64,000 nucleotides of DNA from Hyaloperonospora brassicae (Eukaryota; Oomycota; Peronosporomycetes; Peronosporales; Peronosporaceae): the NCBI GenBank assembly GCA_947650285.1, contig CANTFL010001353.1:62001-126000 (forward strand). The letters are read 5' to 3'. Below the pieces are notes generated by a model. It had not been told where the DNA came from, did not search any database, and worked only from the letters and a program-made list of their open reading frames with translations. The position numbers and the translations under genes were made by a program. This document shows, one piece after another, positions 1 to 64,000 of the stretch. The stretch's first letter is position 1. Each line of letters starts with the position of its first letter.

Positions 1-612
1 TTTGGTCAGTTGTCTATCGAGCAAACCGGCATGTTGGGACTCCACTCGTGTCAAGCGGTCTCGAACGTGGCAGGTTGTGAGCCGAATCATTCGCCGACAC
101 GACTGTATCGTTGTAGTATGGTATTGCAGATGTTCCCAGACGTTTGAGCGAGTGCTTTGCAAAGGCCCGTGCTGCTGGACCTTGCCATGATTGCCAGACA
201 CGAAAGGTGGAGTTAGAGTAATCTCACCAGTAGTGCCCGACTCGATCTGCCAAGTAGAGGCGTCTTTTAACAAGTGGACCGGCCGGTAAAGGCTGCGTCC
301 ATCAGCTGCACAATGTTCATACGGCAGGCAGTCAGTGCCAGATGATCATCAATCGATCGATTGAACGACCGTCGACGACTTTCAGCATTACCGCATGTAG
401 ATCGCAAAGCCCACTCGCCGTCTCGCTCGGCTGGACGCTCTCTCGCGTGTTGCACATCGGCTGCTCTTTGGCAAACAAATGGTCGTCCAGCTGGACCAGA
501 GCTGTCTGTGGTTCAGCTTTGACGTGACGGCGTCTCTCTTGTGCGCCCACAGGTGCCACCAAGACGGTAAAGCAGTCGTGACCTCGTCCTGGAAACCGAG
601 CAGACAAACAAA
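1..612. other. Upstream region without a recognised gene
   Basis: Several short overlapping frames are open on both strands, but none shows a domain or persistent coding character. The last part is the 5' flank of the secreted-protein gene at 676. I see no transposon terminus here. Confidence 0.5.
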
Positions 613-628
613 CTCATTCTCCAATTTT
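613..628 (+). promoter_or_regulatory. Oomycete initiator plus FPR core promoter
   Basis: The sequence CTCATTCTCCAATTTT fits the published oomycete core-promoter consensus CTCATTYYNCAWTTT (initiator joined to the flanking promoter region). It lies 47 bp before the ATG at 676, the usual distance for a short oomycete 5' UTR. Transcription would be expected to start at the A of the TCATT core. Confidence 0.8.
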
Positions 629-675
629 CCTCACCTTGCAAAGCACGACCTCCTCCATCAACACTACTCTTCATC

Positions 676-1617
676 ATGCTGGCTTGGAAGACCCTCTCTC
701 TACTTGTTGTGGCCGCTGTGGCCATGCACGGTGTTAGCGCCATTGAGCAGGGACAAGGCGGTGGAAACATGCAATCATCGGATCTGCCCCCGACGTCAGC
801 GCCTGAGTCCGAAGTACCGGTGGCGGCGTCACCTGACGTTGACGTTGACGTCGACGGGAGCAGCGCACCTGAATCCGTGTACACGGGCGAAGGCGAAACG
901 GACGGCGGTGCTACGGATGTGACGGCCAGCAAAGACGCGGAAGGTTCGTTGAACATCGACCAGGCGAGCAGTTTGTTGTCCGAGGCAAGCAGCGGATTGG
1001 GCCCCAGCGACGCGTACTCCGGCCTGACCGGTTCTAGTGACTTGGGCACGGATAACACCACCGCTTCGACCTCAGCTTCGGGTTCAATGGTCGACGACGA
1101 GGCTTTCTCGTTCTCCGGAAGCGAGCCAGTCGACATGTACGCGACGGGGTCGTCGGATCTGACAGTGAACACTTCAGGCTCGGAATCGAGCGCCGACCCG
1201 GTGACTCAGGGCTCCATGACCGAGGGTGTGCCCGAGGGTGAGACTGAGGGTGAGACCGAGGACGTGACCGAGGACGTGACCCAGGACGCGAATCTGGACG
1301 CGAATCTGGACGTGACCGAGGACGTGACCGAGGACGTGACCGAGGACGTGACCCAGGACGCGAATCTGGACGTGACCGAGGACGTGACCCAGGACGCGAA
1401 TCTGGATGAGAGCGTGCCAACGGGCGAAGCTGGCAGCGCGGCCTCCATCTCTACCGAAGAGGTCGAGGGTCAGACTGGTGATTTGCCAACCTCGAACGGA
1501 GGTGACTTGGGATCTCCCGTCGAGACGGATGTCTTGCCTGCGACTGAAAGCACCGACCCAACCATTTCTGCCACGGGCACGGGCTCAAGCTGCAGACGCC
1601 GTATGCGCCGCAACTAG
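676..1617 (+). CDS. Secreted acidic Ser/Thr-rich repeat protein
   Basis: This 313-residue protein begins with a classical signal peptide (residues 1 to about 22: a short N-region with Lys5, a Leu/Val/Ala core, and a small-residue cleavage site near VSA), so secretion is predicted. The mature part is strongly acidic and rich in Ser, Thr, Gly and Asp. Residues about 185-240 are tandem units built from EDVT and QDANLD. The C-terminus switches to a basic tail (SSCRRRMRRN). There is no RxLR or EER motif, no transmembrane segment after the signal, and the polar tail argues against a GPI anchor. The ATG at 676 is supported by the core promoter 47 bp upstream. It may be a cell-wall-associated or apoplastic protein; I do not recognise a family. 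A small pathogen secreted protein of unknown function is the safest call. Confidence 0.75.
   Translation: MLAWKTLSLLVVAAVAMHGVSAIEQGQGGGNMQSSDLPPTSAPESEVPVAASPDVDVDVDGSSAPESVYTGEGETDGGATDVTASKDAEGSLNIDQASSLLSEASSGLGPSDAYSGLTGSSDLGTDNTTASTSASGSMVDDEAFSFSGSEPVDMYATGSSDLTVNTSGSESSADPVTQGSMTEGVPEGETEGETEDVTEDVTQDANLDANLDVTEDVTEDVTEDVTQDANLDVTEDVTQDANLDESVPTGEAGSAASISTEEVEGQTGDLPTSNGGDLGSPVETDVLPATESTDPTISATGTGSSCRRRMRRN
1255..1407 (+). repeat. Intragenic tandem repeat, 12- and 36-base units
   Basis: Units of the type gaggacgtgacc alternate with caggacgcgaatctg segments and form a higher-order unit of about 36 bases. Each translates to EDVTEDVTQDANLD-like peptides. All unit lengths are multiples of three, so changes in copy number keep the frame. 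This is the usual pattern of length-variable surface or secreted pathogen proteins. Confidence 0.85.
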
Positions 1618-1981
1618 CTGACTTTCGCTTGAGCTGCTCGACGTAAGACACAGTCGACTCATTGTTTCGTGCATGTTTTGTAGACGGGTAACCAATGTCA
1701 ACATTGTTGTTTTTGAATTTCACTTGAAAGGGTGTAAACGCGCTCGTTGTTGCGTCACTTGTCGTCGTGCTCGCTGCTTAAAGAGAGCAAAACGTGCTGC
1801 GGCGAGTTGCGTAACCCACGTCTTTCAATAGCGCAACACTCATCGAGTCGTTCTGTTTGGTTAAGGAGCTTTTCGTTTGCCAGAGCTACCCAACTAGTTA
1901 GTTACGTTGCTGCCAACGAGCTACTTCTCACACTGGCATGTGTGACCACATTGCATCGTATTACGCAGCTAAAAGGTAATA
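1618..1981. other. 3' flank of secreted-protein gene up to Gypsy-1
   Basis: No gene is recognised. The last five bases, TAATA (1977-1981), are the left copy of the Gypsy-1 target duplication. Confidence 0.6.
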
Positions 1982-2045
1982 TGTAACGGGGTGAGCCCGT
2001 TACATAAAAATTGGCACGAATGTACCAATTTTGAAATATTATCTA

Positions 2046-2262
2046 GGAGATTTATCGGTACACACCCTCCCGTAGATGCGTACACACCCACCTAAAATAG
2101 GGACCCCTCCAAAAGTACCTTAGCCTATCTAACAAGACACTGCACACTTATTAATACAAAATGCCATATAAATATTCTTTGCTTTGTGCACACCCCTCCA
2201 TAATACAGGCCTCGTTTGTGTCAGCACACAGCCTTGCGAATGGATCCGCTCCCATCATCCGG
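2046..2262 (+). repeat. Left terminal inverted repeat of MULE
   Basis: It starts GGAGATTTATCGG and is the reverse complement of 5451-5667 with few differences. Identity stops sharply after CATCATCCGG. Confidence 0.92.
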
Positions 2263-2959
2263 AATCCCCCTATAAAGTTTCCTATTTTTACTTTCATTAC
2301 CCCTAACTTATATATGACTTTAATTTTTAGGTCATGTAATATGCATACATCTGACTCGTAATGCAAGAAAAACTGTCAATGGGGGACATGTACCTTCCCA
2401 GCTAAACAGTCTAAAGTTATCAACTGCCATAATTAATAACGTAAATGCACAAGATGCAAAGGTATCGATTTCTATATCTAGACAGCACTGCGATCTTTAA
2501 TCCGGTGCAGGGGGTGACTGGATTTACGCTATCGAAATATTGAAAGAATCAATCGAGTATGCTTGTACCGCCTGCGGAGGCTGTCTACGCGTCGCTGGAG
2601 GGCACAGAAAGGATTGTACTTTCTCATGCGATAACTGAAGGTTACACCTTATCAAGAAGTCGCAATACAAAGTGCCGCTCGGGTGATATCAGGAAAGTCT
2701 GGTTGGTTTGTATCATGCTGATCGGTGCAAGAACCGACGAAAATACCTCACAGATGAGTCGCGAAAGCGTCGCAGCCCAACACGAAGTTGCAAGTGTCCA
2801 TATACCGTGACAATTACAAAAGAAACAATTTGCAATGATGATGAAAATGACCATACTACTAATTAAAGCGATTGTGATTCTGTGGCATTTTTTCAATGGT
2901 CTTTGGATGTTAGAAACAGCGAACACTCCTACGAAGCAGCAGATGATGCATCTGCCTAT

Positions 2960-4430
2960 CCCGCCGTAAAAAAACAGTCTTTACAACGCCACGGCGATCA
3001 GTGCCATGGCAAGAGCAGGTGCAGCACCCAAGGTCATCTTGGCAACAGTTCTTCAAAAGCGATCCAAACTGCGATCTCATTCCAAGGTACATATACAACG
3101 CAAAGGCGGTGGTCCGGGAAAAACATCTTGCTGGAAGAACACCTATGGAGATGCTGCTGAATGAACTTCAGGCAAATAACATTCTCCATGCTTACGACCG
3201 CGACGACCAAGGTCAAATTACTAAGCTTTTCTTTGCACCAAGCGAATGCGTCCGACTTGCACGAGAATTTCCTCACGTCATGATCATGGATTGTACATAC
3301 AAGGTCAATAAGTACGCATTTATCGCATCTGATTTCAAGATGACTTAATTTATCAGCATTAACCATTTTTCTCTTCTTGTTAGATTCATGATGCCAATGC
3401 TACACATAGTTGGAGTGTCTTTAAATAATGACAGCTTTTCGGTCGCGTTCACATTTCTTTCGTCCGAGCGATATAAAGACTGCAACTGGGATCTCTATCA
3501 TGTAAAAACAAACTTCATCGCCGATCGACTACCTCATGTAGTTGTCACGGATCGGGAATTTGCGTTAATGGCTGCGCTTTGTACGCAGATTCATAATGCT
3601 CACAATCTGCTTTGTATATGGCATATTTTAAAGAATGTACTTGCCAACTGCCGCAAGCACTTAAAAATCTAACAAGATTGGGAAACGTTGAGGCTGAATT
3701 CAAACAGCTGTGTAATTTTATCGGTGTTTCATCATACAAGACAAATTGGGCTGGCATCTGCAAACGCTATCCTATTTCCGTCAGCAAATAAATTGAAAGG
3801 ACTTGGATATGTTATAAAGATTGGTTTATCCTTGCATGGATCAAAGCGTACCGGCATCTTGGAAACGCAGCAAGTAATGGAGCCGAGGGACTGCATGAAG
3901 CAGTCAAAACACGGATAGCAGTGTCGACGGGCGATATTGCAGATGTTTATTCGAGGACATTGCTTGCTGTTTATCATTAGGACAAGGTCATTCGGCACAG
4001 CACTGCCTATAGCCGCGCACATACACTTATCGCTCTCTCGGGTGATATTTGGGCTGATGTTCGACGAAAAATATCACATCACGCACTAAAGAAGGCTCAT
4101 GAAGAGGTAATGAAGGCACGTATCTCACCGTCAACTCCGTGTACTAATGTCTTAACATCAACACTTAGAATCCCATGTTTGCATCGCGTTCGCGACATCT
4201 TAGCAACGCGTGTGCGATTTCAAAAGGAAGATTTTTGCTGTTCAGTGGTGGCTTGATCGCAGCGAGAAAACTAGTCACGAGGATACTACCGATCTTACTC
4301 TGGAACAAGCCCTGTCTCAAATTCGAGATCGCTATTAAAAGCTACCACCACATTAACAGCGTATTATGTTGGATCGTATTATTACACTATCACAAGAGGA
4401 AGTATTGGTAGAGGTGAATAAACCTCTACC
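2960..4430 (+). pseudogene. MULE transposase, broken
   Basis: Fragments read as a MULE transposase in order. There is an N-terminal part (about 3001-3311), the first catalytic Asp in MDCTYK (about 3286-3303), the second in TDRE (about 3547-3558), the CIWH motif (about 3613-3624), the conserved SNGAE segment with the catalytic Glu (about 3873-3887), and an IPCLH-type C-terminal motif (about 4171-4185). Frames change near 3055 and 3665, and a TAA falls near 3789, so the gene is dead. The stop-containing piece at 3312-3383 has GT and AG ends and interrupts the conserved block after TYKVNK, so it is probably a 72-bp intron rather than damage. Catalytic residues are still readable. Confidence 0.85.
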
Positions 4431-5450
4431 AGTACGTCAGGGTCGCGGTCGTCCAGTTGGCGCTCGAGGGCTTCGCGGAAAAGACAACGTCTATACTCGC
4501 TGCAATCCAAGTGCATTCGAGCATGTTTTGTCGCAAACTGAAGCTGTTCATTAGCCATACGCTGTCTCCAATGTGAACGAACAGGGTCGTGGTCGATTTA
4601 AGAGACAACAAATATTGTCGAATTCTCAGCCACCAGAACAAACGCCTCCATGCCAAAAATAGATACACAGTAAGGTCGACTACGTCTTACACTACGCGAA
4701 AGTGAGTACAATATAGTACCGGAATCTCGTGCATATTCATGCCTGGACGAGCTGTGATGCTCGCTGCGATAGCAAAAGTTGTTGCAGTGGAGGGAGCGGA
4801 CGTGATCACCACCAGGTCGTCATTTTGCCCCGTTGCCTGCTCGAATTATTGCAAGCAGACGAACAAAAGAGAAACCACAAAAAGTAAGTGATTCTTCAGC
4901 CGACCATTTGTCTTGTACCTATCTTCTACCATCTTCTTGCGACGAAAGACTTGACTATTCATCAGCAGCCCTTAAATGGGTACAGGAATCTAAAATTGCG
5001 TGTGCTGAGGTGTTAGATAGAAACGAATGTGTTAGTACACGTAATGTGTCGAAAGAGCGTAATCTGATGAATCATCTAAGGATAAATACGATGAAAAGGC
5101 ACCAACGTACCTGATGCTGAAGCTGTCTGGCAGCCTAATTGAGCAACTGCGTGGCCTCGACGTGAATCTGAGCGACCCGGTCGCCATCTGCTAAGGTAAA
5201 CACCTGATGGTCACCAGCAAACTCACCTATGCAGGTCATCGACCTTGTGAACGTGTACGTATACGTGTGCGTGGACGTGCGTGTGTATGTGTGTTTAGGT
5301 CACAAGATGTGCATCTTTGCTTTTGCCGCAGGAGATAGCGCGGCCGTCCAGCTTCATTGCTTCTAGCCTTTCAAGCGTTTATACGTATTTCTGGACTCTA
5401 TCTTAATTAGGGGAAATTGTTGTAAAAATAAGGATACTTGTCGGGATGTC

Positions 5451-5667
5451 CCGGATGATGGGAGCGGATCCATTCGCAAGGATGTGTGCTGGCACAAACG
5501 AGGCCTGTATTATGGAGGGGTGTGCACAAAGCAAAGAATATTTATATGGTATTTTGTATTAATAAGTGTGCAGTACCTTGTTAGATAGGCTAAGGTACTT
5601 TTGGAGGGGTCCCTATTTTAGGTGGGTGTGTACGCATCTACGGGAGGGTGTGTACCGATTAATCTCC
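5451..5667 (-). repeat. Right terminal inverted repeat of MULE
   Basis: This is the inverted partner of 2046-2262 and ends GGAGATT when read inward on the minus strand. ATTATCTA follows at 5668-5675. Confidence 0.92.
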
Positions 5668-6122
5668 ATTATCTATTATGATAATATCCAAACAACATCA
5701 CTTAAGAATATGTGATGCTGTCGGAATATTACCTTTTAGGGTAATATCCACGGAGGAGTCCACTTCTTGGCTGATATCCCTTGTACTTCAATCAGATTAA
5801 TCACCAATTGCTGCTAGACGCGCGCAATGGGTGGTGAGCAAGAAACCCACATAGGAAGTTGTAGTTTAACATAGTTAGATTAAAACAAAGGTAGTTTTAT
5901 TAACTATATCACATACAGCTCTACTTTTACCTTTAACAGAGCTTGCGAGTTCTGTTTACTTCCTCGCGCTTCCTCAACGTCACGTGTACGTGACGTCGGG
6001 AGTACTCACCCTTGTATTGTTATCAGTACAAGGTCTTGCTCAGTTATCTGAGCAAGAGCGTACCCCGTTACACCTGGTAGCACTTTGTAGTCCTTCCAGC
6101 GACCACAGCAACTCCATCAAAC

Positions 6123-7290
6123 ATGGAAATGTAAGATGATGAGGAAACGTTTCACGTCATACGCGAAGTGTTTAACCATTTAAGTGACATCGAATGGAGC
6201 GCGTAGAACGCATGAGTTCTACCGTCGACGAAACTGCTATTAGCGCCATGTCGGAGTCTCTAGACAGATACCAACGACATGGCGTTATAGTCAAGGTTCA
6301 TTCAATATAAACTTGTCGCCGAACGAGATAAAGTGGCCTTGCTTCACCAGAAAGGCCCTCAATAGGCCGACCAGTTGAGAGATTTCAGTGATCGGAAGAC
6401 AGAGCTGTTGAGACAGCAGCAATATCATGCTGCTTTGGGCGGGACGACGCACATGCGTCGCCCCGAGATCTTGAAGGTCGATATCTACAAGTACAGAGGA
6501 GTCGAGGAAGAATCCCTGTTATTATGGCTCTGTCGAGTTCGACAGAGCCATACGGGCAAGTCGTATCGACGATGAGCAAATGAAACTCTCATTTGCTCAA
6601 GCCCACTTGGAAGGACGTGCCAATACTTGGGCCTTAGGGCTGGAGATGAGCGACCATACGCTTTTAAGTCGCTCGAATCCTTCAAAACCCGGCTCAAACA
6701 AACGTTTGAACCGCCGCGGGCTGAGTTCAGGGCTCGTTCAGAGCTCCTGAAACTCAAGCAGGGTAAGCGTGATGTGCACGCTTACGCACAACATATACGA
6801 CTCCTTGCGAGTAGTATAACTGCTAACCCATTACATGAACACACGTTGATTACGGTGTTCATGCAAGGGCTCGCAGAGGGGCCCGTCAGGAGCCACCTGT
6901 TCCGCCTTGAGCTGAATACGCTGGAAGATGCGATATCAGCCGCGGGACAGGAAGACTTTAGCATGAGACAGGCTCATGCTAGCTCAAACTCTTATCGTCC
7001 ACCGAGATGACAAGAGATCGGAGGTCCAGAACCAATAGACCTCTGTTATGTTGAGAGCGAGAGACCTCGCTCTTCGAACAACAAGCGATTGCAGAGGTGC
7101 AATCGCTGTCAGAAGTTAGGGCACTACGCATACGAGTGTAGTGCTCCACGCCCAGTACCTAGCAGTACGGAGCGAAATGGACGACCATTTGCCAAAAGCG
7201 GCAATGAGCTTGGGTCCAGCGCTGTTGCGAAGTCGCACCAGCGAGACGGACCATCAAAAAATGGTCGGGGTCAGTTGGGGCGGAGCGTCC
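6123..7290 (+). pseudogene. Gypsy-1 gag, broken
   Basis: The region matches the intact Gypsy-2 gag (30790-31944) throughout. The start codon at 6123 is followed at once by a stop (third codon TAA). Further stops and at least one frameshift (inside the palindrome at 6524-6551) break it into pieces. The longest is 6627-7010, which keeps the capsid-type region. A complete CX2CX4HX4C zinc knuckle (CNRCQKLGHYAYEC) is at about 7098-7139. The former gag stop after the slippery site has mutated to TTG. Confidence 0.9.
7256..7262 (+). promoter_or_regulatory. -1 ribosomal frameshift heptamer A AAA AAT (Gypsy-1)
   Basis: The heptamer fits X XXY YYZ in the gag frame and sits about 12 bases before the former gag stop. 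It is at the same place as in Gypsy-2. Shifting back one base leads into the protease frame. Confidence 0.7.
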
Positions 7291-10200
7291 TACTGATCTA
7301 GCAACCTCAAGAGAATTTGCAAATCTCTTGACGAAAGTTGATCCACATAAACAGTCACTGTGCGTCTCTGCACCTGGTGATGACGTTTCGCTCATCACCT
7401 TGAAGTTGGAAGCGATAAATGATTTGTCGCTTCGTGCCCTAGTAGACTGTGGGGCGTCGAACAACTTTGTTCGTCGCCAGTCACTAGAAGGTCGTAGGCT
7501 CAAATTTGTTGAGCACGATATCTTCCTAACGAGGATGACGGTGCGCCTTGCCACAGGCGCCTCAATGACCGTTCAGAAACGTGTAGTAGGAATTTACTAC
7601 ACGTTAGAGGGTGAACAGTACCATGATGACTCCATCGCACTGGATCTGGATGACAAATTCGATGTCATCTTGGGATCACCTTGGCTTAGATGGTATGAGC
7701 CAAGGGTGAGCTGGCAGCATCAATCTGTGAAAATGCGTGCCACTTTTTCATAAGATGACCATCTAATGAACGTCATGGAGCGTCAACAAGCGTGTTGATG
7801 TACTGCGAGTGAGCGCGATGGCCTCACTTGCGGTACGGTCATTAGCACGACTGCACAAGACCTCAGTGTAGCTGATCACTACACTGTGGAGCAATCTTCC
7901 GACGGCTGTACAGAGGTACAGGCAGAGCCGAAGGTCCACCACTCAAATAAGTCGAGTGGACCGGGACAAGGATGTATGCCTAGCGGGCAACGTCCTAGAA
8001 GTAAGAAACCAGTTGCCGCCAAAGGGCAACACGGTCATCCTAGGTCGACTGGAGAGCCGATCGTATAGGATCGAGACCTGACTGTGGTATTACAGCCACA
8101 GTCGGAAGACGTCGAGGGAATAAGTCCTCACGTACTTTAGGAAGGAATTCCCTAAGAGGTAAATACTGAGGGATTAGGCCCTCAGCAACCTGTGAAAACG
8201 AGTTCCCAGGAAGAAACTGAGACGTTGAACGTCTTGGTCAACGACGGATCAAGCGTAGGCGCTTATAAGCTTGATCTGATTGTGCTTCCGAAGTTAACTT
8301 CGGAGATAACTCAATTGCCAATCTTAGAATCAAAACGGTTCTTGCGCGATCTGAGTAGTGGCAAAGTCACGCAGATCTGCATACTCGTCACGGAGGATGA
8401 GTGTGTGGCCGATATTCGGTCGGCAACAGTGTTTGCTGAGAACGAACGGGTTCTCAGCAGCTCATCGATGGACGAAAGTGTCCTCGATGAGAAGACTCGG
8501 ATTGAGCGATACGCGTCTCAATCCTGGGAGTCGCTTCAAGCAAATCCTTTGCATAAGGATTTGATCGAATTCAGGGATGTATTAACTCAATCCGTGCCTT
8601 GCGAGATGCATAAGAACAGATGCACTAGACATGAGATCGAGCTCAAACCGGGCTCGAAGTACTGTGTCATGAAGCAGTGGCCACTGCCTCGTGAACAAGT
8701 GATAGCGATCGACAAGTTCTTTGCCGATCGCGTGGCAGCGGGCCATGTGAGGGGTTCGACATCCCCTCACAGCTCTCCGACCTTCTGTGTGCGAAAGTCC
8801 ATAGGAGGATGGCGGATAGTGCACGCATTCAACAATCTGAATGCTGCAACGGTACCGGCTCAGACGCCGATACCGAGGAAGGACGTGATAATAGATGGTA
8901 TGTCAAATAGTACCTTCTTCTCGTCCATGGATCTGATGGATGGGTTCTATCATATCCTTATGCGTCAACGGGACATCCCGTACACAGCATTGATCACCCC
9001 TAGCGGTATGCTGCAGGAGTGGCTAGTGATACCACAGGGGCTGAGTAACGCCCCTGCGACATTCAAAATATGTGTTACAAATCTGTTGAGACCGGTCCGA
9101 GAATTCTCACCGAGTTACTTCGACGATGTGATCGGCCATAGCCGGGCTATGAACGCAAGGACGGACGTTGAAGTTCACAGAGCTCACGTTCGTCGGGATC
9201 TTCAACTCATGAGCAAGCATAAGTTGTACGCCAACATCAAGGAGTGTATATTCACGGCTAGCGAAATACCACTTCTTGGGTGCATCGTGGGTAAACACGG
9301 CGTACGCCCTGATCCCGTTTCGATCAAGGCGATCACCGACTGGCCAGTGCCAGTCGATGTCAAGGGTATTCGTAGGTTCCTTGGCTTAGCGGTGTACTTG
9401 CACAAGTACTCGCGCAACAACGCCGAGATGACTGTTCATCTTTCTTGCTTGCTCAAGAAAAATGTGAAGTGGACATGGAACGCTATGTTCCAGCGTTCCT
9501 TTGATGGTATTAAGCGGAGCTTGATGTAGTCGCCCATCCTGGAGATTACAGATCAAGAAATACCATTTCATGTGTTATGTGACGCCAGCGATTTTGCAAA
9601 TGGATGTGCGTTGATGCAATATGGCACAGGCGTCGCGGAGCGCGTCGTCTTCTATCAATAGCGTCAACTTCAAGCAGCCTAACGCAATTAACTAGTGTGT
9701 GACAAGGAACTACTTGACATAAAGCACGCACTGGCTAACTTTCGCGTCTATCTATTGAGAAATAAACCGTTTATCGTCTATATGTCTCATGCGTCGCTAC
9801 ACACGGTCGTGAACAGTCCCCATCTCTCACAAAGAATGGCGAGGTGCTTGTCTTTCTTCGCGGAGTATAACTTCTCCGTGTGGTACAAACTAGGACGACT
9901 TAACGTCGTCGCTGAAGCGCGTCCGCGCCGGCCCAATTTCGAGCCGGGCGCGCCACCTAACAGTGAGACCTTGCCCACTGTTGCGACACTTAACGCCATT
10001 GTCCCGTTGTCAACATTTCTTGACGACGAAAGAGAGGCTTACGCAGTAGAAAAGGATCTTCTGCGCTTGAAAGACCATCTGGTGAATACGACTCGAAAAT
10101 CGTTGAAAACTTTACCGGCTTTGTACCGATCCGATGAAGATCGGTACACAACACGCAACGGGCTGCTTTATTATACGGCCGTTGCCGGTGACACTCCTCG

Positions 10201-12140
10201 TGTCGTCGTTCCCGCTCATAACACTTCGCGTTTGCGCCCATCATGTATGAGTGTCACGATGCCCCAACAGGTGGCCATCGTGGAAGGGAAAACCCTTACC
10301 TTACGGTAAGTCGTGTTTTTTACTGGCCCCATCAGCATCAGTTTTTACGCAAGTACATTCGCAATTGCGAGGTCTGCCAACGAGTGAAGACTAGTCCTTC
10401 ATCTCGTGCACCGTTGCAGCCTCCACCGGTGCCGGCAGAGTGCTGGCAGTCCATTTACATGGACTTCGTCTTCGATTTTCCCGAATACGACATCGAGAAT
10501 AATGGTATTCTTATGCTCGTTGACCGATTCAGATGAGTGGTGCATCTTGTTGCAGTATCCGAGTCGATCACGGCACAAGGCTGTGCGCGTGTATTCATCG
10601 ACACGATATTTCGACTCCACGGATTCCCCCGTGAACTCGTGTCTGACCGTGATCCTCGGTTCATGTTGGACTTTCGGCAATCCGTGTTCCGATCTTTCGG
10701 AACACGCTTTAAGATGTCTACTTCTGACCATCCCAAAACAGATGGTTAGACGGAACATGCAAACCGTGTCCTCAAAGAGATGCTTCGAGGACATGTCCAC
10801 TCCTTCTCGAGTTGGACCAAATTCCTACCTCTGGCTAAATTCGCCATCAATAATTCGGTGCATGCTTCATCCCAGCATACAACATTCTACGTGATTGGCT
10901 TCAGCATCCACCTTGGCCCTTTCTCTTAGAGTGTGACCCTTAAATATGAGGGGGGAGGGAATCTCTCGAGCAAAAACCAGTTTGGCTCTTGCTCACCACG
11001 TGTCGACGCTAACGTCGTCACACATGATGCCGATGTCGATCAAGAAGATCACCTCAATAATAGCGATGACGCTAATATTGATTCAGATGATGATGACGAT
11101 ACTTATATATTCAGCATCGTCAACGTCTATTCCAGCGAGGATGATGACACCCTCGCTGATGAGCAGAAAGAGAAAAATACTCTTTCTACAGCTCGCACAA
11201 GGCGAAATGAACACAACAATGTCGATCCAGCAGAAAGATTTCTGATGGCGCGGGAAGAAGTGGTTCGCTTCGTCCAGGATTCCGTCGCTCACGCGGATGA
11301 CCGGCAGAAGCAAAACGATGACAAGAATAGAAGAACGAATTGTTTTTCATTCATTTAAGTGGATTTCGTCCTACTATCTACGGTAAATCTAATTAGACAT
11401 GTAGTGACTAACGAGGGCAGCAGCAAACTACTGCCCAAGTGAATCGATCCCTTTCGTGTGCTGAGGCGACAAGGCAACGCATATGCGATTGATCTGCCAC
11501 GTAGGATGAGTACGCATCCTACGCTTTACGTGGGGCGTCTCCGCCCGTACTGTCAATACAAGTCTTCTTCTTACTATAAATATAACCCCGACGTGTAAGA
11601 ACTTCCACCAGGTTCTTGCGCTTGCGCTCCAGACATATAATTTGGTCGCGTAGTAAGGAGACCTCCCCATGCAATTGAGAGATCTCTCCTACGAGCTGTC
11701 GCCAGCTCTTCATAAAGGGAACGGACATCCCGATCGTCTTGAAGCTGTGTCGTGGCGTAATCGGCGCGATCATCGCACGATCAGCCTCCCGATCCTTTTA
11801 GTTCTTTCGCACAGAGTCGGACAGAGTATAACGCCTGTTCCTATTTTATTCGCGCAATCTCCGAATTGCGCGATCCATCTCGTGTCGGTCGAGATGGCGA
11901 GTCGAAGGACTTGGAGGAGGGTTTTCTTTCTCATCCTCATCCTTTATTAGACTCACACGGTGGTCAACGCTTCTTGTGGAGCGTATCTTGAACTACCGTG
12001 ACTATTTAGGAGAAAGGACGACTTACCTCGTCCAGTGGCGGGGGGGCCACCCTCGTGGAACATCTGGGGGCCCTACTCTCAGCTGATGATGGGTGTCCCT
12101 GGTCTAGTCGAGCTGCACGACGAGAGACATCCTTTGACGA
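7263..12140 (+). pseudogene. Gypsy-1 pol (PR-RT-RH-IN-chromo), broken
   Basis: The recognisable order is as follows. Protease with active-site DCGAS lies in 7328-7753. RT lies in 8192-9529, with the SMDLMDGF block and the catalytic YFDD box near 9115. It is followed by RNase H remains, the integrase HHCC zinc module (about 10240-10400), and the integrase core with the SDRDPRF Asp (about 10640-10660). An acidic linker spans about 11000-11140, and a chromodomain with YLVQW lies at about 11955-12135. Stops include TAG at 9527-9529 between RT and RNase H, at the same codon as in Gypsy-2. Many further stops and frameshifts make it nonfunctional. Confidence 0.9.
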
Positions 12141-13165
12141 TGGAGGGCCATCGCCAAACGAAAGACCGGCGTGTTTGCAAATGGATTGCAAAGTATTTAT
12201 CCCTTTATACATCTCAGAAGAGATGCGCGCCCTCTAACATGGTTTATTAGAAAGGAGCGTCTCCCTAGGGGCACCGACAGAGTTGTCAACACAACTCGGA
12301 CAATTCTCGCCCCACGAGAAGCAAGGTAAACATGCCTCTCGGGGCAACCGGTGCAACTTGTATCGGGCACCAATCAAAGACTTTTGTTTAAACTTAATGC
12401 TTGCCGCAATCAGTTTGTTCAGCTAAGTATCACGGCCAACATTCTGTATGTTGCCGATGAAAGAGTATCACGCTTCAACTAACAAGAATTTGTCTCGTTT
12501 ATAGTTCCTGTGGTACCATTGATGTCTGAAAAAGACATCGATGTAGAACTCATGTTTAGTGCGATGATCCTTTGCACTGACATCAAGACCATATAGTCTT
12601 GACGAATCCAACAGAGGGATTAGGTAACTACCAGTGGTATGACCATACCACTGCTTTAGATCGCTCTGAGAAGGCATCCATGGTGTAAGCTCAGGAGAAG
12701 ATCGTAATGCTTTACGATATCGCTCCTCTCGCGCAGTGCCGGAATAACTATCGGCACTACGATCGCCGAAATCGCTAGGATTGCTACGGCTACGATGACT
12801 CCGCAAAGAGTCGTCGGTATCATCACGACGACTAACGTCCTCGTGTTGCAAACTCGCCTTATAAAGATGCGAGTGCGATCGGTTAATTTCCAATGACGAG
12901 TTCTCAGACTCGTTGGATGAACCAAACATGTCGTGGCGCAGATATTTGTAGAAGATGCCACGAGGCGCTGATGTCGCCGCACCCGCACACGCATCCTTTC
13001 AACCGGGCTTTGCGAGCGGCTTCGAGTCGGATGGAGAATCCGATACTTTCGAGTAGAGTACCTCTGTCATGAGATCAATGTCCATTGTACTACCACTCAA
13101 AGCCGAATCTGCGGATGAAGAAGCTGCACGTGGATGACCACGTGCACCTGCAACATCGAGTGTTG
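11575..13165 (-). pseudogene. Antisense reading frame of Gypsy-1, broken
   Basis: Read on the minus strand, this region matches the protein encoded antisense in Gypsy-2 (24921-26524). Near 13045-13100 it has an EVLYS segment like Gypsy-2 EVIYS. The open stretch 12468-12929 shares the block with YIDV, FRHQWY and KRDK spacing (Gypsy-2: YLDV, LRHRWY, KRDK). Near 12250-12330 there is a CPSCVDNS motif (Gypsy-2: CASCVDNS). At 11519-11773 there is a coiled-coil segment (LRDQI, LERKRKNL). Amino-acid similarity persists on this strand although the copy has decayed. Confidence 0.7.
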
Positions 13166-13432
13166 CAGGTTGGTTGACAGCAGCAGCAGGCGTGGAGACA
13201 CCTGCTTCCGAGTCTTATTCAGCTTGCTCTCCGGATGCACGCATCCGTGCATTCCCTTCATCGACGTCCTTGTTCTCCCAGCGCATGCACGAACTAACCA
13301 TGCGCCGAAAGATGGAATGAGTTCGCCGGAACCATCAAGTGCCCCCTTGCCCACAGATTGACCAAACGGTGGTCACTCTGACACAAAAAATTAAAAAAAC
13401 TCGCAGTAATGACTTTTGGTTAAGGGGGGGGG

Positions 13433-13893
13433 GGTAAAAGGAATGAGCCCGTTACATAAAAATTGGTACGAATGTACCAAATTTTGAGCATTATCTATTC
13501 CAATAATATTTAATCAACATCACTCAAGAAGAGGTGATGTTAATAAAGTGTTGCCTTCAGGGGCATCGTTATTCGGGTGCTTCACTGGCCGATTGATCGA
13601 CACGGTACATCAATCAGATTAATCACCAATTGCTGCTAGACGCGCGCAATGGGTGGTGAGCAAGAAATCACATAGGAAATTGTAGTTTAACATAGTTAGA
13701 TTAAGACAAAGGTAGTTTTATTAACTATATTACATACAGCTCTACTTTCACCTTTAACAGAGCTTGCGAGTTCTGTTTACTTCCTCGCGCTTCCTCAACG
13801 CCACGTGTACGTGACGTCGGGAGTACTCACCCTTGTATTGTTATCAGGACAAGGTCTTGCTCAATTGTCTGAAAAAGAGCGTGCCCCTTTACA
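13433..13893 (+). repeat. 3' LTR of Gypsy-1
   Basis: 461 bp, equal to the 5' LTR without its insertion. It contains the unoccupied MULE target ATTATCTA and is preceded by a G-run polypurine tract (about 13421-13434). Confidence 0.93.
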
Positions 13894-14378
13894 TAATACC
13901 TGTTGACGGACTACTTGGCGCTTTGATGCAAGCATTCTCAGTGGGCTGCAGGTACAACCAAATCAGTCGTATGCTGGACCACGTGCGATGGTAAAAGCAA
14001 ACGTTGTGCGTCAAGACTCGAGGAAGGCAGCTCATGTAAATTAAAGTTCTTCGACACAATTACAAGCGCATTGGATGCTTGTTATTAATACAATTGCAAA
14101 ACAGATGTGTCAGCATGAGTTTCAACAAATATATTCCTCGATAAATTCCTCAACTATCGACAATTATAGTGCCCCCCCGTGTGTCATGTGCCCGATGCTT
14201 TACGTGTCATGCACTGGCAGATCATCAACACAGAAACTCGAGCTGCGCTCCGTCCGCTACCGAATACAACAGCTTTCGGGTTCGTATGTATAGGAAACGA
14301 CTAGAGTGGCAATGTTGAATACGTAATGGATGGTCTCGTGCTTTAGGTATATGTGTCAGCTCGCTTTACGACTGCACC
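13894..14378. other. Spacer between Gypsy-1 and Gypsy-4
   Basis: It starts with the right TAATA target duplication of Gypsy-1. No gene is recognised; the short + frame 14075-14293 lacks coding features. Confidence 0.5.
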
Positions 14379-14689
14379 TATAAAAAGATGAAGGTATATT
14401 TCGCAGTATTTAGCTAAACTGTATACACTATGGCTGATTGGGATAAGTCCCTGTCAACTTAAAAACCCCAGTAATGTCTCGCTCCATATCTTTTCTACTT
14501 ACTGAATTTTTCGGGTTTATATTGGTGGTTACGGTGACGTATTCCCCTTCCTTACTGACCACCTGACTTCTGCAGAGTGACGTTGTCCTCAGATTTTGTA
14601 TCTTAATCAATGTATGCAAATGAGTGAATGTAAACCCTTTCTGATCCTACAGATGGTCCAACCTGTTTTGCGTACTTATGGCCCTTACA
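14379..14689 (-). repeat. 3' LTR of Gypsy-4
   Basis: About 311 bp, matching 19996-20304 with scattered substitutions. It ends CCCTTACA on the plus strand. Confidence 0.8.
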
Positions 14690-14699
14690 TTCTCCTGGA

Positions 14700-17600
14700 C
14701 TTGAGATCTTCTTGCCGGCGCTTGAAGTCGACGACGAGATCTTTCCAATGAAAGACGTGGCAAATGTTTTGGTCACGCTCCCAAGTGGATTCATGTTTGG
14801 CCTCACCACTCCATTGGACGAGCAATTCGGGTTGCCGATAAAACTGACGGTTTTCAGCAGCTTCTCCACAATTTGCAACCGGTTCGATGATTCGTCGTTG
14901 ACGAGCTCGGAAATCTTGGGTTTAGGTGGGCTTAGGAGATTGTCGGGGGTTGGGACATCAAGTAATAGCACTAACATTAAACGTAGAATTATTCGGTTTA
15001 TCGATCGTAGAAGTTCTAACTTGGCCACGTTTTGATTAATCATCCGAAGGACCTTAAAATGTCCAATCTTGCGTGCAGCATCCTTTGCTCGTTTCAGGTC
15101 TACATCATTCGCGGCGTGAGCCAGTGAAATTCGACTTGTATCGACCATGACGAGAACTCCTTGCTAATACAAAATCTGTTACACGCGACGCTTTTGGTCA
15201 TAATACCTTTTTGACGTTTTTTGAGCCTTGATCAAGTTTTTACAGGATTGATAGATGATCTTCTTCTTTCTTCTGCGAACTCTTTGGCACACCCCATTAA
15301 AACCTTAACTTGTATTTTTGAAACTTGTGTTTCTCCCACACTTTTCGTTCTTTCCTTCCGGTGTCGATCTCAGAGGGTGAGAACCGTGTATACGCACTTA
15401 CTAGCGTGGTATGGGCATAATAGATAGTTCCTAGGTAATGACCCAATCACTTAATGGTAAGATATCATGCATCGAAGGGCTTCTTCGAAAATAAATTTAT
15501 GCCTTTCCATTTGTCCACCTGCTTAAGCTCGATGAGCAGTGGTAATGTTGAGCTTGACCCCCATAATCTGCATCAGTGATTCCCGGAAGTTTGACGTGAA
15601 TTTGCTATCTCTGTCACTAATTATGAATTTCGGTAACCCGTGATGACGAACGATCGTGTCGAAGAAGCACTTGGCCACATCCGTAGATTTGTCATTCGTT
15701 TGCACAGTGGCATATTTAGCTCGCTTGGAGAGCTTGTCAACGACATTCATCATTGCGTCTAATCCTTTCGACAATGTGAAGACTTGAAATGAAGTACATC
15801 GTTAATACTTGCCAGCATTGCCCTGGAATTATAGTTGGCATCAGAAGCTAGTATTATGTAGATTGTCGTGAATTCGACGGGCACAAGTTTCGCATAACTA
15901 TATATACTCTTAAATATATTGTTGCACCGACTTCCAGTAGTACCATTAAGCTGTGCGAAGGAACATGCGGCAATTCCCGGGATGTGCTGCAATCGGCAAA
16001 TTATGGCGCTATGCAATTATACGAGTACGCTACGGATTGTCGGTAGGGATGCACATCCGTCTGACTTTGTTGGCAGAATTTATAAACGAAAGGTCGCCCT
16101 CCTTGGCATATTCGATATTAGCGAGTATATCATCGCTCCAAAAGTGTTAAAATCGGGACAATTGCAAAACTTTGTTGAATCTCACGTTTGCCTTCCGGTG
16201 CCAACTCGATTCGTGAAACGAAAAGCGTAATAACGGGAATAGAGGGTCTACTAGCCCGTTCCGGAAGAGATGGCGTCGAAGCTGGTAGTAGAAACCGAGA
16301 AGCACGAGAAGCGCAAGACGGGGTGCAACGATGAAATGTAAGTTTATCAATCTGCGGATCGTCATTACCAGGTCGCGCGAGAGAGCATCGGCCACGACGT
16401 TTAAGGTGCCCGTGACATGGTGGATAGTGAAATGAAATTGAGCAAAAAGAGTTTAATACCGAGCGAGCTTGGCGAAAATAACAGGATGGTGCATCTACCA
16501 GAAGCACGCGCTATCGTAGGTTTAAACATCGAATTGTCGGCCATAGAGATAATGTCGCCACTTAACCAGACCCAATTTAATTGCAAAGAACTCTATTTCG
16601 TGAGTCGGCCGATTGAACTCATGGACGCCAAGCGTTTTTGGATAGAAAGCTATCGAATGGTCATCATGCTCGTTATGCTGGTAAAGAACCTGAACCACCC
16701 AGGCACCCGACGCGTCCGTATTACGTACAAACGGTTGCGATAAATCGGCCAGCCTGAGGACAGGTTCACGCTTCAATGAGTGTTTAAGGAGGGTAAGCGC
16801 GGTGTCGTGGTCAGCACTCCAAGTCCAAGGTGAATCCTTCCCCACGCAACGACTTGAGGGAATAACCATGTGAGAAAAATGGAAAATAAAGCGGCGATAA
16901 TAGCCGGCGAGGCCGAGGAAACTTTGTAGCTCCTTCACGTTAGTAGGGCACGGCCATTTTTGATCGCGGATGTCTTGGACTTGTATACCAAAAGGCTGTA
17001 AGGGGAAACCGTGTGGCCAAAAAAACTCACTTCGCGTAGGCCAAACTTGCATTTATCTCGGTGGTCAAAGAGGCTCTCTGCGCAAAGAACTTAGAACAAG
17101 ACCTTTAGGTTATGGATGTGCTCACTCATGAGTTTATAAAAAAAAATTTCGTCCAAGTACAACACAAGGAAACAATATTTACTGAACAGAACCCTCATCA
17201 AGTGCGACCACACACCAGGCATTCCAGATGAATTCATAGGCGCGACAACTCACTGATACATTTCGTTAGATGTGCGAAAGGCCGTGTACTTTTTTGTATT
17301 CGGATGGGCACGCATCTGGTGGTATCCTTGCGCTAGGTCGACGACGGTAAAAATTTGCACTCCTTGCATCCGATTAAATAGCTCGTCGATGCGAGAAAGC
17401 GGAATTTTTGGAACAACAGTTTGGCCATTGGCATGACGATAATCAATGACCCACCGAATTGGAACTGTCGCATTATTCAAACAAATCAATTCTACACGAG
17501 CTAACTCGTTCTCAGTTTACGGATCCTTTTTAAGAATGCCGATAATATTCGGTACCCACGGAGAGTCCAAAACTTCGATCCAGCCTTTCGCAAGCTTCTC

Positions 17601-18150
17601 TTCGACAAATAAGCAGAGTTCCTCTTGTTCTGTGTGAGAAAGTCGGAACAGCGGACTAGTGCTCGGGATGGCGTTTAATTTAATCATCATCAATTTAAAT
17701 TCGACACGCCCATGAGGTGGTAGCTCATTCGGTACTTTCGCCGGGAGCACGCCCGAGTAAAAATTCACGATATGCAACACTCTTAGATCTGTAATGTCCG
17801 GAGGCTCGAAAACCTGCGATATCTTAACGCGATAAACTTCCTCAAAATCTGCGCCTCGGTCCTTGCGATCAAAGTAGGAGAACGGAATTGTCGCGAACTC
17901 TGTCTGCAACGGTTGAGGAGTGGAAAACTCGACACCATGTGTGCGTCAGATAAATATAGGGTTGCTATCAGTAATCCAATGTTTACCCAGAATGAGGTCG
18001 TGCTTGTTTTCCATTGGCCACTCGAGAACTTTGACGTCACGAAAGACACGTCCCGCAAAGTCAATATTAGCCAAGCCTTCACTGAACTTTTGCTTGGTGG
18101 TGTTGGATCCATCAAAACGCGTAAATTGCACCATTTTTTCTACATGACGC
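14700..18150 (-). pseudogene. Gypsy-4 pol, broken
   Basis: Reading right to left, the protease-type segment (HDLILGKHWI, about 17946-18134) comes first. RT pieces follow at 17517-17909 and 17250-17489 (VIDYR, VDLAQGYHQ). The RT connection and RNase H lie at 16522-17052 (FLGLAGYYRRF; NTDASGAW), then an ADALSR segment (about 16370-16395). The integrase core is at 15523-15774 (DRDSKF). The integrase C-terminal region (KIGHFKVL) is in 14603-15148. A chromodomain in a shifted frame (LLVQWSG near 14800-14830) ends the gene. Stops and frameshifts are numerous. The order and motifs place it in the chromodomain-bearing gypsy group, but it is a different lineage from Gypsy-1 and Gypsy-3. Confidence 0.85.
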
Positions 18151-18335
18151 GCTTTAACAACCCCAGTTTCACTACATTGCAGGTAGATCTCTATTTTAAG
18201 AAATATCTATGCAGTTTCTCCGTCCCACGTACCTGATCCAATGATCAAGTCTTTTACAGGGAGCTTGTCGGCTTCTTCGTCATCAATGTGGGTAATTACT
18301 GCATAAGACGATCCAAAACCTTCTTCACTCTCTGA

Positions 18336-19300
18336 TTAAGCTTCGTCGAATAAATTGACAGCATCGCGCTCCTGACTAATGTTGTCGCGACGCATGTGAC
18401 GTGGAGCTAAATTTTTACAATTCTGTAAATAAAGCATTGCTCGATGAAATGCCCTTGCTTTTTGCAGTAGCGACAAAATGACTGTGATCGCCTTTGTTGA
18501 TTGGGTTGAGCTTGTCCGCGGGGGCGTACAGTCGAGCATTGTCCATATACAATCGATCCGGCTGAGTATTGACTGGCAAAGAAGCCGCAAATGGTTGAGC
18601 TGTACGACCTCTTGAACCTTGTGACTCATGCCGTTGTCCTGAGTGCGAACGTTCATACACCATCCCGATCGTGATTGCCTGAATCAGTAAGAAACAGCGG
18701 CGATACTCCACCGCTTGACGGATAGTACCTCGTAACCCGTGCCTCAAATAGATGATTTATCAATCTCACTCATAAGGGTGATATGCACCATAACCTGACG
18801 GAATCGAGCAACATAGTCGGCCAAATTTCTGCAAGCTGATTGCTTTATTGAATGTAGACCGTCACGTAGACGTTGTTGAAGATCGACCGGAACAAATTCA
18901 CGGTACAGTTCGATTATAAAATGTCGATCGAGGTGATGTCGGCTCGATTGGTAGAGTACCGCTGTGCAGCAGGTCCGCATAGGACTCCTGACAATAATCG
19001 CGATGACTTGTCCCGATATAGTTTCGTCATAAAAATTATTCCGCGTGCCGTAAAATACTGCTCCATTTGATCTTAGAACAATATTGTCTGGAAGACCAGA
19101 CAACCAGTGTATACGGGTATTTTTATTCCGTCTACTCGAATGCTTGAGTCGATGCGAGGACGCATAAGGTGGTTTATCATATGCTATCAAGTTTCAGTAT
19201 TTGCACCGCACTGTCCATAATCTGGGATGAGACGGGGTCGGACATGGTGACGAGAATAGAAACTCACCAAAATGCTTAACTAGAGCTTAAGCAGTTGAGC
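18336..19300 (-). pseudogene. Gypsy-4 gag, broken
   Basis: The minus-strand piece 18744-19190 has a retrotransposon gag-type block (FYREF-like and LRDGLHSIKQ, then LADYVARFRQV). 18336-18747 continues downstream in other frames. Stops and frameshifts prevent a continuous protein. Confidence 0.65.
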
Positions 19301-19995
19301 CTAAATTACTTGTAGACGTCTTGCGCTTCTTTTCTACGTCCCGTAGAGCGTAGCGACGGTCTCGGTACAGGGTACGCTTGGCTTTCGTAAGCAGAATGTC
19401 GATTTCAAGGAGAGGATTTGCGAGACGATTAACTTCTCACGGCAAGTAGCTATTTTCCTTTTTAGCTTGCGATGCAACGCTTTAGCTACACGTAGACGCT
19501 TCTTGATCGACTTGTGCAGATTCTAGGTGCAACTTGCAGCCTCAGTTCCAGCGCTGAAGAGGATGGCCTAATAAAGTCGATCTGGATCGTGCGGTCGTGT
19601 TTCCTCTTCCCATACACGTTGGCTGATAGAGCCGCACTTCTGTTCACCTGACAAGTAATGACGGAAAAGCCGGAGAAATTTAAGCGGACTCACGCAACGA
19701 GGTTTGAAGGGAATCTAACAGTGTCAAATCGACAAAAAAACAAGACGGCCAAACCAGAACTCACACACGCTCAGTGACTCTATCTAATAAATCAGGCTCT
19801 GAGGCTAACAGACAATATCGAAGCGATACACCGAAAATTGTATTTGCACAGCGACAGCGAAAGGTTAACATAGGAGATAATACCCGTAGCAACCGAAGAG
19901 TCGAACACCAAACGGAAGACAGTGACAACGTTGGTGATGTCGAGGACGTCGGTGACGACGGGCCGAAGATAGGTTGACCAACAAGTGCTACCACT

Positions 19996-20304
19996 TGTAA
20001 AGATGGAGGTGTATTTCGCAGTATTTAGATAAACTGTATACATCATGGCTGATTGGGATAAGCCCCTGTCAACTCAAAAACCCCAGTAATGTCTCTCTCC
20101 ATATCTTTTCTACTTACTGATTTTTCGGGTTTATATTGGTGGTTACGGTGACGTAATCCCCTTCCTTACTGACCACCTGATTTCTGCAGAGTGACGTTGT
20201 CCACAGATTTTTGTATCTTGATCAATGTATGCGAATGAGTGAATGTGAATCCTTTCTGATCCTACAGATGGTCCAACCTGTTTTGCGTACTTATGGTCCT
20301 TACA
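19996..20304 (-). repeat. 5' LTR of Gypsy-4
   Basis: About 309 bp, the upstream LTR of the minus-strand element, with TGGTAGCAC just inside. Confidence 0.8.
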
Positions 20305-21028
20305 ACCCATCTATGCCGTTTTTTGTCAAGCGATCAAGTCGCGAGTCGGTATATGGAGTGACCACAAGAGTCTCAGCATTTTCACTTAGCATAGAAGGAC
20401 GTGGTCTCATCCCTGCGTAACCACAGTAACTACATTTAAAGCTTGGATAATTCAGGCAGAAGCAGCGCACTAGAGCTTGTTGCTTGTCGTGAGGCCCTTG
20501 TGCTCGCGGGTGAAATTGAGAAACACAGCACACTACGCGCATGAACTGGTAAAGAAAGGTTCGGCAGGTCCGATAAGAGGCCGCAGATGGGTGCCGTGGA
20601 TATGGGAAACTCGAAATCGATGAGCGCGACAAGCAGCCGAAAGAAAGGACTTTAACTCGATGGAAGTAGCAACTGCTGATTACATTGCCAACCTCAGACG
20701 TAGCAGCAAAGTTAATACGTCGGCTACCTGCCCCAACGTGATCTGCTTGATAGTCTATTCTTTCATGATGACGTGTTATAATTAAGCCGCATGTGCGCTT
20801 CCTCGACATTTTGATATTAGCTCGTGCCGGACTTTATCTGCAAATGTAGCTTAAGGTCCAGCTAATCCCTTGTTCGGCTTCTTACGCTACAAACGCCTCT
20901 ACGTAAACGCATTTTATCGGGCCTGCATCAGACTTATTCTCAACGATAGCACATTGTGATAGTCCCTCAAGTCTACATGATAGCTACTTACGATCGATCA
21001 GCAGATGGGTTGCTATCTACGGGCATTC
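20305..21028. other. Spacer between Gypsy-4 and solo LTR
   Basis: A 169-codon minus frame (20300-20809) starts inside this stretch and has a cysteine cluster near its end, but no domain I recognise. It may be part of an older element into which Gypsy-4 inserted. The last five bases, CATTC, are the solo-LTR target copy. Confidence 0.4.
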
Positions 21029-21468
21029 TGTAACGGGACACCGACGACTACGTACAGGCCAACCAGTACGGAGTTTACTATCACCGACTGCACTGATAGT
21101 CAGTGCCCTGCTAGGTGTAGAACTACACAGAGGAAGATAGAGCTACCAAGGCAAAGGCTCTAGTCGTGGTATAGTAAATTTGTCTTTAATATAATTAAGT
21201 CCTATAACTCTTGTGTTCTCTGTTTGTCTTGACTTAATTATACCAATATAACTAAACGTATGATGACGTCTACTCACCACCCATTGCGCGCGTCTAGCAG
21301 CGATTGGTGGGTTGATATCATCACGATATCAACCAATGAGTAGACCCTTCGGTCATTCCCACAATATCATTATGCTTTGTGACATTGTCGAAAGAATATT
21401 CAACGTGATATTCTTTATTGTCATTTTATCCACAATGACAATTTAATGTAACGGGCTACCCCGTTACA
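21029..21468 (-). mobile_element. Solo LTR, Gypsy-1/2/5 family
   Basis: This 440-bp sequence has TGTAACGGG and CCCGTTACA ends and the family's internal hairpins. It is flanked by a perfect CATTC duplication (21024-21028 and 21469-21473). It reads in the same direction as the Gypsy-2 LTRs. A lone LTR with an intact target duplication is the product of LTR-LTR recombination that removed the interior. Confidence 0.93.
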
Positions 21469-22399
21469 CATTCGACGTGAATTAACGCTGTAGCATGCAA
21501 ACGCTTACTCGCACGAGCTGCAACTATAACGCTAGCTGTATCAGCCGACCAACGTTCGATGTATAGGCAGCAGAGCCTACAGAATTGGCCCTGGTCTCGT
21601 TTCTAATCCCGTCGCGCTAGTAAAGGACCTGACGATTGCGTTTGTCAGCAAGATCGGGATACTGGCTTGAGTATCCAATCTACATTGTGTACCGCGTGTT
21701 GAAAGGCCGATGTATAATCGATGACTGTCCTATTGTACGCGATGAGGACCTGCTACGACCCCACGAGGGGGCCTCGATCTACGCACCATCAATGGACAAG
21801 TGAAGTCCCAGCCCTTCCTTGTGCTATCTCATCGACTGCGAACACCCTGAGCAGCTTGTGTGACCAATCTGTAACATCATCTGTAGCTTTTGTATCCGGC
21901 AGCTTGAGCGCCAAACTGGATGACGCGTCTGCTACGACATCTCCATTTCCGACACCTCAAGCTTTTTGTCGGGTTGTTCCAGTCTGAAACAGAGCCGCGA
22001 TATCAACTGATGCGTGTCGTACAACTTGATGGTCACGCAATTCTCTCATAGCCGGGCATACTCACCCTACAGCCTGGTATCCTCTTTTGACAAGCAATAT
22101 GCAAACGTTTGACCGAACAAGAATCGAACGCAACGGGTGCGATACATCGAGTACACAAATGGACTACACTTTATCAGCGAACAACGATCCGCCGGAGCTA
22201 CAGGAGTCGTTGGTCAACGCTGCTGCAACAGAGGATGCCCCAACAATGCATCATGTGGTACTACGCGTGTCTCGCGTCTGACAAACACACCCTTTTCGTG
22301 CCAAGTTGGTGGAATCGAAAAGTCAACTTTCGCACATTCATGTACGAAAAACATCGATTTGTTTTAAACAGGCATTGGTCGTTTTCCTCTCTCGCGAAA
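21469..22399. other. 5' flank of the PHAX-domain gene
   Basis: A short open + frame (21721-21987) and the upstream extension of the PHAX frame from 22109 are present, but neither has recognisable features. No transposon was found. The promoter of the PHAX gene should lie in the last 100-200 bases. GGCATTGGTCGTTTTCC at about 22370-22386 is only a partial match to the oomycete initiator/FPR consensus. Confidence 0.45.
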
Positions 22400-23119
22400 A
22401 TGGACTTTTTGCAGCTGCCACGGGCTGGTGCTGCACCGCCGGAAGAGCTGCCGCAGCGACACGAAAGGGAAGCGACGGGCGAAAAGGAGACGAATGAGGC
22501 GCCACAGAGTGGGCCCAACAACAGCGCCAAACGCCGTCGCAATCGCCTCAAACAGCCGTTGACAAAAGACATGCCGCGCGTGCTGTCGGAGCTGTTAAAA
22601 GAGCCCAAAGTAGCGCTTTTGCATCGTGTGGTCAAAATCGTGGGCCCCAAACTCTCCTGGCAGCTCTTGCGGGAGACGCTGCGTCTGGACAAAAAAGCCA
22701 GCGGCCAATCGGCGGTTGACGCTGCAACTAGTGATAGACCCGAACTCGTTTTCGTGCTGGACGAAGTCTCTCGGGACTGCAAAGTGCGGCGTCGCACGGC
22801 GGGCGGTGTCTTTTTCACGCTCTTGAAGGAAAAAGTGCCGAGGGAAACGTACCGGACGATCTATGAGGTCGAAGACAGGAAGAAAAAAGAGGCCAAGAAA
22901 CGGGCACGTTATCGCCACCGCCAGAGAATGGATACGAAAGTGGCGGCATTGCGGTTTGACGACCTCACCTTAGCAGCTCAAAGGGAGAGCTTTGGGGCAG
23001 CTCGTGTCGATGTGGCACCGATGTGCGGTACATTGCCAGCTGACGCAGCGATGACTGAGGACGGTGAGGTTGTAGAGTGGATGGATGGCAATGCGGAACC
23101 TGCGGCGCTGGCAATGTAG
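22400..23119 (+). CDS. PHAX RNA-binding-domain protein
   Basis: The protein has 239 residues from the ATG at 22400. The frame is open further upstream, to an ATG at 22109, but those residues look non-coding and conservation begins near the later start. Residues about 60-155 match the PHAX/RNUXA RNA-binding domain: an N-terminal LLKEPKVALLHRVVKIVG helix region, then the signature RRRTAGGVFFTLLK (about 129-143). A basic stretch follows (about 158-177), and KRRRNRLK near 44-51 could be a nuclear signal. In animals PHAX binds capped U snRNAs and CRM1 for nuclear export. Here the protein is short and lacks the long PHAX N-terminus, so RNA binding in the nucleus is well supported but an snRNA-export role is inferred. 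The insertion between helices (about 98-125) is longer than in animals. It stands alone between transposons. Confidence 0.85.
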   Translation: MDFLQLPRAGAAPPEELPQRHEREATGEKETNEAPQSGPNNSAKRRRNRLKQPLTKDMPRVLSELLKEPKVALLHRVVKIVGPKLSWQLLRETLRLDKKASGQSAVDAATSDRPELVFVLDEVSRDCKVRRRTAGGVFFTLLKEKVPRETYRTIYEVEDRKKKEAKKRARYRHRQRMDTKVAALRFDDLTLAAQRESFGAARVDVAPMCGTLPADAAMTEDGEVVEWMDGNAEPAALAM

Positions 23120-24397
23120 CAGGATCGGATCCAGCGCAACGATCGGAAATGCGGCACTTGACTGGCTGCATCGCTTTGCTACATATCTGTCGCTGCTTGC
23201 CCTCCACGCATGAATACGTTCACGCCGGTGTCGCACAAGAAAGAAGTCGCTTCGCGCAAATAACAGCAGCAGTGGCAACAGAATTTATGAATGCATTGGT
23301 CTTTTGTGAACGTCAAGACTGCGCATGTCGGTCACGTCGATTGACGTCACAAGATTGACATATGCGTCCGCCCAATCTTTGGATAGGATGATGTGACCCG
23401 CGCGCGTATGCCGATCTCGGCCAACAGCAGTGTAAATGCGAAAGCGAAGGTGTTCGTTTGACTTGAACATAGCCGCCTTCTTTGTGACCAAGAGCCGAGC
23501 ACGACCCATCTGGGTGCATTTTGTCAGCCAAACTTGCACACATATAGCCGTGGATCATGACATCAAGCTCTTGTTGTGGAACTGGTCCGAGAGCACATCC
23601 GTTGGACATGCAGAGCGAAAGGTCTGAAGTGCGCTCAAGCAACGACAAGTGACGGTCCGACGTTGCTTCACAAACGACTTTCGTGTGAGCTCGGGGCGTC
23701 TCAAGCTACAAGTCCCTCGACAGTCTCGGTGAGACTTTGTTGACAGACAAATGGCAGATGCCGAAGAGAGTGGATGGAGTGGCTCAAGCTGCCTTTAGGT
23801 CCCTTTTGAATCGCCCTTACTTCCTAATGTCCTCTTATATGCATCGGTGCGAACGCCGAGTCCTACTCCTTCCAGCCATCTGAAGTGGTTGTCACAGGAA
23901 TCTACTGATACGGAGGTGATGTCGGGTAAATCCTCGCGCGATCTGTGTGCGGGAGCGACTTGAGACATGTACCAGGTCAAAGGGCATTGCGCCATACTCG
24001 ATAATATGCATCGAATCGTCACCCATTCGATGTCCTGAAGATGCCGCTTTCGTTCAACTCTACAGCACACAAGTAAACAGTGCGAAGCGAACGCCTTTGT
24101 CACTTGACACCATACCGTGTGTTTCGCCTACTTTGACTAGAATCATCGCCAAGGCCTCAAGCCGATATTCCCATTATGTGGATAGATGTATCTCGGTGAT
24201 GGAAAGCGGTTGTGTTCATGCTATTTACTCTGCTCTTTTGTTTCACGAAACAATTTTGTCAACGGCAACTCTCGCCATGTTCTTTTTTGTCGAATAATTG
24301 AATGAATCAAATACAGTATTGCAACCAAACACTTTCGATGGCAGGTTTGCACCACGGAAAACAACTCAATGGCTAGCGAAAACCTTCGCGGCCCACC
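23120..24397. other. 3' flank of PHAX gene up to Gypsy-2
   Basis: Short frames occur on both strands. The minus frame 23313-23648 looks partly coding by eye but shows no domain I can name. The last five bases, CCACC, are the left target copy of Gypsy-2. Confidence 0.4.
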
Positions 24398-24789
24398 TGT
24401 AACGGGGCACACCCTTGCGTGAACTTAACGCAAGGGTATCGGTGCCCCTACAGACGTACACAAGGCAAACGAGGAAGCGTAGATAAGGTAAAAGCAGAAC
24501 TGTTATATTAATATAACTAAGTCTTTTAACTACTGTCTCTTTGTTTAACCTGACTTAATTATGTTAATCTAACTGAGTGTATGGTGACGTCTCGCCACCA
24601 CTCATTGCGCGCGTCCTGCGGCGATTGGTGGATTGATATCGTCAAGATATCAACCAATGAGCAGACTCTTTGGTCGCTTCACCAATATCACCACTATCGG
24701 TGATATTGTTCAAAGAATATTCAACTTAATATTCTTTATTGTCACTTTCCTTAAAGTGACAATTTCATGTAACGGGCTGCCCCGTTACA
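24398..24789 (-). repeat. 3' LTR of Gypsy-2
   Basis: 392 bp with terminal inverted TGTAACGGG / CCCGTTACA. It is made of successive short hairpins, for example around the GATATC and AATATCACC motifs. The antisense gene starts 131 bp beyond it, so this LTR is a candidate promoter for that strand. Confidence 0.95.
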
Positions 24790-24920
24790 TCACCCCCCCT
24801 TAACTGATAGTCACCGTGTGACTATCGAAAACATGGAGGCCACCCGTTGGTCGCCATTGGGACAGGGAGCACTTGTTGGGTCCGTTCCATTCACTTTCCG
24901 CTTGACCTCGCATAGTTAAC

Positions 24921-26213
24921 ATGTCTATGCGAGGTGACTCAAGACCCACACAGCATGGTGCTGTGCAAGCCTCTGCGGCAGACGCTTCGTCGTCTGCCGC
25001 TCGTTCTTCGCCTGCAGCAAGAGGTGCTGCAGGTGCACGCAGTAGAGCACCGCGTGCGCATGATGACCCCGACATTGAGGTCATCTACTCTGGCGAGTCA
25101 GACACGTCTGACTCGGGCAATGCTGCAGAGGCGTCTCGCTCACCGGCGACGCCTCAGTGTTTGCCAAGGCCACTGCCGAACGAACGGACTCGTGAGTTGC
25201 AACACAGTATGTTCGGCAGTGATGACGAATCTGATGATGAGTATGTTTGCTCATCACCGAAGTCAGCTCGTGCGTCTTCGCACGAGCGACCTGGCGATGG
25301 TGCAACCCATCGTCATAATGACAACCGTGGTACCAACAAAGGTACCACCGTGAAGCGTGATGAGCTGAAGCCGTGGCGTTTGCTTGAACGGCTCATCAAT
25401 GGCTTGTCTCACGAGACTAGCCAACACCATCGAATACCCTTATTCGATGCGACTGAGCTTCACGGCTTGAGTCCCAGCGCGAAGAACTTTCGCGCTGAAG
25501 AAGACTTTTATCTCGATGTCTCCCTCAGACATCGATGGTACAACAGTAACCAAAAGCGTGACAAAACATCGCTTTTGGCAGCGTGGAACGCGTTCGTCCA
25601 AAACGTAAAGAATTTTGGACGAGAAGGGTGGCTCAAGAAACTTGAGGCGACACGCCTCAGTTTTGGAAAGCGAACGCCAACCGGTGCCAGATACCGGTTG
25701 CACTGTTTGTCGAGTGAGGCAGGCATTCCTTGCCTCACATGGGGAGACCCTTGTGCGAGTTGTGTTGACAACTCGCAGCGTGCACATAGGGACGTGTATT
25801 CCCTAAATTCGCCCTGGGGAAGGGCACACATCTCGGCTGAGATGCGTGACGCGATTGCAAACTTGCAATCCGACTACAAGCGCCTAGGGCGCGTGTTTAC
25901 CGATGGGCCACAGGACTCATCGGATGGGTCTCGTCATACTGGCGGACGAGACCTTCAACATCCATCAACAGCTGAGAGCGGGGCTCCCAGCTGTTCCAAG
26001 AGGGTGGATACCCCCGCCACTGGACGAGGTAGCTCGTCCTTGATCCTGAATCGTCACGGTGATTCAAGATACGCTCCACTAGAAAGCGTTGATCACCTTG
26101 AGCATCAACCAAAGGATGTAGTGGAGGAGGAAAGACCTCCTCCAGATGGTTCGGCTCACCATCTCGACCCTTTCGAGATGGAAGCGCAATCGATGAATTG
26201 CGCGATGACTTGA
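24921..26213 (+). CDS. Antisense-encoded accessory protein of Gypsy-2
   Basis: This 430-residue frame begins with ATG and runs opposite to gag-pol. Residues 1-145 are low-complexity, Ala/Ser-rich then acidic (SDDESDDEY). Residues about 148-300 look globular, with [11 protein letters not shown], the FYLDV and LRHRWY blocks, a KRDK motif, and four cysteines (262, 271, 278, 281; CASCVDNS) that could bind metal. From about 310 the protein turns low-complexity where it lies over the sense chromodomain (25897-26112). The globular block is recognisable in decayed Gypsy-1 on the same relative strand. A coiled-coil frame at 26198-26524 follows in the -1 frame. I do not recognise the family. It is either an accessory retrotransposon protein or a captured gene; it is not a simple shadow of pol because its first kilobase lies beyond the chromodomain. 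Confidence 0.7.
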
Positions 26214-26843
26214 AGCACGAGCGCGACCGGCGCTACGATTTGACTGATACCATGCGGAAGAACCGCAAGGATCACGAGGCTGATCGGGCGAGGGATCGCG
26301 CCGATTATGCCACGGCGCAGCTTCAGGTCGAGCGGGATGTCCGCTCCCTATTCGGCGAGCTGGCGACAGCTCGCGGGGAGATATCTCGGTTGAATACCGA
26401 GGTATCATATCTGCGCGACCAGACGGATCGTCTGGAGCGCGAACGCAAGAACTTGAAGGATGTTCTTGAACGTGGGGGCTATCTTCATCGGAAGAAGAAG
26501 GCTCGTACTGACAGTACGACCTAAGCCTCCCCACGTAAAACGTAGGATGCGTGCGCATCCTACGTGGCAATTCGAGTGTGTATGCATTGCCCTTGCGATG
26601 CAACACTCGAAATGGCCCAATGTATTTCGGCAGTAGTTTGCTACTGCCGACACTAGTGACTGCATGTCCAGGTAGGTTTACCGTTGACAGTAGTACTAGG
26701 TCGTTAACCTTAAATGAAAGAACATTTGCTCTTCGATTCTTGTCTGCGTTCCGTTTCTGACGGTCCACCGCATTTGCGATGGAGTCCTGAACGAAACGGA
26801 CTACCGCTTCTCGAGTCAGCAGGAAGTTCTCTGCTGAGTCTTA
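25897..26843 (-). pseudogene. Gypsy-2 integrase C-terminus and chromodomain, frameshifted
   Basis: The frame 26079-26768 carries the integrase GPY/F-type segment (PKYIGPFRVL, then RTHPTFYVGRL) and a low-complexity linker. The chromodomain ([17 protein letters not shown]) is in 25897-26112 in a different frame. An in-frame TAA at 26841-26843 cuts it from the upstream integrase. The linker and chromodomain are overlapped by the antisense frames on the other strand. Confidence 0.85.
26171..26524 (+). CDS. Coiled-coil segment following the antisense protein
   Basis: This frame is open through the end of the 430-codon frame in -1 register and has no ATG at its beginning (the codon at 26198 is TTG). 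From about 26190 it reads as a highly charged coiled coil with heptad-like leucines ([14 protein letters not shown], then LNTEVSYLRDQTDRLERERKNL) and a lysine-rich end (HRKKKART). It is probably the C-terminal part of the same antisense protein, reached by a frameshift, a splice or a lost base. The Gypsy-1 and Gypsy-3 antisense frames also end in coiled coils. It stops just before the sense integrase GPY block. Confidence 0.6.
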   Translation, partial: FRDGSAIDELRDDLKHERDRRYDLTDTMRKNRKDHEADRARDRADYATAQLQVERDVRSLFGELATARGEISRLNTEVSYLRDQTDRLERERKNLKDVLERGGYLHRKKKARTDSTT

Positions 26844-26875
26844 GTTTTGTCTGGCAGTGCGCTTCGTGCGCACTA

Positions 26876-28528
26876 CTAAGAGATTGCTCTCTTCTTCAGC
26901 GAGGTTGTCTTCTTCCTCGCTGACATAATCGTTTGCGATGCTGAATATACCAGCATCGTCATCATCATCCGAATCAATAATAGCGTCTTTGCTATTATTA
27001 AGATGATCTTCTTCATCGATGTCGACTTGATCGACATCGGCATCATACGTGACGACGTTAGCGTCGACACGTGGTGAGCAAGAGCCAAAACGGTCTTTGC
27101 TCGAGCGAGTCCCTCCCCCCTTATCCAAGAGTTACACTCTATAAGGGTGGACACTCGTGGATGGCGTAGGCCATTCACGTAAAACGGTGTGTGCTGTGTT
27201 GAAGCATGCACCGAATTATTGATGGCGAATTCCACCATGGGTAGGAATTCGCTCCAACTCGGAAACGAGTGGACATATCCTCGAAGAATCTCTTCGAGGA
27301 CACGGTTCGCACGTTCCGTCTGACCATCTGTTTCTGGATGGTCAGAAGTGGACATCTTCAATCGTGTTCCGAGAGTACGGAACACGGTTTGCCAAAATGC
27401 CGCCGTGAACCGAGGGTCACGGTCGGATACGAGCTCACGGGGTACCCCGTAGAGTCTAAAGACCGTCTCGAGAAAGACACGAGCACAACCTTGATCCTTG
27501 ATCGACTCAGGGACTGCAGCAAGATGCACCATCTTGCTGAATCGGTCAACAAACGCAAGAATACCATTATTCTTGTGAGCGTCTTCGGGAAAACCGAAGA
27601 CGAAGTCCATTGAAACGGACTGCCAGCACTCTGCCGGAACAGGCAGAGGCTGCAAAGGCGCACGGGATGAAGGACTAGGCTTCACCCGTTGACAAACCTC
27701 GCAAGCACGTATGTACTTGCGGACAAACTGATACTGGCGTGACCCGTAAAAGTCACGACTTACCGTGAGGTAAGTCTTTTCTCTACCACGATGGCCACTT
27801 GTTGGGCCGTCGTGACACTCATACATGATGCGTAAACGCAGATCATGATGAGCGGGTACGACGACACGAGGCGTGTCGTCGGCAACAGCTGTATAGTACA
27901 GCAATCCGTTGCGTATACTATACCGATCCGATGAGGATCGGTACAAAGCCGGTAAATCCCTCATGGAAGTACTGGATGGATTCACCAGATGATACATCAA
28001 TCGCAGAAGATCCTTATCTTCCGCGTATGCCTTTCGTACGTCGTCAAGTAAACTTGACGACGGGACACTGACTGACAGTGTCGCAACAGTGGGCTTATCC
28101 TCACTGTTGATTTGTGCGTCCGGCTCGAAATCGGGCCGGAGCGAAAGAGCATCCGCGACGACATTGAGTCGTCCTGGTTTATACTCCACGGAGAAGTTAT
28201 ACTCCGCGAAGAAAGACAGCCACCTCGCCATTCTTTGCGAGAGGTGTGGGCTGTTTACGGCCGTGCGTAATGACGCATGGTCCGTATAGACAACAAACGG
28301 TCTATCTCCCAAGAGATAGACGCGAAACTTAGCCAGTGCGTATTTCATGGCAAGGAGTTCCTTGTCATGCACTGGGTAATTACGCTCAACTGCTTGCAGC
28401 TGACGCGACTGATAACAGATGACGCGCTCCGCGCCATCTGCATCGAACTGCATTAACGCACAGCCGATTGCAAAATCTCTGGCGTCACAGACCACATAAA
28501 ACGGTCTGTCCTGATCTGCAATCGCCAA
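26876..28528 (-). pseudogene. Gypsy-2 RNase H and integrase
   Basis: The frame continues in phase after the TAG at 28538-28540. It starts with RNase H (VVCDARDFAIGCALMQ, then YTDHASLR) and the ADALSLRP linker. The integrase follows: an HHCC zinc module (H...H, CEVCQRVK), then the DDE core with Asp in SMDFVFGF, Asp in SDRDPRF and Glu in DGQTERAN. The frame leaves the conserved path near 27115 at a run of six G. A -1 change there enters the acidic linker (26841-27128), which is the true continuation. It has no initiation codon of its own. Confidence 0.85.
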
Positions 28529-28537
28529 TATCGGCGA

Positions 28538-30739
28538 CTACATCAAGCTTTGCTTGATACCCTCAAAGGAACGCTGGCACTCAGCGTTCCATGACCACTT
28601 GACATTTTTCTTGGGCAAGCAAGAAAGATGAACAGTCATCTCGGCGTAGTTGCACGAGTACTTGTGCAAGTACGCCGCTAGGCCAAGGAACTTCCTTCGT
28701 CCCTTGACATCGACTGGCACTGGCCAGTCGGTGATCTCCTTGATCTTTTCGGGATCAGGGCGTACGCCGTGCATACCCACGATGTATCCAAGAAGTGGTA
28801 TTTCGCTAGCCGCGAATATACACTTCTCGAGGTTGGCGTACAACTTATGCTTGCGCATAAGTTGAAGAACCTGACGAACGTGAGTTCTGTGAACTTCAAC
28901 GTCCGGCTTTCCGTTAGTATCCCGGCTATGGACGAACACATCGTCGAAGTAACTCGGTGCGAAGTCACGCACCGGTCTCAACAGATTTGTTACACATCTG
29001 TTGAATGTTGCAGGGGCATTGCTCAGCCCCTGTGGCACCACTAGCCACTCCCACAGCATCCCGCTGGGGGTACTCACTGCCGTGAACGGGACGTCCTGTT
29101 CATGCATCAGGATCTGATAGAATCCATCCATCAGATCCATGGACGAAAAGATGGTACTCTTTGACATACCATCTATGATTACGTCCTTCCTCGGTATCGG
29201 CGTCTGAGCCGGTACCGTTGCAGCATTCAACTTGTTGAATGGTTGCACTATCCGCCACCCTCCTGTGGCCTTTCGCACACAGAAGGTCGGAGAGCTGTGA
29301 GGGGATGTTGATTCCCTCACATGGCCCGCTGCTAAGCGATCGGCAAAGAACTTGTCGATCGCTATCACTTGTTCACGAGGCAGTGGCCACTGCTTCATGA
29401 CACAGTATTTCGAGCCCGGTTTGAGCTCGATCTCGTGTCGAGTGCCTTTGTCCTTAGGCAACTCGCAAGGTACGGATTCAGGGAATAGATCCTTGAATTC
29501 GACCAAATCCTTATGCAAAGGATTTGCCTGAAGTGACTCCCAGGATTGGGACGCGTATCGCTCAATCCGAGTCTTCTCATCGAGGACACTTTCGTCCATC
29601 GATGAGCTGCTAAGAACCCGTTCGTTCTCAGCAAATACTGTTGCCGACCGAATATCGGCCACATACTCATCCTCTGTGACGAGTATGCAGATCTGCGTGA
29701 CTTTGCCACTACGCAGATCACGCAAGAACCGTTTCGGTTCTAGCGTTGGCAACTGAGTTATCTCCGAAGTCAACTTCGGAGGCACAATCAGATCAAGCGT
29801 ATAAGCGCCTACGCTTGATCCGTCATTAACCAAGACGTTCAACGTCTCGGTTTCTTCCTGGGAACTTGCTTCCACAGGTTGCTGAGGGCCTAATCCCTCA
29901 GCAAGCGACTCTTGAGGAATTTCTTCCTCAAGTACGTGGGGACTTATTCCCTCGACGTCTTCCGACTGTGGCTGTGCAACCACAGTCAGGAACCGATCCT
30001 CTACGGTCGACTCTCCAGTCGACCTAGGATTTTCATGTTGCCCCTTGGGGGCAACAGACTTCTTTCTTCTAAGATGCTGCCCGCTAGGCATGCATCCATG
30101 TCCCGGTCCACTCGACTTATTCGAGTGGTGGACCTTCGGCGCAGCCTGTACTTCTGTACAGCCGCCGGGAGCTTGCTCCACAGTGTAGTGATCAACTACA
30201 CTGTGATCTTGTGCAGTCGTGCTAACGACCGAACCGCAAGTGAGGCCATCGCACTCACTCGCAGAACACCCACACGCTTGTGGACTCTCCAAGATGTTCA
30301 TCAGATGGCCATCTGATGAACAAGTAGCAGGAATCTTCACGGATCGATGCTGCCAGCTCACCCTAGGCTCGTATTTTCTGAGCCAAGGTAATCCCAAGAT
30401 GACATCAAATTTGTCATCCAGGTCTAGTACGACGAAGTCATCATCGAATAATTCGCCCTCCAACGTGTAAGGGATTCCGACTACACGTTTCTCAACGGTT
30501 ATCGATGCGCCTGTTGCAAGGCGCACCGTCATCCTTGTGAGGGGAATGTCGCGCTCAACGAACTTGAGCCTACAACCCTCTAGTGACTGGCCACGAGCAA
30601 AGCTGTTTGACGCCCTACAGTCTACTAGGGCACGAAGCGACAAATCATTTGTCGCTTCCAACTTCAAGGTGATGAGCGAAACGTCATCACCAGGTGCAGA
30701 GACACACACTGATTGTGTATCTGTAGCAACTTTCGTCAA
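28538..30739 (-). CDS. Gypsy-2 protease-reverse transcriptase part of pol
   Basis: This 733-residue open stretch is in the -1 frame relative to gag. The frame is open back to the slippery heptamer at 30805-30811, so a separate start codon is unnecessary. The first codon given here is TTG and is not a real start. The retropepsin-type protease has DCRAS where Gypsy-1 has DCGAS, so the catalytic-loop Gly is replaced by Arg. A hydrophobic-Gly turn (FDVILGLPWL) follows. RT has SSMDLMDGFYQI, the [12 protein letters not shown] block and the catalytic YFDD box (near 28945), then the RT connection (FLGLAAYLHKY). The frame ends at TAG 28538-28540, which cuts off RNase H and integrase unless read through. 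Confidence 0.9.
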   Translation of the reverse strand: MTKVATDTQSVCVSAPGDDVSLITLKLEATNDLSLRALVDCRASNSFARGQSLEGCRLKFVERDIPLTRMTVRLATGASITVEKRVVGIPYTLEGELFDDDFVVLDLDDKFDVILGLPWLRKYEPRVSWQHRSVKIPATCSSDGHLMNILESPQACGCSASECDGLTCGSVVSTTAQDHSVVDHYTVEQAPGGCTEVQAAPKVHHSNKSSGPGHGCMPSGQHLRRKKSVAPKGQHENPRSTGESTVEDRFLTVVAQPQSEDVEGISPHVLEEEIPQESLAEGLGPQQPVEASSQEETETLNVLVNDGSSVGAYTLDLIVPPKLTSEITQLPTLEPKRFLRDLRSGKVTQICILVTEDEYVADIRSATVFAENERVLSSSSMDESVLDEKTRIERYASQSWESLQANPLHKDLVEFKDLFPESVPCELPKDKGTRHEIELKPGSKYCVMKQWPLPREQVIAIDKFFADRLAAGHVRESTSPHSSPTFCVRKATGGWRIVQPFNKLNAATVPAQTPIPRKDVIIDGMSKSTIFSSMDLMDGFYQILMHEQDVPFTAVSTPSGMLWEWLVVPQGLSNAPATFNRCVTNLLRPVRDFAPSYFDDVFVHSRDTNGKPDVEVHRTHVRQVLQLMRKHKLYANLEKCIFAASEIPLLGYIVGMHGVRPDPEKIKEITDWPVPVDVKGRRKFLGLAAYLHKYSCNYAEMTVHLSCLPKKNVKWSWNAECQRSFEGIKQSLM

Positions 30740-30789
30740 GAGATTTGCAAATTCTCTTGAGGTTGCTGGATCAGTAGGGCACTCCGCCC

Positions 30790-31944
30790 CTACTGACCCC
30801 GACCATTTTTTGATGGTCCGTCTCGATGTTGCGGCTTCGCAACAGCGCTGGACCCACGCCCATTGCCCTTTCTGGCGAATGGACGTCCATTTCGCTCAGT
30901 ACTGTTTGGTACTGGGCGTGGAGCACTACACTCGTATGCGTAGTGCCCTAACTTCTGACAGCGATTGTACCTCTGCAATCGATTGCTGTTTGAAGAGCGA
31001 GGTCTCTCGCTCTCAACATAGCAGAGGTCCATTGGTTCTGGACCTCCGATCTCTTGTCGTCTCGGTGGACGGTAAGAGTTTGAGCTAGCATGAGCCTGTC
31101 TCATGTTAAAGTCTTCCTGTTCCGCGGCTGATATCGCTTCTTCAAGCGTATTCAGTTCAAGGCGGAACAGATGGCTCCTGACGGGTCCTTCCGCGAGCCC
31201 TTGCATGAATACCGTAATCAACGTGTGTTCATGAACTGGGTTGGCAGTTATACTACTCGCTAGGAGTCGTATATCTTGTGCGTAAGCGTGCACATCACGC
31301 TTACCCTGCTTGAGTTTCAGGAGCTCAGAACGAGCCCTGAACTCAGCTCTTGGCGGCTCAAACGTTTGTCTGAGCCGGGACTTGAAGTCATCTAGCGACC
31401 TAGACACATTTGTTTCGCTACTCTCGAGCCCCAGGGACCAAGTTTTGGCACGCCCTGCCAAGTGGGTCTGAGCAAATGTGAGTTTCATTTGCTCATCTTC
31501 GACGCGACGAGCCCTAAAGGCTCTGTCGAGTTCGACAAACCATAGTAACAGGGAGTCCTCCGGGACTCCACTGTATTTGGAGATATCAACCTTCATGACC
31601 TCGGGACGACGTGCATGTGCCGTCCCGCCCACAGCAGCATGGAATTTCTGCTGTCTCAACAGCTCTGTCTGTTGAGCACCGAGTTCTCTCAACTGCTCGG
31701 CCTGTTGAGAGCCTTGCTGGTGAAGCAAGGCTACTTTCTCCCTTTCGGCGACAAGTTCATTTTGGATGAACTTGGCGATAGCGGCATGTTGTTGGTCTCT
31801 GTCTAGAGACTCCAACATGGCGCTAATGGCGAACTCGCCTACGGTAGAACTCATTCGTTCTACCGCACCCCATTCGATGTCACTCAAATGGGTATACCCT
31901 TCACGCGTGGCGTGAAAGGTCTCTTCTTCATCCAACATGTTCAT
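30790..31944 (-). CDS. Gypsy-2 gag
   Basis: The 384-residue gag is intact from ATG to TAG. It has an N-terminal helical segment with coiled-coil character (LLHQQGSQQAEQLRELGAQQ, about 85-110). The capsid-type retrotransposon gag domain follows (about 130-280, including LLWFVELDRAF and FMQGLAEGPVRSHLF). The C-terminal zinc knuckle is altered: it reads YNRCQKLGHYAYEC where Gypsy-1 has CNRC, so the first metal ligand is lost. The start lies in an 11-bp-arm hairpin. The gag-pol junction carries a -1 frameshift heptamer. Gag would form the particle that packages the element RNA. Confidence 0.93.
   Translation of the reverse strand: MNMLDEEETFHATREGYTHLSDIEWGAVERMSSTVGEFAISAMLESLDRDQQHAAIAKFIQNELVAEREKVALLHQQGSQQAEQLRELGAQQTELLRQQKFHAAVGGTAHARRPEVMKVDISKYSGVPEDSLLLWFVELDRAFRARRVEDEQMKLTFAQTHLAGRAKTWSLGLESSETNVSRSLDDFKSRLRQTFEPPRAEFRARSELLKLKQGKRDVHAYAQDIRLLASSITANPVHEHTLITVFMQGLAEGPVRSHLFRLELNTLEEAISAAEQEDFNMRQAHASSNSYRPPRRQEIGGPEPMDLCYVESERPRSSNSNRLQRYNRCQKLGHYAYECSAPRPVPNSTERNGRPFARKGNGRGSSAVAKPQHRDGPSKNGRGQ
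30805..30811 (-). promoter_or_regulatory. -1 ribosomal frameshift heptamer A AAA AAT (Gypsy-2)
   Basis: In the gag frame the codons are TCA AAA AAT, giving the canonical X XXY YYZ site, 15 bases before the gag TAG. Slipping back one base enters a frame that is open without interruption into the protease. The same site is kept in Gypsy-1. Confidence 0.8.
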
Positions 31945-31988
31945 GTTGGATGTTGTGGTCCTTGGAAGTACTACAAAGTGCTACCAGG

Positions 31989-32380
31989 TGTAACGGGGGA
32001 CACCCTTGCGTGAACTTAACGCAAGGGTATCGGTGCCCCGACAGACGTACACAAGGCAAGCGAGGAAGCGTAGGATAAGGAGAAAGTTTAACTGTTATAT
32101 TAATATAACTAAGTCTTTTTGCTACTGTCTCTCTGTTTAACCTGACTTAATTATGTTAATCTAACTGAGTGTATGGTGACGTCTCGCCACCACTCATTGC
32201 GTGCGTCTTACGGCGATTGGTGGGTTGATATCATCAAGATATCAACCGATGAACAGACTCTTTGGTCGACCCTTCAATATCACCGCTTCGGTGATATTGT
32301 TCAAAGAATATTCAACTTCATATTCTTTATTGTCACTTTCCTTAAAGTGACACTTCCATGTAACGGGCTGCCCCGTTACA
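31989..32380 (-). repeat. 5' LTR of Gypsy-2
   Basis: 392 bp, the partner of 24398-24789. Transcription of gag-pol would start inside it on the minus strand. TGGTAGCAC follows after two bases. Confidence 0.95.
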
Positions 32381-34558
32381 CCACCCGATACTTTACATCA
32401 GAGCAGCTCGTCAAACCAGTTCGACAGTGACTGAGCATGAACTGTTGCGGAAGCATAAGAAACTGGTGAACGCGACGTATGGCTACAGACCCAACTCCGA
32501 AAAACCTGCGCCGCTACTGTATAAATTGGTGACAGATCCGCAGAACGTGTGTGCCAGTAGGCAAGAGCTTGTTGCGAGATGACCCGGCAAGAAGATCAGT
32601 CAGCAGTCGTATACATGGTCGTGTAACATGTACATATTTGCGTACAGAAGATCGCATTGGTGCTCTTGGACGACAAGCGAGTGCGTGACGCCCCCAACGT
32701 TTGATCCCGTATATTCGGCTCATGGCAGCGCCCATGGGGCAAGCCACATAAGCCACATCATCAGCAGACCAATATACGGTCTCATCTGGATATCGGGTGG
32801 CAACATCAGCGTGCGTTTCGTCAAACGTTTGTAATGTAGAGCGTGATAACGCTTCATCAGCAAGTGCTACCTCGAGCATTGCAATGCAGACGGCATGTGG
32901 TGCCAGTGATACTGCTGATCCACCGCGCTTTCGAGTTCAAAGCCGAGAATGGGAGTAGTCGTCATGAATCAGCACCACATTATCTATGTTCCAGGTGCTT
33001 GGGATCCCAGTGCGCACGTAATGGACGAGGTGATCTGCGCAAAGAGTGAATCGTCGATTCTTTGTGTGGAACTCAATCATGATAAGTCTTCGAGTCGCTG
33101 GGGCGTACTTACAACGAATGAACAGTATGGGGCTGCTAACAAGAATGCTGTTGACGAAGCGACATTGGGCTATCGTAGATAAACGAAACAGTTTCGCCCA
33201 GGCTGCAGGAATGGACATATGCAGCAATCGGAGTTCGACTCTACCGGCGAACGGGAGAAGCCGCTACATGGCCGTATCAACTGGAAGTATAGCACATATT
33301 TCACGCTACCTATAAGGACTGTTATTGGTCACGTACTTGCCACATCTCTTCGGAGCGTTGTACTGTAATTTGAAAAGCTGAGTTTATCAACAAAGTACGT
33401 TCGCTTCCAACGTACTTCTGCGTGTAACATCCGCATCGTAGCTGACTCAGCTCAGCAAATGTGACCCACCAGTCGAATGCGACAACGAGTGTCGCAACGA
33501 AGCGGATATAACTGATACTGCAACTCCCCGAACACGCTCCTTCTCGATCCCTATAGTACGCGGTAAAAAGCTTGCACTCTGCATATCTGTGCGACCGCTA
33601 CACTTGGCGTCAAAAGAGGGTCAGGTCGGCATCGTAGCGACAGAGATTCCCTGGCGTAGTTATAATTACCAACAGTTTCCGGCAACTGCACCCGCGCACT
33701 AGGCGTCCGTATGGAGACGTGGTCGTCACTTCTGTAATGATGCAAGTCACGTATTACAAATAAGTGACCCACTGCATGCCCTTGTTGTCTGGTGTAAAAG
33801 CATGTGCTCCATAACGCTAGACGCAGAAAGTCGACCACGACTACGTCATCTTTCTTTGCCTATCAGTCGCATTGCAACATGCTGTAAAAAGATCGAAACC
33901 TGATTGTCGTTCAAGCCGCGACGATGTTTGTGACAAATGACAAGTTTAATGTATTAGTTCACGACCGAAGGATTAGAGCGTGGTCTTTCGTGGAGTTAAG
34001 TGCCGCAGGGCAACCGTGCTACGAGATCGATGCCTGCAAACGTCTCGCACCACGGCTACTCAGTGGCTACGAACTGATCAATGCTCAGGGCAACGCTGGA
34101 TCGCTACGCATGCTGCACGAATATGACCTGGCGTCTGATACCACGCGCAAAATCGTACATCCACGCAGCTGCGAACGGCAACTTAGTTTCTTGTATCATG
34201 TCGTTTGGACAGGCTTCTTCATTTAGCCCGCAAACGGTTGCGTTTTTCCGGTAAAGTGTTCGATTCTGTTCATGTGCACTTGGTATCTTTAATGGTCTTT
34301 GAATACACTACCCGTCGCCACGAGAATGTACCACTTTACTAATCGCATCAGATAGCTTCACTCTACGATTGGGATTGAAATATCTCGGCGTCGAGCCATT
34401 GCCTACCTGTACACAATCGTAGCCAAACTCATAGGCTACATGAACACGACAAAACGCTCTCAGTTGCAACGTCGCGAGTCGTACGAAGCTATCTATCTCT
34501 CACTAGGCTACGGTGCTTGTCGTCCCTTGACTCCTGACGGTAGGCCACTGCCTACCCC
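32381..34558. other. Intergenic region with only weak frames
   Basis: Begins with the right CCACC target copy of Gypsy-2. The longest frames with ATG starts are about 75-100 codons (for example 33924-34226 +, unrecognised). No domain, transposon terminus or RNA gene was identified. Confidence 0.4.
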
Positions 34559-35620
34559 TCACACATGTCTCAAGTCAGCAACAAAGCCATGAAGCCATCG
34601 CAGCCCGTTCGTATGTAACATCTGGTAGTAGACGTATTTCCTGTAGCCCAACTCATATTTGTAAGCCTCAGCTAAGGTCCTCGCCTTGGCTCTTAGCTCT
34701 TCGACAAGCTTCGGGTCCAACTCCAGCTTTTTTTCGTATTCGTCCAAGGTAAGGCCCTTCTCGTTCATCTCCTCAAGCTCGGGTAAACACGCCGCAATAT
34801 CATGCTTGTATACCCGAAGCTCTTCATGTGCCACCATCTTCGTCAAAAACTTGTGTCGTACCTCCCACGCTGCTGTTTGTTGATACCAGGCGGCTACCTC
34901 ATTCCATTTGTCTTTCACCCTTTCATCCCAACCATGAACTTTCTTCATCTCCGAAATACCACCCCTATCTAATCCGGCAGCTCCTTGGTTCCCCTCACGT
35001 AAGCCAGAAAATTTCCAGGAAAGCAGATCCTCCTCCCAGGCTTTTGCTTTCTTCTCCCAAACACGTTCTTCCTCCCCCTTCCATGCTAATGCCATCTTCC
35101 AAGAAGCCTCTTTCGTACCATAGAAAGCCTCGAACGCGGTCTGGCCATCCTCCCATTTCGGGGGACGTGTCGAGTCTGGAGACTGCTCCGCCCGTTTAGT
35201 CTCCAGATCCTTTCCTCGAACAGGCTCTGGATCTTTTCTCTGGAGTGCCTCCAGATCCTTCCCCTCGGCAGCCTCGACATTCTTCGCCCGGGCAGACACC
35301 GTCTCACTCAAGACCTCATCACCCTTCATCCATGCCCTTATTCGATCGACCCAACCAGTGCGCTTCCCGTTGGGACCAGTCCGACCACGCATCCTCTTGA
35401 TCAAGGCGCCAACCCGTTCCATCAATGACGAAGCCCACTCCGCAAGTCTTTCTTCACCAGCAGCATCGGTTCCCCATCTGCCCTCCCCGTCCAATCCGGA
35501 CAATTGGCCGGTGTCGGATGAAGCGGCTCGATACACCGTGCTGTACGCACGAGCTCGTAGAGGACTTTCGCCGGCAATCACGACGAGCGCAACCACGAGG
35601 AGAAAGTAGCACTTGGCCAT
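34559..35620 (-). CDS. Candidate secreted EER-type (RxLR-like) effector
   Basis: The protein has 353 residues from the ATG at 35618-35620. The frame extends 23 codons further only to a TTG. The signal peptide is clear (MAKCYFLLVVALVVIAG, cleavage about residue 17-27). An EER motif lies at 56-58, within the usual distance for RxLR-EER effectors. No canonical RxLR precedes it: GQLS at 38-41 and the PLRARA stretch near 20-25 are the only candidates. Residues about 108-135 hold short repeats (KDLE, RKDPE, RGKDLE). The rest is Lys/Glu- and Trp-rich and helical (WKMALAWKGEEE, WEEDLLSWK, WNEVAAWYQQTAAWE). This suggests repeated Trp-containing helical modules, although a WY fold cannot be assigned by eye. 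The protein is probably secreted and possibly host-translocated; the translocation class is inferred. Confidence 0.75.
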   Translation of the reverse strand: MAKCYFLLVVALVVIAGESPLRARAYSTVYRAASSDTGQLSGLDGEGRWGTDAAGEERLAEWASSLMERVGALIKRMRGRTGPNGKRTGWVDRIRAWMKGDEVLSETVSARAKNVEAAEGKDLEALQRKDPEPVRGKDLETKRAEQSPDSTRPPKWEDGQTAFEAFYGTKEASWKMALAWKGEEERVWEKKAKAWEEDLLSWKFSGLREGNQGAAGLDRGGISEMKKVHGWDERVKDKWNEVAAWYQQTAAWEVRHKFLTKMVAHEELRVYKHDIAACLPELEEMNEKGLTLDEYEKKLELDPKLVEELRAKARTLAEAYKYELGYRKYVYYQMLHTNGLRWLHGFVADLRHV

Positions 35621-36492
35621 TGAGGTAGTCAGTCGCAGGGCCAACGCGAGGAGAACGAGGTCGAACAAGTGCTGTTGCACACCGAGCAAATTTGGTACTG
35701 CAGTCGAGGCAAGAATCGATGGGTCCTAAATCGTGTCACACGAGCCGACCCCTTGCACACACGTGCGTAATACATGCCGGAGAGAGTCGGCTGGACCAGG
35801 CTGCCACAATGTAAAGCTAGATGCAAACTCTTTGATCGGTGCTAATCAAAATCAGAAAGAGGTATTTGGATCGTCTATGTAACGCCGTCGTCAGAAGGAG
35901 CGCAGCTGAAATTTGTTCAGGAGACACAAACGGTATCCGAGCAGTTTATGTTAAGGGTAAAGCTGTTACATAAAGTTGACAGTAGAAGAATATCAATGTG
36001 AATAATATCCGGGAAGAAATGTGAAAATGGTCCCGCCGCGTTACCTTAGCAGGTCAGATCCATCGGCAACCGGTTGATGATGACACTGCACATCGCCAGA
36101 GATCGGCCCGAATATCAACCTGCTTTTCCACTTATCATTAACAGACATACAAAGAATGACGGGCAGATCGGTAGAGTACATGTTTGTATTTTGATATTAG
36201 TAACGGGAAAATAATTAAAATGCCCCATGTAATTACGAAAATAAAAAATTTATTAGATAATTGTATTAGATAATTGAAAAATAAAAAATGCCCCACGTCC
36301 TAGTATTATCCAGTTAATTTGGCATATATAAAATCAAATGTTCTTTTTCATTTTTGCTTTCCCTTTCACGGCCGCGACCAACCCCCGCCCTGTTTAGGAA
36401 GCCGCGGAGAGAGTTCTGTTGCGGGCGCAGACGCGAGATATGAGGAAGTAAACGCGTCCTCGTATCATCGGTCGCTGCCGTAAATGTAAGAG
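35621..36492. other. 5' flank of effector candidate up to the copia element
   Basis: No gene is recognised. It contains an AT-rich dispersed repeat (36190-36310) described separately. A CAAATTTGC segment about 75 bp upstream of the effector ATG resembles the FPR half of the oomycete promoter, without a convincing initiator. Confidence 0.4.
36190..36310 (-). repeat. AT-rich dispersed repeat (GGGGCATTTTTT type)
   Basis: Two direct copies of an AAAATAAAAAATGCCCCA-like motif are separated by AT-rich sequence with repeated TTAGATAATTG. The reverse complement, starting CTAGGACGTGGGGCAT, closely resembles 50088-50130. A related T-rich motif occurs at about 52538-52558. These may be termini of an unidentified element family. 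Confidence 0.5.
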
Positions 36493-36804
36493 TGTAGTAG
36501 TGCACTTGGTGCAAAGTAGGTGGAAGTAAAAGTGAATATATTGTGGGTTAAGAACTTGCTTCCTACAACACTACGATATGTATGACCAGAGACGGAAACT
36601 ACAATTTACCATGTCAAGTCTCATGTGGTGACCGTCTCTCCCTGTCCCATGTGACATCCTGTCACACGGCGCCCGTCTCTCCCGTCCCATCTGTCATTCT
36701 GTCACATCATAAGCCAATCAGGTGAGGTCGCACTTACCTGTACCAGGTCTTGGACTTGACCTGCACAACCTTCTTGACTTACCAAAAAAAATTATATTTT
36801 AACA
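36493..36804 (-). repeat. 3' LTR of copia element
   Basis: About 312 bp, with TG...CA ends. It carries one copy of the GTCCCATGTGACATC segment that is duplicated in the other LTR. Confidence 0.85.
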
Positions 36805-36810
36805 CTACTC

Positions 36811-38280
36811 CTAGACGTCATCCTGAATGGCCTTCAACTTAAACATCTTGCGGAAGTATTCAATTCGCGGCGCTGGCAGTGCCTTCGTCAATAGGTCTGT
36901 AATCATGTCTCCAGACTTAACATAACTTAGCTTGACTATCTTGGCTTGAGCGTAGTGGCACATAAATTTAAATAGAATGTCAATGTGCTTAGCGCTTGAC
37001 GTACTCTTCTCGCTGTCTAGTTGCTTGATCGCGGCTTGGTTATCCATCCTTATCGGCATGGGATCAACGACCGTCATGTCCAGCTCACCGAATAGTTCCT
37101 TTAGCCCTAGTAGTTCACGTCCTGCCTGCGACGACGCGATGAACTCAGCTTCCATGGTGCTCAGGGAGACGCCAATCTGCTTCTTGCACGCCCATGACAC
37201 CACTGCTCCAATCATCGTCAGCACGCATTTTGAGACCGCCTTGCGGTCCGACTTGTCTGCTGCAAATTCCGCGTCACTCCAGCTCTCGATCTTGATCGGG
37301 TCCATTGACTTGCCTGAACTGTTAATAAGCAACTTTAACGTCTTTGTTCCCTTCAGATATCTTGCAATGCGTTTGTTCATCTTTCAATCCTTCACGTTTG
37401 GGTTTGGTGTCTCCCCTGTCGCACGATGTACCGCAAAGCTGATGTTTGGTCGTGTGCAGCGTGCAATCCAAAGTAGGCTTACGACCAGCGAATGGAATGC
37501 CTTGATGATCGAATGTCGAAACCCAGCTGACGTAACCAACGTGTCTGTAGCTTCAGGGTCTACTTCGTTTCAGTCTTCATCAATAGGAGCTCGAACACCA
37601 TTCGCCGACTCCAGTCCATGATTCTTTAGCAGCACGTCTATCATCACCTCTTGGTCTAGCGTGTAACCACACTTGTCACATAATTCTAAACCCCAGAAAC
37701 TCGTTGATGACGACTAGACCCTTGATCTCGAGGCACACCATGCTCTTAAAAACTACTCCGCAGCTTTACTTGAAGTTCCTGTGACCAAAAGGTCGTCGAC
37801 GTATACCCCAACGATCGTTATGAACTCGTTGATCTTCTTGACGTATCGGCAAATGTCCTTCGTACACTGGCTGAAACCGAGTTCAACTAACTTCGAATGC
37901 AACAGTTGACTCCACAAACGTCCAGCTTGCTTCAACCCGTATAGGGACTTCTTCAAAAGCAAGGCAAGGTGTTGTGGGCGCTTGACGCCGTGTTCGTCCA
38001 AAAAGCCTTGGCTCACTTGCATCCCGCTAGGCACCTTCATGTAAATATCAAGATCCTTTTCCTTATCTGCCTTGACGTAGGCTTTCGGGACTTCACCATG
38101 GCGCGCTGGTACGTTCCATCGACGCGACAGTACCAAGATGACCTTTACGGTGCCAAGCTCCATGGCTGCAGCAAAAGTCAGTGTGTATTCGATCCCGAAT
38201 AGCTGTTCATTTCCGAATACCACCAGTCTAGCCTTGTACCCCTCCACATTTCCATCGGCGTCGGTTTTCGTCTTGAACAA
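36811..38280 (-). pseudogene. Copia RT and RNase H, broken
   Basis: RT is open in 37753-38280. It starts at the FKTKTDADGNVEGYKARLV block, passes KKSLYGLKQAGRLW and reaches the catalytic YVDDLLV box, then stops at 37753-37755. RNase H is open in 36811-37380 with SWSDAEFAADKSDRKAVS, LSTMEAEFIASS, RMDNQAAIKQL and KHIDILFKF. This is the complete copia pattern of acidic catalytic residues. About 370 bp between the two is frameshifted. Confidence 0.9.
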
Positions 38281-38849
38281 CTACTAGTTATGTTGAACGT
38301 GTGCATTTTCGGGCGGTACCACCACCGTCCACACTCCATTTGATTCCAGAGAAGCCAGTTCTTCAGTCATCGCTAACGCGCCACTTGTCTTTTGATTCAA
38401 TTCGCACAGCCTCACCGTAGTTCCTTGGATCTGGCTCGGTCACGATGCTGACAATATCTTGATCTTCTTCGCCTTTGATTTCATCATTCGACTCATCCAA
38501 TTTCTTGCCAATGGATCTTGTCACGTGTCGATCACGCATCCACCAGGATGAACGACTCGTTGCTTGACGTTCGTCGTGATTATTTGTGACTCCTCTAGAC
38601 CTTCAGCATCATCGTGAACTTCTAGTGCTCTGCCATCTTGTATGGTGTTCAGATTCCCAATGTTCCTCACATGGTGCGTGACCACAACAACGCGCTTCTT
38701 TTGCAGGTAGACACGGTATCCCTTCGTCTCATCTTTCTTTCCGATGATGATTGCCGCCTTTCCACGTGCACCCAACGATTTGTTGTCTGGGTGCAAGTTA
38801 GCTGTGCACGTCGATCCAAACACCACGATTTAGCTGAGGTTGGGCTTCT

Positions 38850-39497
38850 TCATGGTGAGTAGTTCAATCGGTGAGACCCCATCCTCATCCGCCTTAGTCG
38901 GGGTTTGGTTAAGTACGTAGCTGCATACTCAGCAGCAGCACCCCAAAACTTAAAAGGTAGTCCGCTTGCAAACACCATGCTGCGCACCATGTTCATAAAC
39001 GTGCGGTGCATCCTTTCGGATTTGCCATTGCTTGAGCAATTATCATGCTCGCTAATTTGGAAAGCTACACCAGTGTCTTTGAAGAACACATACAGAGGCT
39101 TGTATTCGCCTCCTCCATCCGTGCGTAAGACGTGGATCCGGCAATTGAAACGTCGCTTGAAACCCGACAGGAAATGCTTATAATTAATCGCGGCAACGTC
39201 TTTAGTTTTCGCCAAGAAAAACCGGCAATAGTTGCACCGATGATCGACAAAGTTGAACAGGTATCTGTTTCCAAGCCGATTGCGAGGAGTCATAGGAAAT
39301 TTGATATCAGAGCAAACGAATCCTCCTATCACGTCGATTGGCGAATTGGTACTAATGTATCTGCGAGATTGCAGGTTCTTTGTCTGCTTGCCTTTTGCAC
39401 AGGCCAAGCAATAAACACGCTTAGTATCTGAAAGTTTGATACCAGGGGCAGGGTCACGGGCCATCTTGACAATTGTGCAGTAGCACAGGTGAACCAA
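38850..39497 (-). pseudogene. Copia integrase, broken
   Basis: The frame contains the end of the GAG-pre-integrase zinc region (CLACAKGKQ) and the integrase core. The core has Asp in CSDIKFPM, Asp in RTDGGGEYKPL and Glu in GKSERMHRTFMNMVR, so the DDE triad is readable. No start or continuous polyprotein remains. Downstream (38521-38826) a further piece reads as the integrase C-terminal DKKSLGARGKAAIIIGKKDETKGYRVY-type region. Confidence 0.88.
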
Positions 39498-40515
39498 AAT
39501 CCGATGGCACTGTGCAAGCTTCCATGTTGAACGTTCGTCTTATTTCCATCTCCATCATCATTCACAATCGACATGGCCGCCTCCCGTGGTGATCCATAAA
39601 CACGAGAAGCGCTCGTCGAATGTCGTCGTAAACCTTCACAATCAACACATCGTTGATGCGATCGACATCCATGATAGGTGAAACACCGGAATGGGAGACC
39701 AAAATACGCCTCCCTTCACGATATTCAATCACGCATCACTCATTCCTCAACTTTCCGAAGGATATGATGTTACGCCCCAAGTTGGAGGCGTATTGAACAT
39801 CGAGAAGTCGGATGGTCTTAATGATAACGATTGCTTTGACCCGGATCATAGCACTGCCTTGTTTCGTGATCCGAAGAGGTCCTCCGTCAGACGCTGCGGT
39901 ATGCAATCGTGATTGTAGTCAACCACGTCCTCCATCAGGCTCAAGTCATTGACCAAATGACGCCCCTACAAACTTTCCAGCACCCAGTTGGCGGTTCCTT
40001 GGGTCTGATCTCCGTCCGCATCATGGAATGTGAGGACGAAATCCGCATCTTGTCTTTTCTTTGGTCTTCTCATACAGGATTCCTTGAGGTGTACCTTGTT
40101 TCTACTGCCGTAACATCTTTTGAGGTCTTGGTCCTCAAGACATTTTTTAATGGCTAAACTTTCGTGACCTCCTTGGTCGTATCCACAACGTTCACAACAG
40201 CACGGCCGAACAGCTTGATACGGACGTCGATCCCCGTCGATTGTGCGAACTGTTCCAGTTCTTCAGCTTGTCGCAAGTAGTCGACCCTGTGTGAGATACA
40301 AAAACTGTTCCGTCCCATTTCGATGCGATGACTTGGCTGCAGTAAACAGCTTCATGATCTGGGCAGGTGTTATCTTGATGTTGAAGGTCTGGAGCAACCT
40401 TTGCATTGCATGCACCAAGGTTTGACTCTCAGACTACCAAGTCTCCACCTGTCGGCGGTAATACCTCTCTGCCGTTCCAGCAAGGTGTTGACCAAGTACA
40501 TCGACCTTGATGTCT

Positions 40516-41184
40516 TCAGGCCATACGAAGCCACGCGCGCTTGGAGAAGCCAACTTGGCGCACGAACTCCTTGCCCCGTTCTAAGAAACCACTTCCAAAG
40601 CCACGGTAGAGTTCCTTTCCATCGAATGGCTGCAACGCCAATTTGCGCTGACGACCGTCAGGTACACCCATGGGTACCTGAACTTGGCGGAAAAACATCG
40701 GACCTGGTGCAGCCACACTTGGATACGGTGCCGGTGGTGCTCCCTGCACTACGGGTGCTGGACCTGCATTCCTCACATAGTCGTCACGGTCCTGAACCGG
40801 TAGATCGACTATGTTTCCAGCAAAAGTTGGTCTTCGGGCACCAAAGTAGGTGACCGGCGAGACATTCCGTGACCGCTTAAGAGAAGGAGTACGCTCCAAA
40901 GCCTGGAATTCAATACCCTGTCCTGCTCCAAAGGCCGAATTACAGACGCTTGACTCTAGAAAGTCCTTCCGTTTCCAGTCGACTTGTTCGAAGTGTGGGG
41001 ATTCCATTCTGCACATTCGCTCCGATAAATTACCGAGCATGACGAGCATCTTGTCCAGTTCCGCGGCCGCGGGCACTGCTGAATTTTCTTCCAGCTTAAG
41101 ATCAATGGCCTTCATTTGAGCATCGACCACCACAGCGGGTGTGGCTCCGCGAGCCGCGCCGCCAACACGTTCTATTGGCCTCAT
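40516..41184 (-). pseudogene. Copia gag, truncated
   Basis: The ATG at 41182-41184 falls inside the primer-binding sequence GGTTATGAGGCC. The 222-residue frame contains a [31 protein letters not shown] block typical of oomycete copia gag. It ends early at 40516, and the following kilobase to the integrase is frameshifted, so the CCHC knuckle and protease were not identified. Confidence 0.75.
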
Positions 41185-41196
41185 AACCTGCAAGAG

Positions 41197-41548
41197 TGTA
41201 ATAGTGCAGTTGGTGCAAAGTAGGTGGAAGTAAAAGTGAACATATTGTGAGATAAGAACTTGCTTCCTTCAACTCTACGATATGTATGACCAGAGACGGA
41301 AACTACAATTCATCATGTCAAGTCTCATGTGGTGACCGTCTCTCCCTGTCCCATGTGACATCTTGTCACATGACGTCCTTCTCTCCTTGTCCCATGTGAC
41401 ATCCTGTCACACGGCGCCCGTCTCTCCCGTCCCATCTGTCATTCTGTCACATCATAAGCCAATAAGGTGAGGTCGCACTTACCTGTACCAGGTCTTGCAC
41501 TTGACCTGCACAACCTTCTTGACTTGCCAGAAAAAGTATATTTTAAAA
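41197..41548 (-). repeat. 5' LTR of copia element
   Basis: About 352 bp, the partner of 36493-36804. It has an extra tandem unit of about 40 bp around 41342-41400 (a second GTCCCATGTGACATC). The outer edge is blurred by an A-rich run. Confidence 0.82.
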
Positions 41549-41624
41549 AATTAAACACAGTCGATGGGTGATAATGCTGTTGATACTAATGGTATTGCTT
41601 TCGTTTATGAAATGAAGTTTCTTT

Positions 41625-41850
41625 ATCAATGTTGCTGCTGATGTTGCTGCTGATATTGCTGCTGCTTGTGTTGTAGTAGGGCGCCGTGGTTGCTGTTGTT
41701 GTTACTCTGTTGATGATGCTACTGCTGTTGCTACTTCTGTTGTTGTACGCGCTGCGCTTGATGTTGTTGTTGCTATTAATGATGATGCTACTGCTCTTAC
41801 TGCTGTTGTTGATGTTGTTGATATTTCTGGTGCTGTTGCAGCTGTAAAAT
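41625..41850. repeat. Trinucleotide-rich low-complexity tract
   Basis: Imperfect GTT, GCT and GAT triplets (tgctgctgatgttgctgctg type) run for about 220 bp. The long Ser/Asn/Thr frames seen over it on the minus strand are products of the repeat and not genes. Confidence 0.85.
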
Positions 41851-41910
41851 TCAGTCGTTGCAGTCGATAAGGCGCGTGCACTAACGCCCGCATCACGCGC
41901 GTGCTGGTGC

Positions 41911-41961
41911 TCAATGAATGACAGCGTACGTGTGTGTGTGTAGCTAGAATAAGACGAGTAT
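41911..41961 (+). repeat. Left arm of a hairpin split by Gypsy-3
   Basis: TCAATGAATGACAGCGTACG... to GACGAGTAT is the inverted counterpart of 49869-49925 with few differences. The last five bases, AGTAT, are the Gypsy-3 target duplication. Confidence 0.85.
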
Positions 41962-42538
41962 TGTAACGGGGTTACACGTCGGCTGGTAGCCGACGATAGG
42001 TGTGGTGCACACACGAGAGGGGGGTATCCTATAAGGTAATATTAGAACACAGTGAGCGTATCAATTGTTGAAGACTGGTGTCTGTCATCAATTGATTGCA
42101 AGATCTTTTAAGAGGTTATTTAGGGCAGGTTAAATACGTTGTTCTAAGGTGTTCTTTTAGGTTAAATGAAGAAATAAAATTCAGTTCCCATTTTGATCAA
42201 CATAAGACACGTGCCTTACGAGGCGTCTTTGATCGGGAGGACAGAAGCAACGCCTGTAAAGGTAGCTTGTCCTCGAGCACTCTGTGCTGTGATTCATTTG
42301 AATCGTTTGGTCCCTCTGGAACGGGGACCGTAAGCTCTCTGAGCTGTTGACTCTCTGAGTCGGGTTCTCTGAACCACCCTTTAAGCTCTCTGAGCTGTTG
42401 ACTCTCTGAGTCGGGTTCTCTGAACCACCCTTTTAGCTCTCTGAGCTGTTGACTCTCTGAGTCGGGTTCTTTGAACCGAAGTTGCTCATTGAGCGTAAAG
42501 TCTTCCTCTGACTTAAGGAGCTGTGTAGCTCCGCTACA
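41962..42538 (+). repeat. 5' LTR of Gypsy-3
   Basis: 577 bp with three copies of a 51-bp unit (CTCTCTGAGCTGTTGACTCT start) between about 42330 and 42480. Confidence 0.95.
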
Positions 42539-42597
42539 CTTGGTAGCACTAGTAGTCAATCTACACCTGAGTCGGTAACGACTGATCCTCTGCGAGG

Positions 42598-43632
42598 ATG
42601 GAGCAATCCACACCCCTCTCTGAGGCTCAAAAGGTCGCGCTTGATAAGCTGACCGCGGCCGTAGGCCTAGAGTATGTGGAGTTTCTAGCTGCACAGGGTC
42701 CCGATGTGCTCAATGCACGAGTCGAGGCCTTTATGCAGTATGAAACGGCCCTGTTGGGCCAGGTTCAAAACCAAGTAGCCTCGGCTATGCCGACACGCTA
42801 CGTGGCTATGCCACCAGAAGAGGCTAAGCCTCGTCCCCTTCGGGTGGACGTTAAATGTTACTCCGGGAAGGAGGGGGAAAACATTACCCTCTGGATCCGT
42901 GAGATTGAGATGGCCATGGACTCTGGTCTCATCTCACTAGAGAACCAACGGGTCTCTTTGGCTATCTCTAAGCTCGATGGTAGAGCTAGAGAGTGGGCTT
43001 TGACGTGTGGCACGTCGGTCAATTTGGCATTTCCCACGTGGGAATCGCTCAAGTTAGACCTCATGCGAGTTTTCTCGCCGCCTAACCAGGCATATCGCGT
43101 GCGATCACGCTTCTTATCAACCCGTCAGGGTAAGAGCGAGTTAACGGACTATGTCCAAGAGTTGAGAACTCTAATGGCTGCTATGCAGTCTGACCCTCTC
43201 CCTGAGACTGTCTACGTGACAGTCTTCATGTAAGGTCTCCGCACTGGCGTGGCCAGAACCGAGGTTTTTCGGGTTCATCCCTCTACTTTTGAGGAAGCTG
43301 TGAGCGTCGCTCAAAATGCTGAGCACAACTTCAAGTCGGCCAGACTTGGTTGGAATGGGTACAACCCAAGCTTTGCGAGGGCGGCCTCTGCGAGGACTTC
43401 GGTTTACTGTAAGCCAGAACCGATGGATCTCAGCCATGCTGAAGATGAAGGCGAAGCGGAGCTTCATGTTGCGGAGCAACGACAGGATGTGAGACGCTGT
43501 TACCTGTGCGGAAGCACTAAACACTTGCGTCCCACTTGTCCTTTGCGTAAGCAACAACCGACTCCTATGAGTCGAAACCCCAGCCTCAACCAGAAACCTG
43601 GTATGGCACGGGGAAACGTCGAAACCCAGTAG
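42598..43632 (+). pseudogene. Gypsy-3 gag with one nonsense codon
   Basis: The frame is open from ATG 42598 to TAG 43630-43632 except for TAA at 43231-43233, which replaces the conserved Gln of the FMQGL motif seen in Gypsy-2 gag. The capsid-type domain (about 80-270) contains LWIREIEMAMDSG and the VRSRFLSTRQGKSELTDYVQELR region. A complete zinc knuckle (CYLCGSTKHLRPTC) is at about 43500-43541. Apart from the one stop it would be a 344-residue Gag. Confidence 0.92.
43611..43617 (+). promoter_or_regulatory. -1 ribosomal frameshift heptamer G GGA AAC (Gypsy-3)
   Basis: The gag-frame codons CGG GGA AAC form a canonical X XXY YYZ site 12 bases before the gag TAG. The -1 frame is open from here straight into pol. 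The motif differs in sequence from the A AAA AAT site of Gypsy-1/2 but has the same place and role. Confidence 0.8.
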
Positions 43633-46600
43633 GCGCGGGGAGCCCTACTGGGGTAGAACTAAGTTCTGTCACATCTCTACGAGATAAAGTGAAACAGGGC
43701 TTAGCCCCACTTAGCGCTGTGCCAGCCATCACAGAGCGTGGATACAAGCCTGGCTTGTTAGTCGCCGAGGCGACAGTAAAATGCTTTGAGAAGCCGTGGT
43801 CGATTTTAATCGATTTAGGAGCATCATGTAACTATGCTCGACGTCGTTCCCTTGAGGGAAGTCAGCGATACGCTGAAGCGCTCAAAGCGCACGAAGGTGA
43901 TTCGATCACCGTTCGTTTAGCGACTGGTAGTCGCGTCACGGTGCCTAAAGTTCCGTTGAACTTAGGTGTGAAGTTTTTGGACTTTGACAGCATTGAACGT
44001 TGTCTCGTCCTCGATTTGGATTCGAGATATGATCTCATCCTGGGTATGGCTTGGCTTGAACGCCATGAGCCATGGATTGATTGGAGGACTAAGACCTTAG
44101 GCGCCACGCGCAATGTTCCTAGCGAAGCTTTGGAGAGTCATGAACCCACCTTTGCTAGGCAACAAAAGCGCTATTGGCGCGAGCCATTGACGGAAGATGT
44201 CAATGTGCTGGACATTGGTATGTCAGAGTTATTTAACTCGAATGTCGATGACATAAATATTGAGCGGAGCTCTTCTAACGCGTTTGGAGAGAGTTATACT
44301 CCGTTGAGTGATACTCGTTGTGATACTGAGTCACTGCATGCGTCAAGCATGGTTGGCCTAGGGCCGAATCATCAAGAATGTAATTCCTCTGATGTAAGTG
44401 CGGCGGCACGTGAAAATACACAGAGTGAGGACGGCCGAGGTGGCACCTCACTGAATGTCGGTAATGACATTGATGGCGAGAAGCCAGAGTGTTCAGGGCT
44501 AGGCCCTAATGCTATAAGTGCGGTGGCACGTGAAATTACACAGAGTGAGGGCGGCCGAGGTGGCACCTCACTGAATTTCGGTAATGACATTGTTGGCGAG
44601 AAGCCAGAGTGTTTAGGGCTAGGCCCGAATAATGTACGTGAAGTGGTACGTGTAAATCCACTGGGTGAAGTGTTCGAGTTACGTAACACTTCACCAGATG
44701 TCGCTCAAGACATGAGCTCTCGTATAGAGCGTGCTAAGATGAATAGCAACCACGGGGACTTTGCTGTCCCGGCCTCTAAGAGGCATAAGGTTTCTTTGAG
44801 GAAACAATCGAAGCGTAGGGTGGTGACTGTTAAGCGCCCAACGTTTAAGAATTCACGAAGTGATAATAGTAATAATACACTGTATACACTTGTCAATGGA
44901 TTGACTGGCCAAATCGATGGCAATATTAGTCTTGAGGCTCTTCCATCCGTGGATAAAATCTTTGAGTTAGACGAGATGTCTGACGGCGAATTTAGCCAAG
45001 CCTTGCAGGCAGGAGAATTCTCCGAGTTAGTGGTCATTCGGCCTGATATTGAGTTGAACTCATCCTCGTTATTGGACGAGTCTGTCCTTGAGGACACAAA
45101 GGCGGCATTGGATGCCCGTAGTGGATCCTCGATCCTTAAGGATCCCCTTGATCCGTTTTATCCTTTGGTAAAGGAATTTCAAGACGTGGTGTGTCACGAC
45201 CCACCGTCTGTATTACCTCCTGATAGAGGTGTGCGTCATGAAATTGACTTGGTTCCTGGAACTAAATACTGCGTAACACGGCAGTGGCCTTTGCCCAAGG
45301 AACAGTGTGACGTCATAGACGACTTCTTTCGTGCAAAGCACGCGGCGGGGATGGTTCGTGAGAGCAAATCTCCCCATTCCACACCGACCTTCTGTGTCAA
45401 AAAGCCCAACGGGAAGTGGCGCATTGTTCATGCTTACAATAAGCTTAATGTGGCCACCGTCCCGGCTCAGACACCAATTCCGAGGAAGGATGTTCTTCAG
45501 AACAATATGGTGGGATGTACAATGTACAGTGCGCTCGACTTAGTCGATGGTTATTACCAGCTTCTCATGCGAGAAAGCGATATTCCGCTGACAGCGGTCA
45601 GCACTCCAAGCGGTATGCTCTGGGAGTGGCTCGTTATGCCGCAAGGGCTATCAAATGCCCCGGCTACATTCAACCGTCTTGTGACACAATTGTTTAGACC
45701 TCACAGAGGTTATGCACAGACGTACTTTGATGACATCTTTGTCCATAGTCGTGCTATGAACGGTCGGTCAGATGTGGATAATCACATTGACCATTTACGA
45801 GCGGTGCTCGAGTGCATGCGCACGAATAAGTTGTACGCCAACGCGTCTAAGTGCATTTTTGGTGCAGAAGAGATTCCCTTTTTAGGGTGCTTTATTGGAA
45901 AGCAAGGCCTTAGAGCGGATCCCGCCAAGGTAAAAGCCATAGTTGATTGGCCGGTTCCAAAGAACCAAAAGGACTTACGTAAGTGGCTTGGCCTCGCCAA
46001 TTACTTACACAAGTACAGTGCGAATTACGCAGACATGGCTCGGCCATTAACCAATCTCCTTAAAAAGGATGTAGAATGGTGCTGGACAAGCACTGAGCAT
46101 GATGCTTTTCAAGCAGTCAAGGAGAGTCTCCTACATGCGCCCATATTGGCTTTGCCTGATCCTGAGCGATCTTTCAGTGTCGTCTGTGACGCATCTGACT
46201 TTGCCATAGGCAGCGCTCTGTTACAAACAGATGATGATGGGCGGGAACGCGTTATTGCGTTTGAGTCCCGACAGCTAAAAGCTGCGGAGAAGAACTACCC
46301 TGTTCATGACAAAGAGCTACTTGCAATGAAGTATGCTCTCGTCAAATTCAGAGTTCATCTTCTTGGCTCTAAGCCGTTTGTGATCTATACAGATCATGCG
46401 TCACTATGCACTGCGACTCATTCGCCTCACCTCTCTCAGAGAATGGCTCGTTGGCTTTCCTTCTTTGCCGAGTAAAACTTCGAGGTGAAGTATAAGCCGG
46501 GCAAGCAAAATGCTTTGGCGGATGCGTTGTCACGCAGGCCTGACTATGAGCTTGCTCATGTTACGACTCTGTCGTCACCGGTCACTGACCTAATCCGCAC

Positions 46601-48371
46601 GGCATATGTCAAGGATGAACATTGTGTAGCCCTGCTACGTGCTCTAGGGAGCGAGGAGTTTATAGACTCGGACATAAAATTGTCGGCACGGTTACGTGCG
46701 AGGTTACATCGATATTCCATCGATCAAGGCCTGTTGTGCTATAGCACGGATGTGGAGGATACCCCTCGCATCGTTGTCCCTCATGATGAGGAGTTAAAGT
46801 ATCGGATCCTCTATGAGGCACATGATACTGCGTTGAGTGGTCATCTCGGTCGTGAAAAGACCTACGGCTCTGTGAGCCAATTCTATTGGTGGCCCAAACT
46901 ATACAAATGGGTGAGCACCTATGTACGTACGTATGAAACGTGCCAACGGGTGAAACCCTCACCACATGCGGCAGCGCCGCTGGCTAGTTTGCCTATACCC
47001 AAAGGGTGTTGGGAGTCCATCAGTATGGACTTCCTGTTCGGTTTACCGACGGATTCGTATGGAAATACGGGTATTGTGGTCTTTGTTGACCGTTTGAGCA
47101 AGATGGCTCATTTAGCGGCGGTGCCAGACACCATTGATGGTGAAGGTACAGCGACGCTGTTTATCGATCGCGTGTTTCGACAACACGGTCTGCCGTTGGC
47201 AATTGTCTCTGATAGAGATCCTCGCTTCACTGGGAAGTTTTGGAATTCCATCTTCAAGGTGCTCGGCACACGTTTGGACATGTCCACAGCGGATCATCCG
47301 CAGACCGATGGTCAAACGGAGCGCGTTAATCGTGTCATTGGTGACATCTTGCGCAGTGTTTGCGCTGAAACACCTAAGCGTTGGAGCTCGATGCTCCCTG
47401 TCGTTGAGTTTACGTTGAATAACGCTGTGCATGCCTCCACCGGCTTTACCCCGTTCTACGTGAACGGTCTCACACACCCTCGCGTTCCATTAACGCTACC
47501 ACTACGTGGTTCAAGGCTTGGTGGGGGAGGAGTTGCCGATCGGCTTGCTGATATCAGCCCTGCTACTGTTCAAAAAAAGGTAAGCGAGTTTCTCGCAACG
47601 CGATTGAATGTCTTACGACATGGGCGTGACGCACTGGCTGATAGCCAAGAAAAGCAGAAGGAACAAGCAGATGCCAAAGGCAGAGGTTGTATTGAACGTT
47701 ATAAGGTCGGAGGCCAAGTTCTACACAATGCTAAAAACCTACCTACAAATGTAGTATCCGCCGTCTTCAAGACGAAGTTGCGCCCGCGCTTCATTGGACC
47801 CTTTACGGTCGTCGCCAAGAAGGGACTTGCGTATACGATCAACCTTCCGCGCAAACTGCGCACACACCCCGTGTTCTACGTTGGCATGCTTAAGCCGTAT
47901 CGGGATCCGTCCCACGTGAACTTGGAGGCGCTTGCGCCGGGTAGGTTGGCTTTGCCATCGGTTGCTGAATCCGTATCAGGAGGTCAAGCTGAGCCTCCAT
48001 CCGGGCTTGGCCCAACTCCAACGCCCGAACACGGGCTCGCATTGCGTCGAACGCACTCTGGGTCTGACCCAACGTCTCACGGAGACCACTCAGCTCGAGA
48101 AGCACCTTCTCGTGCTCCTACTTCGGTATACCGGCCACCTCCGACGCTGCTCGATGAGCAAGGGAACCGCCAGTTCCATGTGGAACGACTCCTGAAACGA
48201 CGTCGTCGTCAGGGTCAATACCAGTATCTGGTAAAGTGGCGAGGGTACCCGGAGTCAGAGAACTCGTGGGAATTTGAGGTACCCCTTCGGCAGGATTGCC
48301 CGTACGCCGTTGATGTTTTTGAACATCGTGGCAGGGATCATCCTTCGACCGATATCGCTTCCCACCAATAG
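43618..48371 (+). pseudogene. Gypsy-3 pol (PR-RT-RH-IN-chromo) with one nonsense codon
   Basis: The frame has a single interruption, TAA at 46473-46475, where Gypsy-2 has Tyr in FFAEYNF. The protease has IDLGAS (near 43812). A variable region with two repeats ([21 protein letters not shown] units, about 44340-44640) follows. RT has [24 protein letters not shown] and YFDD (near 45727). RNase H has [16 protein letters not shown] and YTDHAS. The integrase HHCC ends CQRVK. The core has SMDFLFG, SDRDPRF and DGQTERVN. GPY-type RFIGPFTVVAKKG and THPVFYVGMLKPY, and a chromodomain (YLVKWRGYPESENSWE, near 48220-48270), complete it. There is no own ATG; expression by frameshift from gag is expected. Confidence 0.93.
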
Positions 48372-49191
48372 TGGTGGAAGCAGGTGGGTCGTTTGGTTCC
48401 GCTTGACCAACTCCCACTTCCATCGTCACAGCCGGAGCATAGCGGGTGCGAAATCGCAATTGGCCTCTAGCCTTAAGCTTGGCATAGTCATACCGAAGCT
48501 TTCGTTCGAGACGAACATCTGCCACATTGGCACTTGCTCTGAGAGCTAGCATGCTGCTGAGGTGACGTTTCCGGTGCACCCAGCGCACAAAAGTGTTGTC
48601 CTCCTCCTCCGTAGATTCGCCTGCGAATAAGAAGATGGGTATACCCCTCATCGGTGGCACCGGTGCACCCCGTGCTTGCGTGTCAAGTCGCAACTTGTAT
48701 TGACTTAGAGTCGTCAAGTGGGGTTGCAGGTACCTCTCACGAAGTGCCTGTCGGCTCGCCACTTCATCAGAAGATGTAGGCTCAGCGCCAATGGCCCACG
48801 TTGCCAGGGAACGACCTGTCGTTTGGCGTATACGCTCTTCCACATTGAGTGGCGTGAACTGATAGCCACGACGACCCTCAAGGTCTGCAGCAAGCTGCAT
48901 ACGGCGCTGCGCGCTCTCCTCTTGTTGGATTACCAACTCTTGTTGCTCATCGAGCGGGTTGGTGATGATGTGTTCACCTGCATCTGTTGCATGATGCTGC
49001 GTTTCTAACGCGGTGGTCTCAGTACGCTCGGCAAAGGGGTTTGGTGCAGTATGAGGCGATGCCTCTTGCACTGGTGAGTTGGACATTGTCCGTTCTTCAC
49101 CACGGACATTGGTATCACTACCATAGTCCTCCTCCACATTAATGCCGAGGTAAGAAGAGAGAGTCGGGGACTCGTTAGGTGGCGATGCCAT
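47890..49191 (-). pseudogene. Antisense-encoded protein of Gypsy-3, one internal TAG
   Basis: From ATG 49189-49191 the frame runs 357 codons to TAG 48118-48120, then continues in the same frame for another 75 codons to 47890. The first part is acidic and polar, with a helical Gln/Glu-rich stretch (EQQELVIQQEESAQRRMQLAADLEG, about 95-120). A globular-looking middle follows (PVPPMRGIPIFLFAG, then NTFVRWVHRKRHLSSMLALRAS and ERKLRYDYAKLKARG). After the TAG the sequence is a coiled coil (LLELSGLRETLGQTQ, then RVRALELGQARMEAQLDLLIRI). It overlaps the sense linker and chromodomain by 482 bp. The sequence is unlike Gypsy-2's antisense protein, but position, strand, length and coiled-coil ending are the same. 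Function unknown. Confidence 0.7.
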
Positions 49192-49298
49192 GGTGTTTCG
49201 TGCTTTGCAAACCGTGAGGTTAGAGCGCACACACACCGTCCTCTTCGAGGAGAAGTTCGATTGACGTTTTGTGGTAACGTCAGTCTGGTGGGGGAGGG

Positions 49299-49824
49299 TG
49301 TAACGGGGTTACACGTCGGCTGGTAGCCGACGATAGGTGTGGTGCACACACGAGAGGGGGGTATCCTATAAGGTAATATTAGAACACAGTGAGCGTATCA
49401 ATTGTTGAAGACTGGTGTCTGTCATCAATTGATTGCAAGATCTTTTAAGAGGTTATTTAGGGCAGGTTAAATACGTTGTTCTAAGGTGTTCTTTTAGGTT
49501 AAATGAAGAAATAAAATTCAGTTCCCATTTTGATCAACATAAGACACGTGCCTTACGAGGCGTCTTTGATCGGGAGGACAGAAGCAACGCCTGTAAAGGT
49601 AGCTTGTCCTCGAGCACTCTGTGCTGTGATTCATTTGAATCGTTTGGTCCCTCTGGAACGGGGACCGTAAGCTCTCTGAGCTGTTGACTCTCTGAGTCGG
49701 GTTCTCTGAACCACCCTTTTAGCTCTCTGAGCTGTTGACTCTCTGAGTCGGGTTCTTTGAACCGAAGTTGCTCATTGAGCGTAAAGTCTTCCTCTGACTT
49801 AAGGAGCTGTGTAGCTCCGCTACA
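49299..49824 (+). repeat. 3' LTR of Gypsy-3
   Basis: 526 bp, identical by eye to the 5' LTR apart from one missing 51-bp unit. Confidence 0.95.
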
Positions 49825-49829
49825 AGTAT

Positions 49830-49925
49830 GATGCTGCTCCTACCCAGCAGCTCGGTAGGAGCAGCACTATACTCGTCTTTTTCTAGCTACATACACACAC
49901 ACGTACGTACGCTGTCATTCATTGA
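49830..49925 (+). repeat. Centre and right arm of the hairpin split by Gypsy-3
   Basis: GCTGCTCCTACC (49833-49844) pairs with GGTAGGAGCAGC (49854-49865) around a nine-base loop. 49869-49925 pairs with 41911-41961 on the far side of the element. Without Gypsy-3 the site would be one hairpin of about 147 bp. Confidence 0.85.
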
Positions 49926-50123
49926 GTGATACGGTTAAGTAGAACGATGGAATTCAAGCAACTTGCACTCTGAATTAACAGCACCTACTGTGAGATGTTG
50001 AGTAGGTTGCATCGTGCTCATACGAATTGCGCTGAGAATCACCACAACCAGAAACAGAACTTGCATAGATGTGCCGCGTTGAGTATCCTAGGACGTGGGG
50101 TATTTTTTTATTTTCCAATTATC

Positions 50124-52530
50124 TGGGGCATTATTTATTGGCCACGACTAGGGGAACACCCCACTTTTGCTAGGGGCACACCTCTATTTTTGCTTCGGGC
50201 ACACCCGCCCTCGTAAAATGAAAAAGGACTTCCTATTTTATGGTGCAGAAAAAGCTGAACACGTCGTCACTTACTGCTGCTCGATATATCCCGATCTTAA
50301 ACAGTAAATGCACTCATGCGCGAGATTTTATCACTCCATCTTGGCCAGGGCGGTATCAAACGGGCATGTTCTGCTAGGATCTCCACTGTCTCGAAGACGG
50401 TATTCAATCGCATAGTCTGATGCCAAGATCTGACCATCGGCAGTGGCAACGACATCCAAATTTCATCGTGCTCACAGTCACGAGTCGCTTAATATTACGA
50501 GTTTAGAGCGTAAAGTCGTCGCGGACTTTGCCAAAGATTCCTACATGACACGCGCCGCGAACGTAGAGATACTTCTGCACGCGTGGAACAAACTTCGCGC
50601 GTGGCAAAGGGAACGCAAGTCGAGAAAGTTTCCACTTGAACGTTCGGGTATTGCATGCAAATTGCGGTATGACTTGCACGAGTCGCCGACGATTCGGCTT
50701 GGCGCGTGGACGAAAGAGGAAGACACAGCGCTTCGACGGGTGGCCACGGGACAAGACGACCCGAAACTGATGAAGAAGTGGCACGAGATTGCAAAGCGCA
50801 TGTTAGTGCCGGGAAGACCAGCAGCTCATTGTCTTATTCGGTACCAGACAGCGCTGAACGCGGGAAACACGCGGCCAACCTTTACGCCAGAAGAAGATTA
50901 GATCCTGCGTGAAGCTGTCCCGGTCTTTGGCAAAAAGTGGAGCGTGGTTGCAGATTTGGTGGATGGCCGCGTGTCGGGGCAGGTCCGCCATCGAGGGCAG
51001 CTCTCGCTTGCACCAGGTCTTCGGTAAGGCAAGTTTTACTTAAGTGAGGATCGACGGCTGCTGCTCGCACTTCGTGCATACGTGCCAAAAAGCAGTGAGT
51101 CCAATCAGGATCAAGTGCCGTGGAACGACATTTGTCATCGTGTGCCCGGGCGAACACAGCCAGCGCTTCAGGAACGATACGGTAACTGCATCGACCCGGA
51201 CTTGTCGTCCCGTAAGTTCACCGAGCAGAAAGATGGCTCATTCTTTCAAGATAGCGCGAGCGGGGCATCGAGCCGCCCAGACCCTGGCCACAGCTTGCTG
51301 CTGAGCTAAGTGGCCGCACAAAATCTCAACTGTGTCGACGCTGGAGACAATTGAATCCAGACGCTTATGACAAACCACGTCGCGCACTGAAAGATGCAAG
51401 CAAAAGCCAGACATCAGCCGTCTTCCGTCGCCGGTCAATACATCAACATGACCCTCGCTTCAGGAAGAAACACATCAAGCGTCGTACGTAAAGTGGTCTC
51501 ACAGTGGAGCAAGTAGCAACCGAGTCGTTTCCGCGAGGTTGTGCAGCTGTAGCGCTGCATTGTTTCGATGAGTTGAAGATATGCAAGACCGAATGCGAGG
51601 ACGGGTCGATAGAGTACGGTCTGAAAGGTGGGCCAATGCAATGGACTTGAAACCGCGATACGTGCACAGTGCCTGAAGCCACTAATAGGCCACTATGCTG
51701 CTGAACTATGAGACGCTTTCGAGTCTCTTTTCCGTTTTGCCACGCCAAGCTTCAGTGTTCGTCTGTCGCTCGCTGTAAGTTGGGACAAGCGAGAAACCTC
51801 ATGCAATGCACCACTATGATGTGCGACCTGCGACGACGGGCACCACGCAACGAAATGCTGTCGTTCGCAAGAATAGACTATTGAGGCACACGAGGTGACA
51901 TTTTGCACGCAACAGTCGGATTCGCGAGGCGTCGGAAGAGGTACATAAAGACGTTTGTCAACATGCATGGACTTGGCATGTGTCTGCCGAATCAAACTCT
52001 TGAGTTACGCCAAACAATACATTATGTTCCATAGGGATTTCAGCTTTCTGAATGACCTTCAATGACCGTTGCGCTGCTGCAGCATCTTCAGCACCTCCGC
52101 TACTCCACAAAACCAAGTTGCCCGAGAGCCAATGCGATGCCAATGAGCACAACAGCGACTGTCTACAGCGCATGACTCAACTTCGACGTTTTTTTTCAGC
52201 TGGAGCGGACGCTGCAGCAGACGGCCATCCTGGCGCATTTTCTCCTCCTTCTTCTGCTCTGCCACTTTTTCCTCCAACACCGTCATGGCTTTACGGATAT
52301 TTGCATCCGTTGGGTGGTGCGTTGCAGCTCGAGTGAGCTTCTCCTTAGCTTCGTCGGGGCACGGACAAACACGTACCGCGTGCAGTATTTCTGGAATTAC
52401 AGCTGACGTCTGTGACGAGGTACGTACCTAAACATTAAATGAAAAGTCCTTCTTATCATTTTACGAGAGCGGGTGTGTCCGTAACAAAACTGGGGTGGGC
52501 CCCTAGTCGTGGCCTTTTTTGTTTTCGTGA
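50124..52530. mobile_element. Inverted-repeat-flanked segment carrying a Myb pseudogene
   Basis: The stretch GGCCACGACTAGGGG...TCGTAAAATGA...AAGGACTT (about 50140-50232) has an inverted counterpart at about 52443-52515, with shared blocks in the same order and several substitutions. The 2.2 kb between them includes the broken Myb gene at 50443-51309. Outer ends are T-rich and not aligned well enough to define a terminus or target duplication. It could be a DNA transposon that captured a host gene, or old inverted copies of a repeat that happen to flank it. Confidence 0.45.
50443..51309 (+). pseudogene. Myb-repeat protein, two in-frame stops
   Basis: One frame of 288 codons is interrupted by TAG (50899-50901) and TAA (51025-51027). 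It contains three SANT/Myb-like repeats. The first is GAWTKEEDTALRRVATG...KKWHEIAKRM...RPAAHCLIRYQTAL (about residues 86-145). The second, FTPEED-stop-ILREAVPVFGKKWSVVADLV...RHR, starts before the TAG. The third is FYLSEDRRLLLALRAYV...VPWNDICHRVPGRTQPALQERY. An upstream basic part (AWNKLRAWQRERKS) resembles large Myb/SNAPc4-type proteins. The first codon listed is GTG, and no ATG precedes it in frame, so the start is missing. It lies between inverted repeats and is probably dead. Confidence 0.75.
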
Positions 52531-52601
52531 TGAAATGGGTCATTTTTTTATTTTCCCGATAATGTGATGCGATAAACGATGTTAAATCCGCGCATTCTAC
52601 T
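51310..52601. other. Region between Myb pseudogene and zinc-finger arm
   Basis: Short frames only. The right inverted copy of the Myb-flanking repeat lies at about 52443-52530. A T-rich ATTTTTTTATTTTC motif follows at about 52541-52555. Confidence 0.45.
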
Positions 52602-54117
52602 TGGATCCAGGTCCCCAAATCGACAGCACTGCCACTGCGGTGCCCATGCGGCGCCCATGCGGCGCCCGTGCGTGCGTGACGAAGCACAGGAAGCACAGTC
52701 AGGGGCTGCTCAAACCCAGACACAGTAGCTGTTTCCACCGACGTCGGTCTCGCTCGACCCTTCCGTTGCTGTGCCTGCGAGTCCAGCGGCGACGCTCTGC
52801 TGCCCACCGTCGCAGCCTCTAATGACCGAACACCATATCGTACCTTGAGCTCCTCCCCCTCCTCCTCCTCCTCCGACATACCCATCTGCCTACCTATCTA
52901 CCCATCTACCGGCCCACGGCCGCCCACCAATTGCTGCAGCAAAAGCAGAAACTGCTCTGATGCTGCGGACAACCGACGGACCCGTCACGTCGAGACCCGC
53001 ACCACAATGGAACGCACGACACGCACGACACGCACGAAGAGGTTTATATACTTTACACGTCTTCTTACACGGAGCGACTTAGTTAGTTCGTGAATTCGGT
53101 CGTGACGGGCGGAGCCGCAGTCCCAGTGGCAGCGCCACTCCCGTGCACCTGCACCTGCGCTGGTCTTTGCCATTGCAATTGCGGCTGCGGCTGTGTCCGG
53201 TGCTGCGTGCAGTGCTCGGCGCACAAGTTCCCGTTGCGCTCGTACGCAGGTTTCTGGCACGTCTCGACGAGACAGCGCTTGCCGCCGCCGTGCGCCCAGC
53301 AGAGGCCGTGCGAGACGGCGATCTTGGCGCACCCGCCGTGTTTGCAGCGCGTGCCGCCGCCGTGCGACCAGCAGATGCCGCGCGACTTGGCGCGTTTCGT
53401 GCAGCCGTCGACCGTGCAGCGCGTGTAGCCGCCGTGTTTCCAGCACAGCCCGCGGTTCTGCGCGCGGCAGTTGCAGTCGTCCACCGAGCAGCGCTTGCCG
53501 CCGCCGTGGCGGATGCACAGCCCGCGGTCGACGACGTACTTTTCGCAGCCGTCGGACTTGCAAATGCGCGTCTTGCGCTTCTTCTTGAGCTGCGTCTTGA
53601 CGTCGCGGGGGCGGTAGCCGTCGGTCGGTGCGCCAGCGCAGGACGCGGCCCTTAGGGCGTACGGATGGTACAGTGCGGTCGGCGGACCGACAGTCGATGC
53701 AGGTGGAGCGTACGGCGACTGCTGTTGTGGTTGTTGTTGCAGTTGTTGTGGCTGTTGTGGTTGTTGCAGGGGGTAGTGGGCAGTGGCCACGAGGTGCGTC
53801 GGCGGGTTTAGCAGGTACGAGATGGACGACGACGTGTGGACCGGTGAAGACGAGGCCGGCGACGTGTAGCCGCTTTGGGCTGCGAGTGTGCTCACGAGAC
53901 TCGGCAGCACTGGGAAGCGCGGCGTGAGGGACGGCAGCCGGATGCTGCGAAAGGAGTGGGGGGCCGCGTACGGGTCCGACGACAGCAGCGCTGCGTGCAC
54001 GAGCGGGGCGAGGCGCGACGAGGGCATGGGACAAGCTTGCATGGTGGCAATTGAATGGACGGAGCGTGCGCAGCGGGTGGCGGTTCAACAAGTGAGTATG
54101 CTCTGAAGCGACGTGAG
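52602..54117 (-). repeat. Left arm of the large inverted duplication
   Basis: 1516 bp, the reverse complement of 58632-60137 with very few differences: one roughly 10-bp duplicated GGCGCCCATGC unit near 52645-52660, single-base changes, and one amino-acid change in the gene. Identity ends sharply at 54117 and 52602. Confidence 0.95.
53083..54042 (-). CDS. WRKY19-like zinc-finger protein, copy A
   Basis: The 319-residue protein has an N-terminal part with FRSIRLPSLTPRFPVLPSLV (31-50). A Gln-rich stretch (92-108) and a basic patch KKKRKTR (153-159), a likely nuclear signal, follow. Five tandem fingers of pattern C-x4-C-x9-C-x2-H then occupy about 161-278, first ligands C161, C166, C176, H179. 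Each contains RGLCxxHGG. This finger is found in plant WRKY19-type proteins and is widespread in oomycetes, where the proteins are called WRKY19-like although no WRKYGQK domain is present. A nuclear DNA- or protein-binding regulatory role is inferred. Copy B differs at one residue (281: His here, Arg in B). Confidence 0.9.
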   Translation of the reverse strand: MQACPMPSSRLAPLVHAALLSSDPYAAPHSFRSIRLPSLTPRFPVLPSLVSTLAAQSGYTSPASSSPVHTSSSISYLLNPPTHLVATAHYPLQQPQQPQQLQQQPQQQSPYAPPASTVGPPTALYHPYALRAASCAGAPTDGYRPRDVKTQLKKKRKTRICKSDGCEKYVVDRGLCIRHGGGKRCSVDDCNCRAQNRGLCWKHGGYTRCTVDGCTKRAKSRGICWSHGGGTRCKHGGCAKIAVSHGLCWAHGGGKRCLVETCQKPAYERNGNLCAEHCTQHRTQPQPQLQWQRPAQVQVHGSGAATGTAAPPVTTEFTN

Positions 54118-57100
54118 GAGGTCGGCACAACCGTCGACAAGGCGATGCCATGGTGGGTTGTGACCATTCTTTTGGCGACTGGCAAGAGCGAGTCGCGGGA
54201 TTTGGAGAGACGATCGCATGAGGACAGCCGATTGTGTTCACGACGCGGACGGCGGCGGATCGAAGTGATCAGCCTATCTCGATCCGTTGTCTCCTTCTCA
54301 AGAACGAATGCCTGCGACTCGTTTGGCAGGGCGAGTCCATCTCGCTACGACATGATGACGTGCAGCTCGAGGAACGGCGGTGGGCTGCTACGAAGCTGTC
54401 GCGAGCCCGAGCAACATCATTGATGAGCTGGCTGGGATCGCAATCTGTGTTTGTGGTGCGTCTCTCCGTGGCAGTGCGTTAGCTCTCGTGTACCATTCCA
54501 TTCACGCGAGTTTCCCCGTGCATTGGGGAAGTGCAGACCGCGTAGAACCAGGCAAGGATGGTGACGAGGATAGGACGAGGCTGCAATCAAAGAGCTCGTC
54601 CTGGCTGGCCCGGCGAAGCAGCTAAAGCCAGCCTGGCGAAACAGCTCGAGTCACGCACGCAGCGCTCGGGCAGCAGAAAGTCGATCTGAGCCTGAATTCA
54701 CTAGTAGCTGCGTTTCGCGAACGTGCGCTGACGTACGTCTCTCGTTCGCCTGTCGACGCGTAAGACCAGTTTTCTCCGGCACGCGTGCCGTGCGACATCC
54801 GCTTTGAGCGCAGAGAAAGTCAGGCTCAACTTGTCGGTGGGTTGAAACGTTTCAGTAGGCTCACACGCTTGAGCCTGAGCCTACGCGCACATGTTGATTC
54901 AGAAGAGCCGGCCGAGCTTGTGCAACTTCGGTACGTCCACCATCGAGCTCGGTGACTGTGCGCAGCATTGCTCTGTTGCATGTACGGGACTACACCAGGC
55001 ACGACACGCCGTGGACGGAACTCGTGGCAGGTCCTTGGCGAGCTTATCGCGAGGTGAATGTCTCGTGTGTGAAAGGTGCCCGCACCATCAGGACACTCAT
55101 CTCGATGGGCTGGACAGTTCTTACCGCGACAGAGGACGCACGCTCTGCTTGGTATTAGCCCTTTGGAACATGACAAAGAACAAGTAGTGTAGCATCGCCA
55201 GTTTCGGTGAAGCGATGATGGAAGACTAAGATCGGAGAGGAACAGAGACCAGCGAAAAGAGACAGAAGCGGATTGGTGCATCGTGAGTGGCGAGAGCGGG
55301 TTCACGTGGTAGTAAACAAAAAGATGCTTCGATAAGGGCTCGCACGCTCTGCGATCAACGATGCTGGGTAACTCCGAAGATTGTGCCTTCCCCATGCTTT
55401 GCACTGCAGAGCATAATCTCGCGCGTGCTTCCTGCTTGATCAGCATCAGCACTTCTGGCTCCCGTCCATGGACAGGGCAACTGACAACAGCATTGGTACT
55501 AGAGCTTTGCAAACATGGACAACGTCTTAAGCCGCACTGCAGGAATAAGTAGAACGGACGAAGGGTCGATTCTCGATGCAATGCTTTGCCTGGTAACAAT
55601 CCCAAAGTGTCAACCCCCCATCGGTGACAAGAAAGCGTTTTGTGGTCTCTCACTCTTTGCGGCGTGCCCTCAGCAGCTCAAGAGCGAGGTGACGACGATT
55701 ACGCACCCTCCTGATCATCTGGATGGTGCTGTCAGAAGAGCCAGTGAAGAACTATCCGATCATACCTACCCTGGCCTCGTGGAAGATGCACGAGCTGATA
55801 GCCAGACTTCGCCTTGTCGCGCGCGGCCCGAGAGCGAATGTACAGCATGTGCAGCTACGGTTGGAGCCGATCAAAGTGACGCAGCTCGACCTTCACAGCC
55901 TTCACCCACAATCGAGTGGCAGCACGGACCCGAGCGTACGACTGTTTTTTTGTTTACGTCCCAAAACCCAGTCAGGATGACGACCACGATCCGGGTTGAT
56001 ACCGTACCCCATCACTACAATGTGCATTGCATGGCATCGCTTCAAGTTGGATGCGTCGTGTGCGGCGTGCGTGCATCTGCATCTGCTTCGAGTTGGATGC
56101 GTCGTGCACGGCGTGCTTGCATCTACTTTGTAGATAGCCTCAGATTCTTCATGTGCTAGCGTGGTGCCGCAATTGATTTGAAGCAATGTGCATCAACGCC
56201 TGTCGCGGAGAGACGCCAACTTGCTCACGTCAAAGTTATGATCGGCCACCTCTTTGTATAACATTCGGCAATCCCGCGAAAAAGTGCCAAGTTGCGTTGT
56301 GGAAGGCCTCGAAGGGGTCGGTCTCTGCATGACGCGTACAACCACACGCGTGCCACGATCGTCCTAGGCATTGACTGTGGTGTGCTATAAAAAGACGTCT
56401 TTTTTTCGTGCTCGAAATAACGCCAAACTGGATTCCTAATGCAATGGCTCTTTCGTTTCAGCTGATCCGTGGCCAAGGACGAGAGTGCGCAAACCCACCA
56501 GGTCCTCGTTCTGAACATTGTGCCTTACCAATGCTTACGAATTGGTACAATGTCGGTGTGGACGCGCAGCACGTTGACTTGTCTCGTCGGGCGCAAAGCA
56601 ACGCCAAGTCCGTTCAAAAGTCGGAGTCGGTAGTCCACAGACCGCGGCTAATGCAAAGAGTCGACATTGAGCATTGCAAACTCACAGCGTCTTTCGTCGC
56701 AACGAAATTCTTGACGAGAGACAGCAGCACGGAAGCAACGATCACCCGACGAGATCGTGTAACCACTTGCTTTTGCAAAGATTATACGCTCGCAGCACTG
56801 CTGAGGTCGCTCAATGAAATCGACTTGGGCCCCTGGAGGTGCCCATCGCGGTCGCACCTACAACCCTGCTTGTCGCACCACTGCACCGCATCGAGGGATA
56901 GTCGCGCCTGCCGCCTCGGGTGACGTGCGTGGCGACAGCGGACGTGAAAGCGTTGGGTTCACCAGATCGTATCCAGGTTCGAAAGAATAGACGCTTCTCA
57001 GTAAGCGCCTGATCGCAGCTTCCCCTGCTTCAACGCGTTCGATGCAGTCATGTCGAGTGATTAAACAAGCTCGAGGTCGACCGCCTTGAAGCTGATTATT

Positions 57101-58631
57101 CGCCTCCGTGTTTATTAGGATTTCATTGAAGCCATTATTCTGTGCTGCTTTGTATTTCAGCATGAAGATGATGATGCCCATACTCGCGTTGTCTCCGAGT
57201 TGTAAGGTGCCACGAAACACCACTCAGTACGTGCTCGATGTACTACGAAATGAGTCTCGTCATGCGAGATGACCGCCGATAGCGGTTCCTGACGCTCGGT
57301 CTGGATCGACCGATTGTCAGCCTACAAAACGGGAACCTTGGACACTGCTGCTGCCCAGCGTTCGAGTCCATTCGACCGCCCAATTTTCCGCGTGCCACCA
57401 CCAACAGTGGGTGTACGCCGCACGGCGTTCTTCACGATCGTTCGTGATGTGGGACCGTCGTCATGCCGTCGGAGAGTGGCTTGGATGCGAGCCAGATGGT
57501 GAGACACGCGTCTCGACCACGCGCGATCGAGCTGTTCAGGAACGTGAGCTCCGCTTGTAATCAGTGAGCCACGTGCGATCGTCTCGTGTGTCGCAAGCGC
57601 TTCGTACGGGCACTTGCTATCGATACACCGCTTCGTAGCCGCTGCTGCCTCTCCGGAGCAAAGGACACCGTCTTGCCCAGATGCGCCGCACCGCGTGCTT
57701 TCTTAAAATCGTACGCAATTTTCTCAGCGCGCTTGTGTCGGCGTGACGAGACGCGACACGTTGTCTAGTCGTAGCAGAGCGCGGTGCCCGCTGCCATGGG
57801 ACCTTAAGCGTGGATGGGTGGCTTCATGAGACATCAGCAGATCCCTTGAGATCGTGATCGCCGGTGCTTTGATGCAGGATGACAAGATACGACCGGCTCT
57901 GTCGGGCTTTGGCTCGACGTGTGGAACAAGCGACGGAGATCTACGGCCCTAACGATCGAGACCACGTTGGGCGGGAAAAACGAAACGCTTCGTGGCGCAG
58001 TGAGGAGAAACGTGGCAGAAGCCTGCAGCCAGCCGTGTCCTCGTTGGCAAGTGAGAGCGGCAGGGGCTGACTCAGGCACGGGCAGCTGGCTCGAGGATAC
58101 AACTGTACGAAATTTTAGCAGTCTCGACAGCGTACGACGACGGCCGGAAAGCCAAAGAATCGCAGCGCCTTCCGTCGCATCTGCCCGTTCTTTTCCTTCG
58201 AGGACACGAGCGCTCTTCCTTCGGCAAAGCCAGCGGGCGACATGGGCCATTTGCTCACTCACTCACTCGCTCAGTTACAGCAAATCGCGACCAAATGAGC
58301 CGCGCGTCGCAGTTGATTGTGGCCAGCCTCCCCGTGCCTCAATCAACCGAATGTATTACTACACGCAGATGGCAGTTGGACACACGTGCCTCACGCTGAC
58401 AACGTTCGCTGGCGCGATGCCCTCTGCACAGTGGACACTCCCGGCGTGCCGTCTCCCCGAGAAACGAGCACATGTTTACGCTCGCCGCGGCCCGGCAAAT
58501 CGTCCGGACCGACCGTAGGGTTTGACGGTCTCCAAGCCCTTCTCCCCACGAGCTCTTCTTGCCAGTCGCCATGGCCAACGAATATGTCGAGCGCTAAACT
58601 GCGTACCCCGTCGCCAAAGCATCGCGAAGAG
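54118..58631. other. 4.5-kb spacer of the inverted duplication
   Basis: Many frames of 60-275 codons are open on both strands because of GC-rich composition, but none shows a domain. The + frame 55723-55980 has a more protein-like look than its neighbours, yet I cannot name it and it lacks a clear context. No transposon termini or LTRs were recognised. Confidence 0.4.
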
Positions 58632-60137
58632 CTCACGTCGTTTCAGAGCATACTCACTTGTTGAACCGCCACCCGCTGCGCACGCTCCGTCCATTCAATT
58701 GCCACCATGCAAGCTTGTCCCATGCCCTCGTCGCGCCTCGCCCCGCTCGTGCACGCAGCGCTGCTGTCGTCGGACCCGTACGCGGCCCCCCACTCCTTTC
58801 GCAGCATCCGGCTGCCGTCCCTCACGCCGCGCTTCCCAGTGCTGCCGAGTCTCGTGAGCACACTCGCAGCCCAAAGCGGCTACACGTCGCCGGCCTCGTC
58901 TTCACCGGTCCACACGTCGTCGTCCATCTCGTACCTGCTAAACCCGCCGACGCACCTCGTGGCCACTGCCCACTACCCCCTGCAACAACCACAACAGCCA
59001 CAACAACTGCAACAACAACCACAACAGCAGTCGCCGTACGCTCCACCTGCATCGACTGTCGGTCCGCCGACCGCACTGTACCATCCGTACGCCCTAAGGG
59101 CCGCGTCCTGCGCTGGCGCACCGACCGACGGCTACCGCCCCCGCGACGTCAAGACGCAGCTCAAGAAGAAGCGCAAGACGCGCATTTGCAAGTCCGACGG
59201 CTGCGAAAAGTACGTCGTCGACCGCGGGCTGTGCATCCGCCACGGCGGCGGCAAGCGCTGCTCGGTGGACGACTGCAACTGCCGCGCGCAGAACCGCGGG
59301 CTGTGCTGGAAACACGGCGGCTACACGCGCTGCACGGTCGACGGCTGCACGAAACGCGCCAAGTCGCGCGGCATCTGCTGGTCGCACGGCGGCGGCACGC
59401 GCTGCAAACACGGCGGGTGCGCCAAGATCGCCGTCTCGCACGGCCTCTGCTGGGCGCACGGCGGCGGCAAGCGCTGTCTCGTCGAGACGTGCCAGAAACC
59501 TGCGTACGAGCGCAACGGGAACTTGTGCGCCGAGCACTGCACGCAGCGCCGGACACAGCCGCAGCCGCAATTGCAATGGCAAAGACCAGCGCAGGTGCAG
59601 GTGCACGGGAGTGGCGCTGCCACTGGGACTGCGGCTCCGCCCGTCACGACCGAATTCACGAACTAACTAAGTCGCTCCGTGTAAGAAGACGTGTAAAGTA
59701 TATAAACCTCTTCGTGCGTGTCGTGCGTGTCGTGCGTTCCATTGTGGTGCGGGTCTCGACGTGACGGGTCCGTCGGTTGTCCGCAGCATCAGAGCAGTTT
59801 CTGCTTTTGCTGCAGCAATTGGTGGGCGGCCGTGGGCCGGTAGATGGGTAGATAGGTAGGCAGATGGGTATGTCGGAGGAGGAGGAGGAGGGGGAGGAGC
59901 TCAAGGTACGATATGGTGTTCGGTCATTAGAGGCTGCGACGGTGGGCAGCAGAGCGTCGCCGCTGGACTCGCAGGCACAGCAACGGAAGGGTCGAGCGAG
60001 ACCGACGTCGGTGGAAACAGCTACTGTGTCTGGGTTTGAGCAGCCCCTGACTGTGCTTCCTGTGCTTCGTCACGCACGCACGGGCGCCGCATGGGCACCG
60101 CAGTGGCAGTGCTTTCGATTTTGGGGACCTGGATCCA
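58632..60137 (+). repeat. Right arm of the large inverted duplication
   Basis: 1506 bp, inverted partner of 52602-54117. It includes 75 bp upstream of the zinc-finger ATG, the whole coding region and about 470 bp downstream. Confidence 0.95.
58707..59666 (+). CDS. WRKY19-like zinc-finger protein, copy B
   Basis: The protein has 319 residues and is the same as copy A except residue 281 (Arg instead of His, CAC to CGC). The five C-x4-C-x9-C-x2-H fingers, the Gln-rich region and the basic patch are all kept. Only about 75 bp upstream is shared with copy A, including a CCATTCAATTGCC element that loosely resembles the oomycete initiator. The two copies may therefore share a minimal promoter but differ in distal control. 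Copies A and B point towards each other's upstream side, that is, they are divergently transcribed from the spacer. Confidence 0.9.
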   Translation: MQACPMPSSRLAPLVHAALLSSDPYAAPHSFRSIRLPSLTPRFPVLPSLVSTLAAQSGYTSPASSSPVHTSSSISYLLNPPTHLVATAHYPLQQPQQPQQLQQQPQQQSPYAPPASTVGPPTALYHPYALRAASCAGAPTDGYRPRDVKTQLKKKRKTRICKSDGCEKYVVDRGLCIRHGGGKRCSVDDCNCRAQNRGLCWKHGGYTRCTVDGCTKRAKSRGICWSHGGGTRCKHGGCAKIAVSHGLCWAHGGGKRCLVETCQKPAYERNGNLCAEHCTQRRTQPQPQLQWQRPAQVQVHGSGAATGTAAPPVTTEFTN

Positions 60138-62971
60138 GACCGGTCGACGCGACGAGCAGCGCGCGACCTATGGCGCCGAAGGGATCCGTATTTGTTGCGC
60201 GTTTGCAGACGGGCTGTTGCTCCGTGCGCGGACGGATGGGCTCAAGTAGTGAACGTGCTGCTGGTTGGCGACTGTGAAACGCTTTGGTGGCAGCTGCGAG
60301 TGGAAGCGACCAGCATCAAGAAGACGGAGGAGAAAGCGCGCTGACCACGCGTTGAGATTTGTCTCAGAGCTGGTGTTCCGATGTCTACGCCAGCGATTTC
60401 AGCGCTTACTGCTATCACTGTAGAGCTCACGTCGATGTCGACAGCAGTGACTCGGGAGCTCAGATGCGTTGCGGCGACTCCCTTAGCCAACGAACCTCTT
60501 GACAGAGCCGGACACGACCGGTGCGACTCATGGGCTGTGCATGTGACTCGGGCGGGTCGCTGCTCTATTGTAGCGATTCAGTGCGAGTCGCTGCATGCAG
60601 CTGCTAGCGCTGTACTGTCCGTCACCCGCAGCTTAACGAGCTGTGCGGAAGCGTGGCGCGTCCACGTCTGTGTATAGTTAGCATGGCGAGGCCTTGGGAC
60701 CCGTCCGATAGCTCATCGTCTCGTTTTTTGTTCGTTTTGTGCAAGCGGTTCCACCGCCTGTAAGGCGAAAGGTTGTGCCACGCGGGCCAAGTCACATGGA
60801 CAGCCGCTGATCAGGCGGTGGTGACACACTCTGCCAAACGGACGAGTAGCAGGAGATTGCGCTTCGCTGGGCCGACGCTGGGCATATAGCGGCGATGCGT
60901 TTTTGTCGGCGGTCTGAGTTGATGTGTCGATGATGACCGTACTTTGACTGCTCGTCACTGCTCGAAACAGGGTAACGTGCTATTGGATCGAGATGTGTCC
61001 GATGCGAGCGTCTGGGCGGACATCTCACTTGTGCACGGATCGCTACAACGCGTAGCATGATCAGCAGAGAGTGTATGGTCGTCGTCTCTTTTGGGATGCA
61101 GCGCAAGGCTCAGTTACCATCATAGACCCAATCGAGGCACCGACAGCAGAAAGAGATGCAATTTGTTCCGTGTCCAAGATGCAGCAGACAATGATGTGCG
61201 TCCACAGCGTCTACAGTCGTTCGAAAGCCGTGACAATTAGTTTGAGGGAAAACTCAGCAGTCGACACCCAGTCGCAGGGCACGCGTGTGTATCCGATGGA
61301 TGTCCACGATGCAAACCGTATCGGTGCTCAGCGTCATTATCATACAGCGCGCCGCCCACTGCTCAAAAACACGCAACGGACAGCAGCATCACTTGCGGAG
61401 CAATATGTCGATCGCGCCGATGAACGACAGCCTGACATCACCGAGCGTGCGTGACCTACATGACTACTTTCGCAAATCGTCGCTCGAAATTCGTTTTTGC
61501 GCTCAAATGGTCGATCGGTCATGAGCCTTAGCCCGAAAGGAACGACCGAGCTGCGTCTTCGAGACCGAGTCTGCGATCAGAGCTCTCGTGCCATCCAGCG
61601 ACAAGAGATGTAGAATCTTTGCGGCCGCAGGTACACTCTGCGTCTATTTCCGAAGCGGATATCGAGAAACGCACCAAATAATCACGCAAAGAAGCAAAAT
61701 GCATCACAAGGGAAGAAAACATGACATGGTGCAACTATTAGCTCAGTTTAAACATGTCAGCAACGACGCACACTATACGCACGAACACACATATATTTCT
61801 GACCACGCCAGACAAAAGCATTTGCGTCGTTGAAATGCAGACAAATGTTGTAGCGGTCTGAATGAGGTTGAGCATTCCCAGTGGCTTGGTCATGTCTGAT
61901 TGACTTTTGCACCCATTGATCGCTTAAAGCTCTGCATCATGCAAGTTGTTGACACGCAATTACCTTTGCCACGGCATACATCACCTCTGCGACGCGAGCT
62001 CCATCATCCTGTGTTTCCGCAAGTAGCTAAACTACGTCAAGGGCGTGGCAGAACGAAGTGTTAAGCGTATTGTGCGAAGGTTCGATGGGATGGAGCGGAT
62101 CGGGGCACTACGTTTGCGTGTAGTGTGTCCTCCACTGCAAGTTCTAATATTGCATCTAGCACCTAGACTACAGTGTCCACGTCAACAACAACATCACAAC
62201 CATCACGAATAGCGTCATTTGTGCCGAGTGTAACAACCCGTCAGCTTTGCGCGTTCTACCAGCGTAAGTCCCACTTTGCGCTTCTGCAAGCACCTGCATG
62301 ACCACATGTAATCCGCATAATGCAAGTCCCTGGTAGCTCTCCAGTATGGTTTCTGCACTTGCTACCTTTGTTTACTCGTCGTCTCATGCTGCCTTCAGTC
62401 GTTCCTTGATCGGCGCTTACGGCATACTAATGCGACAATCAGACTCTGCGCTGTGTCTTCCTACTTACACTTAACAGCACATCCATAGGCAAGAGCTACA
62501 TGTAGACACCATGTCAGACCAGCTTAAGCTAGACAAAGGAGATAGAAGCAACTCGGACCTCCAGAAGAACGTTACACGATACTGTCAGGATACGCCCGAC
62601 GCATCCACGCGCCTTTTCGTCTCGCAGGAAAGTTGTCGACCGAAGAAGTCGCAAAGGTTTTTAATTCATCAACTAGGAGAAGAAACCCGAAAACGTACGT
62701 GGGTGGAGTCGAATGACCCCAGGCAGGCGTGTGTTCTCGTCCGTAGGTGGAGTTACGCTGCTAGTGCATGTTTTCATTTGTTTCTAGCGATTTAGTGCAC
62801 TATTGTTATCTTTCACATCTAGTAGCGCATTTATTTTGATTGTTTTGGTGTGTTTTGGTGTTTTTTCTCACGTTGTGGTCCATTGTTTTTCTCGTGATTA
62901 TTCGGTTGCATTTTATTTACTTTTATGCTCTGGAGATGGCACAAAAAATAGTATGTTTGCAAGATGGGTGA
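60138..62971. other. Intergenic region before Gypsy-5
   Basis: Frames of up to about 127 codons (61071-61454 +; 62511-62795 +) have no recognisable domains. A T-rich tract lies at about 62815-62930. No repeats shared with the rest of the window were noticed. Confidence 0.4.
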
Positions 62972-63359
62972 TGTAACGGGGCAGCCCGTTACATGATATT
63001 GTCACTTAAGGAAAGTGACAATAAAGAATATAAGATGGATATTCTTTAAACAATATCACCAAAGTGGTGATATTGAAGGGTCGACCAAAGGGTCTGTTCA
63101 TTGGTTGATATCGTGATGATATCAACCCACCAATCGCCGCAAGACGCGCGCAATGAGTGGTGACGAGACGTCACCATACATGCAGTTATATTAGTATAAT
63201 TGAATTAAGTCAAACGAAGAGACAGTAGTTTAAAGACTTAATTTATTAATATAACAGTTCTACTTTTACCCTACCTACGCTTCCTCGCTCGCCACGTGTA
63301 CGTCCGTCGGGGAACCCAAATCCCTTGCGTTAAGTTACGCAAGGGTGTGCCCCGTTACA
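62972..63359 (+). repeat. 5' LTR of Gypsy-5
   Basis: 388 bp. The first 22 bases fold on themselves (TGTAACGGG / CCCGTTACA). At least four 9-10 bp hairpins follow between 62998 and 63127, then one of 7 bp and one of 9 bp before the end. Confidence 0.94.
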
Positions 63360-63403
63360 CCTGGTAGCACTTTGTAGTCCTTCCAAGGACCACATCATCC
63401 AAC

Positions 63404-64000
63404 ATGAACATGTTGGATGAAGAAGACACCTTTCACGCCACGCGTGAAGGGTTTACCCATTTGAGTGACATCGAATGGGGTGCGGTAGAACGAATGAGTT
63501 CTACCGTAGGCGAACTCGTCGTCAGCACCATGTTGGAGTCTCTAGACAGAGACCAACAACATGCCGCTATCGCCAAGTTCATTCACAATGAACTTGCTCT
63601 CGAGAGGGAGAAAGTAGCCTTGCTTCACCAGCAAGGCTCTCAACAGGCCGAGCAGTTGATAGAACTCGGTGCTCAACAGACGGAGCTGTTATGACAGCAG
63701 CAATTCCATGCTGCTGTGGGCGGGACGGCGCATGCGCGTCGTCCCGAAGTGATGAAAGTCGACATCTCCAAGTACAGTGGAGTCCCGGAGGACTCCCTGT
63801 TACTATGGTTTGTCGAACTCGACAGAGCCCTAAGGGCTCGTCGCGTCGAAGATGAGCAAATGAAACTCACATTTGCTCAGACCCACTTGGCAGGGCGTGC
63901 CAAAACTTGGTCCCTGGGACTCGAGAGTAGCGACCCAAATGTGTTTAGGTCGCTAGATGACTTCAAGTCCCGGCTCAGACAAACGTTTGAGCCGCCACGT
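63404..64000 (+). pseudogene. Gypsy-5 gag, partial, one nonsense codon
   Basis: The frame starts with ATG 63404 and follows Gypsy-2 gag closely. TGA at 63692-63694 replaces an Arg codon in the LLRQQ motif, after which the same frame continues to the window edge. The N-terminal coiled-coil-like segment and the first part of the capsid-type domain are present. Confidence 0.9.

What the first reader, a model, noticed from the sequence alone, without database searches (positions are those of the whole stretch)
63377..64000. Gag coding sequence saturated with perfect short hairpins
In 600 bp I count about a dozen perfect inverted repeats with short loops: 63395-63405/63410-63420 (11-bp arms), 63483-63491/63498-63506 (9), 63574-63582/63588-63596 (9), 63616-63623/63631-63638 (8), 63721-63727/63740-63746 (7), 63779-63784/63791-63796 (6), 63811-63816/63819-63824 (6), 63825-63830/63834-63839 (6), 63853-63861/63871-63879 (9), 63887-63892/63898-63903 (6), 63928-63935/63948-63955 (8), 63971-63977/63988-63994 (7). 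For arms of 8 or more and loops up to 12, a rough random expectation is about 0.1 in 600 bp; six are seen. Codons appear chosen so that the sense strand folds back every 25-50 bases. I know of no description of this. Possible causes are selection on genomic RNA structure, or repeated template-switch conversion of near-palindromes during reverse transcription.
Basis: partly seen in the sequence, partly recalled or inferred. Interest (0 to 1): 0.88.

Follow-up and report, generated by a model that had tools for sequence, protein, structure and literature searches.

The report
Retrotransposon packed with perfect hairpins
One family of jumping genes in this genome (probably of a downy mildew or a close relative) carries short perfect fold-back hairpins roughly every 60 to 90 bases along its whole length, and in the two regions tested sequence variants shared by several copies avoid the hairpin stems while variants private to single copies do not, so the hairpins likely serve the element's own copying cycle.

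Summary
All 12 listed inverted repeats are perfect. In 63377-64000 there are 7 stems with arms of 8 or more and loops of 12 or less, against 0.09 expected. The same density covers the adjoining LTR and a whole related 8-kb Ty3/Gypsy element at 24398-32380 (89 stems with arms of 8 or more). In the loci examined it is confined to two related Gypsy clades. A third clade, other Gypsy, LINE-like and Copia elements and host DNA are at background.

Variants shared by at least 3 copies are 3 to 6 times rarer in stems than outside in LTR-gag, and 1.8 to 3.5 times rarer in the RT region. Private variants are equally frequent in both. Density falls with a copy's divergence (rho -0.85). G.T breaks are no commoner than A.C breaks overall, and both strands fold about equally well. 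Stem energy sits near -13 kcal/mol in three families.

This fits purifying selection for self-pairing of both strands, most likely of RNA and first-strand cDNA during reverse transcription (inferred). Neutral template-switch conversion is not supported as the maintaining force: one to three compensated pairs were seen where it predicts about fifteen. The function is untested, and only one genome was available.

The parts
62972..63359 (+). 5' LTR of the copy at the window's right edge (TG...CA ends), itself packed with hairpins
   Evidence: LTR ends read; 6 hairpins of arm>=8 in 62971-63370 vs 0.07 in dinucleotide shuffles
62971..62994 (.). hairpin, arm 10, loop 4
62997..63023 (.). hairpin, arm 11, loop 5
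63051..63075 (.). hairpin, arm 11, loop 3
63103..63127 (.). hairpin, arm 10, loop 5
63158..63176 (.). hairpin, arm 8, loop 3
63322..63345 (.). hairpin, arm 9, loop 6
63362..63376 (+). likely primer-binding site (TGG...), free of hairpins of arm>=6
   Evidence: position after LTR end; assignment inferred, tRNA not identified
63377..63390 (.). hairpin, arm 6, loop 2
63395..63420 (.). hairpin, arm 12, loop 2; the first gag ATG (63404) lies in the stem
63404..63694 (+). N-terminal open segment of gag (96 aa, ends at a stop in this copy)
   Evidence: homologous to the open gag 30790-31944
63432..63448 (.). hairpin, arm 7, loop 3
63456..63479 (.). hairpin, arm 6, loop 12
63483..63506 (.). hairpin, arm 9, loop 6
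63538..63553 (.). hairpin, arm 6, loop 4
63574..63596 (.). hairpin, arm 10, loop 3
63616..63638 (.). hairpin, arm 9, loop 5
63694..63717 (.). hairpin, arm 9, loop 6; clade X1 has a perfect hairpin of different sequence at the homologous place
63716..64000 (+). continuation of gag (Ty3 capsid-like), runs off the window
   Evidence: Pfam PF19259 and PF03732, E 1.3e-5 and 1.5e-4, both below Pfam's gathering score
63721..63746 (.). hairpin, arm 7, loop 12
63779..63796 (.). hairpin, arm 7, loop 4
63811..63824 (.). hairpin, arm 6, loop 2
63825..63839 (.). hairpin, arm 6, loop 3
63853..63879 (.). hairpin, arm 10, loop 7
63887..63903 (.). hairpin, arm 6, loop 5
63928..63955 (.). hairpin, arm 8, loop 12
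63971..63994 (.). hairpin, arm 7, loop 10
24398..32380 (-). full-length related element 'B' (LTRs 24398-24789 and 31989-32380, 5-bp target repeat CCACC at 24393-24397 and 32381-32385): 89 hairpins with arm>=8, 121 with arm>=7, 164 with arm>=6 in 7983 bp
30790..31944 (-). gag of element B (open, 384 aa)
   Evidence: PF03732, PF19259; 8 hairpins vs 0.63 in codon shuffles
28538..30739 (-). protease and reverse transcriptase segment of element B
   Evidence: RVP_2, RVT_1; 25 hairpins vs 0.98 in codon shuffles
26876..28528 (-). RNase H and integrase segment of element B
   Evidence: 17 hairpins vs 0.38
24791..24803 (-). likely polypurine tract of element B, left unpaired between two hairpins
   Evidence: assignment inferred
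5848..13893 (+). older, more decayed element 'D' of the same clade (35 hairpins of arm>=8 in 8046 bp)
42598..48371 (+). control: related Gypsy element 'C' (clade W), hairpins at background

Best explanation
This is a Ty3/Gypsy retrotransposon family whose whole 8-kb length is packed with short perfect hairpins whose stems are avoided by variants shared among copies but not by private ones, so they are likely kept by selection for self-folding of both strands during the element's replication. Shown: the stems are far in excess of shuffles, span LTR, gag, RT and integrase, occur in two related clades but not in the third, are fewer in more diverged copies, and cluster near -13 kcal/mol by shorter GC-rich or longer AT-richer arms. 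Inferred: that shared variants are those transmitted by active elements, and that the selected molecules are the genomic RNA and its first-strand cDNA inside the particle. A hairpin would have to be firm enough to keep each strand folded on itself, and so shielded and compact, yet weak enough for reverse transcriptase to open. A base change that leaves G.U in the RNA leaves A.C in the cDNA and the reverse, which would explain why neither is favoured. The likely primer-binding site and polypurine tract lie between hairpins, as reverse transcription would require.
For: Density against shuffles, and clade restriction. Maintenance in the transmitted lineage: variants shared by >=3 copies, reference L034, stem 5/745, loop 11/245, other 58/1378 (p 6e-7), private 0.055 vs 0.052 per site; noncoding LTR/leader 2/142 vs 36/286, gag third positions 0/117 vs 19/259; circular shifts of the stem map at or below the observed count 0 of 2370 for L034 and L032, 11 of 2370 for L040. 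Density against divergence, 20 copies, rho -0.85. No overall G.T preference: shared broken pairs GT 18, AC 20, other 19; stem cells GT 114, AC 134 (partly misaligned rows included) and 45, 52. Strand symmetry: local folding energy sense vs antisense Y -100.7/-98.4, X1 -81.4/-82.9, X2 -70.1/-70.0, whereas random strings hill-climbed on sense RNA energy to a mean of -87.4 give a gap of 15, G.U 0.13 and only 1.9 perfect stems per kb. Energy set-point: sd 2.52 vs 3.46+-0.19 when arm letters are redrawn. Hairpins at homologous places in X1 and X2: 13 (5+3+5) against about 0.5 expected; of 108 pairs in them 90 are unchanged, 8 double-changed and still paired, 10 broken.
Against: The function is not shown; no RNA, cDNA or particle data. 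Depletion is weaker in the RT region: Fisher p 0.0004 to 0.10 over 7 references, shift test 161 of 2468 for L061, and no difference in the short pol part of the gag alignment (3/267 vs 7/534). Hints of sense RNA: both compensated pairs shared by 2 or more LTR-gag copies lie in the LTR beside a G.T intermediate held by 6 copies each; loops are A-enriched on the sense strand (0.295 vs 0.235, not in X2); 4-base loops have a purine third on the sense strand 35 of 48 times against 21 of 48 on the antisense; X1 has GT 6, AC 2 in the looser one-mismatch count; Y folds slightly better in sense (-2.3+-1.2). The hairpin-free clade W is also abundant (150 of 150 scored gag matches, a capped list), so hairpins are not needed for success, and W too folds better than shuffles. 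The unpaired primer sites are few and could be chance. Spacing is random, not regular, in 3 of 4 tests.
Confidence: 0.4

Rival explanations
1. The hairpins shield sense and antisense transcripts from the host's RNA silencing. Local folding would hide target sites and slow pairing of the two transcripts.
For: Both strands are about equally foldable. Element B carries a long antisense ORF near its 3' end (24921-26213) with relatives in Hyaloperonospora brassicae (86% identity over 58% of it) and Peronospora effusa (40% over 79%), so the antisense strand is probably transcribed there. Stems are conserved and loops are not.
Against: Clade W also has a long antisense ORF (48118-49236) and is abundant without hairpins. 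Spacing leaves random gaps instead of closing them. No small-RNA data.
Confidence: 0.25
2. Neutral self-templated conversion: reverse transcriptase folds the new strand back, copies one arm from the other and so makes and keeps perfect stems.
For: Watson-Crick arms without G.T preference and near strand symmetry; restriction to two reverse-transcribing clades; one X1 gag stem is two pairs longer than in three older relatives; the process is described for DNA replication (PMC8794818; abstract, outline and sections 8-9 read).
Against: Shared stem variants should appear as compensated pairs at about the neutral rate, roughly 15 pairs in the LTR-gag region (745 stem sites x 0.042 outside rate / 2); found were 1 with both pair types in >=3 copies over both alignments and 3 with the minor pair in >=2 copies. 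Private compensated states were 4 in LTR-gag and 16 in RT, many of the latter in misaligned rows. Fold-back patch search: 0 real gains in 228 clusters, because the 3 hits flagged as gains are losses in the reference copy (it needed >=3 substitutions within 10 bases). No donor arm: codon likelihood 5' minus 3' -0.03+-0.03, n=154. Conversion does not explain the depletion of shared variants in stems.
Confidence: 0.12
3. Ordinary selection on sense-strand RNA structure, a retrotransposon version of the genome-wide RNA structure known from some RNA viruses.
For: Folding energy 1.69 times that of shuffles in Y; A-rich loops and purine-third tetraloops; stems conserved at synonymous sites; the two LTR compensated pairs have G.T intermediates; X1 has GT 6 vs AC 2 one-mismatch stems.
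Against: GT is not preferred to AC overall; no sense bias in X1 or X2 and a weak one in Y (-2.3+-1.2), against -15 in simulation; GNRA tetraloops 6 sense vs 4 antisense, UNCG 0, of 48.
Confidence: 0.18
4. Dispersed packaging signals read by Gag.
For: Ty3-like gag present, with a zinc knuckle matched in X1; hairpins cover the whole RNA.
Against: Loops vary like unpaired sequence (11/245 vs 58/1378) and show no dominant motif; spacing random in 3 of 4 tests.
Confidence: 0.05

Closest known systems
Ty3/Gypsy LTR retrotransposons
   Same: LTRs with TG...CA ends, 5-bp target repeat, Gag, protease, RT, RNase H and integrase domains in Gypsy order
   Different: About one fifth of the bases of element B lie in perfect stems with arms of 8 or more; the related clade W, LINE-like elements and a Copia element of the same genome do not show it
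Genome-scale ordered RNA structure of some RNA viruses (seen in search listing only, PMC7642675 and PMC3950689; otherwise recalled)
   Same: Whole-genome excess of folding energy over shuffles, constraint on synonymous sites
   Different: Here discrete perfect Watson-Crick hairpins, no overall wobble tolerance, nearly equal on both strands, in a retrotransposon
Template-switch mutations that create and maintain RNA hairpins (Monttinen and Loytynoja 2022, PMC8794818; abstract, outline and sections 8-9 read)
   Same: Perfect reverse-complement stems with compensated changes between distant relatives
   Different: Among close copies few compensated pairs and no templated patches found; stems are conserved instead of drifting in pairs
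Ty1 genomic RNA structure (PMC9503155, search listing only)
   Same: A structured retrotransposon RNA genome
   Different: No saturation with perfect hairpins is mentioned in the start of the abstract, which is all I saw

Membership tests
Ty3/Gypsy retrotransposon | RT followed by RNase H and integrase; Ty3-type capsid | tested here: met
   Pfam RVP_2, RVT_1, RT_RNaseH, Integrase_H2C2, rve, Retrotrans_gag, Ty3_capsid in element B
Ty3/Gypsy retrotransposon | LTR pair, target-site repeat, primer site | tested here: met
   LTRs 7591-7592 bp apart, CCACC on both sides, TGG after the LTR (primer site inferred)
Genome-scale ordered RNA structure | Folding energy well below composition-matched shuffles along the genome | tested here: met
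   Y 1.69, X1 1.26, X2 1.16 times the shuffles; but clade W, without perfect hairpins, also 1.28
Genome-scale ordered RNA structure | Acts on the RNA strand (sense bias, G.U pairs accepted) | tested here: not met
   No sense bias in X1/X2, weak in Y; GT 18 vs AC 20 shared breaks; two LTR pairs with G.T intermediates are the exception
Template-switch (fold-back) conversion | Perfect Watson-Crick complementarity of arms | tested here: met
   Y stems >=9 bp: 75 vs 0.25 expected
Template-switch (fold-back) conversion | Clustered substitutions copied from the other arm in recent copies | tested here: not met
   228 clusters of >=3 substitutions in four alignments (147, 38, 35, 8): 3 nominal gains, all losses in the reference copy
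Template-switch (fold-back) conversion | Arm changes propagate as compensated pairs at the neutral rate | tested here: not met
   1 compensated pair with both types in >=3 copies, 3 with the minor type in >=2 copies, against about 15 expected in LTR-gag alone
Dispersed packaging-signal hairpins | Recurrent loop motif under conservation | tested here: not met
   Loops vary like unpaired sequence; no dominant motif among 168 hairpins, though 4-base loops favour a purine at position 3
Anti-silencing structure | Lower small-RNA attack on structured elements | not testable with these tools
   no expression or small-RNA data available

The most novel reading that the evidence does not exclude
A mobile element has evolved a genome built of over a hundred conserved Watson-Crick hairpins, tuned to about the same folding strength, so that both its RNA and its first DNA strand exist as strings of self-folded beads. 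This would be a new mode of genome organisation, in which double-strand pairing rules are selected on single-stranded replication intermediates.
Probability: 0.38. Interest if true: 0.92.

Novelty: new variant of a known kind. Interest (0 to 1): 0.8.

Why it matters
If true, about a quarter of the sites of an 8-kb element (26% of element B lies in stems of arm 7 or more) would be under purifying selection for base pairing, on both strands, an unusually dense constraint for any genome. It offers hundreds of hairpins, in at least three related families and next to a hairpin-free sister clade, as a natural experiment on why retroelements fold. It also matters in practice: synonymous and LTR sites in these families are not neutral, so their divergence should not be used as a clock without setting stems apart.

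Tried and rejected
Chance or composition: rejected by dinucleotide, Markov and codon shuffles. Host-wide feature: rejected; of 12 random 1.5-kb stretches, 10 had 6 hairpins in 15 kb, and the 2 dense ones proved to be Y copies. Creation by host DNA replication after insertion: rejected, because more diverged copies have fewer and private variants hit stems like any site. Direction of arm copying: derived amino acids 13/63 in 5' arms, 20/71 in 3' arms, 79/410 outside stems; third-position codon typicality -0.041+-0.015 in 5' arms vs -0.003+-0.014 in 3' arms; a fuller likelihood test gave nothing. These point in different ways, so no direction is claimed. Regular spacing: no, except one X1 piece (CV 0.53 vs 0.79+-0.14). 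Stem GC: neutral in Y (0.53), but high in X1 (0.69) and X2 (0.61), which led to the energy comparison. Relatives in viral contigs: 8 pattern matches, none a relative. Literature searches listed no description of hairpin-saturated retrotransposons; the library lacks most subscription journals. Folding caveat: clade W also folds better than shuffles, with a sense bias, so folding energy alone is not specific. The simulation reached -87.4 on average, not Y's -100.7, and its one-mismatch stems were few (4+1+4: GT 0, AC 0, other 4; 4+1+3: GT 4, AC 0, other 8), so it calibrates the strand gap and stem density better than the GT/AC ratio.

Rows dropped: the tree left out 6 LINE-like rows, so named for the length of their RT match and not checked further. 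The variant counts dropped winA and winD from LTR-gag (13 of 15 kept), and L055, L070 and winD from RT (17 of 20 kept), for being partial, misaligned or old. The LTR-gag alignment used 12 of the 40 fetched gag loci plus 3 window copies. The 7 references per alignment share data and are not independent. All stem energies use RNA parameters.

Full report
WHAT IS THERE. The window is part of a 100.56-Mb eukaryotic genome in 898 contigs. Named gag relatives in the listed best 120 of 238 are from Peronospora matthiolae, the rest mostly unnamed environmental contigs. Relatives of a second protein come from Hyaloperonospora brassicae, H. arabidopsidis and Peronospora effusa. The host is therefore probably a downy mildew or a close relative (inferred). 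The right edge, from 62972, is the 5' LTR and the first part of gag of a Ty3/Gypsy element. At least 40 copies of the 624-bp stretch exist (40 of 40 scored at 99-100% identity, of 1730 candidates). The full-length relative B lies at 24398-32380 on the minus strand, with LTRs, a CCACC target repeat, an open gag and the Gypsy domain set in pieces. An older relative D lies at 5848-13893.

THE OBSERVATION. All 12 arm pairs are perfect. The 624 bp hold 7 stems of arm 8 or more with loop up to 12, against 0.09 in Markov sequences, maximum 3 of 300. The adjoining noncoding LTR has 6 against 0.07. Element B has 89 stems of arm 8 or more, 121 of 7 or more and 164 of 6 or more in 7983 bp, in every 500-bp bin (2 to 9 each). 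Its three long ORFs have 8, 25 and 17 against 0.63, 0.98 and 0.38 in codon shuffles that keep protein and dinucleotides.

WHICH ELEMENTS. Forty RT-centred loci of about 2.5 kb were taken from 150 listed RVT_1 places. Density of stems with arm 8 or more per kb: 7.2-13.6 in 18 loci of clade Y, which includes the reported family; 2.0-4.4 in 6 loci of clade X; 0-0.4 in the remaining 16 (clade W, distant Gypsy, LINE-like). Clades Y, X and W are sisters of unresolved order (SH-aLRT 95, 100, 100). Outside the RT, X elements reach 5.4-8.4 per kb. Element C of clade W, in the same window and with 49-52% protein identity to Y in RT and integrase (28% in gag, RT from another W copy), is at background, as is a Copia element at 36.5-39.7 kb. 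The trait thus goes with a lineage of elements, not with the host.

FEWER IN DIVERGED COPIES. Among 20 Y copies density falls with divergence from the nearest copy (rho -0.85, p 2e-6). In X1 gag, four near-identical copies have 8.5-9.4 per kb, three relatives at 89-92% nucleotide identity have 2.8-5.7, and five more distant gag pieces 0-4.8.

SHARED VARIANTS AVOID STEMS. In LTR-gag (13 copies), variants shared by at least 3 copies occur at 5 of 745 stem sites, 11 of 245 loop sites and 58 of 1378 other sites with L034 as reference. All 7 references tested give p from 4e-7 to 0.002. Private variants are equal, 0.055 and 0.052 per site. The depletion is seen in noncoding LTR/leader (2/142 vs 36/286) and in gag third positions (0/117 vs 19/259), but not in the short pol part (3/267 vs 7/534); first and second positions have too few variants to tell (0/108 vs 4/275, 0/111 vs 3/271). 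No circular shift of the stem map reached the observed value for L034 or L032 (0 of 2370 each); 11 of 2370 did for L040. In the RT region (17 copies) the effect is 1.8- to 3.5-fold, with Fisher p 0.0004-0.10; shifts at or below the observed value were 161, 0 and 34 of 2468 for L061, L062 and L063. Taking shared variants as those passed on by active elements (inferred), stems but not loops are conserved in transmission and left to decay afterwards.

WHAT IS CONSERVED. Shared broken pairs are GT 18, AC 20, other 19. Over all stem cells GT and AC are 114 and 134 (RT) and 45 and 52 (LTR-gag). One-mismatch stems (4+1+4) over four sets are GT 9, AC 15, other 15 (two of the sets, Y and Y2, are different copies of one family), against 75 perfect stems of 9 or more in Y alone where 0.25 are expected. 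Local folding energy is equal on both strands in X1 and X2 and nearly so in Y. Random strings selected on sense RNA energy gave a 15 kcal/mol strand gap, 13% G.U and 1.9 perfect stems per kb. The mean stem-loop energy is -12.9, -13.6 and -12.6 kcal/mol in Y, X1 and X2, although stem GC is 0.53, 0.69 and 0.61. Longer arms are poorer in GC (rho -0.36, 168 hairpins), and the spread (sd 2.52) is below that of redrawn arms (3.46+-0.19, minimum 2.88 of 60). The lower bound is partly set by the arm cut-off of 8; the upper bound is not.

DEEPER TIME. X1 and X2 differ at 30-45% of amino acids yet share 13 hairpin positions (5+3+5), where about 0.5 are expected. Of 108 pairs in those, 90 are unchanged, 8 double-changed and still paired, and 10 broken; in the X1 stems not shared, 89 of 284 are unchanged and 14 double-changed. 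Y shares 4 positions with X1 and 4 with X2 (expected 1.4 and 0.7). Most stems are specific to one clade, so hairpins turn over slowly. In codon phase, third-to-third pairing is the rarest class (14 of 77 in Y), as expected if the protein limits which stems can exist.

MECHANISM. Neutral conversion by fold-back copying would fix about half of the arm mutations as compensated pairs, some 15 in LTR-gag (745 x 0.042 / 2). One was found with both pair types in at least 3 copies over both alignments, and three with the minor type in at least 2. No templated patch was found and no donor arm. Purifying selection for pairing is left. Because G.T and A.C breaks are about equally rare and both strands fold nearly alike, sense RNA alone is a less likely target. 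The stage at which both strands exist as single strands is reverse transcription, with RNA template and minus-strand cDNA (established biology, recalled). That both strands must fold there, at a strength that the polymerase can still open, is my inference. The likely primer site (63362-63376) and polypurine tract (24791-24803) fall between hairpins, which fits but is weak. The main rival is a shield of sense and antisense transcripts against silencing. Element B carries a 430-aa antisense ORF with relatives in other downy mildews, but hairpin-free clade W has a long antisense ORF too.

WHAT IS AGAINST. The two compensated pairs of LTR-gag sit beside G.T intermediates in 6 copies each. Loops are A-rich on the sense strand and 4-base loops have a purine third. 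X1 has GT 6 and AC 2 in the looser one-mismatch count. The RT-region depletion is weaker. Clade W is abundant without hairpins. Everything rests on one genome, and the references used share data.

VERDICT. Real, striking, and not described in anything my searches listed. It is filed as a new variant of Ty3/Gypsy. It fails the wobble and strand tests for ordered viral RNA structure and the patch and covariation tests for template-switch conversion.

Noticed in passing
24921-26213 (+), inside element B: A 430-aa ORF antisense to the element near its 3' LTR, without Pfam match, with relatives in Hyaloperonospora brassicae, H. arabidopsidis, Peronospora effusa and environmental contigs. Element D has a related antisense ORF at 12468-12929 by eye.
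   Followed up: partly
48118-49236 (-), inside element C: A 372-aa antisense ORF at the 3' end of the clade W element, no Pfam match.
   Followed up: partly
63395-63420: The first gag ATG lies inside the stem of a 12-bp perfect hairpin, which would hinder initiation if the RNA folds so.
   Followed up: no
42598-48371; L082, L084; 26079-26768: Element C (clade W), X1 and X2 have an integrase chromodomain; none was matched in the corresponding segment of element B, whose frame is broken there.
   Followed up: no
53083-54042 (-) and 58707-59666 (+): Two inverted, nearly identical 319-aa ORFs of a Cys-rich repeat protein, about 5 kb apart.
   Followed up: no
clade W element, window 42598-48371: Clade W folds better than shuffles with a sense-strand bias (-75.0 vs -70.8, shuffled -58.8) although it lacks perfect hairpins.
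   Followed up: no
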